From the NCBI GenBank assembly GCA_039583875.1, contig CM077159.1, positions 98,879,707 through 98,943,706 on the forward strand: a DNA stretch of 64,000 bases, written 5' to 3'. The position numbers and the translations under genes were made by a program. This document shows positions 1 through 64,000 of this stretch, one piece after another. Below the pieces are notes generated by a model that saw only the letters and a program-made list of their open reading frames with translations, did no database searches and had not been told where the DNA came from. Position 1 is the stretch's first letter. Every line of letters starts with the position of its first letter. This DNA comes from Platanthera guangdongensis (Eukaryota > Streptophyta > Magnoliopsida > Asparagales > Orchidaceae).

Positions 1-260
1 CAGAACAAGAATGGAGCAAGTATCAAAACACCAAGAATGCCATTTATCAGTAGCATAACAAGCAAGCTGGAAGATACTTGCTACCTCTGTACAGCCTAGC
101 AAGTACTTTCCAAAGCCTTATCATTATTTTGAAAGGCAAAAGGTCAAGGCTGAAGAGCTCAAGAAGAAAGAAGAAGACAGCTGAAGACACTGAAGCTAGT
201 GCACAAGCTAAAGTTCAGTCTGGAAAAGGAATAGTTATCAAGGAACATGATCAATCCTAA
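1..260 (+). pseudogene. 3' end of Sirevirus ORF3, element A (decayed)
   Basis: This stretch corresponds to the C-terminal end of the ORF3 proteins found complete at 19915-22205 and 47372-50008. The shared features are the nucleotide block coding for a lysine-rich tail (FPK..HYFERQK..AEELKKK) and the last residues GKGIVIKE-DQS before the TAA at 258-260. The frame is lost several times and a TAG interrupts the first 100 bases, so no functional protein is made. The rest of element A lies left of the window. The function of ORF3 is unknown. Confidence 0.8.
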
Positions 261-553
261 ATTAGATGGTCTAGGTTTTGGTTAATGTAAAATTTTTTGG
301 ACTAAATCATTGTTATTCTGAACATATATTAATAAAATTCCTTTGTTTAGTCTTAATTTGATATTGAATACTTAGAATCTTATGATGCATGTTCATTGTG
401 TTATAACATATTCTGTGATAATATTGTTACATGTAATGATTATTTTTGGTTACTCTTGTTCTTGAAATAAATGCTTACATCATAATCTTGATTTTATTAT
501 AGGTGATGTATATCATTCACTATGGGTTATGACTTCTCCAAATAGGGGGAGAT
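261..553 (+). other. 3' untranslated region and polypurine tract, element A
   Basis: AT-rich non-coding DNA between the ORF3 stop and the 3' LTR. The purine run AAATAGGGGGAGA at 540-552 directly precedes the LTR and is the plus-strand primer (PPT). The same sequence precedes the 3' LTRs at 22510 and 50271. Confidence 0.8.
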
Positions 554-689
554 TGTTGGGTACATTGGAAAATGTGTACCAGATTTGGAGAAGCCTCACC
601 TAACTCAATGATATTCATCAAGGTGTATTTGATGTTATTTTGAGTTTCATTGTGCAGGTTAAGGAGATGCAGAAAAAAAGTTTCTAAGT

Positions 690-1206
690 ATAAGTATCGA
701 CACTTGGGAAAGGTTGTGTTGACACTTGAGAAGAATTGTGTCGATGCTTGGGAAAGGCTGTGTCGACACTAGGGGCCAGATTGTGTCGACACACAGGGCT
801 TGTGTCGACACACAAAAAATTTGTCGACAACAACTGTGTCGATACCAGGATCCAGATTGTGTCGACACATAGGACTTGTGTCGACACACAGAAAATCTGC
901 CACAACAACTGTGTCGACACACAGGATTTATGTCGACACATTCCAGAACTCTATCGACAATAACTGTGTCGACACACAGGACTTGTGTCGACACACACCA
1001 GAATTCTGTCGACACCAACTTTGTCGAGACTAGAAGTTACTATGTCGATACACAGGACTTGTGTCTACCTATGCCACTGAAGATGTGTCAAGAAGTTAAA
1101 GAGAATTTGTGTCGACATTGTGAAAGCTGTGTTGACATTATCAAGAGTTGTGTCAACACATGGACTATTGTGTCGACACATTTGAAGTATTGTCTCGACA
1201 CTTTGC
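690..1206 (+). repeat. GTGTCGACAC palindrome array in U3 of element A
   Basis: Around 20 copies of the 10-bp palindrome GTGTCGACAC or one-base variants, spaced about 15-40 bp apart. Several variants are GTGTTGACAC or GTGTCAACAC, as expected from loss of the central CpG. The intervening bases are not conserved, so this is a motif array, not a satellite. Confidence 0.85.
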
Positions 1207-1346
1207 TGCTGAGTTGAAGTTTAATAAAGGATCAAGTATCATGACTGAAGACTTGACAGCTGTCATAACTGACAATGTTGTTGCATCTGTCAGAGCTGTC
1301 AGAAGGCCGTTAGGAACCGGATCAGCCAGTAACCTCGGATGAAGCC

Positions 1347-1355
1347 TATATAAAG
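1347..1355 (+). promoter_or_regulatory. TATA box of element A LTR
   Basis: TATATAAAG lies just downstream of the array and of a conserved stretch with repeated CTGTCAGA and CCGG-type motifs (about 1255-1332). The same arrangement recurs at 38285 and 51001. Confidence 0.65.
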
Positions 1356-2330
1356 ACATGTTCTATCAGCAGATAGATAGTGCTGGAAGTATCCAAGAGA
1401 AATGAAGAACTAAGAAGAAGAAGAGAAGTCTTCATCCAGAAATCAACAAGGGCAGATCCTGAACAAGTCTGCAAGAAGAATTTAGATTAAATTCTGAATT
1501 GAAGAAGGAAGCTGAATTGAGGATAATCTCCAACTTCAAGAAGATAAACCTTACTTTGTTCAGATTCAAGAATCTTTGAAGAAGCTAAGACTGGTAGATT
1601 CTAAAGTTGTCAGATCTATCAAGAACTGACCAAGAAACCTTCTACCCATTCTCTCTTTACTTGGGTGAAGGAATTATTCTTTTTACTATCAATATTTCTG
1701 TAGGATCTTTTACAGATCTGAGTGTAGGAGGGTTATCTCTCTGAATTGTAAGCCTAAAGCTATAAAGGCTGAGGTAGGATTAAGTGCCTGAGGTAGGAGA
1801 GTGTTCTCTCTGAGTTGTAGGACTTGTGGAAGAGGGTAAGGTAGGGCTTGATTGCCTGAGTTGTAGGCCTTGTGGAAGAGGCTGAGGTAGGGTTTGATTG
1901 CCTGAGTTGTAGGCCTGGGAAAAGGCTGAGATAGGGCTTAATTGCCTGAGTTGTAGGAGTGTGGACTCACTCTGAGGTAGGATTCTCTGGGAGGTTCTGA
2001 GTTGTAGGACTTGCTGAAGTCTGAGCTGTAGGGACCTTTCAAGGTTCTGAGTTATAAGATTTGCGGATCTGAGAAGAAAGAATGGAGTTATGCTAAATCT
2101 AGTACACTACTAGATAGGCGAACGGTGAAAGTGGATGTACCCATCACTTGGGGAACCACTATAAATCTTTATGCACTCTGTGATTGGCTGTGATTTTGTT
2201 TATACTGTGTTATGTTAATTGCTGAATATTCTGTGTTAGCAGTAAAAATATTGTCTACCTTAAAGAAAAAGAATTGAACCTATTCACGCCCCCTCTACGT
2301 GTTTAGGATATCTTGAAACCAATTCTTTCA

Positions 2331-3708
2331 CATTCTTATACACTCATCCAAATAATATGTAATAATTATCTAGGCTTTATTATGCCCTAAATGATTCTCT
2401 GGCCAAAAAAACATAATTTCTAATAAGATATAACATTTATTTTTTATTATCAAAAACTATGGTGCACTAGTTCACTTAACACATTAGGTACTAAGAGGAA
2501 ATGTCCAAATGATCCAAATAATTTCTCTAAATGATATTTAATTAACCTTGCCAGAGTTTCACATCATTCTAAGTTAATCTAACCATGGTTACTTCAAAAT
2601 CATCAAAAAGGGCAAGGTGGAGATTATAACTACAAGTACGAGCTACTGTTTTCTAATCATCCTATAATAAATTTCAGAGGTCAATAGAATTATAAAATCA
2701 CTTCTACCTTATTTATTCTTTAAGTTATATAGACCTAATTAATTTCCAAGTGATTAAAGTGGGATGTATATGTCCAAATATTACCAAATTCCATACTAGG
2801 GTATTCCACCATCCTAATATCACATGTACTAAACGCCAACTCCATACAAGGGCATATCACCCCATGTCCTTTACAAACCCCCTAAGTTCATCCTTAGGGT
2901 TTGAACTAGGGTTATAGGAAAATTCCACCCTAATCCACCACAAACTCCATGTGAGGGTGTTAAATGTCATAACAATTTAGTGTCCCAAGTTTCAATCTCT
3001 GTTGAGGTGATTTGGTCACTCAATACTACAAGGGGCATTTTACCCTAATTAACTCTTTTTGGCCTAAGCTGGGTTGACCAAATTCCATACCAATTCTTAT
3101 CCAAATTAAATGAAATTTTATACAGAGTCCTATATAAATCCAATGGACCACTCTCCGAAATTTGGGAGGGTAAGGAGGTAATTAGGCCCTTTAAATAATT
3201 CATAAATAGATTATTAAATTTCTTCAGAAACTTTAAGCAACTGTTTTCCAAAAATTCTCATTTTTGGATATGTTCTAGGAATAGGTAAGAATGGCCCCCA
3301 TAAAACATTTCAAGTCATTTGGATAGCTAGATTGATGGGGGTACACAAAACAATCTCTGATCTAACCTCGGTATAGACCTCACCAAAATGAGTGCTATGG
3401 TCTGAACTGAACTCTAAATTAGTTCAAACCAATTTTAAATTAAACTAGACTCTAAGGGCTACAACGTTCATGTAGACCACCTTTACTATAGAGGACCCTA
3501 AGTATTTTGAATAGTTAATTTAAAAACAGCCCAGTAATGGGACAAAAATTTAAATAACAGGAATTAATAAATTTAGATCCAGCACAGATATTAAAGCAGA
3601 TCGGGCGGCTCCTGCATTTCTTCTTCCTCCAGCCAACGACTGCGATTAGCCAGACCTGGAGCTCATCCAAGTTGATTTCCCAGCCACCCATCCACCTCCC
3701 TGGCCGGC
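2331..3708. other. Non-coding AT-rich sequence, unassigned
   Basis: No credible ORF and no LTR ends are visible. It forms one flank of the solo LTR at 3709-5670; removing that LTR joins it directly to 5676-6761. The composition resembles an old LTR or untranslated retroelement region, but I cannot assign a family. Confidence 0.4.
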
Positions 3709-5670
3709 TGTAACACCCCATCCGTCATATGATATATAACAGAAGGTCCAGCTGGAACCCGATGCCATATATCACGGATAGTCGGAAGGGTTACATAAGA
3801 ATATCAAAACCATTTAACTAAGACTACTCGCCCTACACAGAGCATTCTAGTGGAAGCTTTTAAATAGTTGGAAAGAACTCATAATTGAATAAACAACTAA
3901 CATGAATGTCCACAAACTACCACAGGAATGAAACAATGAATACACTGAAAGTACTTGGCCTTATGACCTTACAAGAGTTCACTTAACAAATAGTGTCTTA
4001 CATACATCGGCTCGCAGGCCGGCCACACATGATAAAAATAAAATACAACTTTTCGCTTTGGCCTTCGAGGGCCAGCTCAGCAGCATGGGCTTCAACCCGC
4101 TATTTGGTACTCGGCTCTGCAGTACCTGCAAGCAATATTCCACCGCACGGTGGCAAACAAAGTAACGGTCAGCCAAAGTCGACCAAATTATGACGACCCC
4201 GCATCTTATTCGGGACGGCGGTGCTCCTTCCCTGCATTTCATTAGCCCAGGTAATAATAACGTACAAACATACTATGCCATAGGTGTAGGCTCTCACGGC
4301 CCAAACACCCCGTGCACTCAGGGCACAGTAACGGTGAATCCGATCAATTCCGTGGCTTCACCATCATCCCCAAGATGGCAACATCGTGAGCATTTTAGCC
4401 TTTCTGACCAACGTCTAAGGCTCCCGACTATGCTAACGGGCAGTCCCTCTTTGGGTCTCTCGCATCGAACCATATATCCTAGGTCCGATTCCACTTGCCT
4501 ATTGCTCACACCACGTAGTTACCTTAAGATGTACACACGAGCCAAGCTTCTCTCGGATCCCGCATCAATACCAAACATCACATAACCCAGTTATGTACAA
4601 GGCCGGCTCCTCGGCCACCAAGTTAGCAGAACTACATTTCCGCTCAGTTTTTCGGGTGCGCCTTGGGGTTAATCCCCAAGGATCCCCGCTGCAATCTATT
4701 GCGTAGAAACCCAAAAACACGAAGCACGGAGTCTTCTCCGGCAAACCATACAAAATGCAATATCACCGATCCAGACCAACACGTCTGGGTAAGATTCACA
4801 CACAATGCCTATGTCCGTACTTCGATTCCGGAACTCTATATGCAACACAAGAGAGACTATTCCCGTCAACCCCAAGGAACACCGCACACTCGCGGAGGGG
4901 GTTTCCTTATGTAAAAGAAGGAGAGCTCCACATGATCAAGTAGAGAATCGTTACCTTGTAGTATGCTTTTGTGTCATGGAAAAACTATACATATAGAAGG
5001 CTTTGCAATGGAATTTCCTCCGCGGATCCGCACTCGGTTCTTGAATCGGTGCTCCGATGCTCCGCCGGTGGCCGGAAACCTCCCCTTTCTTCCTCCTTAC
5101 TCTCTCCTCTCTCAAACTTCTTATAAAGATAATGTTAAAGAGCAAATGAGGAATACAACCTCCATTCCCGACCTTAACAGAGTAGGAACACATCTTTACC
5201 ATCAGATCTTAATTAAAGAAAACGAACGGCTTAGATCTGCCCAAAAATACTCAAACATGGGCCAAATACGGCCTCACACACGGCGTGTCCCTGGCTGTGT
5301 GACTCGATCCAGACACGATCGTCGAGTACAAAAAGGATACGGGTCAAGGCATGCACATGTTTCAAACTGACACGCCCGTGTCGGTTTCCGATACGCCCGT
5401 ATCCCTGGGGCATGTTACCAGTAACCGTCATGATAACCGACATGACTCATGGGAACACGGGTGTTGACACGGGTATGCACACGCCCGAGTCATTTGACAT
5501 GCTCGTGTCACGCTGCCATGTTTCCTGCCGTGTCCTTCTCTGAACACAATCGGCCAACACAGAACCACATGGCCTTGGACAAGCCTGTGTCCCAGGTCAT
5601 GTACCCCTATACAGACACCAAAAAATCTCTTGGACATGACCAGTTCGATTACGATTTTTGTGGCGTTACA
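3709..5670 (-). mobile_element. Ty3/gypsy solo LTR (1962 bp), TSD CCGGC
   Basis: The plus strand reads TGTAACACCCC at 3709 and ends GGCGTTACA at 5670. The 5-bp duplication CCGGC flanks it exactly (3704-3708 and 5671-5675). Reverse-complement similarity to the plus-strand LTR at 24648-26947 sets the orientation to minus: matches include the terminal AACACCCC...ATATAACAG...GGTCC block, GGAGCACCGCCGTCCCG-like DNA near 4200, and TCTTCTCCGG near 4740. No PPT or PBS lies next to it, so it is a solo LTR left by LTR-LTR recombination. Confidence 0.9.
5270..5640 (-). repeat. ACACGCCCGTGT-type palindrome cluster in U3 of the gypsy solo LTR
   Basis: Many short inverted motifs built from ACACGG/CCGTGT, for example GACACGCCCGTGTC near 5370 and GATACGCCCGTAT near 5390. 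The position corresponds to the U3 array of the related LTRs at 24712-25350 and 43385-43990, but here it is more diverged. Confidence 0.7.
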
Positions 5671-5675
5671 CCGGC

Positions 5676-6761
5676 CACCACCGCCACCACATTCGTTGAG
5701 GTGGGGGCTATCGCCGGGCGGCGGTAAGGCCGCCGGAGGAGTGGATTCCGACGAACCCGAGGGGTTGAAAACCATGGAAATTTCTGAAAATCTTATCTCC
5801 AATCGGGCTCAATTGAGCCGATTTCTTTCCTAAATGATCTAAGGATCTAACCCACAAAGAGAGGAGTAGTGGAGGACCTTTAACCGGGCTTGTCAACGAG
5901 TGTGGTGGTGGTGCGCCATGGCCGGTGGTGGAGCTTGCGGGTGTTCTGCAACAACACTACCAAAGTGCACGGCTCCTTCAGGTAAAGTGTGGAAACGTGT
6001 CCTCTAACCTTGCAGAAGCTTTTAAAAGAGCCAAAAGGGGGAGGGGAAGGGTTAAGGGATGAATTCTCATTTTCACCATTAATGGTGAAATTTGGGTAAC
6101 TAAATTCCCAATGTTTTAAGCACCTTGATGATCTGAAAAATGTTGGAAACTCTTCCCCTACCCCTGAGGAGTTGAATCGAGCCATCAATGAGGGGATTTG
6201 TGGGTGTTTCACCTTCCATGCCATTATTGACCCTCTTTCTCTCTCCTCCTTATTGAAGAAATTGATTTCAGACACCTTGAGGCTGAAAAAAACCTCTGGT
6301 CTACTCCAACTGATGAGGGGAAGATGAATCAAGACTTTGGAATCAATTGGAGGGGGACTCTTGTTCTTCCATGGCCATTAATGGCTTTCTCTCTCTTCTT
6401 TCTCTCTCTTCCTTATGGGAGAAATTAAATTCAACCACTTTGGTGGCTGGCTATGATTATTCAACTCCTCATAACTGAGCGGGAATGTATCCATCAATTG
6501 GAGAGGATCTGGGTCTCCCTTGGCCATGAATACCATCTCTTTTCACTTTCTCTCTCCTCTATTAAAGAGAAAAATGGAGTTTTCTCTCTCCTAGTCACCA
6601 TGGCAGAATATGATGACCACTCCAGCCTATTGGCAACCCATTAGCTCATAATATTAGATAAAATAAAGTTAGCCCAAGTGGGAGAAATGAGATTGAGCTT
6701 GGGTTAGCCCATTTGAGCAAGTTTCACCTAATCTTAGGATAGAGTTGACCATGGTCAACAT
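5676..6761. other. Non-coding sequence, continuation of 2331-3708
   Basis: GC-rich CCGCCACC-like and CTCTCTCT-rich stretches without a defensible ORF. It abuts the minus-strand LTR end at 6762. It may be untranslated or LTR sequence of an older element, which I cannot name. Confidence 0.4.
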
Positions 6762-8315
6762 TGAAAGTGAGAGATAGATCTACTTTAACTCTAGAGGGAG
6801 GGTGAATAGAGTATTTTAAAACTTTAATTAATTTTTACAGCGGATTAAAATAATTCATAAGTATATGTATAAAGAGAGATGAAAACAAAAACAATCACAG
6901 CATACTGAAATAAATAATAGAGCAATCCGGACGTCACAAAAAATTTATAGTGGTTCCCCTAAAATTGGGTACCTACACTCTTCTACCACCCTGGTAGGAA
7001 TCCACTAACAGGTTTTTGATCAGGTGCCCTACCACCACAGGTTTTTGCTCAGGTGCCTTGTCACCACAAGATCTATTTTTTCAAGGGAGATCTCACAATC
7101 CTTTTGAGCTTTTGATAAGGTGCCCAAAAACCAAACTAAGTCTTTTGATCTGGAGACTTAACAACCAAAGGGGTTAACTTTTGAGGGGAGTTATAACCAT
7201 GTACACAGTTGGAAATGAAAAGTAATGTTGCCTTCTCTTTTTCAAATAACTGAGAAGACTTTAGTGGAAGATGTTGTCAAAGCTCCCCTTAAGATGAAAA
7301 ATGGTTCAGGAAGATGAGAGCTTTGCACAGGGTGTAGGCCTTGATGAAGATCTTCAAAAACTTCTAGGACTGGTGTTGTTGAGTTATCCTTTTGAAGTCT
7401 AAAGTAGAGACTGAAGAAGACTAAAGATCTGTATGTTGATGTTTTTCTTCAATTTCCTATAGATAGTAATCTGTTTCTCTGTAAAACTTATATCAGTCGT
7501 TGAGTAACAGATCTCTTATAATTCCCTTCCTTCTTGTTCTGGAGAGAAGAATTTTCTTTTTATATTCTGAAGAATTTCAGCCATTTGAAATTTGAATTCC
7601 TGAATTAATGCTGAAATCCTGGGAGTTGAACGGCTGGAATTTGTCTTAAATGTGTTTCCTCAACTATCTCAGTAGATAAGTCAAGTAATTATTCTGTGAA
7701 ATCCATAATTAATGTTGTCAAGCAACAACCATATTCTTGAGAATATAAGCATTAATTATCAGAGAATTATTGCCTTAGAATAATCCAAACTGAAATCAAA
7801 ATGAGAGAAAATGCCAAACTGATACTCAGAAATCGTCAAACTCGGAACAGATTTCGTCGACCTGAACTACAAGTTCGTCGACCTGAGAAATCATCTTCGT
7901 CGAGCTGAGCTCAGAGAAAGTTGATCATGAAAATAGACTGTCAGGGCTAAGCTCCAAGTTCGTCGACCTGAAAAGGAATGTCGTCGACCAGAGAACTTGA
8001 GGGAAGAGGGAAGATCGTCGACCTGAGCTCCAAGTTTGTCGAGCTCATCTCAGAGGAAAGACTCTGAGTTCGTTGATCTGCGATCGACTATCATCGAGCT
8101 GAGTTCAAAGAACTTCGATCTGATTCTCTGAACTCTTAAAGACTGCTATTCTTCTATGTCTGGATCTCTGATTTCTTCTGAGAGCTGGATCAATGTTTGT
8201 CTAACCTAGTCAGACTGACCTACACCTTAGAACTAACAATTTGACCCTAGGCTATACATGGAGGGTCAATAACCTAATAGTGAACCTAGCCCAAATCCAA
8301 ACTAGGGATCCAACA
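6762..8315 (-). mobile_element. Sirevirus-type 3' LTR of minus-strand element M1 (1554 bp)
   Basis: On the minus strand the LTR starts TGTTGGATCCC at 8315, preceded by the PPT AATAGGAGGAGAT, and ends CTCTCACTTTCA at 6762. It carries the Sirevirus LTR block GGGGAACCACTATAAAT (minus, about 6942-6960), the C-rich tail CTATTCACCCTCCCTCTAG, a TATA-like TATAAAAAG (minus, about 7555-7563) and a U3 motif array at 7845-8115. The family differs from elements 2 and 3. The 5' end of M1 is lost at about 11030. Confidence 0.85.
7845..8115 (-). repeat. TCGTCGACCTGA motif array in U3 of M1
   Basis: About ten copies of TCGTCGACC/TCGTCGAGC with the palindromic core GTCGAC or TCGA, spaced roughly 20-35 bp. The array lies in the U3 part of the minus-strand LTR, matching the position of the arrays in the other Sireviruses although the flanking motif is different. 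Confidence 0.75.
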
Positions 8316-8330
8316 ATCTCCTCCTATTTG
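8316..8330 (-). promoter_or_regulatory. Polypurine tract of M1
   Basis: Minus strand AAATAGGAGGAGAT directly before TGTTGGATCC. It is homologous to AAATAGGGGGAGAT of elements A, 2 and 3. Confidence 0.8.
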
Positions 8331-8457
8331 GGTGAGGTCACTATGAACAGCAGAAAAGAGAAAAATCACAAATCATAAAAAGATATCTGATAGAATTAAA
8401 ATTGTTCAGCAGATATTGACAGCAGTACCTTGTGAAGAATAAATAACAAATAACAGT

Positions 8458-8721
8458 TCAAATCAAAATATAAAAAAAATTCTTTTTTTTTGCTTTCTTA
8501 GAATCCTTCTTCTGTTCATCTAGAGCTGGACTGGTGAAGATGATTTCTCTTTTGGGATCTGCAGCTTGTTGTTTTGTCATTTTCATATCACTTGCTCCAA
8601 GGATTGTCACAGAAGCAGCTCTTGGAACCACTACTTCAGGATGTAATGATATATAAGCATCAACATTAAAAAGATTATGTACCTGATATTTGTCTAGCTC
8701 TTTCTTTGTGTAGGAGGACAT
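8458..8721 (-). CDS. Small terminal ORF of M1 (87 aa), function unknown
   Basis: ATG at 8721 opens 87 codons beginning MSSYTKKELDKYQVHNL and ending in a lysine-rich KKAKKKNFF tail. It starts ten bases after the TAG (8731-8733) of the larger broken ORF, and its stop lies about 130 bases before the PPT. The charged, lysine-rich tail is reminiscent of the ORF3 C-termini of elements 2 and 3, but I see no convincing alignment. It may be the frame-broken C-terminus of one ORF3 rather than a separate gene. I do not recognise a domain. Confidence 0.4.
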   Translation of the reverse strand: MSSYTKKELDKYQVHNLFNVDAYISLHPEVVVPRAASVTILGASDMKMTKQQAADPKREIIFTSPALDEQKKDSKKAKKKNFFYILI

Positions 8722-8730
8722 ATTAGTATA

Positions 8731-11030
8731 CTATGAGGTGTCCTGTCCTTCTTCCTTTGCTTTTCTGATTTGAGAAAGAGCTATTAATTCTGAATGATCA
8801 AGCGCATACCCAACTGCACAAAAATCCCGGACTATTAGAGAGGGCGCTACTTAATTTCTTAAATAAGTAGCAAAGCCCCACGAGTCAAGTGAAGGAATGT
8901 CAGACCCAACAATCCCCCGCCGGCGTTCAGCACAACCCGTCGGCTCAGAGGTGGAGTTACCACATGGCCCACCTGGATCAGAGGTGGGGTTACCACATGT
9001 CCACGGTTGCCTGACCCGCCGGACCCACACAGGTAGAAGGGAAAAATCAGGATTTAATAGCACCCCCCGGTCTTGAACCCGTGACCTCCTCTGATACCAA
9101 TTGAAGGATCAAGCGCATACCCAACTACACCAAAAGCTCAGACTGTTGGAGAGGGCGCTACTTAATTTCTTAAATAAGTAGCAAAGCGCCACGGGTCAAG
9201 TGAAGGAACGCCGGACCTAACAAATTCTTGAAATCTGGCTGTTCTAGAGTTGGGGTCCATTTCTGGATCACAAACTAGAGAAAGAGGCTTTTCTGGACTT
9301 GCTTTATCTGGTTGAGCATCTTCAGAAGTCTTCTGTTGTCTGCTGTGCTTTTGATATTGTTGTTTCCTACTGCTGCTGTTGGAACTATGCTTCTGTCTAC
9401 TACTGGATGGTTTGGTATGATGAGAAGATGTAGATTTCTGAATTTGAGTAACACTTCCTGAAGATCCTGCTGCAGGAGGAGGAGGAGGACCTCTCCTGAA
9501 TTTAGGAGGTGGAGAGTATCTCCTGCTCTTCTTCCTGGCTTTTAGCTCATTCTTGGAATATCTCATCCAGTTTGGGGTGTCTGGAGTGAGAGTAATATTA
9601 AGCAAGATATAATAAGGAATATCAGCAGATGGATTAGGCTTATGAACAACCTTGGCAGGAGCAGCCTTCTTCTTTGTCTTTCTTTTCTTAGTACTTGTAT
9701 TTTTAGAGTCATCTGACTCATTATCATCATCAGAAGAAGAATTTTATGGATTATCATAAAGAGCATCCAACTGCTTTAACAAATTATCTGAGATTCCCGG
9801 AACATGTGGATGTTCTTGACTTGCTGGCTCTGCAGAATTCTCTGTAGCAATCTGAACACTTTCTTCTTCTTCTTCCATATCTGCAAACATAATATCATCC
9901 AGATTGGGCATTGGACATTTACACCAGCCAAAAGTTGGTGGAGGGAAGGCCTTATGCTCAGGAGCTGGCTCATTATCATCTTCAACAGCTAAACTGTCTG
10001 GAATCACAGGAACTACAAAACTTTCCTTTAGTTGATCCACAACTACAGGACTTATTAGAGCAGTATAACATATAATAGTCTTAGAGTACTGAGTATCAAA
10101 ACTTGATAAAGCATATCTGTAAACTAAATTAAAAGAATTTAGTTAATAATCCAAATTAGCTATGAGATTTATAATAAAATCATCAATAGTGGTTATTTCA
10201 GCAACTGTATCATAAGTCACGTCAATATCTGAATCATCAACTATATTTATTATTTCAGTTGGAATGTCTGCCTCTGCTGAATCATCAATCATATCAGAAT
10301 CGGCTACTGTTGTTGCTACTGCTGGAGTTGGAGGAGGAACTAGAACTTCTTCATGGAACATCTTCCCCTGGCTGGTTTTAGAGGGTCCTGAAGCTAGGCC
10401 TCCAGAAGAAGGAACAGAGGAGAGAGCAGCAACTCTGATAGAGAGAGAAATGATGGAGGCAGAGAGAGGAGCAATAGATTTTGCTATTAATTGCTCCAGA
10501 GTTGGAGAAATGAAAGATAGAAGATCTTGGCAATGTCAGAGAAATTTAAGTATAAAGGTTCAGGAGTAGATATAGTGTAGGGTGTGTGATGACCACAGTT
10601 GGAACATACAGAGAAGGCATGGGAGAAATATGTATGTGTGTATTCAGGGAATGTGGAAGGAGGGTTTGATGGAATTTCAGTAGTGGAGGTAGGATTCGTG
10701 GTAGTGGGTGTTGAGATGGTTTCCTGAATAGGAGATGGAACTGGTGAATGGTGTGGAGATGGTGGAGGAGCAGATAGCAGATTGAAATTTGGCTGTGAGG
10801 ATGTGGATGGAATATCAGAAAGATGAGTTGGAAGTGGGGATGGATGTGGTGTAGATGGAATGTCCTCATGGATGATGATTGGAGAATGTGGAGGTGATGG
10901 TGGTGGAAGAGGTGAAGATGGTTGTTGTTGTTGATGTGGAGGTGGGGGTGAAGGAATTTTGGTGGATGGAAGTACTTATTCTGGAGGCAGTGGAGAGGCA
11001 ATTACTGCCCTGGTGTCCTCAGAAGTTCTG
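8731..11030 (-). pseudogene. ORF3-like region of M1, split by a TRIM
   Basis: Read on the minus strand this is a degraded coding region. A proline/serine-rich segment at about 10960-10560 includes CSNCGHH, perhaps a metal-binding remnant. Then come an acidic segment (10361-10143), a mixed segment with FGWCKCPMPNLDDIMF (10040-9744), and a basic Ser/Gln/Arg-rich segment (9605-9230). Across the TRIM excision site the reading frame continues to the TAG at 8731-8733. Its place next to PPT and LTR makes it the third ORF of a Sirevirus relative. No transmembrane or signal segment is visible. The right end at about 11030 is an abrupt junction with gypsy integrase. Confidence 0.5.
8791..9222 (-). mobile_element. 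TRIM retrotransposon (432 bp), complete, TSD AATTC
   Basis: Two 121-bp LTRs (9102-9222 and 8791-8911; about 12% different by eye) start TGTTRGGTC and end TTCA on the minus strand. The PBS TTGGTATCAGAG (9089-9100) follows the 5' LTR and a GGCGGGGGAT purine tract (8912-8921) precedes the 3' LTR. The perfect 5-bp duplication AATTC is at 8786-8790 and 9223-9227. The 190-bp interior has no ORF, so it is non-autonomous. It interrupts the M1 ORF3-like frame. Confidence 0.92.
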
Positions 11031-11989
11031 GAGGAGCCGGTGGAGAAATTGGCAAAGCTTTATGTGGATAACATAGTACGGCTTCATGGTGTGCCCCGCA
11101 GCATCGTGAGTGACCGAGATGGGCGGTTCACGTCCAATGATTGGAGGCTTGTGCAGCAAATGTTGGGAACGAAGCTGAAGTTCAGCACAGCCTTCCATCT
11201 GCAAACGGATGGGCAGACCGAGAGGGTCAATAGAACTATGGAAGACATGCTCCGCATGTGTGTCTTGGATTTCGGAAAGCAATGGGAAGACCACCTTTAT
11301 TTGGTGGAGTTTGCATACAACAATAGCTACCAAGCGAGTATTCTGATGGCGCCTTTCGAGGCCCTATATGGTAGAAAATGTCGCACGTCGTTGTCTTGGT
11401 TGGAAACGGGTGAGTCAAGGTTGTATAAGCGATCGGAAGTGGAGGATGCTACTTCTTTGGTGAGAACCATTCGGGAGAGGTTGCTTATCGCTCAGGACCG
11501 GCAAGCAAAGTACTATAATGCCAAGCACAGGAATGTGGAGTTCACTGTGGGCGATTATGTATACTTAAAGATCAAGCTGTTCAAGGGTGTCTCGCGGGTG
11601 TGGCGATTGAAAAAGCTAAGCCCGAGATACCTTGGACCGTTTAAGGTTCTGGAGCGAGTTGGTGAAGCGGCCTATCGGTTGAAGCTTTCAGTGGAGCTAA
11701 GTTGTTTACATGATGCATTCCACATTTTGGTGCTTCGGAAGGCGATGCAAGAGCCTACGCTAGTGATCGAGGTTGATCAAGTGCCGGTGGATAGTGGGCT
11801 AACGACAAAGGTCAAGCACGTGCGGATTGAGGACTCGGAGGTCAAGCGGCTGCGCAATAAAGAGATCAGGATGGTCAAGGTCCGGTGGGACAATTGCGGT
11901 CGTGAGGAGCTCTCTTGGGAGTGAGAGCAGACTATGCTTGACGAGTATCCGGAGTTGTTCCGCTCAGGTACAAATTTTGGTTTTGTACA
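11030..11989 (+). pseudogene. Ty3/gypsy integrase, C-terminal part (element G1)
   Basis: An open frame to 11924 encodes the second half of a gypsy integrase: [17 protein letters not shown], the catalytic Asp in [23 protein letters not shown] with the catalytic Glu region, then the [18 protein letters not shown] chromovirus-type C-terminal GPY/F module. The N-terminal zinc finger and first Asp are missing, cut off at the junction with M1 near 11030. The TGA at 11922-11924 looks like CGA to TGA, because the frame continues to LDEYPELFRS. Element 2 is inserted at 11989; the gypsy tail resumes at 24590. Confidence 0.88.
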
Positions 11990-12132
11990 TGTTGGGTACA
12001 TTGGTTTAAATGTACCTGATTTGAAGAAGCCTCACCCAACTCAATGATATATATCAAAATGTATTTGATGTGTTTTTGAGTTACTTGTGTAGGTTAAGTA
12101 TTTGCAGGACTGAAGCAAAAATTTCTAAGTCC

Positions 12133-13020
12133 ATGTGTCGACACCCAGAGGGAAAGTGTCGACACTTAAGAAGACTTGTGTCGACACCCAGACAAGCAGT
12201 GTCGACACTTGGAGTCATTGTGTCGACACCTGGGATGCAGAGTCGACACCAGACACAAAGTGTCGACACAAGGAGCTGTGTCGACACTCAGTGAAGAAAA
12301 GTGCAGTAAAGCTGGGTCGACACTTAACAGCAGTCTCGACACCCAGTGAAGCTGTGTCTACACCAGAAAGTGTCGACACTTGGAGATGTGTCGACACTCA
12401 GCAAAAGTCAGCAGAGACTAAGGTAAAGTGTCGACACCAAGAACAATGTGTCGACACTCAACAGAAGAGTCAGCACTTGAAGTAAGTGTCGACACCAAGA
12501 ACAATGTGTCGACACTCAGCTGAAGACTCAACACTTGAAGAAAGTGTCGACACATGGAGCTGTGTCGACACTTAGCAAAGAACAGAAAGATCGACAAAAT
12601 ATTCTAAGTACAAGTGTCGACACTAAGGAGATGTGTCGACACTCAGCTGAAGTCTCAACAGAAGAATCAAGTGTCGACACAAGGAGCTGTGTCGACACTC
12701 AACAAGTATCAACATAGAAGACTATGTGTCGACACCAAGAAGCAGTGTCGACACTTGACAGATTCAACACATAAAGATGTGTCGACACAAAGGACATGTG
12801 TCGACACTTAGAAGAATTCGGCAAAAGATAGAAGATCAAGTACTTGTGTCGACACTCAATTTCAGTGTCGACACATGTAGAAGAAACTGTGTCGAGACAT
12901 AGAATCTACAACACAAGGAGTTGTGTCGACACCTTGTAGACTTGTGTCGACACTTACACAACATGTGTCGACACTTGGTCTATAAGTGTCGACACTTAAA
13001 GACAGAAAGTCTCGACACTT
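12133..13020 (+). repeat. GTGTCGACAC palindrome array, 5' LTR of element 2
   Basis: I count about 29 perfect GTGTCGACAC sites plus several one-base variants in 890 bp, spaced about 17-40 bp. Many extend to the 12-bp palindrome AGTGTCGACACT. Sites stop about 130 bp upstream of the TATA box. Variants such as GTCTCGAC or GGGTCGAC are isolated. The long apparent ORFs across the array, on both strands, are by-products of its low complexity. Confidence 0.95.
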
Positions 13021-13067
13021 TCAGACAGTTAGAGAACTTTCAAGAATTGACTGGATGACTTGACAGC

Positions 13068-13160
13068 TGCCGTTCCAGCCGGTCTACAGCACCTGTCAGA
13101 GATGTCAGAATTCAGTTATGGACCGGTCCAGCCGGTTACCATGGAGAAGGCCTATAAATA
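13068..13160 (+). promoter_or_regulatory. Proximal promoter and TATA box of element 2
   Basis: CCTATAAATAGG at 13151-13162 is a standard plant TATA box (core 13153-13160). Upstream lie CTGTCAGAGATGTCAGA and two CCGGT motifs in inverted arrangement (GGACCGGTCCAGCCGGTTACC region). This block is conserved in elements A and 3, whose arrays differ in detail. The 3' LTR copy has its TATA at 23673-23680. Confidence 0.75.
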
Positions 13161-13611
13161 GGCTCATGCAGTCTACAGAAACTGTTGTTGAAGTTGTTGA
13201 AGCAATTCAAGGAAGTGGTTCACAGAGTTGTTTCAGTTATTTGATCAAGTATCAAATCAAGAAGACCTAGTTGTCCAAGTGCAGATCTAAGAAGTTGGAG
13301 AGAGAGGGCTCCATCCAAGAAATCAGCCATTGGAACTAGGCTGAGAAGAAGGATTCAGATTCATTCTGGATCTTAAGAAGCAGAGGTCAAGGATTAACTG
13401 CAGAAGGAATCAGTCTTATTCAGTTCTACTTTCAAGAAGCTTTGAAGAAAGCTAAGTCAGATTGAATCCAGCTGAGTTCTTCCAAGAACTCATCAAGAAA
13501 CTCACAACTCCCCTCTCTTGTCTTTGGGTTGTTGAGTTAATATTTGTAAAATCATTTTTATCTTGTAGGATCCTTTGGATCTGAGTGATTGTAAGCCTGA
13601 AATTATAAAGG

Positions 13612-13752
13612 CTGAGGGTAGGGCTTGAGAGCCTGAGTGTAGGAGATTGAAATCTCTGAGTGTAGGCCTTGTTGGCTGAGTGTAGGCCTTGTTGGCTGAG
13701 TGTAGGCCTTGTTGGCTGAGTGTAGGCCTTTGTGGCTGAGTGTAGGCTTTGT
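13612..13752 (+). repeat. Tandem repeat of GCTGAGTGTAGGCCTTGTTG, R/U5 of element 2
   Basis: Four to five copies of a 20-bp unit in direct tandem, repeated in the 3' LTR at about 24172-24272. Looser versions (GAGTTGTAGGCC) occur at the same place in elements A, 3 and 4. It lies downstream of the TATA box and is probably transcribed. Confidence 0.8.
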
Positions 13753-13865
13753 GGAAAAGCTGAGTTGTAGGGCCTTGGGCCTGAGGTGTAGGAACCAGTT
13801 TGGGTTCTGAGACAGTGGTGAAGTTTGGCCGAATCTAGTACACTGCTAGATAGGCGAAGGGGGAA

Positions 13866-13903
13866 AGTGGATGTACCCAAATCTTGGGGAACCACTATAA
13901 ATC
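13866..13903 (+). promoter_or_regulatory. Conserved LTR block GTGGATGTACCC...GGGGAACCACTATAAAT
   Basis: This block about 170-200 bp before the LTR end is nearly identical in all Sirevirus-type LTRs here: about 2131-2166, 13866, 24386, 39088, 51807 and 58787 on plus, and near 6942-6970 and 34925-34950 on minus. U3 regions of these families are otherwise unrelated, so the block is under constraint. Its role (RNA structure, processing, second TATA) is unknown. Confidence 0.7.
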
Positions 13904-14076
13904 TCTGTGTCTACTGTGCTGTGCTGTGTTTTGCTGTGTATGCTGTGTGAATGCTGTGCAAAAGTATAGTAGATTCTGTGATAGAACTGTTTGCTGCCAT
14001 TAAAGTTTAAAAAGAAATTGGTCACCTGTTCACCCCCCCCCCCCCCTCTAGGTGTTTAGGTACTATATCTTTCAAG

Positions 14077-14089
14077 TGGTATCAGAGCC
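14077..14089 (+). promoter_or_regulatory. Primer binding site, tRNA-iMet type
   Basis: TGGTATCAGAGCC begins two bases after the 5' LTR end. It is complementary to the 3' end of plant initiator tRNA-Met, the usual minus-strand primer of Ty1/copia elements. Confidence 0.93.
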
Positions 14090-14179
14090 AGGTTCCTCAA
14101 AAAGGACTAACAGTCTAAGGAGATCCTGATTGGCAGATTTAGTCTAAGGTAAATTACAGATTCAAGAAAATCAAGAACC

Positions 14180-16226
14180 ATGAGGTTCCTCTGAAAATCA
14201 CAAGGAATTGGGTTCCATGAAATTACATATATGCAGAAAGGAAATCTTTGGGATCTGGAAGGAAAGGGTAAGGTTGTTTATGGAAGTCTCAGACCCTAAG
14301 ATCTACATCACAGTCAAAGAAGGGCCATATGTGCCCATGAAGATATCAGTTCTAGATGCAAATCAGAGAACCCCAAAGGATTTCTCTAAGATGATTAAGG
14401 ATGAGATTGTCCTAGCCACCATGGACAAAAGGGCACAAAACATTATAGTCAGTGTCATAGATGATGCAACTTTTTAGAATCTTATACACTGTAAGACAAC
14501 CAATGAGATGTGGGACACTCTTATTGTGTATATGGAAGGTTCTGAAGAAGTTAGGCAAGATAGAAAATCCTTGCTAAATCAGGAGTATGAAAGTTTTAGA
14601 CAAGGAAAGGGTGATAGCATAACTGAGTGCTATAAGAAGTTCTACAGAATAGTGAATGAACTCATGTCTTATGGAAGAGAGTTCAGCAATTATGAACTAA
14701 ATGACAAGTTCCTAAGATCCCTAACTAAAGATTGGGACACAAAGATTTGTGCCATTAGAGAAATGGCTAAGTTGGGAGAAATTCCTCCACCTACACTATT
14801 TGGCAAGTTATTGTCTTATGAAATGCAGTTGACAGTGAGGAAAGAGGAGGAGAAATCAACAAGAACTGAACACAAGGAAAGAACAGTAGCCTTCAAGACA
14901 GAAGCCTCCAGAAAGTGCAGGAATAAGTCACCAACTCCACCTCCAAAGGCAGTTGAATCAGAGTCAGATGAGTCAGCCAGCACAAAGTCTGAAAGCAGTG
15001 AAAGTGATGAAGACTTTGCTGCCTTCACTAGACACTTTCAGAAATTCTTGAAGAAGAAACAGTGGAGGTCAAGGCCTTCTACTTCACAGGGAAAAGAAGA
15101 CCTATATCAGAATAAAAAGGCCTCAAAGAAGAACAGGAAGAGGACTAAGTCTAGCAAGGCAACTGGATCAAAAATAGTGTGCTATTGCTGCAATAGACAA
15201 GGTCATGTTATTGCAGATTGTCCTGAAAAGAGAAAGGAGTCTAGTGACAGAAAAAAGACTCATTTCAAAAGCAAGAAAGAGAAGTCTTTTGTTGCCAAGA
15301 AGGAGAAGACTCTATCAGATATCTATTCTTCAAAAACTGAGTCTGATGCTGAGGCATACATAGGGCTGTTTGCTGAAGAAGAAGAAGAAGAAGAATTCAT
15401 GCAGATAATGGAGTTTATTTATGAACAAGAAGACAGTCAATGCCAAGGGCTAATGGCTTTGACAGAGAATGACAAAATCCTGGAGCAGCCAGGACCCAGT
15501 AAGGTACAAAGTTCAACTCTAAGCTCAGTTTCTTGTTCTAGTACAGAATCAGATTCATCATCATCTAGTGATGAGAGTGTATCTGAGTCTGAGGAAGATA
15601 TTCATCATCTTATAGATGAATATAAAGTGCTGTTGCAAGCTTACAAGAAAAGCAAGTTCCTAGCCAAAAGTTAGGCAAAGGAAATTGCTGATCTAAAAGC
15701 TGCTGCAACAGATTCTGAGAAGCAATTTGATCAAAAGCTTAATGAGATAGCCAGGCTGAAACACATAACAGTGATTCAGATGGGAACTATCACCTTTAAG
15801 AATGATCAAATCAAGAGTCTGGAGATCAATCTTCAGAAAGAGAGAGAGTTTGTTGCTAGGTTTTCTAAACCTAAGTCAGTGTTACCCATAATTGATGAAT
15901 TTGTTCATCACAAGGGTAAAGCTGGACTGGGTTTTACTAGACCTGCAAGGACTGAGCAGTCCAAGTCCAAGTCCAAGGGCAAAGCCCCAACATTCAACAA
16001 GTCAGCTGTAGATAAGACAGCAAAGATAGTACCTAAGCAAAGGTACAATAAGTTTGAATGTTGGTGCTGTGGCAAAGTTGGCCACTTTGCAATGGACTGT
16101 TGGCACAATGCTTGTGCCAAAGTGAGTACCAAACTACCTGTTGGAAAGCCAGTAGGTAGCTTTGTCAGATTGCAAACTAACAAGTACCAAGGACCCAAGA
16201 ATTCTTTGGGTTCTAAGGTTCATTAA
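14180..16226 (+). pseudogene. gag: Sirevirus gag, element 2
   Basis: The capsid/nucleocapsid protein. The probable ATG at 14180 is followed by a one-base insertion; the true frame runs from about 14184 to TAA 16224-16226, broken by TAG at 14475 and 15672 (both CAG to TAG by comparison with elements 3 and 4). An N-terminal UBN2/gag-like region (IFGIWKERVRLF...) spans to about 14830, followed by a Ser/Asp/Glu-rich linker. Zinc knuckle 1 is CYCCNRQGHVIADC (15180-15221); then come a charged coiled-coil-like stretch and zinc knuckle 2, CWCCGKVGHFAMDC (16059-16100). Two knuckles about 290 residues apart is unlike most copia gags but is shared by all three Sirevirus gags here. Confidence 0.9.
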
Positions 16227-19200
16227 TCTGTTTTGCAGGTGAGTCCAAGTGGCCATACCCCAACATGATACTTGGACAGTGGATGTTCTAGACATATGAC
16301 TGGAACAAGAGGATTACTAAAGGACTACATTCCAATAAAAGATGCTCCAAAAGTAACCTCGGGTGGTTCTGAAAAAGGAATCATCAAAGGATTGGTAACA
16401 TTTCTAGCAACTTGGTTACCATTACTCAAGTGGCTTATGTTAAAGGGTTGAAGCACAACCTAATAAGTATAAGTCAATTAAGTGATGTAGGGTATGACAT
16501 CTCATTTATTAAAAATGGTTGTCATATCAGGAGGTCAACTGATCAAGAGATCATTTTGACTGGTTATAGGAAAAGGAATGTCTATTGCTTAGACATTATG
16601 GTTGAGAACAATGGTTCTCCAGTGTGTCTTGTAGCTGATGAGACAGTCTCTCATTGTGTCAAATGGCACAAGAGGCTTTCCCATCTTAACTACAAGACTA
16701 TTGGCAAACTCTTTAGCAAAGAGTTAGTGAGGAATGGTCCTCAATTTAAGTGTGTTAACGATGGTATTTGCTCAGCTTGTCAAAAGGGCAAGCAGACTAA
16801 ATCCACCTTTAGAAGCATAGAAAACAAAGATGCTGTGAGGTGTTTATACCTCTTGCATATGGATCTCTTTGGTCCAATGCCAGTTCATAGCTTAGGTAGG
16901 AAGGTCTATACCCTTGTAGTTGTAGATGACTACTCAAGGTTTTCCTGGGTGTTCTTCTTAAGACAGAAATCTGAAACACCTAGTGTCTTCTATAGCTTTG
17001 TCAAGCAAATTCAGAATGAACTAAACAGTACAGTGGTCAAGATTAGAAGTGACCATGGTACTAAATTTCAGTCTGATAGCATGACAAAACTATGTGAAGA
17101 ATTTGGGATATTTCAAGAATTCTCTTCACCTAGAACACCTCAGCAAAATGGCATTGCTGAGAGGAAGAATAGGACCTTGATAGAGGCTGGTAGGACCCTA
17201 CTAAGTGATACATCACTGCCAGAGTATTTCTGGGCTGAAGCAGTTAACACTGCATGCCATGTTATAAATAGGGCTACCATCACTAAAGGCCTCAACAAGA
17301 CCCCCTATGAAGTTGTGAAAGGCAGGAAACCAAATCTATCCTACTTCAGGATCTTTGGTTGCAAATGCTTCATACTTAACAATGGGAAGTCTTACTTGAC
17401 TAAGTTTGCTGCCAAGTCCCAAGAGAGAATTTTTGTTGGGTACAGCAACAACAGTAAGGCTTATAGAGTCTACAACTTGACTACACAAGTTGTAGAAGAA
17501 TCTGTGCATGTAGTTTTTGATGAGACTAAACTTATTAACAATGAGTTGTCTAGTACTGTATGCAGCCCCACGGGATTAACTTAGAAGATGGACAAGCTCA
17601 CTATAGAAGAAATACCTGCTACAAGACAGCAAGTAGAAGTCAGTGGCTGTTGTCCAGGGGGAGATCTACATGTGCCAATTGCTGAAGAAGTACAAAGAGT
17701 ACAGCATGATGGAGATGCTGAAGAGGTTCAACCAGAAGTTAGAATGCCTCCAGCCAACAGGCATCTTAGAGATCATCCAGTAGAGCAGATTATTGGAGAT
17801 CCAATACAAGGAGTACAAACCAGGAGCAGAAACATAAATGCAGCAATCTACTCCAGTTTTCTATCTCAAGTTGAACCTAAGAAGTTTGAAGAAGCAATAC
17901 AAGATCCACAGTGGACTGAAGCAATGCAAGAAGAGCTTAATCAGTTCAAGAGGTGCAAGGTCTGGGAACTTGTTCCTAAACCTAAAGACCACAATATAAT
18001 AGGAACCAAGTGGATCTACAGGAATAAGATGGATGAACAAGGGGTCATCATTAAGAATAAAGCAAGACTGGTTGCTAAAGGATATAGGCAAGAAGAAGGT
18101 ATTGACTTTGATCAAACCTTTGCTCCAGTAGCCAGACTGGAAGCCATAAGGATGTTCTTGGCCTATGCAACCTATCAAGGATTCAAGGTTTACCAAATGG
18201 ATGTCAAGTCAGCATTCCTAAATGGTAATCTTAAAGAAGAAGTCTATGTGGAACAGCCTTCAGGTTTTGTTGATCCAACTCTAGCCTCATCATGTCTATA
18301 GACTTAGGAAAGCTTTATATGGGTTAAAGCAAGCCCCTAGGGCTTGGTATGAAACCCTATCTAGTTTCCTCATTGAGAACAAGTTCTCAAGGGGGAAAAT
18401 AGATAAGACTCTATTCCTTAGGGAATCTAGAGGCAAAGTTATACTAGTCCAAATATATGTAGATGACATTATATTTGAGGTCTACTGAAAGCTGCCTTTG
18501 CAAAAAGTTTGCAAAACTGATGCAAGGTCAATTTGAGATGAGTAGTAGGGGAGAGCTGAAGTTTTTCTTGGGTCTCCAAGTTAAACAGACTGAAAGTGGT
18601 TTATCCATATGTTAGTCCAAGTTCACCCTAGAACTCATAAGGAAGTATGGTATGGATTCATCCAGTACCATGAAGACTCCTATGGGGTCAAGTATGTCTC
18701 TTAGCAAGGATGATGCAGGGAAACCTGTAGATGAAACCTTGTATAGAGGGATAGTTGGCTCCCTACTATACTTGACTGCTAGTAGACCAGATATCATGTA
18801 TGCTACATGTGTCTGTGCAAGGTATCAAGTCCTGCCCTAAAGAGTCTCATTTGACAGCAGTCAAAAGAATATTGAGATATCTAAAGGGCACTCCCTATCT
18901 AGGCCTCTGGTACCCTAGGAATGGGGATTTTGAACTAACAGGTTATTCAGATGCAGACTTTACAGGATGCAAAGAAGATAGAAAAAGCACTACTGGAACC
19001 TGTCAATTCCTAGGTGGGAGACTAATTTCATGGAGTAGCAAAAAGCAAACCAGTGTGGCTATCTCCACTGCAGAGTCAGAGTATGTGGCTGCAGGAAGTT
19101 GTTGTGCTCAACTTCTGTGGATACAACATCAGCTAGAGGACTATGGATTTCAAGTAAGTAGAACTCCACTCTTCTGTGATTCTACAAGTGCTATTTCAAT

Positions 19201-19402
19201 AGCTAATAATCCTGTATCCCATAGTGGAACAAAACATATTGAAATTAAATATCATTTTCTTAGGGAGCATGTAGAAAGAGAAGATATTTTATTAGAATAT
19301 GTTAAAACTGATAATCAAGTAGCTGATATGTATACTAAGCCCCTAGAAGAAGCTAAGTTCAATAGATTTAAAATTGAACTAGGAATGATAAACTTAGAGT
19401 AA
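16227..19402 (+). pseudogene. pol: Sirevirus pol (protease-integrase-RT-RNase H), element 2
   Basis: Order is the copia order. Protease: YLDSGCSRHMTGT near 16270, preceded by a TGA where the others have Trp. A one-base deletion near 16385 shifts the frame. Integrase (16412-17584): HKRLSH...CSACQKGK zinc finger, then HMDLFGP, RSDHGTKF and NGIAERKN with the D,D,E residues. A TAG (17582-17584) separates it from [11 protein letters not shown]..., [18 protein letters not shown] (18456-18476), broken by +1 insertions near 18280, 18475 and 18830. RNase H (18800-19402): YSDAD, ESEYVA, CDSTSA and QVADMYTKPL intact to TAA 19400-19402. Confidence 0.93.
16231..16246 (+). promoter_or_regulatory. Overlapping splice acceptor/donor motif at the gag-pol border
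   Basis: TTTTGCAG|GTGAGT (junction 16238/16239) combines a consensus acceptor with a consensus donor, 12 bases after the gag stop and in the zero frame with protease. The equivalent site is TTGTTGCAG|GTGAGT in element 3 (41423/41424) and GATTGTAG|GTATGT in element 4 (61335/61336). Splicing at this border is known for some plant copia elements; here it is inferred from sequence only. Confidence 0.5.
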
Positions 19403-19914
19403 GTTTACAGAATTGAAATTGGCTAAGTAAAAAGGTGTCGACACATAGATAAGTCTATGTCGACACATAATAATGGTGTCGACACTTCAGGAAATAGGTG
19501 TCGACACATCTAGGAAGTTGATGTCGGCACTTCAGAAAATTAGTGTCGACACATGCCAAGTAGGTGTCGACACATCCAAAGTGGTGTCGACACTTAGTAT
19601 TTACTCAGAATTTTCTAAGTAAAGTCTCGACAATGTGTCGAGTTATGTTGTGTCGACACATAATCAAGTGTCGACACATAAAATCTGTTGACTAAACTTG
19701 TGTTGACACATATGTGTCGAGACATTATAAGTCAGTGTCGACACTTATTGCCAGTGTCGACACATTTTAAGTTAGCTGTCCCGCCTGTTCATCTTCAAAA
19801 TCAGAAAGGTATAAATAGGGTTTTGTCTTTGTTTGTCGACACGCTTTCAAAGTTTCGAGACCAAACTTCTGTGTCGACACCTCTCTTCTCTCAAGACAAA
19901 TTCTACAAACCCTA
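19403..19914 (+). promoter_or_regulatory. pol-ORF3 spacer with GTGTCGACAC array and TATA box (putative internal promoter)
   Basis: This 512-bp gap has no ORF. From 19436 to 19770 it carries about a dozen perfect or near-perfect GTGTCGACAC sites, then GGTATAAATAGGG (TATA core 19810-19817), two more sites (about 19834 and 19871), and the ORF3 ATG at 19915 in the context CCCTAATGGCG. TATA to ATG is about 105 bases. The array-TATA-leader order copies the LTR promoter. Element 3 has the same layout at 46890-47371. Promoter function is inferred. Confidence 0.7.
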
Positions 19915-22205
19915 ATGGCGCCTAAGCTAGAGGAGAACGTCAACGAAGGATATGAGCTGGTGCCATACCAGAGGTAATGCAACAAGCTGCAGGAAGCAAG
20001 ATAAATCATATGAGAAGGATGGATCTGAGGATCTTTTCTAGATGGGACAGGGTGTTGTCAAAGGAAATGCCAACCCCTGAGAAGACAGGTTTTGAGAAAG
20101 AAATTCCTCCCAAGAAGAAAAGGAAGACTGCTTCAGTGGTTCAAGAGTCCACTAGCAGTTCTGATAGTGAAGAACAAGTTGTCTTCACTCCAGATGAGCA
20201 TGAGGAAGAGCCTGCTGTAAAGACTCCTGCTCCTCAAGAGGATGCTGAGATCCAGGGGGAGCTACCTCAAGCTAGCCCCATCCACAAGGATCAAAGCCAG
20301 GGGGAGCTTCCAGTTGTAGAAGAACCCTCTACACTTGAAAGTGAACAAGCCACCAACATCATACTAGAGGTAATCACTGAACTAAACACTTTAGATTTTT
20401 CTATGGAAGATACTGATTTGTCTGATGATCATCAACAAACTCAGTTGAATAGTCAAGTTCCAGATGCTGTTAGAGAAGACACATCTGCTGTACTAGAAGT
20501 GGTTCCTGATCCAGTGGTTGAAGAGCCTAGAATTACTCCAGCTCCTTCACCACAAGAGTACACTATGGAGGATTTATTTTTAAATCTGGATCAAGTGGAT
20601 TTTGACAAAGAACTTACTGCTGCTGAAAAAGAGAATGCTGATGTTGAGGGGGAGCAGATGGACATTCTGGAAGAGCCTATAAGGCAAGAAACTGAGAAGG
20701 CACAAGATGTGCAAACTGAAAGGCTTCCAAGCCCTAAGGAGAGGGTTGACATAACTAGCTCCTCAGAATCTGAAGATGAGGAGGCTACAAGGGCTAAGAA
20801 AAAGAAACTTTATGTCTTCAAAAGAAGGAGTCAAAGCTATAAGAAGGCCTTGTAGACTGTTGTTCCACAGTCTATAGTTCAGCAAGCACCATCAGTTGAT
20901 TATAGTGCACTGATGGTTGCAATGCAAATTAAACTGGATGAGCACAGGCAGGCAATAGAGAAGTATGTGGATGAAGGGCAGAAATCATTACAGTTTGATC
21001 TGGCCCAGGACATCAAGTCTATAAGGTTTGAAATGAACCTAAACAAGAAGGAGATGACTGACTGCTTCCACAAGGGTGGGAATGCAGTAGTCTATCTTGC
21101 AACTCACCAGGAAAAGATAAAGGCACAAGTGGATGACATAGCCTTGAAACAAGGTTATGTTCTTGAAAATCAGCTAAGAATGAATGACAACCTTACTGAA
21201 TCCCACAATGCCATAGTTACAGAACTCAAGAATCTGGCTGCAGGACAGACTCCAGCTATAGCAAAGGCAGATTTTGACAAAGTATTTCTAGAAGAAATCA
21301 CTGCTCTTAAGACTGCCATCCAAGATTCACAGAAGCTGATAACTGACAAACTCCAAAGGTTAAAACCCTTCTTCAAAGATGGAGTCAATTACTTGGATAA
21401 TCAGGTGAGATTTCAAAAGGATGATGTGAGAGATCATATTGAAAGAGAAGTCATAAAGGGGGAGAGAGTGTTAGTCAAGGCAAGCTCTGATCATGTAAAA
21501 TGGATATCAAATTCAATCAGGGCTACACTAGGATACCCTCCTCTCTGTGATGATGACAATGTGGCAGAATCTGGAATTCAACCTGGAATTCAACCTGCAT
21601 ATCTAGGAGGAGAGCAACCAGAAGTAGCTCAAGTCATTTATCCTCCTCCAGATTTTGAAATGGTGCATGCTGATGTACAGACCATGTACAGCCCACCTGG
21701 GGGCAAGGACAATGTGATTATTGAAAAGGTTGTTCAGCCTATTTCTGAAGCCATGCAAGAGGCATTACAGAAAGAAGAAGAGACAAGATTGTCAAAGAAG
21801 AGGTTTAGGGAACAAGCTGAGCAAAGACCAGACTTTGAGCAGTGGAGCCCTACCTCTAGAAACATTATATTAACTGTCTGGAAAGCTGCCAAGGATAACA
21901 TTCAAGACAGGAACAAATGGTTCTCTGAAGCTGAATGGAGAAAACATGAAACCAGACAGGAGGCCATTGTCCAATACAGAAGGAAGGCAAAGATGGGAAA
22001 GCTACCTCCTACTGCTCTGGAGCCTAGCAAGTACTTTCCAAAGCCATACCATTATTTTGAAAGACAGAAGATCAAAGCTGAAGAGCTTAAGAAGAAAGAT
22101 CTGAAAGGCAAGAAGCCTGCTGATGCTGAAACTGCTGTTGCTCCTGTCCAAGCTAAAGTTCAAGCTGGCAAAGGCATAGTAATTAAGGAGCCAGAACAAA
22201 AATAG
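19915..22205 (+). pseudogene. Sirevirus ORF3 (env-like position), element 2
   Basis: ATG 19915 (MAPKLEENVNEGYEL) matches element 3, but about 555 bp present there (47413-47970) are deleted here, apparently between two GCTGGT copies, shifting the frame at about 19960. The remaining frame runs 19977-22205 with a TAG at 20853-20855. Visible parts: an acidic Glu/Pro-rich region (20090-20740) with ELPQ/EGEQ motifs, basic KRRSQSYKKAL, a coiled-coil-like middle (20910-21400), the conserved EVIKGERVLVKA...WISNSIRATLGYPPLCDD, and a basic tail ending GKGIVIKEPEQK. No signal peptide or membrane segment is seen. Function unknown. Confidence 0.8.
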
Positions 22206-22509
22206 ATTTAGATTTTCTTGAAGTTTACCTTGTAATCTTTTGGATGTAAAACATTTTGTGAACTTCTGAAAATGTATAAGACAGAGATTAGAACAATATA
22301 TGATTAATATTTTTCATGTGTGTTCTGTGAATATGTCTATGTCTATTTCTTATTTGTTCTGTAATGATGAATTTGTATACATGTGAAATTAATACATGTT
22401 TATGTTTACCCTGCTGTACATTATCCTGCTTTACATCATTTTGTAATTTTAATTATGAATGGTGTATATCATTGACTAAGGGTTATGACTTCTCCAAATA
22501 GGGGGAGAT
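22206..22509 (+). other. 3' untranslated region and PPT of element 2
   Basis: AT-rich, non-coding, ending in the PPT AAATAGGGGGAGAT (22496-22509) immediately before the 3' LTR. Confidence 0.88.
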
Positions 22510-24589
22510 TGTTGGGTACATTGGTTTAAATGTACCTGATTTGAAGAAGCCTCACCCAACTCAATGATATACATCAAAATGTATTTGATGTGTTTTTGAG
22601 TTACTTGTGCAGGTTAAGTATTTGCAGGACTGAAGCAAAAATTTCTAAGTCCATGTGTCGACACCTAGAGGGAAAGTGTCGACACTTAAGAAGACTTGTG
22701 TCGACACCCAGACAAGCAGTGTCGACACTTGGAGTCATTGTGTCGACACCTGGGATGCAGAGTCGACACCAGACACAAAGTGTCGACACAAGGAGCTATG
22801 TCGACACTCAGTGAAGAAAAGTGCAGTAAAGTTGTGTTGACACTTAACAGCAGTGTCGACACCCAGTGAAGCTGTGTCTACACCAGAAAGTGTCGACACT
22901 TGGAGATGTGTCGACACTCAGCAAAAGTCAGCAGAGACTAAGGTAAAGTGTCGACACCAAGAACAATGTGTCGACACTCAACAGAAGAGTTAGCACTTGA
23001 AGTAAGTGTCGACACCAAGAACAATGTGTCGACACTCAGCTGAAGACTCAACACTTGAAGAAAGTGTCGACACATGGAGCTGTGTCGACACTTAGCAAAG
23101 AACAGAAAGATCGACAAAATATTCTAAGTACAAGTGTCGACACTAAGGAGATGTGTCGACACTCAGCTGAAGTCTCAACAGAAGAATCAAGTGTCGACAC
23201 AAGGAGCTATGTCGACACTCAGCAAGTATCAACATAGAAGACTATGAGTCAACACCAAGAAGCAGTGTCGACACTTGACAGATTCAACACATGAAGATGT
23301 GTCGACACAAAGGACATGTGTCGACACTTAGAAGAATTCAGCAAAAGATAGAAGATCAAGTACTTGTGTCGACACTCAATTTCAGTGTCGACACATGCAG
23401 AAGAAACTGTGTCGAGACATAGAATCTACAACACAAGGAGTTGTGTCGACACCTTGTAGACTTGTGTCGACACTTACACAACATGTGTCGACACTTGGTT
23501 TATAAGTGTCGACACTTAAAGACAGAAAGTCTCGACACTTTCAGACAGTTAGAGAACTTTCAAGAATTGACTGGATGACTTGACAGCTGTCGTTCCAGCC
23601 GGTCTACAGCACCTGTCAGAGATGTTAGAATTCAGTTATGGACCGGTCCAGCCGGTCACCATGGAGAAGGCCTATAAATAGGCTCATACAGTCTACTGAA
23701 ACTGTTGTTGAAGTTGTTGAAGCAATTCAAGGAAGTGGTTCACAGAGTTATTTCATTTATTTGATCAAGTATCAAATCAAGAAGATCTAGCTGTCCAAGT
23801 GCAGATCTAAGAAGTTGGAGAGAGAGGGCTTCATCCAAGAAATCAGCCATTGGAACTAGGCTGAGAAGAAGGATTCAGATTCATTCTGGATCTTAAGAAG
23901 CAGAGGTCAAGGATCAACTGCAGAAGGAATCAGTCTTATTCGGTTCTACTTTCAAGAAGCTTTGAAGAAACCTAAGTCAGATTGAATACAGCTGAGTTCT
24001 TCCAAGAAATCATCAAGAAACTCATAACTCCCCTCTCTTGTCTTTGGGTTGTTGAGTAAATATTTGTAAAATCATTTTTATCTTGTAGGATCCTTTGGAT
24101 CTGAGTGATTGTAAGCCTGAAATTATAAAGGATGAGGGTATGGCTTGAGAGCCTGAGTGTAGGAGATTGAAATCTCTGAGTGTAGGCCTTGTTGGCTGAG
24201 TGTAGGTCTTGTTGGCTGAGTGTAGGCCTTGTTGGCTGAGTGTAGGCCTTTGTGGCTGAGTGTAGGCTTTGTGGAAAAGCTGAGTTGTAGGGTCTTGGTC
24301 CTGAGGTGTAGGAACCAGTTTGGGTTCTGAGACAGTGGTGAAGTTTGGCTGAATCTAGTACACTGCTAGATAGGCGAAGGGGGAAAGTGGATGTACCCAA
24401 ATCTTGGGGAACCACTATAAATCTCTGTGTCTACTGTGCTGTGCTGTGTTTTGCTGTGTATGCTGTGTGAATGCTGTGCAAAAGTATAGTAGATTCTGTG
24501 ATAGAACTGTTTGTTGCCATTAAAGTTTAAAAAGAAATTGGTCACCTATTCACCCCCCCCCTCTAGGTGTTTAGGTAGTATATCTTTCA
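22510..24589 (+). repeat. 3' LTR of element 2 (2080 bp)
   Basis: A close copy of 11990-14074. Differences are mostly C/T or G/A changes, several at the CpG of the palindromes (for example GTGTTGACAC at about 22835). The array spans about 22653-23540, TATA 23673-23680, GTAGGCC repeats 24172-24272, conserved block from 24386. Followed by TSD GTACA. Confidence 0.95.
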
Positions 24590-24647
24590 GTACATGTCTT
24601 TCCTTTATATAATTTCGTGGACGAAATTCTTTTAAGAGGGGGATAGT
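24590..24647 (+). promoter_or_regulatory. 3' tail and polypurine tract of gypsy element G1
   Basis: After the second GTACA the gypsy sequence resumes: AATTTCGTGGACGAAATTC followed by AAGAGGGGGATAG, then TGTAAC. This is the typical end of a chromovirus-type Ty3/gypsy element. It proves that 11030-11989 and 24590-26947 were one element before element 2 inserted. Confidence 0.9.
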
Positions 24648-26947
24648 TGTAACGCCCCGAAACTCAAAGGAGCAAAGGGGGACGTTTTGGGCCAGTTTGG
24701 GTTCTGGCAGTAGGCACACGGCATGGGACACGGGCGTGTCCCAGGGCGTGTCAAGCCTGTGTCGACACTCTATCGGGAAGTTGACACTTTGGTCTCGACA
24801 TTGTGTCGAGACTGGGCACACGGCCTGCGACACGGGCGTGTCGCAGGGCGTGTCGACCCGTGTCCATACTTAGCCGCGAAGTCGACACTCTGCTTTGACG
24901 AAGTGTCGAGACATGGCACACGGCCTGCGACACGGGCGTGTCGCAGGGCATGTCGACCCGTGTCGACACTCGTCCCGGGAAGTCGACACTTTGGTGTCGA
25001 CAATGTGTCGAGACAAGGCACACGGCCTAGGACACGGGCGTGTCCAAGGCCGTGTCATCAGGTCGACGATCTTTGCTCGACGAAGTGTCGAGTGTCGAGA
25101 CCGTGTATACGTCCTGGGGTCCAGGCGTGTTGAGGTGACACGGGTAAGGACACGGGCGTGTCCTAGAACCCGTGCAGTGCTCGGGTTGATTTTGGAGAAA
25201 AATGATGGGGTACACGGCCGGCCACACGGCCGTGTCAGGTGGAACACGGGCGTGTCAGCTCGAACACGGGCGTGTTTGATACCCGTGTGAGGTTCCAGGT
25301 GATTCGATTTTGACAGAGAATGAGGCACACGGCCCTGGACACGGGCATGTGTCAGGCCGTGTTCGGTCCAGATTGGGCATTTCAGTCCCGAATCAAAGCC
25401 GTTCGTTTCCATATTTTGAGATCCAACGGCTGGGGGTTGTTCCTGAAGGGATATACCCGGGATTGGACTTAGAAACCCTCACTTTTTCTTAAGTGTTATC
25501 TTTCTAAAACCTTAGAGAGAGAGGAGAGCCAAGGGAGGAAGAAGGAGCTAGACCCCGCCATTGGAGGAGCTTCGAAGCTCCGAATCGCGAGCCGACTCCG
25601 GATCCACGGAGGCAAAGCTAGTGCGGTGCTTTTCATCCGATTACTTTTCAATGGCACCAAAGAGGAACACTAGGGTAACGATCCTCATCTTGAGCATGAG
25701 TAGCTCTCTTTCTTTGCATAGGAAGCCCGCTTTCGTGAGTTTGCGGAGAGTTGGAGGTGTTCCTTTGGGTAGATATGTGAAGTCCCCGTTGTTTAGAGTC
25801 CGTAAGCGAGAACGGACATAGGCATGATGTGTGAAGCCTACCCGGACATGTTGGTCTGGATCGATGATGTTGCATTGCATAATGCCGGAGAAGACTCCGT
25901 GCTATTGGTTGTTTTTCGGGTTTTCTACATGGTAGATTGCAGCAGGGAGCCTTGGAGACTAACCCAAAGGTGCACCCGGAAAACTAGGCGGATACGAGAT
26001 CTTGCCAACTTGGTGGCCTGAGCGTCAACTTGAACATAACCGGGTTATGTGAATTGTGATGGATATGGGACTCGGTGGAAGTTTGACCCGCGCATATGAC
26101 TTAAATTGTCGTTGCGATGTGAGCACGGGTTAGATGGAACCGTACCCGTTCTATGTCGTTCGGTTAAAGAGACCTAAAGGCACGTGGCACTTACCGTTGG
26201 CATAGATTAGGGTCTTTGGCGGTTGATGACTTAAATTGTCGTGACCCAGACCAAGAAGACAAATTGCTCATAGGTTTGGCCGTCCAAGTGGCGGTGGTGA
26301 GTCCGGCTTTAATTGACGTGACATCGACCGGTTCACCGAGAATGTGCCCTGAGAGCACGGGGTGTGTGGCCGTGCGAGCCAACGTCTGTGATGAAATGGC
26401 TATATGTTTATATTGCTCGCTTATGCTAATGAAATGCAGGGAAGGAGCATCGCCGCCCCGAGTTGGGGGCGGGATCGTTATAATTTGGTCAGCATTGCTG
26501 ACCGTTGCCTTGTTTTGCCACCGTGCGGTGGTATGTTGCTTGCAGGTGCAGCTGGACCAAGCGGTCAATAGCGGGCTAAAGCCCGAATGCGAAGCCAGCC
26601 ATTGAAGGCCTAATTGGAAGTGTTTACTGCTTTATTCATGTGTGACCGGCCTGCGTGCCGTGGTTTGTAAAACATGTAATTTGAAGCGAAACAGTTTGTA
26701 AGGCCTTAAGGCTTATTTTGGGTATTTTGTATAACATTCCTATTTTATATTAGTGGACATTCGTGCTTTAATGCTGGGTTCTTTGTTACAACTTTTGTAT
26801 AATGCTTCCGCTAGAATGCTCTGTGTAGGACGTTGAGATTGGTTGGATGGTTTCCATAAGTAACCACCCGGTCTGTCTGTAGTATATGGCGTCGGGCCCC
26901 GGCCGGACCTACTGCTATATGCTATGTGACGGATAAGGGGTGTTACA
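24648..26947 (+). mobile_element. 3' LTR of Ty3/gypsy element G1 (2300 bp)
   Basis: Starts TGTAACGCCCCGAAAC directly after the PPT and ends GGGGTGTTACA. It is closely related along its length to the solo LTR at 43328-45630 and more distantly to 3709-5670. U3 holds a GACACGGGCGTGTC and GTGTCGACAC array (24712-25350). The downstream flank starts TGGGT; the left end of G1 is missing, so the TSD cannot be verified. Apparent ORFs inside are not supported. Confidence 0.92.
24712..25350 (+). repeat. GACACGGGCGTGTC / GTGTCGACAC palindrome array in gypsy U3
   Basis: About eight near-palindromes GACACGGGCGTGTC or variants (24728, 24823, 24932, 25030, 25148, 25241 and others), interleaved with TCGA-centred sites. 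At least two are perfect GTGTCGACAC (24759-24768, 24960-24969), the same 10-mer as in the copia elements. Confidence 0.85.
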
Positions 26948-27461
26948 TGGGTACGGTTGGTTGGGCATCTTGGGGGTCACTTGACCCTTAGTTAGGGCAC
27001 TTTGACCACTTTAGGGCTAGGGTTGACTTGAGTCAACTTAGTCTCTTTAGTTGACCCCAATGGGTCCTTGGTGACCAATTGACCTCCCTTAGGGCATGGA
27101 AAGGTCTAGGTGGGTCCCTTTGGCCAAGGGGATGTCAATTGGGCATGGGTGAGCTTAGTTTGACCTAATCAAGGCTTGGGTTGATTTTGGTCAACTTGAC
27201 CTTTTAAGTTGACCCTAGTGGGTCCATATGGCTCTAATTGACCCTATAATAGGTCAGTGGTGTTGTGGTGGGGTCATGGAGTCAAGTTGAAGCCTTATGA
27301 TCATCCCTATGCTAGTAATTTCAATTCTACTATTTGTATACCAAGGTGATCTCACCAACATTCCTAGATTCACTTGGTCTTCTTGGGCTTCCTAGGGTAT
27401 TGTCATGACCTAGTCATGACAAAACCACTCCTAGGAGTCTAATTGTTTGAGGGATGTTACA
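26948..27461. other. LTR-like remnant rich in TTGACC motifs
   Basis: No ORF. Around ten TTGAC/GTCAA motifs between 26975 and 27245, including the inverted pair GGTCAACTTGACC near 27190. The segment ends GGGATGTTACA, like the 3' end of a gypsy LTR, so it may be the remaining right part of an older LTR. Its left boundary is the end of G1. Confidence 0.4.
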
Positions 27462-27823
27462 TGGACCCTTATAGCTCTAGAGTCGATGGTGTTCCACCAG
27501 ACGATCCAGACCTTGAGGTCTTGAGCTCCTCTCCCCCACCCACCCAAGGTTCCTCTTGAGGAGGCTTCTGCTCTGCCTCTATCAAAGGGTAATCATGTCT
27601 CATATTCTTTGGCAACAATGAATAACACGGTGATTTTATTTTTTGGATTTAATTTGTTTGGTTGTTTTTTACTCATCTTATCTTGTTGTAGATTGATGTG
27701 CAAGCTCAGATTATTCTGACATGGAATGATTATTATGTCAGGTTGAAGAAAGAGTATTTTCCACTCCAGGAGAAGTTGCAGGGAATGGAGAGTTCTCTTC
27801 CTGATTTGAGAGGGAGTCAAGAT
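27462..27823 (+). pseudogene. Possible gene or ORF fragment with an intron-like gap
   Basis: Coding-like DNA at 27462-27588 (MDPYSSRVDGVPPDDPDLEV...) is followed by a GTAATC donor-like site, about 100 bases of T-rich DNA, and the acceptor TTGTTGTAG at 27684-27692. A second coding-like stretch follows (IDVQAQIILTWNDYYVRLKKEYFPLQEKLQ). This is the layout of two exons around a short plant intron. I do not recognise the product. It could be a captured gene fragment or part of a DNA transposon; it ends at the LTR-like boundary at 27824. Confidence 0.3.
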
Positions 27824-28392
27824 TGTAATGCCCTGCCCATCATGAAGAATATAACAGAAGGTCTGGTTGGGGACCCACGCCATATTCCATAAATAGATGA
27901 AAGCGGTACAAAATTGAAATACAAAACATTATCACATCCTAACACAAGAGTTGCATTCTAGCAAAAGCAAAGGAGTAAACATAACCCACAACATAGAATG
28001 TCCACTATATATAACTTTGGAATGAGTGTTTATACAACTTTTGGCCTTAAGGCCTCACATGAGTACACAAAAAGAGTGATTTGCATACATCGGCACATGG
28101 TCTGGCAACACATGAATGCAGTAAACAAACACTTCATCCTTCGAGGGCCAACATCGCAAAAAGGCTTCAGCCCGTTACTTCCCACTCGGTTCACCAGTAC
28201 CTGCATAAGTCCACCCCACAAAGACGTGGCAAAACAAAGCAACGGTCAACTTTTAGCTAACCACAAGTATAATGACCGCATTCCCGGGGCGGTGGTACTC
28301 CTTCCCTACAAGCAAGCAGTATGTCATTTTATATAATTTATTAACCATCACAGACGTAGGCACGCACGGCCACACGTCCCGTGCACTTAGGG
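27824..28392 (-). mobile_element. Ty3/gypsy LTR fragment, minus strand
   Basis: TGTAATGCCC...AATATAACAGAAGGTC matches the terminal part of the minus-strand solo LTR at 3709 (TGTAACACCCC...ATATAACAGAAGGTCC). Further matches include the Cys/Gly-coding-like block near 28090 and CCGTGCACTTAGGG near 28380. It is cut at 28392 by the LTR of G2, which appears to have inserted into it. No PBS adjoins its end at 27824. Confidence 0.65.
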
Positions 28393-30386
28393 TGTAACAC
28401 CCTAAGTTTCTTGAAGTATGAAATGGTTTCGTGAGATACCGCCCGAAGGTAGGGTTAACGCCAGCGATAGCGAAGCTATTTAAGACGGAATACCTTTCTG
28501 GGAGGTACACGTAGCGGTAGCGATACCACGTAGCGTTAGCGTCAGGAACCGTAATGATACAATGCATCATCTACCATGCGGTTATAGGTTGTTATCACGC
28601 GGCGGTAACAGGGCACTAATGGCGTGGCCATGTGTCGGCCTGTGAATGGAGATTTTGCGCGGTGGATTGCGGAAAAAGCGGTCTTTTGAGGTACTGTGCA
28701 GTGGTAGCTCAGTTTAAAGCCTAGGAAGTGGCATTTTCACTTCATTTCTTTTGAAGCTTTGTTCTGAGCGGCTGGAGCAGGGAGAGGAGAGTCATATGAA
28801 GGAGATCTCACCATTGTTGGAGCTTCGAAGCTCCGATTCATAAGCCGAGTTCAGATCTATGGAGGCAAAGCTGTAGCAGTCATTTTCATCTGGCTAGAAT
28901 AACCCGCATGGCGCTGAAACGAACTTCAAGAGTAACGATCATCTTCCTTGGACATGTGAAGTCCTTTATTTTGGCATGTGAGGGTAGACGCTCCACATGC
29001 TTATGGAAGCAATTTTCCCGATGGGTTGATCTATGTATCCCCATTAGTTTTGCATTTAGAACCGAAAAACAAGTACAAAATATGCATGTTGTGTGAAGCT
29101 CATCCGTACGGGTTGGACTGGATTGTTGATGATTGTTTGTCTGCCGGAGAAGACTCCGTGGTAGTGTATAATTTTCGAATTCATGCGGTGTGCAGATGGC
29201 TGCAGTGAGAGTACTAGAGTAGGTATCCAGGAAAACACCTATTCAGGGGAAGAAATAATAGTCTGCCCCCTACCACGCAGCGGTAGCTCTACCACAGACG
29301 ATAGCTCCCAGTGAGCATTTGTTCTGTGAGGCCTGTCTCGTGGAGACCCGGGGGCCATTGTTTGTGAGTTCTATCTTGTGGAGACCTGGGGGCCACTATT
29401 TTTGAGGCCTATATCTTGGAGACCTGGGGGTTATTGCGTGGAGCTGAGAGCATGAGGGTCCCAGCTTAGGCGGTCGTGAGTGCTAGACTAGGATCATAAC
29501 TGAGTTATGAATCGTACATATGGGAAAGGGGATGTTGTCCCACATCGTGGCTTGCGAGCCTGACAATTTGAGCAGAGAAATAGCTGAACTGCACCCAACC
29601 CTATGGTGTTCGACTTGGAGTGAGTCAAAGTGTGTATCTTGTGGATCATCATGACTTTATCATGACATAGAGGCATTGTCTTTGGCTTCGGCCCTGAAAG
29701 ACTAGAAAGCTCAAGCGTTGCTGACCGTCGCAAAGAACGGAGGTGTGACCCTTTGAGGTCCGGTGCATCGCGAATGTGCCCTGATAGCACGAGGTGTTGG
29801 ATGGCTGTGCCAACAACTGTGGCGAATGGTGCTTAAGTTGTTTGTCCTTACAGCCGATATATAAATATTTTAATTCCTGCGGGGAAGGAGCACCTCCACC
29901 CCAAGTGAGGGGTGGGGTCGTTATAGTTTGGTCAGCTAATACTGACCATTGCCTTATTTGTCAACCTTTGGGAGGAATGTTTTTGTGCAGGTGTAGCTGA
30001 GCTGAGCGGGAAATGGCAGGCTAAAGCCCATGATTGCTAAGCCAGCCCTCGAAGGCCAAAGCGAAGAGTGTTTTATTTTGCTGCTCATGTGTGGCTGACC
30101 TGCGTGCCGAAGTATGTAGAATGTTATTATTGGAGGAAACTTTGTAAGGTCTTAAGGTCATAACTATTTGTGTATCTGTTTTTCCATTCCTTTTTGGCTT
30201 AGTGTACATTCACATGGTTTGGTTCTTATTTCAATCTTAATTTACATCTGTTAGAATGCACTCTGAGTTAGGATGTAGGTTTTGATGATGGTTTCAATAA
30301 GTAACTCCAATAACTGTTCGTAGAATTTGGCGTGGGGCCTCGATCGGACTTTCGGTTATATCCTATGTGACAGATGTGGTGTTACA
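28393..30386 (+). repeat. 5' LTR of G2 (1994 bp)
   Basis: Starts TGTAACACCCTAAG, ends GTGGTGTTACA, followed by ACT and a PBS. The distal half resembles the G1-type LTRs (GGGAAGGAGCACC near 29881, GTTATAGTTTGGTCAGC, GGCCTGCGTGCC-like near 30090). The U3 is different, with scattered GCGGTAGC/GCTACCGC-like motifs (28430-28720 and near 29270). Confidence 0.85.
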
Positions 30387-30389
30387 ACT

Positions 30390-30402
30390 TGGTATCAGAT
30401 TC
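30390..30402 (+). promoter_or_regulatory. Primer binding site of G2
   Basis: TGGTATCAGATTC, four bases after the LTR end. It matches tRNA-iMet over the first ten bases and diverges after that. Confidence 0.75.
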
Positions 30403-30608
30403 TGGTGTTGATATTTCTTATTTGAATTCGTGAGTGAATTCTTTTAAGTGGTGGAGAGCACATGTATGTGCATTACCGTTATAACATGAAAGAACCCATG
30501 AATTTCCACTTAGGAATGAAAATACACAAGTTTAAGGAACCTGCATGTTCCTATAATTGCTTTTTGGCAATATATTTGGTCACCTAATTGAATGTTTCAC
30601 GATTATAG

Positions 30609-31740
30609 GTCACTAGGAGTAGTGCAGAGCAGTCCCAACGTCAACACTCTACAGAAAGTATTGCGCCTAATGACGTGCCTGATATCTCTCCTTCTGCCGA
30701 AACTATATGTTTGGTAGCTGAAGCGGTGTTTGCCATGATTAATGCTCAGTCAGGAGGCAATTGCAACCCCTTGCTCCTGAATTGGGTCAAGTACCGCTTG
30801 GCGTAGCCGAACATATAGTGGTGGATCAAGTACAGGCAGACCCCGTAGGGCAAATAAGAGCAACTTAAAAGTAGGTCAGGCATGCGATGAGATTTAACCC
30901 TCCATTATTTATGTGTACTGGAACCCCAATGCAAGATAATGACTGGCTCTCTTGGGTTAAGAGAGTCATGTCGGGAACAGAGACGAAGGAGTGGCAGGAG
31001 GTTACTATAGTCACTTTCCTTTTGGTTGGTGAAGCAGGGTTGTGGTAGGATAAACTAGAATTACATCACTTTGCTGGAAGAGAACTCAGCAATATCACGA
31101 TGGATGAGTTTTCAAGATTATTTATGGCGCGATATATACTGTCAGCGCAGAAAATTGCTTTGGAAAATAAGTTCTAGAGACTAACCCAGGGCGAGTGTAG
31201 TGTTGATGACTACCTGTATGAGTTCACGAGAATGGGGTGATATGCAGGCTCTAACATTACTAATGAGGAGCGCAAGACCAACTGGTTCTATGAAGGACTG
31301 CGTGACGATTTGAGGTTGTCGCTCTCAGGTCTGATGATGCAGGGTTTTCTGACCCTGGTCAATACAACCCGATCTCTGGAGCAGGATCTAAAGAGGGTGG
31401 AACAAAAAGGACTTGGCTGTGAAGAGGTCAGAATTTAAAGTGCCAAGTTCATCAAAGACTGGTAATCAAAGGTAGAACAAGAAGCCTAGGATGACTAGAC
31501 CGACTTCTTCATCAGTTACATCTGGGGCATCGTCTGGGAGGGGAGGCTCAATCCATGTTATAATTGTGGAAAGTCGGGACACATTTCCCGTGAGTGTTGG
31601 AGTGGCAAGTCAGAGAAAAAGACAGGAGCATCTTATGCCGAGAAAGGGAATACGGTGGAGTCAACCACATCCTATCATGCTCCAGTCCAACCCAGAGTCT
31701 AAAACCTTAGCAAATAGGAGGCCATCAAGTAAGGCGACGT
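30609..31740 (+). pseudogene. gag: Ty3/gypsy gag, G2
   Basis: Translated remnants of a retrotransposon gag: FNPPLFMCTGTPMQDNDWLSWVKR, EVTIVTFLLVGEAGLW, MDEFSRLFMARY and GECSVDDYLYEFTRMG correspond to the capsid. A CCHC zinc knuckle, CYNCGKSGHISREC, is at 31556-31597. At least five stops and one frame change interrupt it, and no clear ATG survives at the start. Nucleocapsid DNA is in a different frame from 31491-31550. Confidence 0.8.
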
Positions 31741-31746
31741 GGTTAC

Positions 31747-32091
31747 ATGTATAAGTTAAATTTTAGCTTTAATGCTTTCTATACCTTATGCCTTATCATC
31801 AGTCGTATGATTATTGTTTTTTTAGGCTTTATCTTGATCTTGGACTATCTGGCAAGATCACAATTTTATATGGGAGCTTCACACTCCTTTCTGTCTGAAG
31901 CTTTCACAATGCATATCAGACTGCATTCCTCTGTGGCGAAGGATAGACTGGATGTGTTGTTGCCTAACAGGTGTTCTCTGCACGCAGATAGAGTCTATTG
32001 CGTTAAGGTGCTGATAGGAAGTCAAGAGTTTGACTTGGTAGCATCACTACTGCCGATAATAGATTTTGACGTGATATTTGACTTGGATTAG
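31747..32091 (+). pseudogene. Ty3/gypsy aspartic protease, G2 (catalytic Asp lost)
   Basis: The segment FYMGASHSFLSEAF aligns with the usual F-DSGASHSF-S motif, but the catalytic Asp is replaced (Tyr at that place). Downstream I-DFDVIFDLD followed by TAG matches the conserved FDVILGMDWL-like region, and SEQHASIDYSPKTVKL continues after the stop. The protease would be inactive as well as truncated. Confidence 0.78.
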
Positions 32092-32099
32092 CTCTCAGA

Positions 32100-33230
32100 G
32101 CAACATGCATCCATTGACTATAGTCCAAAGACGGTAAAACTGGGTCTGAATATAGGTCATGAAACTATTTTATCTAGTATGAAGGGATCGAGCAAGATGC
32201 TGCTGTCTGCTCTCCATGTAATTAAAGAAGTTTCTAAGGGTGAGGAGTTGTTCTTCACTCTACTAGAGGCTAAGAAGCCCAAACCGGGTTTGTTTAGTAT
32301 TCCCGTGGTGTCGAAGTTTGCGGACATTTTCCTTAAAAATCTCCCTTGAGCTCCATCTCAGAGAGAGATCAATTTCTCCATGGAGTTGAGTCAGGTGCCA
32401 AACCTGTATCGCGATCTCCATACCGCTTAGCAGCGAGGGAAATGGCAGAGTTGAAGGTACAACTTCAAGAACTGTTATATCAAGGGTATGTGCATCCAAG
32501 TTTATCACCTTGGAGCACACTGGTCCGCTTCATGAAGAAGAAGAAGAAGGATGGTAGTCTACGGCTGTGTATCGATTATAGGGGATTGAATAAGCTGACA
32601 GAGAAGAATAAGTACCTGATTCTGAGGATCAATGATCTATTTGTCCAGCTTGTTGGTTCAACTGTGTGCTCAAAACTAGATCTGAAATCTGGTTATTATC
32701 GGCTGAGAATCAGGGAAAGTGACATTCCCAAGATGATATTTAGTACACGCTATGAGCACTATGAGTTCACTGTCATGCCATTTGGACTAACGAATGCGTC
32801 ATCCGTATTTATGGACTTAATGAATTAGATGTTTTGGGAGTATTTGGACCAGTTCGTGATAGTATTTATCGATGATATCCTAGTGTACTCCCAATCTGAG
32901 GAAGATCATGCAGGTCATTTACACATAGTTCTCTAAGTGTGAGTTTTCAATCAGTTGTACACCAAGTTCTCTAAGTGTGAGTTTTGCATGTCTTTGGTAA
33001 CATTCCTTGGTCATATTTTTAGTGGAGAGAGAATCGTGGTAGATCAGGTGAAGATTGTTGTGATATAGGAGTGGTCTGTGTTGTCTTTTATGGCCGAAGT
33101 CCGGAGTTTTCTTAGGCTTACCGGCTACTATAGGTGCTTCGTGGAGAACTTCTCATGGATAGCCTTACCCATCACTACCCTGCCAAGGAAGGACCAAAAG
33201 TTCATTTGGTCTCCAGCATGCACACAAGCT
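32100..33230 (+). pseudogene. Ty3/gypsy reverse transcriptase, G2
   Basis: Recognisable RT blocks: [67 protein letters not shown], then after a TAG (32826-32828) [13 protein letters not shown] with the intact catalytic F-DD motif, followed by FLGHIFSGE and FLRLTGYYRCFVENFSWIA. Several single stops break the frame, mostly where Gln or Trp is expected. Confidence 0.9.
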
Positions 33231-33239
33231 TTTGAATAA

Positions 33240-33665
33240 TTGAAAAGTCGTCTGATCACGACACCTATTTTGTGCTCGCCATCTAGTTCAGAGGGCTATC
33301 AGATCTATAGTGATGCCTCAGGGAGCGGCTTAAGCTGCGTTTTGCTACAACATGGTAAGGTGATAGCTTATGGCTTGCGCCTGTTGAATGTGCACGAGAG
33401 GAACTATCTGGTCTACGATTTGGATTAAGCGGTCGTGATATTTGCTTTGAAGCTTTGGAGACACTACTTGTATGGCGTGAAGGTCGATATTTTTACAGAC
33501 CATAAGAGCCTGAAATATCTACTAGATCTGAAGGACTTGAAAATGTTCCATCAAAGGTGGATGGAGTTCCTTGGGGACTACAACTTCAAGATACAATATG
33601 TTCGGGGCAAGGGTAACGCCGTTGTGGATGCATTAAGTCGCAGGGTTCCCACACAGGACAATTAG
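33240..33665 (+). pseudogene. Ty3/gypsy RNase H, G2
   Basis: YSDASGSGLSCVLLQHGKVIAY, RNYLVYDLD (with a TAA after it), IFTDHKSLKYLLDLKDLKMFHQRWMEFL and VRGKGNAVVDALSRR give the complete RNase H signature with Asp and Glu/Asp positions. One stop at 33426-33428 splits it. It follows RT in the same frame. Confidence 0.9.
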
Positions 33666-34786
33666 ATACAGATGTATGATGAGTATCTTATTCAAGATTT
33701 GGAGGCCTTAAAGATCTCTTGTATTGATAGGAGGTCTGGTGCTAAAGCACATTTGAACTGGATAGAGTTGTAGTATGACCTCTCTGACCGGATTCGGAAG
33801 GCGATAGAGCTAGATAATAGTATGAAATGTTACATGGAAGAGTCTTTGGATGGGTCAAATTCCCAGTTTACCATTGAGGATGACCTATTATGGAAGAATA
33901 GTCGATTGTGCGTCCCAAAGGTGGGAATGTTACGAGAAGAGTTGATGTACAAGACAAATTTCACCAAATACTCAATTCACCCGGGGAGCACAAAAATGTT
34001 TAAAGATATGAAAATGTTTTTCTGGTGGCCAGGATTGAAAAAGGATGTAGCGCTATATGTGGCGAAGTGTCATACATGTGCCTTAGTGATGGCCGAATGT
34101 CAGAAGCCGGTGGATTTTTGAAGTCTTTGCCTATACCGGAATGAAAGTTCGACGACATATTTATGGATTTCGTGCACGGTTTGCCGATATCGCAGAAAGG
34201 GAACGATGCCATCTAGGTGATCGTTGATCATTTAATAAAGGTATCACACTTCATTCCAAATAGGAAGGATGATTCGTTAGAAAAACTGGCAAGACTTTAC
34301 GTGGATAATATTGTACGATTACACGATGTGCCCCATAGCATCGTTAGTGACTAAGATGGGCACTTTACGTCTAATGATTACAGGCTTGTGCATCAACTGT
34401 TGGGCACCAAACTAAAGTTTGGTACAGTCTTTCATCAGCAGGCAGATGGTCAGACTGAGAGGGTAAACAGGACGATGGAGGACATGCTTCGCATGTGCGC
34501 CCAATATTTCAGGAAGAGATGGGAGGATCACATGTATATGATCGAGTTTGTCCACAAAAATAGCTTGCAAGCAAGTATTCAAATGATGCCCTTCGAGGAC
34601 CTTTATGGTAGGAAGTGTCGTACTCCCTTGTCGTGGTTGGAGATGGGCGAATCAAAGTTTTTTAAGCGAAAAGAAGTCAATGATGCGACTTCGATTATAC
34701 ATACAATCCAGGAGCGTTTGTGGATCGCTCAGGATAGACATGCTAAGTATTATAACGCCAAACACAGTGAGAGACTTTGTCTTCAA
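33666..34786 (+). pseudogene. Ty3/gypsy integrase, G2, truncated
   Basis: The zinc-finger region reads KYSIHPGSTKMFKDMKMFF...AKCHTC; the first His of the HHCC finger appears to be Asn. The core shows DFVHGLP, IVDHLIKVSHFIP, HSIVSD followed by TAA and [27 protein letters not shown], then a partial C-terminal region up to YNAKHSE where frame is lost. M2 inserted here. It is about 80% identical by eye to the G1 integrase at 11030. Confidence 0.88.
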
Positions 34787-37078
34787 TGTCAGCTAACACC
34801 TACATAGGGGGTGAATAGGTTTTAGGTCTCTTTTTAATTATCAAGACCTACACCTTATTTGTTGTGCTTGGTGATTTGTTAAGTTAAGCATTAAAGAACA
34901 TCAACCAGACAACACAGATATTTTATAGTGGTTCTCCAGTGTTTGGGTACGTCTATTATCCCTCTGCGCCCTTCTAACAGTGTGTTAGACAAGGCTCTTC
35001 CCCCCAAAACTCGACTCCAAGGATCTTACAACACGATCCCGCAGGACTACTCAGTCTTCTTCAAGACTTACACCTCAGGCAATATGCCCTACCAGTCAAA
35101 TCCTAACTGGATCCTACCTCAGCATTTATATCACACGCCTACACTTAGATTCACTGAATAATCCTACACTCATATCTACAACAGATCTTATTTCAGCCAT
35201 TATAACATAGGCCTATACTCAGATTCACTCAAGAATCTTACACTCAAATCCTAGATTGGATCCTACAGAAACTATCTATGATTTTAAAAAATTAGACACC
35301 AGAGAAAAATCTGTGTCTGTCTTCCTAGGCAGAAACTGAGTCTCCCCTAACTTCTACTTCACAGCAACAAATTGGCAGATATCTTTGGATGAATCACGAC
35401 TTGTTCTGAAAGTATCTTACAGAAATCTCTGCCTCTTCTCTTTCAGGAATCAGTCCTAACCTTGCTGTCGGAGATGAATATCGCAACAACTATCACTTTT
35501 CTCTTTCAGGCTGACTAAACTGAACAGGACCTTCTGGCTCGGTAGCAATGGCGAGGAAGAAGACGATGTTCAGCCGCAATTGTGAAATCAGAAAACCCTA
35601 ATTGCATGTTGTTGACACAACCAATCTTGCCTTTTATTGATCGTCGATCAACAGCTCTATTGCATTGCGGGGCCAAGCCTTAATTGCCGATTTACCGCCA
35701 TCCATTTGCAGAAGACGACAAAAGCCGGCCGTCAGCGCCATCAATGGCTTACTCCATCTTTCCCACAATGAATTTGAACTGCGTTGACTTTGTTGACTTT
35801 TGCTGACTCATGGTGACGTCACCCATCTGTGGACTTAGCCAAAATCAAGCATCAGTAGTATAGGCATTGAGTGAGTAAGCATCACTCAACACAAAAACAC
35901 TTAGACAAATTTTCTATCATTAGGCGTTGAGTGAGCAACCTTCATTCAATGCTAAAGTACTTAGAAAATATTTAAGTCATTAGGCGTTGAGAGCGTTGAC
36001 TCCACTCAACGTTTTTTGCCTTAGAAAATATTTTTTTTTTCTCTGACGTTGAGAGCGTTGAGTGTGTCTTCATCACTCAATGTTTTTTTGCCTTTGCCAA
36101 TATTTCAGTCATTTGGCATTGAGTGAGTAAGCTTCACTCAACGCCACACAACTCAACAGATATTCTTCTATATCTGGCGTGAGTGAGTAAGCTACACTCA
36201 ACGCATTTGGACTTAGCCAATTTTTTGTGTATGAAAACACTGGCTCTGACTGGATGAGAATCAGTCAATGTTTTTTATCACATGGTATTGAGTGAGTAAG
36301 CTTCACTCAACGCCTGTGGGCTTAATCAAATATTTACACAGATTTTTTGTGCTTTGACTGACAGATCAATACTTAATGATTTTGATGTTATGGCGTTGAG
36401 TGAGTGGACTTCACTCAACGCCTGTGGACTTAGTCAAATAATTACACAGCTTTTTTGTGGCTTTGACTATCTCAAACTTTTAGCTGTATAGTGTTGAGTG
36501 AGTACACTTCACTCAACACCCGTGGACTTAGCCACATTTTCAACTATTTCTTCTAAGGCTTTGCCTGTCTCACAGCTTTTAGTTGTATGTAATTGAGTGA
36601 GTAGACTACACTCAATGACTGTGGCCTTAGCCACAATTTCAGCTTGTCAATTGTTAGGCTTAGACTAACCTAGCTATACTCAATTATTTTGCTTACCTGG
36701 CCTTGACTGAATAGACTTCACTCAACTCCTGTGGACTTAGGCGATTTCCAGCCTATCCATATCTTCCAGCTGACTTGATCTTAAAGTGTCGAGATAACTG
36801 AATTATCTCGACACAGCTGTCTCGACACTTTTGTTTGGACACTTTTGTCTCGACACTTTTGTCCGTAGTCATTTCCTCAATTTTCACCCTACACCTGACT
36901 TTGAGTGAGCTTGTTTCACTCAATTCTTGTGGACTTAGGCAAATTCCTACCTGTCCACCAGCGTGCTTGGTGTCCACCTACATGCATAACTAAAACACAC
37001 GTCGAATACAACTAGTGTGTGGCATTGTCTTGTTTGACTTCTTACAAATCTGGCTCATGTGGATCTATGGACCCAACA
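34787..37078 (-). mobile_element. 3' LTR of minus-strand copia element M2 (2292 bp)
   Basis: On the minus strand it starts TGTTGGGTCCATAG at 37078 after the PPT AAATAGAGGAGATTG, and ends GGTGTTAGCTGACA at 34787. It has the Sirevirus C-rich tail (CCTATTCACCCCCTATG), GTAGGCC-like repeats near 35050-35270, the AACCACTATAAAAT block near 34925-34950, and a U3 array of hairpins (35860-36920). Confidence 0.88.
35860..36920 (-). repeat. Array of about twelve GGCGTTGAGTGA...TCACTCAACGCC hairpins in U3 of M2
   Basis: Each unit is an inverted repeat of about 30 bp with a 5-7-base loop. Units begin near 35864, 35920, 35982, 36052, 36115, 36178, 36286, 36391, 36489, 36592, 36700 and 36899, and most are followed by a conserved GTGGACTTAGCCA-like stretch. 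Loss of the ACG/CGT CpG (to ATG/ACA) accounts for many variants. Confidence 0.88.
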
Positions 37079-37513
37079 ATCTCCTCTATTTGAAGAAGTC
37101 AAAACCCTTATTCAAATTGTTCACATTCCTTAGTTAATGACACACACAACATATGCAACAATAAAATGTACTATTATAACAGAGCAGATCCTGGAAGGTT
37201 ACCACATTTCCTGGCTGTTTTGTGAGCATCACCCGTCCCCCTGTTTGTTGCAAGTTGTGTGATACTATTTGAATACTGCATGGAGCATTTCTTTCTCCCC
37301 TGAATCTGATACCACTTTATCATAGCAGCATTTCTTTCTCATTCCTGAATTTGATACCACTTGATCAAGCTCTGATTCCACACTTGATGATGCTACACTT
37401 GATCAATCTTGAGGCCATTTGATGTGACACTTCTATCTCTCCCCCTTTATGACTTATGAAGAATAGTCAGGGAAGAGCTGGCTTGTACTTCTCTCCCTAT
37501 CTAATTATAGTTG
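37079..37513 (-). other. 3' non-coding/ORF3 remnant of M2 next to its PPT
   Basis: The PPT lies at 37079-37095. On the minus strand near 37435-37455 the sequence GTCATAAAGGGGGAGAGA matches the EVIKGER-coding DNA of ORF3 in elements 2 and 3, showing that an ORF3 once lay here. Otherwise nothing readable. Element 3 is inserted at its right edge; M2 resumes at 52010. Confidence 0.65.
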
Positions 37514-39293
37514 TGTTGAGTACATTGGAAAATGTGTACCTGATTTGAAGAAGCCTCACCTTACTCAATGATATGAATCAAGTGTATTTGATGTTGTTTT
37601 GAGTTTATATGTGTAGGTTAAGAAAATGCAAGAATGCAGGAAAAGTTTCTAAGTCCATGAGTCGACACCAGAAGAAGCAGTGTCGACACTTATGAAGGCT
37701 TGTGTCGACACTGGAGAAAAGCTGTGTCGACACCTAGAGTCACTAGAGTCGACACTTGGAAAGGCTATGTCGACACCAGAAGAAACTGTGTCGACACTCA
37801 GAGGCAGAGTCAACACACACAGAAAAGCTTAGTCGACATCAACTGTGTCGACACACAGAGGTAGTGTCGCCACACAGAAGACTTTGTCGACATCAACTGT
37901 GTAGACACACAGGACTTGTGTCGACACATAACAGAGTTTCAACAAAGTTGATTTTTGTGAAGAAAAGAAGTGACTGTGTCGACACACATAACTAGTGTCG
38001 ACACATTCTACAGAAGTTGTGTCGAGAAGCAGTGTCAACACCAAGGGAGCTGTGTCGACACCACCAAGGGAGCTGTGTTGACACCACCAAGGCTTGTGTC
38101 GACACTAAGTCTACTTGTGTCGACACATGATGAAGTTCAGTATCGACACTTTGCTGACAGAGACAGAGTTTCAAGAAGTGACTGGAAGACTTGACAGCTG
38201 CCATAACCAACCAGTCTACTGCAACTGTTAGAGCTGTCAGAAGTTTGTTAGAAACCAGATCAGCTGGTTACCATGGAGGAAGTCTATATAAAGATATTAT
38301 ATATCAACAGATATACAGTTACACCCATGAGATAAAAAAAGTAAACATGAAAAACAGAAGAAGATTTTCAACAGAAGATCTAAGAAGACATTCTCATGTG
38401 GTGATCTACTCAGAGTTTGTCAAGAGAATTCAAAGAAGAATTTAGAAGAATCTTCAGAAGAATTTGGAGAGAGAGAGAGCTCCATCTATTCAAGTGAAGA
38501 AAGGGACTTACATCAACAAGTCTCTTAAGTGCAGATTCTGAACCAGTCTGCCAAGAAGAATTCAGATTGATTTCTGAATTTCAAGAAAGAAGCTGATTGA
38601 AGATCAACTTCAAAGGAGATCAACCCTACTGTGTTCAGATTCAAGAATCTTTAAAGAAAGCTAAGTTAGGTTGATCTCTAACATCAGATTCTTTCAATAA
38701 CTGATCAAGAAACCTTCCATCCTTTCTCTCTCAACCAGGGTGGTGGTAAATTTCAAATTTACATCTATGTTTTGTAGGATCTTTTTAAGATTTGAGTTGT
38801 AAGCCTGATTTATAAAGGCTGAGTTGTAGGAGATAAAGTTCTCTGAGTGGTAGGCCTTGTTGAAGGCTGAGATAGGGCTGGGAGCCTGAGTTGTAGGAGA
38901 TTTTCATCTCTGAGTTGTAGTCCTTGTTGAAGGCTGAGGTAGGGCAGATTGCCTGAGCTATAGGAGTGTGGACTCACTCTGAGTTGTAGGATCCTTGTTT
39001 GGGTTTTGAGCTGTAAGATTTGCATATCTGAGGAGAAGGAAAGAAGTTAGGCCGAATCTAGCACATTGTTAGATAGGCGAAGGGGGAAAGTGGATGTACC
39101 CAGACCTTGGGGAACCACTATAAATCAGTGTGCCATCTGTGATTGTGTGTGGTATTGTTATTTTTGTGCTGTGATATCTGTAGAACTATATGTTTCTATT
39201 AACTAACTGAATTAATATTCTGCCTTAGAAGAAAAATGAATTGCACCTATTCACCCCCCCCCCCCTCTAGGTGTTTAGGAAACAATTTTTTCA
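37514..39293 (+). repeat. 5' LTR of element 3 with palindrome array and TATA box
   Basis: Starts TGTTGAGTACATTGG (the 3' LTR has TGTTGGG), ends CAATTTTTTCA. GTGTCGACAC array at about 37669-38150, TATATAAAG at 38285-38293, GTAGGCC-type repeats at 38810-39010, conserved block from about 39088, C run near 39255-39265. It contains about two more array units than the 3' LTR, matching the 46-bp length difference. Confidence 0.93.
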
Positions 39294-39295
39294 AG

Positions 39296-39308
39296 TGATA
39301 TCAGAGGA
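39296..39308 (+). promoter_or_regulatory. Primer binding site of element 3 (one mismatch)
   Basis: TGATATCAGAGGA follows the LTR by two bases. The expected TGGTATCAGAG has G to A at position three. Confidence 0.8.
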
Positions 39309-39373
39309 AGGTTACTCAAAGATAGACTTAACAGTCTGAGTAAGATCTGTGAGGCAGAAGTAAGTTAAAGAAG

Positions 39374-41411
39374 ATGGGTTCAGGAGAAAACCATAAAGAA
39401 CTTGGTTCAATGAAGTAGCCTATCTGCAGGAAGGAAATCTTTGGAATATGGAAGGAAAGGGTCAGACTATTTATGGAGGCATATGATCCTAGAATTTATA
39501 TAACAGTTCAGGAAAGACCATATATTCCAATGAAGGTTTCTGTTCTTGATGCTAATCAAAGGATTCCTAAGGATTTTTCAGAAATGACTAAGGATGAGAT
39601 CATCTTGGCTACAATGGATAAAAGAGCATAGAATATTATAGTGAGTGACATAGATACTCAACATTCCAGAATTTGATTCACTACAAAACCTCCAAGGAGA
39701 TGTGTGACACATTGGTTGTCTACATGGAGGGTTCTGAAAAGGTTAGGCAAGATAGAAAGTCTATGCTTAATCAAGAATATGAGAGTTTCAGACAAGCCAA
39801 GTCTGATAGTATAACTGAATGTTATAAGAAGTTCTACAGAATTGTAAATGAACTAATGTCTTATGGAAGAATCTTCAGTACATATGAGCTGAATGACAAA
39901 TTCCTTATGTCTTTGACTAAGGATTGGGATACAAAGATCTGTGTCATAAGGGAAGTGGCCAAACTGGGAGAAATTTCACCTCCAACACTGTTTGGCAAAT
40001 TGCTGTCTTATGAGATGCAGCTGTTGGCAAGAAAGAAGGAAGAGAAAAATACAAAGGTTGACTATAGAGAAAAGTCAGTGGCCTTCAAGGTAGAAGCCAC
40101 AAGGAAGAATAGGAGGATGTCTCCATCTTCTCCTAAGAAAGATGCAGAAGTGATCTCAGAAAATTCTGATAATCACAGTTCAGACAGCAGTAATTCTGAT
40201 GAAGACTTTGCTGCTTTCACAAGATAGTTTCAGAGATTCTTAAAGAAGAAGAAGTGGAAATCTAAGCCATCCTCATCTCAGTCCAAGGATGACTATTATC
40301 AGAAGAGGAAATCATCCAGGAAGGACAGGAGTGGGACAAAGCCTAGCAAGTCAACTACATCAAAGATTATTTGTTATTGCTGCAACAGACCTGGACATGT
40401 TGTGGCTGACTGTCCAGACAAAAGGAAGGAGTCTGCTGATAAAAAGAAGTCTCAGCACAAGAGCAAGAAGGAGAAATCCTTGGTAGCTAAGAAAGAGAAA
40501 AGTTGGATAGATCAATCAACTTCAGAGTCTGAATCTGAGGCTGAGGCCTATATTAGTTTGTTTGCAACAGAAGAAGAGGATGAGTTCTTGAAATTACTGG
40601 ACTCTATCTATGAGCAAGAAGACCATCAGTGCAAAGGACTGATGGTTGTATCTAAAGAAGACCAGTGCCAGGATCAACCTTGTCCTAGTAAGGTAAAAAG
40701 TTTATCTGTAGATTCTGATTACTACACTGAGTCTGAATCAGATGCATCTGCATCAAGATATGAAGATGGGTCTGAATCTGAAGGAGATATTCATCAGCTT
40801 ATAGATGAATATGGGGATTTGTTGCAGGCACTCAAGAGAAGCAAAAACCTGGCCAAAAATCAGGCTAAAGAAATTGCAGCTCTTAAGTTGGCTGCCTCTG
40901 ATTCAGATAAGCTGCTGCATCAAAAGATGAATGAGATTGCCAAACTGAAAAACATAACCGTTATTCAGATGGGAACAATCACATTCAAAAATGATCAGAT
41001 CAAAGGTCTGGAAGATAGACTTCAGAAAGAGAAGGAAATAGTGGCTAGTTTCTCAAAGCCAAAATCTGTCCTACCCTTAATTGATGACTTTGTGTCTCAA
41101 AAGGGTAAGGTAGGATTAGATTTTAAGGGAACTGCATGGGCTCCCCAGTCCAATAATAAAGGCAAAGCCCCAGCACAAAACAAAAATCTGCTGTCAACAA
41201 TACAACTAAGAATGTACCTAAAAGAGGTAATAATAAGTATGAGTGCTGGTGTTGTGGCAAGATAGGCCATTATGCCTTAGACTGTTAGCACAATACCAGT
41301 GTCAGGAAGGATAGCAGTCTACCTGTTAGAAGAGCTGTAGGCAGATTTGTCAAGTTTCAGGCTAACTTGAACCAAGGACCCAAAAGTTATTTGGGTTCTA
41401 AGGTTAAGTAA
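39374..41411 (+). pseudogene. gag: Sirevirus gag, element 3
   Basis: The ATG at 39374 (MGSGENHKELGSMK) is followed by a TAG, then ICRKEIFGIWKERVRLFMEA. More stops occur, including TAG 40225-40227 (CAG in relatives), with frame changes near 39650 and near 41180 (one extra A). Zinc knuckle 1 is CYCCNRPGHVVADC (40372-40413) and knuckle 2 is CWCCGKIGHYALDC (41244-41285), followed by TAG where Trp is expected. Between them is a Ser/Asp/Glu-rich region and a coiled-coil-like stretch. Stop TAA 41409-41411 is in frame with the downstream protease. Confidence 0.88.
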
Positions 41412-43327
41412 TCTTTGTTGCAGGTGAGTCCAAGTTGCCATGCCCCTATATGGTACTTGGACAGTGGATGTTCCAGGCACATGACTGGAACAAGAGGATT
41501 GTTGAAGGACTACTCACAAATATTGAATGGGCCTAAAGTAATCTTTGGTGGTTCTGAAAAAGGAGTCATCAAAGGGTTTGGTAACATTTCTAACAACTTA
41601 ATCAATATCACTCAAGTGGCTTATGTGAAGGGTTTGAAACACAACCTAATAAGCATAAGCCAGCTGAGTGATCTTGGATATGACATTTCATTTATCAAAA
41701 ATGGGTGTCATATCAAGAGGTCAAGTGATCAAAAAGTCATATTGACTGGCTATAGAAAAAGAAATGTGTATTGCCTAAACTTTGAGAGTGAGAATAAAAA
41801 TTCTCCTATCTGTCTTGTGGCTGATGAGAAAGCCTCTCATTATGTCAAATAGCACAAGAGGCAAGCTCATCTTAACTACAAGATTATTGACCAACTCTTT
41901 AGTAAAGAGTTAGTGAGGAATGGTCCTCAAGTTAAGTGCTTTAAGGATGAAATATGGTCAGCTTGTCAAAAAGGCAAGCAGACCAGATCCTCCTTTCATA
42001 GCCTAGAAACCAAAGACTCAGTGAGGTGCTTATACCTCTTGCATATGGATTTATTTGGTCCTATGCCAGTTCATAGTCTAGGTAGGAAGGTCTACACTTT
42101 TCTGGTAGTAGATGACTATCCTAGATTTTCATGGGTATTCTTTCTGAGGCAGAAATCTGAAACCTCAAATATCTTCTGCAATTTTGTCAAACAAATTCAG
42201 AATGAATTAGATAGTTCAGTGGTCAAAATCAGAAGTGACCATGGAACTGAATTCCAATCTGAAAGTATGACAAGGTAGTGTGAAGAATTTGGGATTCATC
42301 AGGAATTCTCCTCGCCTAGAACACCTCAGCAAAATGGCATTGCTGAAAGAAAGAATAGGACATTGATTGAGGCTGGAAGAACACTATTGAGCGACACTAC
42401 TCTCCCAGAATATTTCTGGGCTGAGGCAGTAAACACTGCATGTCATGTTCTCAATAGGGCTTCCATCACCAAAAGCCACAAAAAGACACTCTATGAGGTT
42501 ATGAAAGGCAGAAAACCAAACTTATCCTATTTAGGATCTTTGGTTGCAAGTGCTATATGCTTAACAATGGCAAGTCTCACCTAACTAAGTTTGCTTCCAA
42601 ATCCCAAGATGGGATATTTGTTGGGTACAGCAATAATAATAAGGCTTATAGGGTCTAAATTTGGCTACTCAAGTTGTAGAAGAGTTTGTTCATGTCATAT
42701 TTGATGAATCTAGACTTATTAACAGTGAGTTGCCTAGTAGTTCTTGTAGCTCTACAGGTATACAGTAGAAGATGGACCAGCTTACTATCAGAGAAGATCC
42801 AACTGCAAAGCAGGATGAGGAAAATGGTAGTTGCTATCCAGGGGGAGTACAAGACACTCAAGAGGCTGATGAAGACCATGAGGTGCAGCATAATGAAGAG
42901 ATTGAAGAAGGTCAAACTGTTGATAGTTTACCTCCAGTAGTTAGACATTTAAAAGATCATCCTGGACACCAGATCATTGGTGATCCAAGACATGGAGTAC
43001 AAATAAGAAGCAGGAACTTAAACACAGTTCTTTGCTCAAGCTTCTTATCCCAATTGGAACACAAGAGATTTGAAGAAGCTATTCAAGACCCGCACTGGAT
43101 TGATATTATGCAGGAGGAGTTAAATCAATTCATAAGGTGCAAGGTCTGGGAGTTGGTTCCAAAATCAAAGGGCCACAATGTCATAGGGACAAAGTGGATT
43201 TATAGAAAAAAGCTTGATGAGAGTGGGATCATAGTGAAGAACAAGGCAAGACTAGTTGCCAAAGGATACAGGCAGGAAGAGGGCATAGACTTTGATCAGA
43301 CTTTTGCTCCAGTGGCAAGGTTGGAAG
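41412..43327 (+). pseudogene. pol: Sirevirus pol, first part, element 3
   Basis: Protease WYLDSGCSRHMTGTRG (from about 41447) continues in frame through NISNNLINITQVAYVKGLKHN to a TAG at 41850-41852 (Trp in relatives). Integrase: SACQKGKQTRS, LLHMDLFGPMPVHS, VKIRSDHGTEFQ with D,D present, then NGIAERKNRT; stops at 42276-42278 and a frameshift near 42530. A TAG (42766-42768) lies between integrase and RT, as in element 2. RT begins about 42772 and is cut at ARLE by the solo LTR. Confidence 0.9.
41415..41432 (+). promoter_or_regulatory. Splice acceptor/donor motif at gag-pol border, element 3
   Basis: TTTGTTGCAG|GTGAGT, junction 41423/41424, at the same place as 16238/16239 in element 2. Confidence 0.5.
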
Positions 43328-45630
43328 TGTAACGCCCCGAAACTCAAAGGAGCAAAAGGGGGACGTTTTGGGCCAGTTTGGGTTCTGGCAGCAGGCACAC
43401 GGCGTGGGACACGGGCGTGTCCCAGGGCGTGTCAAGCGTGTGTCGACACTTAGCCGCGAAGACGTCGAGATTTACTCGACGATTCGTCGAGAGTGGGCAC
43501 GCGGCCTGCGACACGGGCGTGTCGCAGGGCGTGTCGACCCCTGTCGACACTTAGCTGCGAAGATGTCGAGATTTACTCAACGATTCGTCGAGAGTGGGCA
43601 CACGGCCTGCGACACGGGCATGTCGCAGGGCGTGTCGACCCGTGTCGACGATCGTCCCGGGGAGTCGTCGAGATTCGCTCGACGATCGTCGAGACATGGC
43701 ACACGGCCTGCGACACGGGCGTGTCGCAGGGCGTGTCGACCCGTGTCGACACTTAGCCGCGAAGTGTCGAGACCGTGTACATGGCTTGGAGCCCAGGCGT
43801 GTCAAGGTGACACGGGTAGGGACACGGGCGTGTCCTAGAACCCGTGCAGTGCTCGGGTTGATTTTGGGGAAAAATCATGGGGTACACGGCCGGTCACACG
43901 ACCGTGTCAGGTGGAACACGGGCATGTCAGCTCGAACACGGGCGTGTTCGATACCCGTGTGAGGTTCTAGGTGATTCGATTTTGACGGCGAATGAGGCAC
44001 ACGACACTGGACACGGGCGTGTGCCAGGCCGTGTTCGGTTAGATTGGGCATTTCAGCCCCGAATCAAAGCCGTTCGTTTCCTTGTTTTGAGATCCAACAG
44101 CTGGGGGATGTTCCTGAAGGGATATACCCGTGGATGGACTTAGAAAACCCTCACTTTTCTTAAGTGTTCTCTTTCTAAATCCTTGGAAAGAGAGGAGAGC
44201 TAAGGGAAGAAGAAGGAGCTAGATCCGCCATTGGAGGAGCTTCGGAGCTCCGAATCGCGAGCCGACTCCGGATCCACGGAGGCAACGCTAGTGCGGTTGT
44301 TTTCATCCGATTACTTTTCAATGGCGCCAAAGAGGAACGCAAGGGTAACGATCCTCATCTTGAGCATGAATAGCTCTCTTTCTTAGCATAGGAAGCCCGC
44401 TCTCGCGAGTTTGCGGAGAGTTGGAGGCGTTCCTTCGGGTAGATATGTGAAGTCCCCGTTGTTTAGCATTCGTATGCGAGAACGGACATAGGCATGATGT
44501 GTGAAGCCTACCCGGACATGTTGGTCTGGATCGGTGTTGTTGCATTGCATAATGCCGGAGAAGACTCCGTGCTATTGGTTGTTTTTCGGGTTTTCTACAC
44601 GGTAGATTGCAGCAGGGAGCCTTGGGGACTAACCCAAAGGTGCACCCGAAAACTGGGCGGATACGAGATCTTGCCAACTTGGTGGCTTGAGAGCCAACTT
44701 GAACATAACGGGGTTATGTGACTTGTGATGGAAATGGGACTCGGTGGAAGTTTGACCCGCGCAAATGGCTTAAATTGCCGTTGCGATGTGAGCACGGGTT
44801 AGATGGAACCGTACCCGTTCTATGTCGTTCGGTTAAAGAGACCTAAAGGCACGTGCCACTTACCGTTGGCATAGATTAGGGTCTTCGGCGGTCAATGGCT
44901 TAAATTGTCGTGACCCAGGCCAGGAAGACAAATTGCTCATAGTTTTGGCCGTCTAAGTGGCGGTGGTGAGTCCGGAATGTTAATGGCTTTAATTGACGTG
45001 ACATCGACCGGTTCACCGAGAATGTGCCCTGAGTGCACGGGGCGTGTGGCCGAGCGAGCCAACGTATGTGATGAAATGGCTATTGTTATAAATTGCTCGC
45101 TTATGCTAATGAAATGCAGGGAAGGAGCATCGCCGCCCCGAGTTGGGGGCGGGATCGTTATAATTTGGTCAGCATTGCTGACCGTTGCCTTGTTTTCGCC
45201 ACCGTGCGGTGGTTTGTTGCTTGCAGGTGTAGCTGGACCAAGCGGTCAATAGCGGGCTAAAGCCCTTTTTGCGAAGCCGGCCCTCGAAGGCCCAAATGGA
45301 AGTGTTTACTGTTTTATTCATGTATGACCGGCCTGCGTGCCGTGGTTTGTAAAACATGTAATATTCAAGTGAAACATTTTTAAGGCCTTAAGGCTCTTTT
45401 TAGGTATTTTGTAATAACATTCCTATTTTGTATTAGTGGACATTCGTGCTTCGATGCTGGGTTCTTGTGTACAACTTTTATAAACTGCTTCCGCTAGAAT
45501 GCTCTGTGTAGGACGTTGAGATTGGTTGGATGGTTTCCATAAGTAACCACCCGGTCTGTCTGTGGTATATGGCGTCGGGCCCCGGCCGGACCTACTGCTA
45601 TATGTTATGCGACGGATAGGGGTTGTTACA
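43328..45630 (+). mobile_element. Ty3/gypsy solo LTR (2303 bp) inside element 3 RT, TSD GGAAG
   Basis: TGTAACGCCCCGAAAC...GGTTGTTACA, flanked by GGAAG at 43323-43327 and 45631-45635. It is highly similar to the G1 LTR (24648-26947), including the GACACGGGCGTGTC array (43385-43990) and perfect GTGTCGACAC at 43440-43449 and 43743-43752. No PBS or PPT beside it. Removing it restores the RT frame across [12 protein letters not shown]. Confidence 0.96.
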
Positions 45631-45635
45631 GGAAG

Positions 45636-46889
45636 CAATAAGGCTATTCCTAGCCTATGTAGCATATCAAGGCTTCAAAGTGTTCCAAATGGATGTTAAG
45701 TCAGCATTATTAAATGGAGACTTAAAAGAGGAGGTCTATGTAGAACAGCCCTCAGGTTTTGTTGATCCACTCAATCCTAATTATGTTTATAAACTTAGGA
45801 AAGCTTTATATGGGTTGAAACATTCCCCAAGGCATGGTATGAAACCCTGTCTACTTTCCTCATTGAGAACAAATTCTCAAGGGGGAAAATAGACAAGACT
45901 CTATTCCTTAGAGAATCCAAAGGAAAGATCATCCTAGTCCAAATATATGTTGATGACATAATATTTGGTTCTACTGAAAATAACCTTTGTAGAAAGTTTG
46001 CAAAACTTATGCAAGGGAAATTTGAAATGAGCAGTATGGGAGAACTTAAGTCCTTATTGGGACTCCAAGTAAGATAGACTGATGATGGTCTGTCTATATC
46101 TCAGTCTAAGTTCACCCAGGAGTTAATTAAGAAGTACGGTATGGAATCATCCACTACCATAAGAACTCCAATGGGGACAAGTATGTCTTTAAGCAAAGAT
46201 GATGCAGGAAAACCTGTAGATGAATCTTTGTATAGAGGGATAGTTGGCTCCCTCTTTAATCTGACTGCTAGTACACCAGATATCATGTATGCTACATGTG
46301 TCTGTGTTAGGTACCAATCCTACCCTAAAGAATCTCATTATACTGCTGTCAAAAGGATTTTGAGATATCTTAAGGGCACACCTAATCTAGGCCTTTGTTA
46401 TCCTAGGAATAGAGATTTCTACTAATAGGCTATTCAGATGCAGACTGTGCAGGATGTAAAGTAGATAGGAAAAGCACAACATGCACCTATCAATTTCTAG
46501 GTGGAAGATTGGTGTCATGGAGCTGTAAGAAGCAGACTAGTGTGGCAATTTCCACAGCTGAGTCTGAGTATGTTGCTGCAAGAAGTTGATGTGCACAGCT
46601 GTTGTGGATACAACATCAGTTAGAAGATTATGGTATTCAGGTAAGTAGAACTCCATTATTATGTGATTCTACTAGTGCTATTTCTATTGCTCATAATCTT
46701 GTTTCTCATGGTAGAACAAAGCATATAGAAATAAGATACCATTTTCTTAGAGATCATGTAGAAAAAGAAGATATTTTTTTAGAATTTGTTAATACAGATT
46801 TACAAATTGCTGACATGTTCACTAAGCCATTAGATGAAACTAAATTCAATAATTTCAAAATTGAATTAGGAATGTTGAACATAAAATAG
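45636..46889 (+). pseudogene. pol: Sirevirus pol, second part (RT-RNase H), element 3
   Basis: RT resumes with [24 protein letters not shown] and reaches the YVDDIIF motif at 45956-45976 after a one-base loss near 45830. A TAG at about 46075 replaces Gln. Conserved FTQELIKKYGM, SLYRGIVGSL and [15 protein letters not shown] follow. The RNase H frame breaks near 46425 and 46588 (Gly codon to TGA) and ends with CDSTSA, TKHIEIRYHF and QIADMFTKPL, stop TAG 46887-46889. Confidence 0.9.
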
Positions 46890-47371
46890 TTTATCAAATT
46901 TGGCTAAGTAAAATTGTGTCGACACAAAAAGTTGTCTGTGTCGACACATGGTAGTTGGTGTCGACATTCCAGGAAAGTGATGTCGACACATCTAGAAAAT
47001 TGGTGTCGACACTTCAGAGCAGTTGTGTCGACACATCCAGAAGTTGTGTCGACACTTAGAATTAGATTCGACACAGAATTACTGTGGTATCAGTTGTGTC
47101 GAACTGATAAGAATGTCTGTGTCGACACATCATCAATTGGTGTCGACACATAGAAGTCAACACTTCTGTTGAGACATTAGAAGTCTGTGTCGACACATTT
47201 CAACTGTGTCGACACATTAAGAGAATTTTGACGTGCCTTTTGAACTTCATTATTTAGAAGGGTATAAATAGGTCAACAACAAACCCTATCGACACACTCT
47301 CCATATTTTCGAGAACAAAACCTTGTGTCGACAACTTCTCTCTTCTCAATCCAAGATTACTCTCAACCTCA
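46890..47371 (+). promoter_or_regulatory. pol-ORF3 spacer with GTGTCGACAC array and TATA box, element 3
   Basis: 482 bp without an ORF. About nine perfect GTGTCGACAC sites plus variants lie between 46916 and 47215, then GGTATAAATAGG (TATA core 47263-47270), a GTGTCGACA half-variant near 47323, and the ORF3 ATG at 47372. TATA to ATG is 109 bases, against 105 in element 2. Outside the motifs the two spacers differ considerably, so the motif arrangement is what is conserved. Confidence 0.7.
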
Positions 47372-50008
47372 ATGGCGCCAAAGCTTGAACATAACGTCAA
47401 CGAAGGCTATGAGTTGGTTCGCAACGCTTTTGATAATGCGGAACCCGAGATTAAAACAGTAGTTACCCTAATTACTGCGAATGGTTTGGAATTTCTAGTA
47501 TCCGAACCTACAAAGATATGGAAGAAAGAAATATTGGAATTCTATGGCGCAGCTACTTTAGATTCGACTGGACTTAAGATCAAATCTACAGTTCTGGGAG
47601 CTAAAGTTAAACTTATCTTGAAGATCTTGAGGAAAACTCTTCAACTCCCAAGAACTCAAGAAGAAGAAGAAGTTACCTCATTCAAGACTAGGGAAGCACT
47701 TCAGTGGTGTGGATTGGATCCCACCATAAAGATTGGATCTGCAATGAACAGGAAAGGGATAAATCTGCAAGGAAAATTCCTTTCAGAAGTGGTTGGAAAG
47801 GTCATTCTCTGCAAGCCAGGGGGACATGATAGGGTTTCAGCCTATATGTTCAGCCTGATGACCAGGATTATCTTCTGACTGAATACAGATTGGTCTGCAG
47901 TAATCTTTGAAAAGATTAAGGAAGGTATTAAGAAGCCAAATCTGGAAAGAATCCTGAGTCTATACTTGGCTGGAACAATTCCAGAAGTAATGGAACAGAC
48001 TACTGGTTCTAAGATTAACCACATGAGAAGAATGGATATAAGGATAATCTCTAGATGGGATAGAGTCCTAACAAAGTACATGCCTGATGAAGAGAGGCTA
48101 GCGATTGCTGAAAAATCTCCTGCACAAGACATTACAGATGGTGTTCAGGTGCAGGGGGAGCCTCATCTTGAGGAAGAGCCAACACACTTGGAAAGTGAAA
48201 TGGCTACTCAAACTATTCTTGAGTTAATCCATGAAGTTAATCAAATAATTTTCAATAATGAGGATGAAACACTAACTGTGCCTTTGGTTGATGTTGACCA
48301 GACCACTCAACTCAAAAATCAAGCACATGATGTTATCATGGAGGATACATCTATAGCTGCTGATACTCCAGAGTTAAGAGTGCCTCCAGTCCAACCTCAA
48401 CAAGAGTTTACCCTTGAAGTGTTGTTCCCTGATTTAGAGCAAGCAAGAACTGAGGGGGAGCAAGCTGAAATTGAGGGGGAGCAAGCTGTAATTGAGGGGG
48501 AGCAAGTCAGGACTGAGGGGGAGGAGCAAGGGACTCAGGGAGAGTTACCTAGACTTTACAAAGAGTTGCCCATAAGTCCAAAGGACACTGTGAATCTAAA
48601 AAGTACTTCTGATTCTGATGATGAAGAAGCACTAAGAGCAGAGAAGAGAAAGTTGATGGTTTTCAAAAGAAGAAGCCAAAGCTATAAAAGGGCATTGCAA
48701 ACTTCTCCACAACCTGCCCCAGCCACTGATTATATCTCCTTGCTGGTATCTTTGCAAGTCAAATAAGATGAACAAAGGATAGCCATGGAGAAATATATGG
48801 ATGAGACCCATAAAGATCTGTAATTCTCCTTAGCTCAAGATATCAAATCAATAATATTTGAAGTAAATCAGAACAAGATGCAAATGACAGATTGCTTCCA
48901 CAAAGATGGCAATGTTGTAGTCTATCTTGTAAAACAACAAGAAGGAATGAAGACTCAAGTTGATGATATTGCTATTAAGCAAGGCTATGTCCTAGAAAAT
49001 CAACTAAGGATGAATGACAATCTGACTGAATCACATAATGTGATTGTTACAGAATTAAAGAATACTGCTGCTGCCCAGACTGAGACAAGGGCTAAAGCCA
49101 AGTCAGATTTTGATAAACAATTACAGGAAGAACTAGCTGCTGTACAAACAGCTATTAAGAATTCTCAAAAGATCATTTCTGATCAGCTACTGAAACTAAG
49201 GTCATTTTATAAAGATGGTGTTAATTATCTAGATGAACAAGCAAGATTTCAGAAAGATGACCTCAGAGCTCATATTGAGAGAGAAGTCATAAAGGGGGAG
49301 AGAGTGTTAGTCAAAGCAGGCTCAGATCATGCTAAATGGATATCTAATAGCATCAGAGCCACCCTCGGATATCCACCCCTATGTGATGATGATAATGTAG
49401 CTGAGTCAGGTGTGCAACCTGCTTATTTTGAAGGTGATCAACCTGAAGTTGCTCAGGTCATTTACCCTCCAGTAGATTTTGATATGATTCAGCAAGAAGT
49501 ACATTCAATGTACAGCCCTCCAGAGGGTACTAAAAATGTTATAATTGAGAAAGTAAAAATGTCAGAGACAGCTTTGAATAAAGAGCAAGAAGCTCTATTG
49601 TCTAAGAAAAGGTTCAGAAAACAGGCTGAGTTGAAGCCTGATTTTGAGCAATGCAGCCCAACTTCCAGGAATATTATCTTGACTGGCTGGAAAGCTGTAA
49701 AGGACCAGACCCATGAAAGGGGAAAATGGTACACTGAGCAAGAATGGAACAAGCATGAAGCTAGACAGGAAGCCATTCTACAATATAGAAGAAAGGCAAA
49801 AGCTGGGAAGCTACCTCCTAATGCTCAGGAGCCTAGCAAGTACTTCCCAAAGCCTTTTCACTATTTTGAAAGGCAAAGGATAAGGGCTGAAGAACAAAAG
49901 AAGAAAGATCTAAAGGGCAAGAAGCCAGCTGAAGATACTGAAGCTCCAGTATAAGCCAAGATCCAGTCAGGCAAAGGCATAGTCATCAAGGAGTCTGACC
50001 AGTCTTAG
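47372..50008 (+). pseudogene. Sirevirus ORF3 (env-like position), near full length, element 3
   Basis: One frame of 878 codons from ATG 47372 to TAG 50006-50008, interrupted by TGA 47876-47878, TAA 48764-48766, TAA about 48820 and TAA 49952-49954. The N-terminal ~170 residues include WKKEILEFYGAAT...VKLILKILRKTLQLP, a pattern like the 'putative plant transposon protein' domain (recalled, not searched). Then come an acidic region with tandem EGEQ repeats (48451-48545), basic KRRSQSYKRAL, a coiled-coil-like middle, EVIKGERVLVKAG, and a basic tail. No signal peptide or hydrophobic segment is visible, so an envelope role is not supported. Function unknown; predicted soluble. Confidence 0.82.
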
Positions 50009-50270
50009 AATAGATTAACTAGATTTTAGAACATTGTAATCTTTAGTTTTAAAAATCTATGAAAACTATTGTTAAGAAACTTTTGAAAGTTTAAACAAAA
50101 TAATGATTAATGCTCATTATGTTTGCATCATTATTCTGTGATGACATTTTATACATATTTTGTTTATAAGTTACCCTGTCATGTAATGTTTTTATACATC
50201 ATAATGTGTGTTTATTATGAATGGTGTATATCATTGACAAGGGTTATGACTTCGCCAAATAGGGGGAGAT
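50009..50270 (+). other. 3' untranslated region and PPT of element 3
   Basis: AT-rich non-coding DNA ending in AAATAGGGGGAGAT (50257-50270) before the 3' LTR. Confidence 0.88.
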
Positions 50271-52004
50271 TGTTGGGTACATTGGAAAATGTGCACCAGA
50301 TTTGAAGAAGCCTCACCTTACTCAATGATATGCATCAAGGTGTATTTGATATTGTTTTGAGTTTATATGTGAAGGTTAAGAAAATGCATGAATGCAGGGA
50401 AAGTTTCTAAGTCCATGAGTCGACACCAGAAGAAGCTGTGACGACACTTATGAAGGCTTGTGTCAACACTAGAGAAAAGCTGTGTCGACACCTAGAGTCA
50501 CTAGAGTAGACACTTGGAAAGGCTGTGTCGACACCAGAAGAAACTATGTCGACACCCAGAGGCAGAGTCGACACACAGAGAAAAGCTTAGTCGACATCAA
50601 CTGTGTCGACACACAGAGGCAGTGTCGACACACAGAATACTTTGTCGACATCAACTGTGTCGACACATAGGACTTATGTCGACACATAGCAGAGTTTCAA
50701 CAATGTTGATTTTTGTGAAGAAAATAAGTGACTGTGTCGACACATTCTACAGAAGCTGTGTCGAGAAGTAGTGTCAACACCAAGGGAGATGTGTCAACAC
50801 CACCAAGGCTTGTGTCGACACTTAGTCTACTTGTGTCGACACATGATGAAGTTCAGTCTCAACACTTTGCTGACAGAGACAGAGTTTCAAGAAGTGACTG
50901 GAAGACTTGACAGCTGCCATAACCAACCGGTCTACTGCAACTGTCAGAGCTCTAAGAAGTTTGTTAGAAACCGGATCAGCCAGTTACCATGGAGGAAGTC
51001 TATATAAAGACATTCTCTATCAACAGATATACAGTTACACCCATTAGATAAAAAACGTAAACACGAAAAACAGAAGAAGATTTTCAACAGAAGATCTAAG
51101 AAGATATTCTCAAGATGTGATCTACTCAGAGTTTGTCAAGAAAATTCAAAGAAGAATTCAGAAGAATCTTTAGAAGAATTTGGAGAGAGAGAGCTCCATC
51201 TATTCAAGTGAAGAAAGGGACTTACATTAATAAGTCTCTTAAGTGCAGATTCTGAACCAGTATGCCAAGAAGAATTCAGATTGATTTCTGAATTTCAAGA
51301 AAGAAGCTGATTGAAGGTCAACTTCAAAGGAGATCAACCCTACTATGTTCAAATTCAAGAAGCTTTGAAGAAAGCTAAGTCAGTTTGATCTCTAATATCA
51401 GATTCTTTCAAGAACTGATCAAGAAACCTTCCATACTTTCTCTCTCAACCAGGGTGGTGGTAAATTTCAAATTTACATCTATTTTCTGTAGGATCTTTTT
51501 AAGATCTGAGTTGTGAGTCTGATTTATAAAGGCTGAGTTGTAGGAGATAACTTTCTCTGAGTGGTAGGCCTTATTGAAGGCCGAGGTAGGGCTGAGAGCC
51601 TGCGTTGTAGGAGATTTTCATCTCTGAGTTGTAGGCCTTGTTGAAGGCTGAGGTAGGGTAGATTGCTTGATTTGTAGGAGTGTGGACTCACTCTGAGTTG
51701 TAGGAGCCTTGTTTGGGTTCTGAGCTGTAAGATCTGCGGATCTGAGGAGAAGGAAAGAAGTTAGGCCGAATCTAGCACACTGCTAGATAGGCGAAGGGGG
51801 AAAGTGGATGTACCCAGACCTTGGGGAACCACTATAAATCAGTGTGCCATCTGTGACTGTGTGTTATTATTATTTCTGTGTTGTGATAGCTGTAGAACTA
51901 TATGTTTCTATTAATTAACTGAATTACTATTCTGCCTTAGAAGAAAAAGGAATTGCACCTATTCACCCCCCCCCCCTCTAGGTGTTTAGGAACCAATTCT
52001 TTCA
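50271..52004 (+). repeat. 3' LTR of element 3 (1734 bp)
   Basis: TGTTGGGTACATTGG to CCAATTCTTTCA. Array about 50417-50870, TATATAAAG 51001-51009, conserved block from about 51807. Several palindromes have lost the CpG (GTGTCAACAC, TGACGACAC). Followed by TSD AGTTG. Confidence 0.95.
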
Positions 52005-52009
52005 AGTTG

Positions 52010-52839
52010 ATCCCCTTGGTACAGTTGCTAGCTACCTCTTATATAAGGCTGATTTTGCTCCTGCAACTGCTGGACTTGCTCCCCCTCAATAGGAGCCACT
52101 TTTGCCATCATTTTACTGATGCTCACTTTGGTCCTCTTACCACATAAGGTCCTCATCTCCTGCAAGAAGAACATATCCTGCACTAAAACTAAATCTATAG
52201 GGAGTGGTTGAAGCTAGACTAGGTTCAATATACCCAACTCAAACTTGAAAGTGTTGAAATTTGCTTCATCTAGTGGCTTAGTGAAGATGTCAGTCATTGG
52301 CTTGTCTGCGGGGACAAACTCAAGATTGATATTTTCCTTTTTCACATGCACCCTAATAAAATGATATCAAATTTTTATATGCTTAGTCCTGCTGTGTAAG
52401 ACAGGATTCTTAGCAATAGCAATAGCAATAGTAGAATCATAATAAAGAGGGGTTCTACTTACCGTGAGGTCATAATCCTGGAGCTGATGCTGAATACACA
52501 GCAACTGAGCATAACAGCTACCTACTGAAATGTACTCTAACTCTGAAGTTGATATAGAAACACTTATTTGCTTCTTGCTGCTACAAGACACTAGTCTTCC
52601 TCCTAAGAACTAATAGGTGTTTGTAGTGCTTTTCCTGTCCTCTTTGCATTCTGCAAAATCTACATCTAATATCATGTTAGTTCAAAATCCCTATTTCCAA
52701 GGTACCATAGGCCAGGATCTGGTGTGCCCTTAAGATATCTCAAGATCCTCTTTACAACAGAGTAGTGAGATTCTTTAGGGAAGGCATGATACCTAGCATA
52801 GACACTTGTAGAATACATGATGTCAAGCCTATTAGCTAT
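52010..52839 (-). pseudogene. pol: RT end and RNase H of minus copia M2, then start of ORF3-like DNA
   Basis: On the minus strand from 52839: [49 protein letters not shown] (RT end). RNase H follows with SSKKQISVSISTSELEYISVGSC, YYDSTIA, RTKHIKI and PMTDIFTKPLDEANF, ending at TAG 52214-52216. Downstream on the minus strand a short remnant with IEGEQVQQLQE (DNA ATTGAGGGGGAGCAAG, 52075-52090) resembles the EGEQ repeats of ORF3. No GTGTCGACAC spacer is present here. The 5' side is cut at 52840 by element 5, the 3' side by element 3. Confidence 0.85.
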
Positions 52840-54583
52840 TGTTGAAATTTGTGAAGTGTAAGTGGGTGATGGGCAGGTCGGGTGGAGTGTGCGGCCTGAG
52901 CGGTCTGAGTACGTGGCCTGGGCGGACTGCTGGTTGCGTCCTAGTGACCTTGGCTGTCTTAGTGGCTTGGCTGTTGAAGAGCAGCCTGTGCGGCCTGAGC
53001 GGCCTGGTGTGTGGTCTGAGCGGCCTGGTGTGCGGCTAGAGCTATCTGGTGTGTGGCCTGGTTGGCCCATGGACAAAGAAGTCGGGCTTCTAGTAAAGCG
53101 GACTGAGCAAACTGCGGTTTGCGGGCTGTTGGCAGTGCTTAGTTGATTTACGGCCTTGTAGATTTGCAAGCTTGTGTTAACCTGTGGATTAGGAGTTCTA
53201 TCCGCGGGAGGCTTTGCGGACTGGTGGAGTCCGTGGTGTTCGCTATTGAGGACTGGCCTGGAGTTCGGCTATGGCCTTTGTCGTGCTCTGGTGGTGCAGC
53301 GGGCGTTAGCTGCAGTGGAGGACTGTGCAGACTGGTGTCGAAGTCCGAAAGTTGGCCGTTGTCTTGGCAGCTATGCGAGTAGGGCTTGCAGGCTCTGTCT
53401 TCTGGTGGAATGTTGGCGATCTGCCTTGGGGACAGACAGACTGGGCTTTGTCCGCCGTGCTCGTGCTTGTTCTTGGTGGTTGTCTGGACTTGGTCACATT
53501 CAGTGACAAGTACAGTGTGTCCGTGGTATCCGTCGAGACCCCTGTTGACCGGGAGGACTTCCTGTTGGTTATGACTCATGGAGGATGGTGGCTTTTGTCT
53601 CGAGTCATGCAAATTGCCTCCTTGTCCGCATATTGTATGCGGACTATCGTAGTGAAGATAGCTGTCATTGTGTGGTGTTTACGGGCTATGCAGGCTGGTG
53701 CCTTGTCCGTATAGTGTGGGCAGACTGGTGCGAGTTCGCCTGATGGTGAACATCGTTATTGCTCCTGGTGGGTTTTCTTGGAATCTAGCTAAGTCCTTGC
53801 GGACTTAGCGGACGGGACTTTGCTAGTGCGTGAGCTGGGGTGGTGTTTTTATTCACTAGGGTGGTGACCACATTCCTCACCTCACCTATAAATAGACCCC
53901 TCCCCCCGGCACGTCTATAGTAACTGAGTGAACAGTAAGTGGGGCTTGGTCTAGTGTTGCGGTCTAATTTTTTTTGTCCGCGTGGGTTGAGTATAGTTGA
54001 CGGTTTGCTGTGTGCAGGTCGCGCGACTAGCTTCAAGGAGCCAGGAGTTTGGCTTTGACTTCGGTCAAGTTCTGTGAAGTGTATAGTCTCTGTGGTCTCA
54101 AAAGGTCACTTATGCGGCTTGGCAGTTCTCTGCTTTAGCTTTTCCAAGTTCCAATAACCTGTCCGTCGGTCTTAGGCAGGTAGGCGGTCTATTCTTCAGT
54201 TCTTCAGCATTCAGTGAATAATGGTGTGTCCGCGCGACCTCGCAGTCTCGGCGGACTCCGTGCTTTATTCTACGTGTAGCAGCTTCAGCTCGGGCGGCTT
54301 CGACGACCTTGGCGGACTGGGCGGTCTCGGCAGTCTCCAGTGCTGTCCACCCGGCTTGTTTTATGCTTTTTGTTGTAGCTTGTGTACTAGCGAAATCATT
54401 TCTCACTATGTATACCTCGCCCTGTAAAGAAGTGTTAATAAATATAAGATCTACTTATTCTTCCATTTGCATTGGTGTTAAGCTTGCTCTTTGGGCTTCC
54501 GCATGACCAAGGTGTTAACTGGATAGTTCTGAGAATATTAATTTGTCTTTCGGCTATCTTGCTGACCACTTTGAGAAAATTCA
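52840..54583 (+). repeat. 5' LTR of element 5 (1744 bp)
   Basis: TGTTGAAATTTGTGAAG to GAGAAAATTCA. Its GC-rich U3 (52860-53420) has many GCGGCCTGAGCGG and GCGGACT/AGTCCG repeats. TATAAATA at 53887-53894 is followed by a C-rich leader. It lacks the conserved Sirevirus block. Long ORFs within are composition effects. Confidence 0.85.
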
Positions 54584-54586
54584 ATA

Positions 54587-54599
54587 TGGTATCAGAGCC
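54587..54599 (+). promoter_or_regulatory. Primer binding site of element 5
   Basis: TGGTATCAGAGCC three bases after the LTR end; matches tRNA-iMet. Confidence 0.9.
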
Positions 54600-54686
54600 A
54601 GGTTTAGTTGCTTGAGTGGTGATCAACGGTTGATGTTGCTTTGTTGTTGCTCTGTGCTTCTGGAAGCTTAACCAAAGTTTTTTGCA

Positions 54687-55218
54687 ATGGAAGTAAGCTA
54701 CTCAAGAGGTGTTGGTATTGAACTCTTAACGCCGACTAACTTTAAGAATTGGAAGTCGTGCATGAAGAGTTACCTTCTGGGCGAGGAGCTATGGGAGGTC
54801 GTCAGTGGTGATGACAGACAGGAAGTAACTGCTGCTTTTAGTACTGCTGAGCAGGTGAGGCTCTGGAGAAAAATAAATACAAAGGCGGAGTTTGTTCTTA
54901 AGAGGACTATTTCACCAGAATTATTTGATCACATCATTGGATGTGAGTCTGCTGCTGATATTTGGACAACTATTGATGAGTTGTTCAATCAGAAGAATGT
55001 AGCAAGACTTCAGTTGCTGGAGAATGAGTTGGAAAGAACAACTCAAGGAGACCTGACCATCTCAAAGTTTTTTCTGAAGATGAAGAGCTGTGTGCTGAGC
55101 TATCAGCACTTGATCCTGATGAGCCTATCTCTGAGGCTAAGATGAAAAGGCACATAATCCGCGGATTGTGGAAGGAGTATGTTGCCTTTGTGACATCTAT
55201 TCAAGGCTGGGCTAAATT
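54687..55218 (+). pseudogene. gag: Copia gag, N-terminal part, element 5
   Basis: ATG 54687 opens MEVSYSRGVGIELL, with NFKNWKSCMKSYLLGEELWEVV typical of the DUF4219/UBN2 gag of non-Sirevirus copia elements, then AADIWTTIDELFNQKN and LQLLENELERTTQGDLTISKFF. A frameshift near 55105 moves the reading to ISEAKMKRHIIRGLWKEYVAFV...GW, after which homology stops at about 55218. The zinc knuckle and everything downstream are missing. Confidence 0.87.
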
Positions 55219-56004
55219 TGGAAAGTCGTCAAAAACGAAAAGAAAAACCATTTAAGACCAAACTGAATATTCGTCAAGACCTTACGTGAACTCTCAACAC
55301 AACTCAATGAACCCGTCAAAACTACTTGAGAAAGAGCTTGCTTGAGGTATTTAGATTTCGCGTGACCTTTCGATAAATTACATAAGAGCTCTCGAGAGTA
55401 CGATGAATTCTTTGAGTATACCATGAATTGACTTCAAACTATCTATGGAACTATCTCCAGAACCTTAAAGCAGTTAACATGAACTCTTGAGAGTGCTCGA
55501 TGAATTTTACTATTATTTATGCGAGTACTCGACAAATTCGTCGAGTATATATGAGAGGACTAAGCTGCTTTAACATAGCCATTCTAGACAACGGTTCACA
55601 ATGATCTTTCAAGTATTCCCGAGATCCCTCGATGAATTCCACGGGTGCTTACGTGAGTTCTTGACAAATTTCACGAGTCCTCGTGAGACTACTTGAGGAA
55701 ATTACTTAGCAAATTCTGAAACTCTGAGCAACAACTTTTTAAATCTTCTATTGCATTTGTAGATAAAGTATGCCATATTTGAGAGATTACACAAGAGTCA
55801 ACACAATGTTCTATACAATGAGGAATTACATTGCGTAGAACTATGTTTGGAGACCCATTATAACCTGACAATGGTTTGTACTTTGCAATTCATACCTACA
55901 CCTCACATAACTAAAAATAACATCAAATACATACTCAATTCAACTTAGTTCAAGCGACACTTCTTCAAATCAGGGCTATTGTGGATACAATACACAACAT
56001 AACA
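55219..56004 (-). mobile_element. Partial Sirevirus-type LTR M3, minus strand (U3 part)
   Basis: Read on the minus strand from about 56004 (TGTTATGTTG) it aligns with the start of the element 4 LTR: GATTTGA.GAAGT, TATTTGATGTT, GCAATGTAATYCCTCATTG and TGTTGACTC.TGTGTA. Farther in are TCGA-centred motifs (GTACTCGACAAATTCGTCGAG near 55532, CTCGAGAG near 55390). It is cut at 55219. No PPT is evident beyond 56004. Confidence 0.68.
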
Positions 56005-57107
56005 ATAATAATTAAAATGCTTAACTGGAATAAACTGCAGTAAAACACCAAACTAAAACAAAAGCAGTACTGAAAGTAAGTACAATAATTGAAATACTGA
56101 ATAAAAAATAGAATGAGAAAAGCTCAGTTGTTCAGTTCCATTTCTAGTTAAGGAGGCAAGTTCTTCACTTCGTTCATAGGAGGCTTCTCCGTTTATAGGA
56201 TGCAAGTTCTTCACTCCATTCATAGAAGTCTTCTCCGTTCATAAGAGGCAAGTTCTTCACTCCATTCATAGGAGGATTCTCAGTTTATAGGAGACAAGTT
56301 CATCATTCTGTTCACAAGAGACTTCTTTGTTCATAGGAGGCAAGTTTATTTTGCCTCGAAAAAAACCCTTACTTTCATATTAAAAATAAGTCACATTTCT
56401 AGAAATCACCAAACCACGACAGAGGGTTTAGATTGCAACATATTTTTTCCTTTAGATATTTTAAATTATTTTGAGGTCATACATAACCTCTAGCATTTAT
56501 TTGAGTAATATCAAGTCACTTTGTTTGATCGAAAAAAAAACTACTAGGAATGCCCCTAAAATTTCCCAAAAAGTTCGGAGGCATGAATTTAATTATCAAG
56601 GATCTCATAAAAAATATAAGGCATTTTAATCGAATAATTTTGCTTCCATTAACTTTAAGGCATCCTCGAATAGAAACTAAAATTTCAACAATAGTAAGAA
56701 TGCTTGAATAATACTCAAAATTCATCAGAGCATGTCTTTTGTAATTATAAATCAACTATGAAGTTTTAAAAGATTTTAATTTAAAAAGTTGCCTCTATTA
56801 ATTTTCAAGGTGAATCATCACACCTTTTATTGCCTAAAAAATATCAAAGTCTATCCAAAAACTTATAATACATTATTAAACATGTATAAGGTCTCTAATT
56901 ATCTCTGTGAACTTTATTAGATTTTTATGAGTATTTTAGGGCCCTCAAATCAGCTAAATAAACACTATTTTAATATTAAAAATACCAAAAAAACATGAGA
57001 GAAATCCCAATTTTTATGAGGGGTAATATCACCAAGATAAACATATTTATGTTATAAGTTTTCACATCAGAGGTCTATGTCTCCCTCAAAAAAATCAAAA
57101 ACCTTTA
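56005..57107. other. AT-rich unassigned sequence
   Basis: No credible ORF. It contains the tandem repeat at 56150-56355 and long AT-rich stretches. By position it could be the 3' interior or flank of the M3 element, but I see no coding remnant. Confidence 0.4.
56150..56355. repeat. Degenerate ~48-bp tandem repeat
   Basis: About four copies built on GGCAAGTTCTTCACTCCATT plus CATAGGAGGCTTCTCCGTT. Copies differ by 10-20%. No coding sense. Confidence 0.8.
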
Positions 57108-58955
57108 TGTTGGGAACTATGTCCACATTAACCCAGATTTGATGAAGTCACCCTGGAACTAAGATGAATTAGTTTGTATTTGATGTTTCGTTTGAGTTAT
57201 GTGTTTGCAGGACACCAATGGGAAGTGTAGATCAATGTTAGTCTACAATGAGTCACCAAACACAGGACCATGCAATGTAATCCCTCATTGTGTGTTCCAA
57301 AGTGTTGACTCATGTGTAGCATCTATATTGGGATACACTTCATATTCAAGCTATAGGACTGTGAAAAGACCTGATGCTGATTCCCCTCTAGTAGAAGAAA
57401 AATTTCTGACAGAAATTTCTCTAAGTGTTTCTCTCGAGTAGGTCTTTAACTACTCGAGTAGATTGCTTAAGATATACTCGAGTAAAACTTCTGCATACTC
57501 GAGTAAGAAAATTCTTCCTCTCGTGAAGCTAAGTAAAACACTCGATTAGTTCACTGACATACTCAAGTAGCTTACTTAACTACTCGAGTTGATCACTCTT
57601 CCTCCTCGAGTTGCCCAGAATTCAGTTTCCAAGTTTTTTTAGTCATTTACTCGAGTAGGTACTTTGTATACTCGAGTAGTTCTCGACACTGTGTCGAATC
57701 TCTTCTCTGTGTCGAGTAGTTAAGAAATACTCGAGTAAGTCTTTCACATACTCGAGAAGATTTCTTTCCTCTCGAGTAGTTCAATCTGACTACTCGAGTA
57801 GCTATTTTTCTCGTGTGCAGAATATTTCTAAGTGTTTGTCTCGAGTAGTTCTTCTAACCACCCGAGTAGTTCAATTCTGCCTACTCGAGTAGTACAACTT
57901 GTACTCGAGTAGTTCAACTCCTTCCCGTGAAACTTTTTTGTATACTCGAGTAGATCTTCTAAGTACTCGAGTAGTTGTCTTCAACCTACTCGAGTAGTCA
58001 TGAATTATATACCCGAGTAATATTTCTTTGCTTACTCGAGTAGTCCTTGACCTACTCGAGTAGTTTTATACCTACTCGTGTATATGACCTCATTTTCTCT
58101 GAAATTTCTTCTAAGTCCAGATTTGACAGATTTTCAAATTCCGTGACATGATTGGTCCACGTGTACGTCATTAAAACCGATTATGACCGTTATTAGTACT
58201 CCTATAAAAGGTCTTGTCTAATCGACAAACCCTAATCAAAAAACAAGTTTTTCAAGAAGAAAACTATTCTAAGTTTTGCAGCCGCCACTTTCCAAAGAAT
58301 CGTTGTTTCCTCTCTCTCTCTCTTTTCACGGAACGAAAGCCGTCGCCGCCTCTGTTCTTCTCCGGCAAGGGCTTCGATTTTCAGAGGAAATAGACTGAAG
58401 AAGTTTTACAGATCGAGATCATTTCTCAAATCGCTCATCCTCTTCCCGATTGTGTAAGACAGAAGATTCAGATCTGGCTGAGATTTTCTTCATCTTTTCT
58501 GAAAGTGTCGCAAAGCTCACAAGAAGAAGATCCTGGTTGCTGTTTGCAGATCTGACAGAAATATCACTGTTTGTATTTTTCAATACTTGTATTTCATTTC
58601 TATAGGAGAATTTTTCTCCGAGTGTAGGAGTTTTCCACTCCGAGTTTGTAGGAAGGTGTTTCTTCCGAGTTGTAGATCCAGTTGGTTGGATTGAGATTGT
58701 AGGAACTTTGTTCCGAAGGTAGGATTGATTTTCAATCCGAGATAGTGGAGTAGCTGTGTCTAGTATATTGATAGATCGGTGAGGGAAAGTGGATGTACCC
58801 AAGATCGGGGAACCACTATAGATCTTGTCTCGTCTGTGATATTTTGGTAAATAGATCTGTGTTGTGTTCTACGATTTTTTTTATTCTGCAAAAGACGCAC
58901 AACTCACCTATTCACCCCCCTCTAGGTGATTTAGGTTGACAACTATTATCTTTTA
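57108..58955 (+). repeat. 5' LTR of element 4 (1848 bp)
   Basis: Starts TGTTGGGAACTATG. The end is set at TATCTTTTA by alignment with TATCTTTCA of element 2, so the final CA has become TA. U3 array 57430-58085; TATAAAAG at 58203-58210; GTAGGA repeats 58610-58740; conserved block GTGGATGTACCC...GGGGAACCACTATAGAT from 58787; C tract near 58914. Confidence 0.88.
57430..58085 (+). repeat. TACTCGAGTA palindrome array in U3 of element 4
   Basis: About 25 copies of TACTCGAGTA(G) or one-base variants in 650 bp, spaced mostly 20-30 bp. The centre is TCGA, as in GTGTCGACAC. Two TGTGTCGA half-sites occur near 57690-57715. Confidence 0.92.
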
Positions 58956-58957
58956 AT

Positions 58958-58970
58958 TGGTATCAGAGGG
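58958..58970 (+). promoter_or_regulatory. Primer binding site of element 4
   Basis: TGGTATCAGAGGG two bases after the inferred LTR end; tRNA-iMet type. Confidence 0.88.
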
Positions 58971-59039
58971 AGGTTGATCTTTAAAAGGTTAACACCTTGA
59001 TCAGTTCCTGTAATAGTTGTCATTTGTGATCTATCTATC

Positions 59040-61307
59040 ATGGATAAGGGAAAGGATTTTGCCAAGCTTCCCCTATGCAACAAGAACATCTTTCCCATGT
59101 GGAAAGAAAGGATCAAATTCTTTATGGAAGCTGTGGATCCAAGGATCTTCATGATAGTTGAAGAAGGTCCTTATATCCCTATGACTGTCTCCACTATAGA
59201 TCCTACCAAGAAGGTTCCAAAGAAGCTGATGGATTTAGACAAAGACGAGATTGCACTTGTCTCACTAGATAAGAAAGCTAAAAACATTATAGCAAGTGCA
59301 TTTGATGACTCAATGCTGCAAAACTTAATCCACTGCCAATCTGCAAAGGAGATGTGGCAGTCCTTGGTTACCTTAATGGAAGGAACATAAGAAGTGAGGG
59401 ATGATCAGAGATCCCTCCTCTATCAGAAGTATGAAGCCTTCCGAAAGGGAAGCAAAGAGACCATTGCTGATACATTTGAGAACTTTTTCAAGATAGTGAA
59501 TGGCCTAAGAGTCTATGGCAGAGTATTCACTAATGGAGAACTGAATGACAAGTTCCTGAGATCCCTGACCAAAGAATGGGACAACAAGGTCTGTGTCATC
59601 AGGGAGTTTGGGAAGCTGGCTGAGACAGACCCACAAAATCTCTTCGGGAACCTTATGTCATATGAGCTTCAACTCAACACCAGGAAAGTTGAAGAAGAGA
59701 AGAGCAGGTCTGCTCTCAAAGAAAAGTCTGCTGCTCTAAAAGCAGACACCTCTAGAAAGACAAAGGCTGCCTCCCCTGCTCCCGCTCCAGAGATTAGTGA
59801 AGAAGAAGAAACTTCTGAGCATAGTACCTCAGGCTCTGAGCTATCAGAAGGAGAGTTTTCACTGCTCTCACGTCAGTTCAAGAAATTCTTGAACAAGAAG
59901 AAGCAATGGAAAGGGAAGGATGCCTCCTATAGAATATCACGACACGATGGTGATCGGCAAAGAAAAGGCTCAAGTAGCCACGACAGGTATTCCTCCAAGC
60001 AGAACAAATACATTTCGACTGACATTATTTGCTATTGTTGTAATAAGCCAGGTCACGTCATAGCCGATTGCCCTCATAAAAAGAAGGAGGGTGGTAGAAG
60101 AGAAGAGAAGAAATCCTCGTACAATAAAAAGAGGAAAGAGAAGAGTCAGATAGCCAAAAAGAGCAAGACTCTTAGTGACTCTGACTCATCTGAGTCAAGT
60201 GAAGAAGAAGAAGCTTATTTTGGGCTTATGGCTCAAACAGATGACGATCAAGAGCCCCAGTTCACTGGGAAGGTAAATTCTCATACCCCTCTTTCAGATT
60301 CTGAAGTTTCTGAACATGATTGTGAGGATAGCTCCTCTGACGATGAGTCAGAACTAATGGCCCAGTACAAGGAGTTAATCATGGCTTACGATAAATGTCG
60401 TCGAGTCGTGAAGACTCAGGCTAAAGAGATCAAATCTCTAAAAGCCGAAGAGAGCATATTGAGAAAGAAAGTCGCAAAGACTGACTCCCTCGAAGAAAAC
60501 TTCAATAATGCAATTGAAGAATATAACAAGGCTCTTGAGCACCTTGACCTCAAAGAGAAAATCATTAAGGAATTGGAAGCCCAACTTGCAGCTGAAAAAA
60601 AACTGGTTGAAAGTTTCTCGAAGCCCAAGACAGTACTTCCATTCGTTGTTGAATTCTCAGCCAAGGCCAAGGGTGCCGGATTAGGCCATGAAGAAGCTCC
60701 TAGTAAATCCTCTAGGAGAAACAAGAATCAACGGAAGAATAAGGCTGCCAAAATGGCCTTATCCAAAGAGAAGGGGAAAGCCCCTCAATATCAAACTACA
60801 TTTAAGAAAGTCATATTTCCATCAAATGAGTTTGATTTTGACTCATCCTACGGGCACTTTGTCAGGCCTACCTATGTAGAGCCAAAGTCCCGCTATCAAG
60901 GATGGACTCGACCCCGAAACTTTGGCGAAAGTTTCTTTAAGGCACCTTATGAAGAAGTTATTCTTCAGAGGTATGGTCCTTTCAATCATGGGCATAACTT
61001 CAAGAAGGCACCAAAGACAAAGCTTGTTGTAGAAAAGCCTATAAAGGAGAAGAAGTCATGTGATTGCCATTATCATGAGGCATCTTTCTCCAAGAATGGT
61101 GCCCCTGCTAGACCACAATTCCAAAAGGTCAAGCAGGAGATCATGAGGCAAAGGTACAACAGATTTGACTGTTGGTGCTGTGGCAAGGCTGGTCACTTCT
61201 CCATTGATTGCTGGTTCAATTCTAAAAATGGTGCAACTCCTCATGTCAGCAATATGAGAAAGACCGCTCATAATGCTAACACTCGTAGGGGGAGTACTCT
61301 AACCTGA
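59040..61307 (+). pseudogene. gag: Sirevirus gag, nearly intact, element 4
   Basis: ATG 59040 (MDKGKDFAKLPLCNKNIFPMW) to TGA 61305-61307, 755 codons with a single in-frame TAA at 59388-59390. An N-terminal gag/UBN2 region runs to about residue 230, then a Ser/Glu-rich linker, zinc knuckle 1 CYCCNKPGHVIADC (60030-60071), a Lys-rich and acidic region, a coiled-coil-like stretch (about 60350-60620), and zinc knuckle 2 CWCCGKAGHFSIDC (61170-61211). It is longer than element 2 gag by a Tyr/Phe/Pro-rich insert before knuckle 2. The best preserved gag in the window. Confidence 0.92.
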
Positions 61308-62696
61308 GACCAAGGCAAATTGATTATGATTGTAGGTATGTTCAAAGGCCAACAAAATGCCAATCTGGTACTTGGACAGCGGATGCTCTCGGCATATGAC
61401 CGGGACTAGAAGCCTCATCCAAAACTTTACTCCAGTCGTGAATAGACCAAAGGTCATCTTTGGAGGTTCAGACCGTGGAATTACTAGAGGTTATGGTATG
61501 ATTACTAAAGGCAATGTATCCTTCTCGGATGTGGCTTATGTCGAAGGATTGGAATACAATCTTATGAGCACAAGCCAACTCTGCGATAAAGGATACATAG
61601 TTGAATTCCATGTTGATAAGTGCTTGATAAAATCCGTTGACAATATGGAAACAATTCTATCCGGCACTCAAAGTAGGAATATTTTCTGTTTAAATTTCAT
61701 TTGTATAGATTCCTCTACACCAGTGTGTCTTTTAGAAAAAGATAGTGCGTCTCTTGGTGACCAATGGCACAAGAGACTAGCACATATTAATTTCAAAACT
61801 ATTAATAAATTATTTTCAATGAACTTAGTACGTGATGCCCCAAATGTCAAGTGTGTCAAAGATAGACCTTGTCATGCATGCGTAAAAGGAAAGCAAACAA
61901 GGTCTACCTTTAAAAGCGTTATTGGCAAAGATTCTAACAGATGTCTCCATCTATTGCACATGGACTTGTTTGGTCCACTGCAAATTAGAAGCTTGGGAGG
62001 TAAGGATTATACGTTGGTAATTATTGATAATTACTCGCGCTTTGCGTGGGTGTTCTTTCTGAAACACAAGTCAGATACATTCGACATCTTTACTAATTTT
62101 GTCAGGCAAGTCTAGAATGAGTACAACTGCTCCGTAGTCAAAATCAGAAGTGACAATGGAACAGAGTTCAAATCTGGGGCCATGACAGAATTCTGTGAAA
62201 GTTTAGGTATCTTTCATGAGTTTTCCTCTCCTCGTACTCCACAATAGAACGGAGTGGCTGAGAGAAGGAACAGAACACTCATAGAGTCCTACAGGACTAT
62301 ATTGAGTGACGCTTCACTTCCGGAGTACTTCTGGGCCGAAGCCGTCAACACTGCATGCCACGTGCAAAATAGAGCACTCATAAACAAAAACCACAATAAT
62401 ACACCTTACGAACTTCTAAAGGGCAAGAAGCCAACCATCTCATACTTTAGAATCTTTGGTTGTAAATTCTTCGTACTTAACAATGGTAAGTATCATACCA
62501 TCAAGTTCAGCGAAAAGAGTTTTGAAGGTATTTTCGTAGGTTATAGTAGCCATAGTAAGGCATATAGAATATTTAATAGAAAAACCTGGTGGTAGAAGAA
62601 TCGATACATGTTGTATTTGATGAGACGAGCTTGCTGCAAAGCAATCCATCTAGTGTGCTCATTGAAGATGCAGGTGCAAAGCTGAAAGAAAACTAG
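61308..62696 (+). pseudogene. pol: Sirevirus protease-integrase, element 4
   Basis: Protease WYLDSGCSRHMTGTRS (61366 on) is in the +1 frame relative to gag. Integrase: HKRLAHINFKT...CHACVKGKQ zinc finger, HMDLFGP, IRSDNGTEF, NGVAERRNRT (D,D,E present). TAG codons at about 62113-62115 and 62246-62248 both replace Gln. A frame change near 62588 is followed by VEESIHVVFDE and a TAG at 62694-62696 at the integrase-RT border. Confidence 0.9.
61326..61343 (+). promoter_or_regulatory. Splice acceptor/donor motif at gag-pol border, element 4
   Basis: GATTGTAG|GTATGTTC, junction 61335/61336, lies 28 bases after the gag stop. The bases around it differ from elements 2 and 3, yet AG|GTRTGT/GTGAGT is kept. 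Confidence 0.45.
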
Positions 62697-64000
62697 CTTG
62701 GATGAACCGTCCGAAGACAAAGGCGAAAAGTTCATCAAGATCACCACTCCAACCCCTACTGTAGATGTTGATGATCAAGATGAAGAAGTCATCCTAGATG
62801 AAGAAATCACTCCGGTGATTGAAGACAATCCAAATGCAAGAACTTTAGAGCTCAGACATCTGAAGGATCACCCCATGGACCAGATCATAGGAGATCCCCG
62901 GGACGGTGTCAGAACTCGAAGAGGTACAACTAACGAGAATCTTTATTTAAACTTTCTCTCGCAGGTTGAACCAAAGAAGTTTGAGGAAGCAAACTCAGAT
63001 ACATCGTAGATATTGGCAATGGAAGAAGAGCTAAATTAGTTCAAGAGCTGCAATGTATGGAAGCTTGTTCCAAGACCCAAAGGAAAGAACGTCATTGGAA
63101 CAAAATGGGTCTACAGGAACAAGATGGATGAAGACTGGACGATCATAAATAACAAGGCCAGACTCGTCGCTAAAGGCTATTGTCAAGAAGAAGGAATCGA
63201 CTTCGACCAGACATATGCTCTAGTGGCAAGGCTGGAGGCAATAAGGTTGTTCCTAGCATGTGATGCATTCAAAGGCTTTACCGTCTATCAGATAGACGTG
63301 AAGTCTGCCTTCCTAAATGGTAACATAATGGAGGAAGTGTATGTGGAACAACCTCCAGGTTTCGTTGATCCTAACTTTCCTGATTATCTCTATTTCCTGC
63401 ACAAGGCCCTATATGGTCTGAAACAAGCTCCTAGAGCTTGGTATGAGACGCTGTCTAGTTTTCTACTTGAGAACAAGTTCACAAGGGGAAAGATAGACAA
63501 GACATTATTTCTTAGGGAAATAAAAGAAAAAATTTTGCTAGTGCAAATCTATGTCGATGACATTATTTTTGGCTCTACAGACGACAACCTCTGCAAAAAG
63601 TTCTCAAAACTTATGCAAGGGAAGTTTGAAATGAACAGTATGGGTGAGCTGAAGTATTTCTTAGGGTTTCAGGTGAAACAATCTGAAGATGGAATTTTCA
63701 TCTCACAGACCAAGCTCACCAAAGAGCTGATTAAGAAATTCGGAATGGAGAACGCAACCTCTATGAGGACTCCAATGGGCTCAACTATGTCTCTGGACAA
63801 GGATGAAAAAGGGAAACCTTTTGATGAAACCAAGTACAGAAGCATAATTGGATCCTTGCTCTACCTTACTGCCAGTAGACCCGACATAATGTTCTTAACA
63901 TGTGTCTGTGCTAGATTTCAGGTGAACTCTAAGGAATCTCACTATGCTGCTGCAAAGCGGATTTTGAGATACCTTAAAGGTACACCAAATCTTGGCTTAT
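62697..64000 (+). pseudogene. pol: Sirevirus reverse transcriptase, element 4, runs off the window
   Basis: From LDEPSEDKGEKF (62698) one frame continues with two stops, TAG 63007-63009 (Trp expected) and TAG 63037-63039 (Gln expected). It is then open from 63040 to the window end, about 320 codons. RT blocks: [59 protein letters not shown], catalytic YVDDIIF (63550-63570), [29 protein letters not shown]. RNase H must lie beyond 64000. Confidence 0.92.

Follow-up and report, generated by a model that had tools for sequence, protein, structure and literature searches.

The expression of the env-like third gene of Sirevirus elements has been unsettled (PMC2829016). In SIRE1 the env-like ORF is reached by stop-codon readthrough from pol (as given in PMC2829016), a database paper of 2012 (PMC3414828) has stop-codon suppression or an internal promoter among the mechanisms of env-like gene expression, and a review of 2020 (PMC7264820) ascribes env-like transcription to the 5' LTR. 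An internal promoter for these genes was suggested in 2002 (according to PMC2829016). In the study by Bousios et al. 2010 (PMC2829016), palindromes termed RM were described in Sirevirus LTRs 5' of the TATA box and again before env, and 77 of 79 linker RM copies lay 5' of ENV. That study supports an internal promoter with a possible regulatory role and describes the promoter as not conclusively identified. The literature searched, which covered few subscription journals, yielded no account in which a Sirevirus internal promoter had been identified.

The same question is raised by the window analysed here, a stretch of 64,000 nucleotides from Platanthera guangdongensis, in which ORF3 is separated from pol by a non-coding spacer. 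In a first-pass annotation it had been proposed that ORF3 has its own promoter and that this promoter is controlled by the same factor as the LTR. The spacer was examined in the window and in related copies, and it is probably an internal Pol II promoter for ORF3 that would share the factor of the LTR.

Elements in the window

Self-BLAST resolved two elements of one family, elements 1 and 2; their features are listed in Table 1. The LTR pair of element 1 was 97.9% identical across 2080 bp, and GTACA, read from the flanks, is its 5-bp target duplication on both sides. Element 2 was flanked on both sides by AGTTG and contained a nested insertion at approximately 43328-45630. Profile matches of element 1 to Retrotran_gag_2 (E 2.7e-11) and RVT_2 (E 1.6e-37) correspond to a Copia-type gag and pol. 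The PPT AGGGGGAG followed by AT/TG at the 3' LTR, located at 22500 in element 1 and at 50261 in element 2, is a Sirevirus-type junction. Extra copies of this PPT were observed 3' of pol, five in element 1 and seven in element 2, most of them within the ORF3 region and not 3' of ORF3. A palindromic RM array in the LTR 5' of the TATA box, repeated ahead of ORF3, was a further Sirevirus trait. The core of the palindrome was TCGA and not the CGG-CCG of the Sirevirus RM. The CGG-CCG core is common in Sirevirus and not required, since Tnd-1 is an exception to the 12 of 13 RMs with a CGG-CCG core and RMs were described in only 13 of the 21 elements in PMC2829016.

Table 1. Positions of the features in the window
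Feature	Position	Strand	Basis or remark
Element 1, Copia/Sirevirus LTR retrotransposon	11990-24589	+	self-BLAST
LTRs, element 1	11990-14074 and 22510-24589	+	self-BLAST
U3 array of GTGTCGACAC, 5' LTR of element 1	12135-13018	+	35 boxes with at most one mismatch, 29 exact
LTR TATA box TATAAATAGG, element 1	13153-13162	+	134 bp past last box
Pol-ORF3 spacer, element 1; proposed internal promoter and ORF3 leader	19403-19914 (512 bp)	+	
Internal palindrome array, element 1	19435-19763	+	13 boxes with at most one mismatch; ends 46 bp 5' of TATA
Internal TATA box TATAAATAGG, element 1	19810-19819	+	105 bases 5' of ATG
Box at TATA+23, over expected start site	19833-19842	+	
Further box 3' of TATA, in predicted leader	19871-19880	+	
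ORF3 start, element 1	19915-19977	+	20-aa frame, ended by 556-bp deletion
Rest of ORF3, element 1	19977-22205	+	ORFs 19977-20855 and 20913-22205
Element 2, same family as element 1	37514-52004	+	self-BLAST and flanks
Spacer of element 2, layout as in element 1	46890-47371	+	array 46916-47215, TATA 47263, ATG 47372
LTR promoter of element 3: TACTCGAGTA array and CTATAAAAGG	57649-58215	+	read from sequence

The spacer between pol and ORF3

In element 1 the pol stop codon ends at 19402 and the ATG of ORF3 is at 19915. The array, the TATA box at 19810 and the ATG 105 bases further on, as described in the first-pass annotation for the 512-bp spacer, were confirmed. The palindrome GTGTCGACAC, referred to as the box, was present in 11 exact copies, or 15 when one mismatch was allowed, and 13 of these 15 boxes preceded the TATA box. 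When the spacer was dinucleotide-shuffled 200 times, GTGTCGACAC turned up 0.07 times on average and at most once. The internal TATA box lies within GGTATAAATAGGG (19808-19820), and TATAAATA arose in 4 of 1000 spacer shuffles. ORF3 of element 1 is broken, as a 556-bp stretch is absent relative to the copy L020, with a 9-bp microhomology at the junction.

The three frames of the element 1 spacer contained 7, 8 and 10 stops. None of the 44 spacers sampled (see below) had an open frame through the spacer, every frame carrying at least two stops. Plain stop-codon readthrough from pol was rejected for the sample, in agreement with the exclusion of readthrough in the first-pass annotation.

Sampling of the family

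Copies were sampled irrespective of their spacer, through a motif at the C-terminus of pol that was found at 12143 forward and 12122 reverse places (24,265 in total). The first 42 of 100 listed places were used in genome order, all of them on contig C1 within 25 Mb. Rows 3-42 gave 40 copies (L051-L090), while rows 1-2 lie in L044 and L045; these, together with both window elements, constitute the 44-copy alignment. The 44 sequences share ancestry, 42 of the spacers were drawn from a single contig, within its first 25 Mb, and the sampling is biased toward copies retaining the pol motif. Thirteen spacers less than 90% identical to each other served as representatives. An earlier set of 30 copies (L009-L038) had been picked for the similarity of their spacers, after scoring 40 of 4122 candidates, and was for this reason left out of the conservation claim; L026 was dropped, as ATGGC was not found at the expected place.

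Conservation of the array and the TATA box

The array was kept in all 40 copies of L051-L090, with 9-17 boxes within 600 nt past the pol stop. Of the 44 copies, 43 had TATAAATA in the aligned position, as did 12 of the 13 diverged representatives; L051 was the only copy without it. The ATG of ORF3 could be aligned in 42 of 44 copies, and the distance from TATA to ATG was 104-111 bp across the aligned copies. A TATA box in a conserved position at a fixed distance is a trait of Pol II core promoters.

The first-pass annotation had asked whether array and TATA box are conserved among family members while other spacer bases drift, and the alignment bore this out. Mean pairwise identity in the 13 representatives was 0.855 for the boxes and 0.824 for the TATA 12-mer, compared to 0.896 for pol codon positions 1-2, 0.702 for pol position 3, 0.640 for the other upstream spacer and 0.596 for the leader. 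Boxes and TATA box are thus held nearly like protein-changing sites, and the remainder drifts like third positions or faster. The conservation of the TATA box was matched by none of 20000 draws of random non-box columns. Among contiguous non-box 10-mers, 4 of 143 were as conserved as the TATA box, which ranked 18 of 502 by 10-mer conservation, with mostly box windows ahead of it. A further conserved run, TGGCTAAGTAAA at 19420-19431, is left unexplained.

Expected start site and leader

Between TATA+30 and the start of ORF3, only 3 ATGs were observed in the 44 copies compared to 30.7 expected from base composition, and 1 compared to 9.0 in the 13 representatives. A leader ATG was present in 3 of the 44 copies. 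Upstream of the TATA box the density of ATGs in the representatives was 0.95 per 100 nt. The scarcity of ATGs past the TATA box fits an mRNA starting just 3' of it and would be unexpected for a long scanned leader starting in the LTR.

The boxes kept a fixed position around the TATA box. A box started exactly at TATA+23 in 41 of the 43 TATA-bearing copies and in 10 of the 12 TATA-bearing representatives. The quartiles for the end of the last upstream box were -47 and -46 relative to TATA, with extremes of -48 and -4, and a further downstream box began at +61 to +63, counted in 41 placements over the 43 copies. Box-to-box spacing clustered at 18-23 bp. As to helical phasing of the boxes, Rayleigh values were 0.46-0.56 for periods of 9.5-13 and did not single out 10.5 bp.

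A second family

Element 3 is located at the right end of the window; the spacer between its pol and ORF3 is not contained in the window and corresponds to L039, 1205-1786. This spacer contained nine TACTCGAGTA boxes with at most one mismatch and no GTGTCGACAC, and TTTATAAAT was found 148 bp 5' of an ATG. The family was sampled with element 3 and 14 copies from 40 scored matches, mostly the more diverged ones. All 15 spacers contained 9-12 TACTCGAGTA boxes and none contained GTGTCGACAC. A TATA-like site was observed 134-154 bp 5' of the ATG and read, by eye, TATAAA in 12 of the 15 aligned copies, TATAAG in two and TATATAT in one. These copies were too alike for conservation to be measured; the TATA site was matched by non-box columns in 1409 of 10000 draws, and identity was 0.922 for boxes and 0.924 for non-box columns. 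ORF3 of element 3 was found to be a distant homologue of ORF3 of the element 1 family (tblastn E 9e-19, 26-38% identity in two pieces). As TACTCGAGTA occupies both sites in the element 3 family and GTGTCGACAC both sites in the element 1 family, LTR and ORF3 spacer switch palindrome together.

The spacer of element 3 had a 100% match on contig C14, approximately 51 kb from L009, and L009 was 100% identical to the window copy. Because of these matches, the window and its match are probably a duplicated or haplotype region and no independent insertion.

The boxes as candidate binding sites and the CpG pattern

The tolerance of the box to mismatches was dyad-symmetric. Among 112 distinct variants in 44 spacers the paired values were (28,21)(4,4)(17,17)(4,3)(18,9), and the dyad pairing ranked 9 of 945 pairings. 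Positions 2/9 and 4/7 were nearly fixed, 1/10 and 3/8 were tolerant and the central CpG was intermediate. Such a symmetric pattern is the trace that a symmetric dimer would leave.

The gag-pol region was nearly devoid of CpG, with 3 observed compared to 190 expected in element 1 and 5 compared to 182 in the pieces of element 2. The 1380-bp pol tail of 29 spacer-selected copies had 0-2 CpG compared to 50.3 expected, and all 69 arginine codons in the five listed element 1 ORFs were AGA or AGG. CpG observed/expected in element 1 was 1.00 for the spacer and 0.77 for the U3 array, and decreased to 0.27 and 0.11, respectively, when the boxes were masked. The boxes held 84 of 107 CpGs in element 1, 47 of 82 in element 2 and 725 of 947 in the 44 spacers. 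Box-masked spacers had a median ratio of 0.52 in the 44 copies, less CpG-poor than element 1. The ratio was 0.16 in the sampled ORF3 heads, 0.43 in gag-pol of element 3, 0.14 in the ORF3 stretch of element 3 (L039, 2001-4000) and mostly 0.3-0.9 in 2-kb pieces of window sequence not belonging to the family. CAG/CTG was not depleted.

The process removing CpG, whatever its nature, has spared the boxes in LTR and spacer promoters alike. As a measure of methylation decay, TG/CA was counted and occupied 10 of 463 CpG cells in boxes, 2 of 145 in other spacer and 17 of 222 in ORF3, in a set chosen by spacer similarity and with no CpG column in pol. At the central CpG of the box, 27 transitions were counted among 715 boxes in the 44 spacers, no more than at positions 1 and 10 (27 and 40).

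The ORF3 product

ORF3 encodes 818 aa in the natural copy L042 and was open for at least 150 codons in 18 of the 38 sampled copies with a placed ATG. Its N-terminus is under purifying selection; the median dN/dS, taken over the 135 of 190 pairs whose dS exceeded 0.15, was 0.08, a value that is approximate because fourfold sites are near saturation. The 818-aa protein has the sequence PPKKKRK, a second basic stretch and an acidic middle (net charge -40 for residues 241-480). No transmembrane segment was found in this one copy using a simple scale (best 19-aa hydropathy 1.14), and from its sequence the protein looks nuclear rather than membrane-bound or envelope-like. The Pfam search gave just a sub-threshold match to Transposase_32 (E 0.02), and the structure prediction had a pLDDT of 38. 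The homologues among the matches listed (at least 5 and at least 11) were every one from Platanthera and gave no function. A tentative and rather doubtful extension is that ORF3 is a nuclear regulator with its own promoter, which would recognise the family palindrome at three sites, namely the LTR, the promoter of ORF3 and the start site of ORF3. A regulator of this kind, a transactivator or an anti-silencer, would exert feedback on an element that stripped nearly all CG from gag-pol and kept CG in the operator boxes.

Expression of ORF3 and alternative explanations

An internal ORF3 promoter co-regulated with the LTR is well supported by the features of the spacer. A dyad-symmetric DNA-binding factor would occupy the GTGTCGACAC boxes in LTR U3 and spacer alike, and TBP would bind TATAAATA in the spacer. 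Transcription would start approximately 25-35 bases past the TATA box, within the box at TATA+23 or immediately past it. The resulting leader of approximately 70-85 nt, nearly free of upstream ATGs, would present ORF3 as the first reading frame, so that ORF3 would be made from its own mRNA, apart from gag-pol, yet under the same factor. Of the proposal in the first-pass annotation, an own promoter answering to the factor of the LTR has passed both the conservation test and the comparison with the second family; we infer factor binding, start site, transcription and co-regulation from these patterns.

The part that did not hold is the origin of the promoter. According to the first-pass annotation, the spacer repeats the order of the U3 promoter, its array and TATA box being a duplicate of it. 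The order is indeed the same, and box, order and TATA word are identical in LTR and spacer, as expected if the spacer promoter were a recent U3 duplicate or recombination product that is passively retained. The geometry, however, differs. The gap from the last box to the TATA box is 134 bp in the LTR compared to 46-47 bp in both window spacers, and boxes 3' of the TATA box are seen in the spacer only, the LTR promoter of element 1 having none within 120 bp 3' of its TATA box. With no downstream box in the LTR and a box at +23 in the spacer, the internal promoter is arranged differently from that of the LTR. Box-masked spacers of both window elements were without significant similarity to their LTRs (best E 0.06), nothing being alike outside the boxes, and the spacer layout persists across the 13 diverged representatives. 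Descent from the U3 is unsupported, and the spacer as a U3 duplication was rejected; passive retention of a recent copy is already largely refuted and extremely unlikely.

ORF3 RNA could also arise through splicing of the transcript from the LTR, a route reported for the gypsy element Bagy2, with the spacer array and TATA box as relics or otherwise used. For other plant elements, spliced env-like RNAs have been described or predicted (PMC7264820, PMC2829016). The leader 5' of the ATG, as read from the sequence, is pyrimidine-rich. No canonical conserved splice acceptor was found between TATA and ATG in the 13 representatives, however; the only AG kept in at least 9 of them is at 19858 (12 of 13), in the context CGAG, which by consensus is a poor splice acceptor. 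An acceptor farther upstream would place several ATGs ahead of ORF3, given their density there, and splicing leaves the conservation of the TATA box unexplained, making this route unlikely. Alternatively, the spacer array might be an enhancer, an insulator or a methylation-control region of the whole element, with the TATA box unused. The retention of CpG by the boxes amid a CpG-poor element would agree with such a function, and motif repeats in transposable elements can be targets of element-encoded anti-silencing proteins (VANC, PMC5735166). The fixed distance between TATA and ATG, the nearly ATG-free leader and the box at TATA+23 are, however, not predicted by it, and it is considered very unlikely. 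The internal promoter for ORF3 is the preferred explanation.

A family with 24,265 pol-motif matches in one genome thereby offers a precise and testable promoter, defined by its TATA box, a predicted start site and the boxes it has in common with the LTR. Should the internal promoter be real, some plant retrotransposons would run two coordinated transcription units, like foamy viruses, and the family-specific palindrome would be a handle on the shared factor.

Comparison with known systems

In foamy viruses the 3' accessory genes are transcribed from an internal promoter, and among plant LTR elements Grande is a Ty3/gypsy element. Palindrome clusters before env and the hypothesis of an internal promoter are already published (PMC2829016), and the present case is a strong, testable instance of that hypothesis. 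The likeness to the Sirevirus RM lies in palindromes clustered in the LTR 5' of the TATA box and before the env-like gene; the difference is in the core, which is CGG-CCG there (except in Tnd-1) and TCGA here (PMC2829016). Added to the published idea are a positioned internal TATA box with a start-site box, fixed spacing and a nearly ATG-free leader, tested here in 44 copies, together with the CpG pattern.

In foamy virus, internal promoter and LTR both answer to one factor, Tas (PMC4929722), as proposed here; this is a vertebrate retrovirus with a virus-encoded factor whose binding has been shown, whereas the factor of the present family is proposed from sequence patterns. Gene23 of Grande (Gomez-Orte 2013, as cited in PMC7264820 and PMC11963269) is an accessory gene located 3' of pol in a plant LTR element; it is transcribed from a promoter of its own and gives a nuclear product, but it differs in its antisense orientation. 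VANDAL elements (PMC5735166) likewise have family-specific short motifs that are amplified in non-coding regions and differ between related families; they are, however, DNA transposons, and binding by VANC has been shown, whereas for ORF3 binding is a candidate function. In ONSEN (PMC3907296), CG context is also missing from part of a plant Copia element. It is the promoter LTR of ONSEN that is without CG and CHG, whereas in element 1 it is the coding body that is without CG, CAG/CTG being undepleted, and the promoters keep CG in their boxes.

Divergence of ORF3

Copies of the GTGTCGACAC family, named here after its palindromic box, were compared pairwise, using 40 copies sampled through a pol C-terminal motif (L051-L090) and copies picked by spacer similarity (L011-L038). 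ORF3 was far more divergent than pol and the array among near-identical copies. In the 36 pairs with a spacer identity of at least 0.95, median identity was 0.968 at the pol end versus 0.856 in ORF3, and divergence climbed starting just upstream of the TATA box. Because ORF3 differs much more than the nearly identical pol and array, with the rise placed just before TATA, the sequences suggest that ORF3 modules have been swapped among lineages. A sharp step seen in one of the comparisons coincides with the query end and may partly be a selection effect. The junction of the 556-bp ORF3 deletion in element 1 (relative to copy L020), at about 19964, carries a 9-bp microhomology, as would be expected of template switching or recombination.

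Repeats, duplication and CpG content

Both repeat copies listed below contain tandem units of about 101 bp containing the words GTGTCGACCC and GTGTCGACAC.

Coordinates of additional features in the window
Feature	Position	Location	Remark
Repeat copy	43328-45630	Inserted within element 2 pol	90.5% identical to 24648-26947
Repeat copy	24648-26947	Adjoins element 1 3' LTR, just downstream	90.5% identical to 43328-45630
TGGCTAAGTAAA	19420-19431	Element 1 spacer, directly past pol stop	Conservation equal to boxes
Extra polypurine tract octamers, AGGGGGAG	20254, 20299, 20647, 21457	Element 1	Within ORF3 region, not downstream of ORF3
Extra polypurine tract octamers, AGGGGGAG	48153-49293	Element 2	Within ORF3 region, not downstream of ORF3

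G000:C14 near 142.70-142.76 Mb matched the spacers of element 1 and element 3 alike at 100%, about 51 kb apart versus 45 kb in the window; this stretch is probably a duplicate or haplotype copy of the window.

CpG content was examined over 14508-19402 of element 1, the pol tails of L009-L038, and L051-L090. Gag-pol of the GTGTCGACAC family was extremely purged of CpG: observed/expected was 0.02 in element 1 gag-pol (14508-19402), and 37 of the 40 sampled 270-bp pol tails (L051-L090) contained none. CAG/CTG was not depleted alongside in gag-pol of this family. Compared with this 0.02, gag-pol of element 3, which belongs to a second family, reached 0.43, without a comparable purge.
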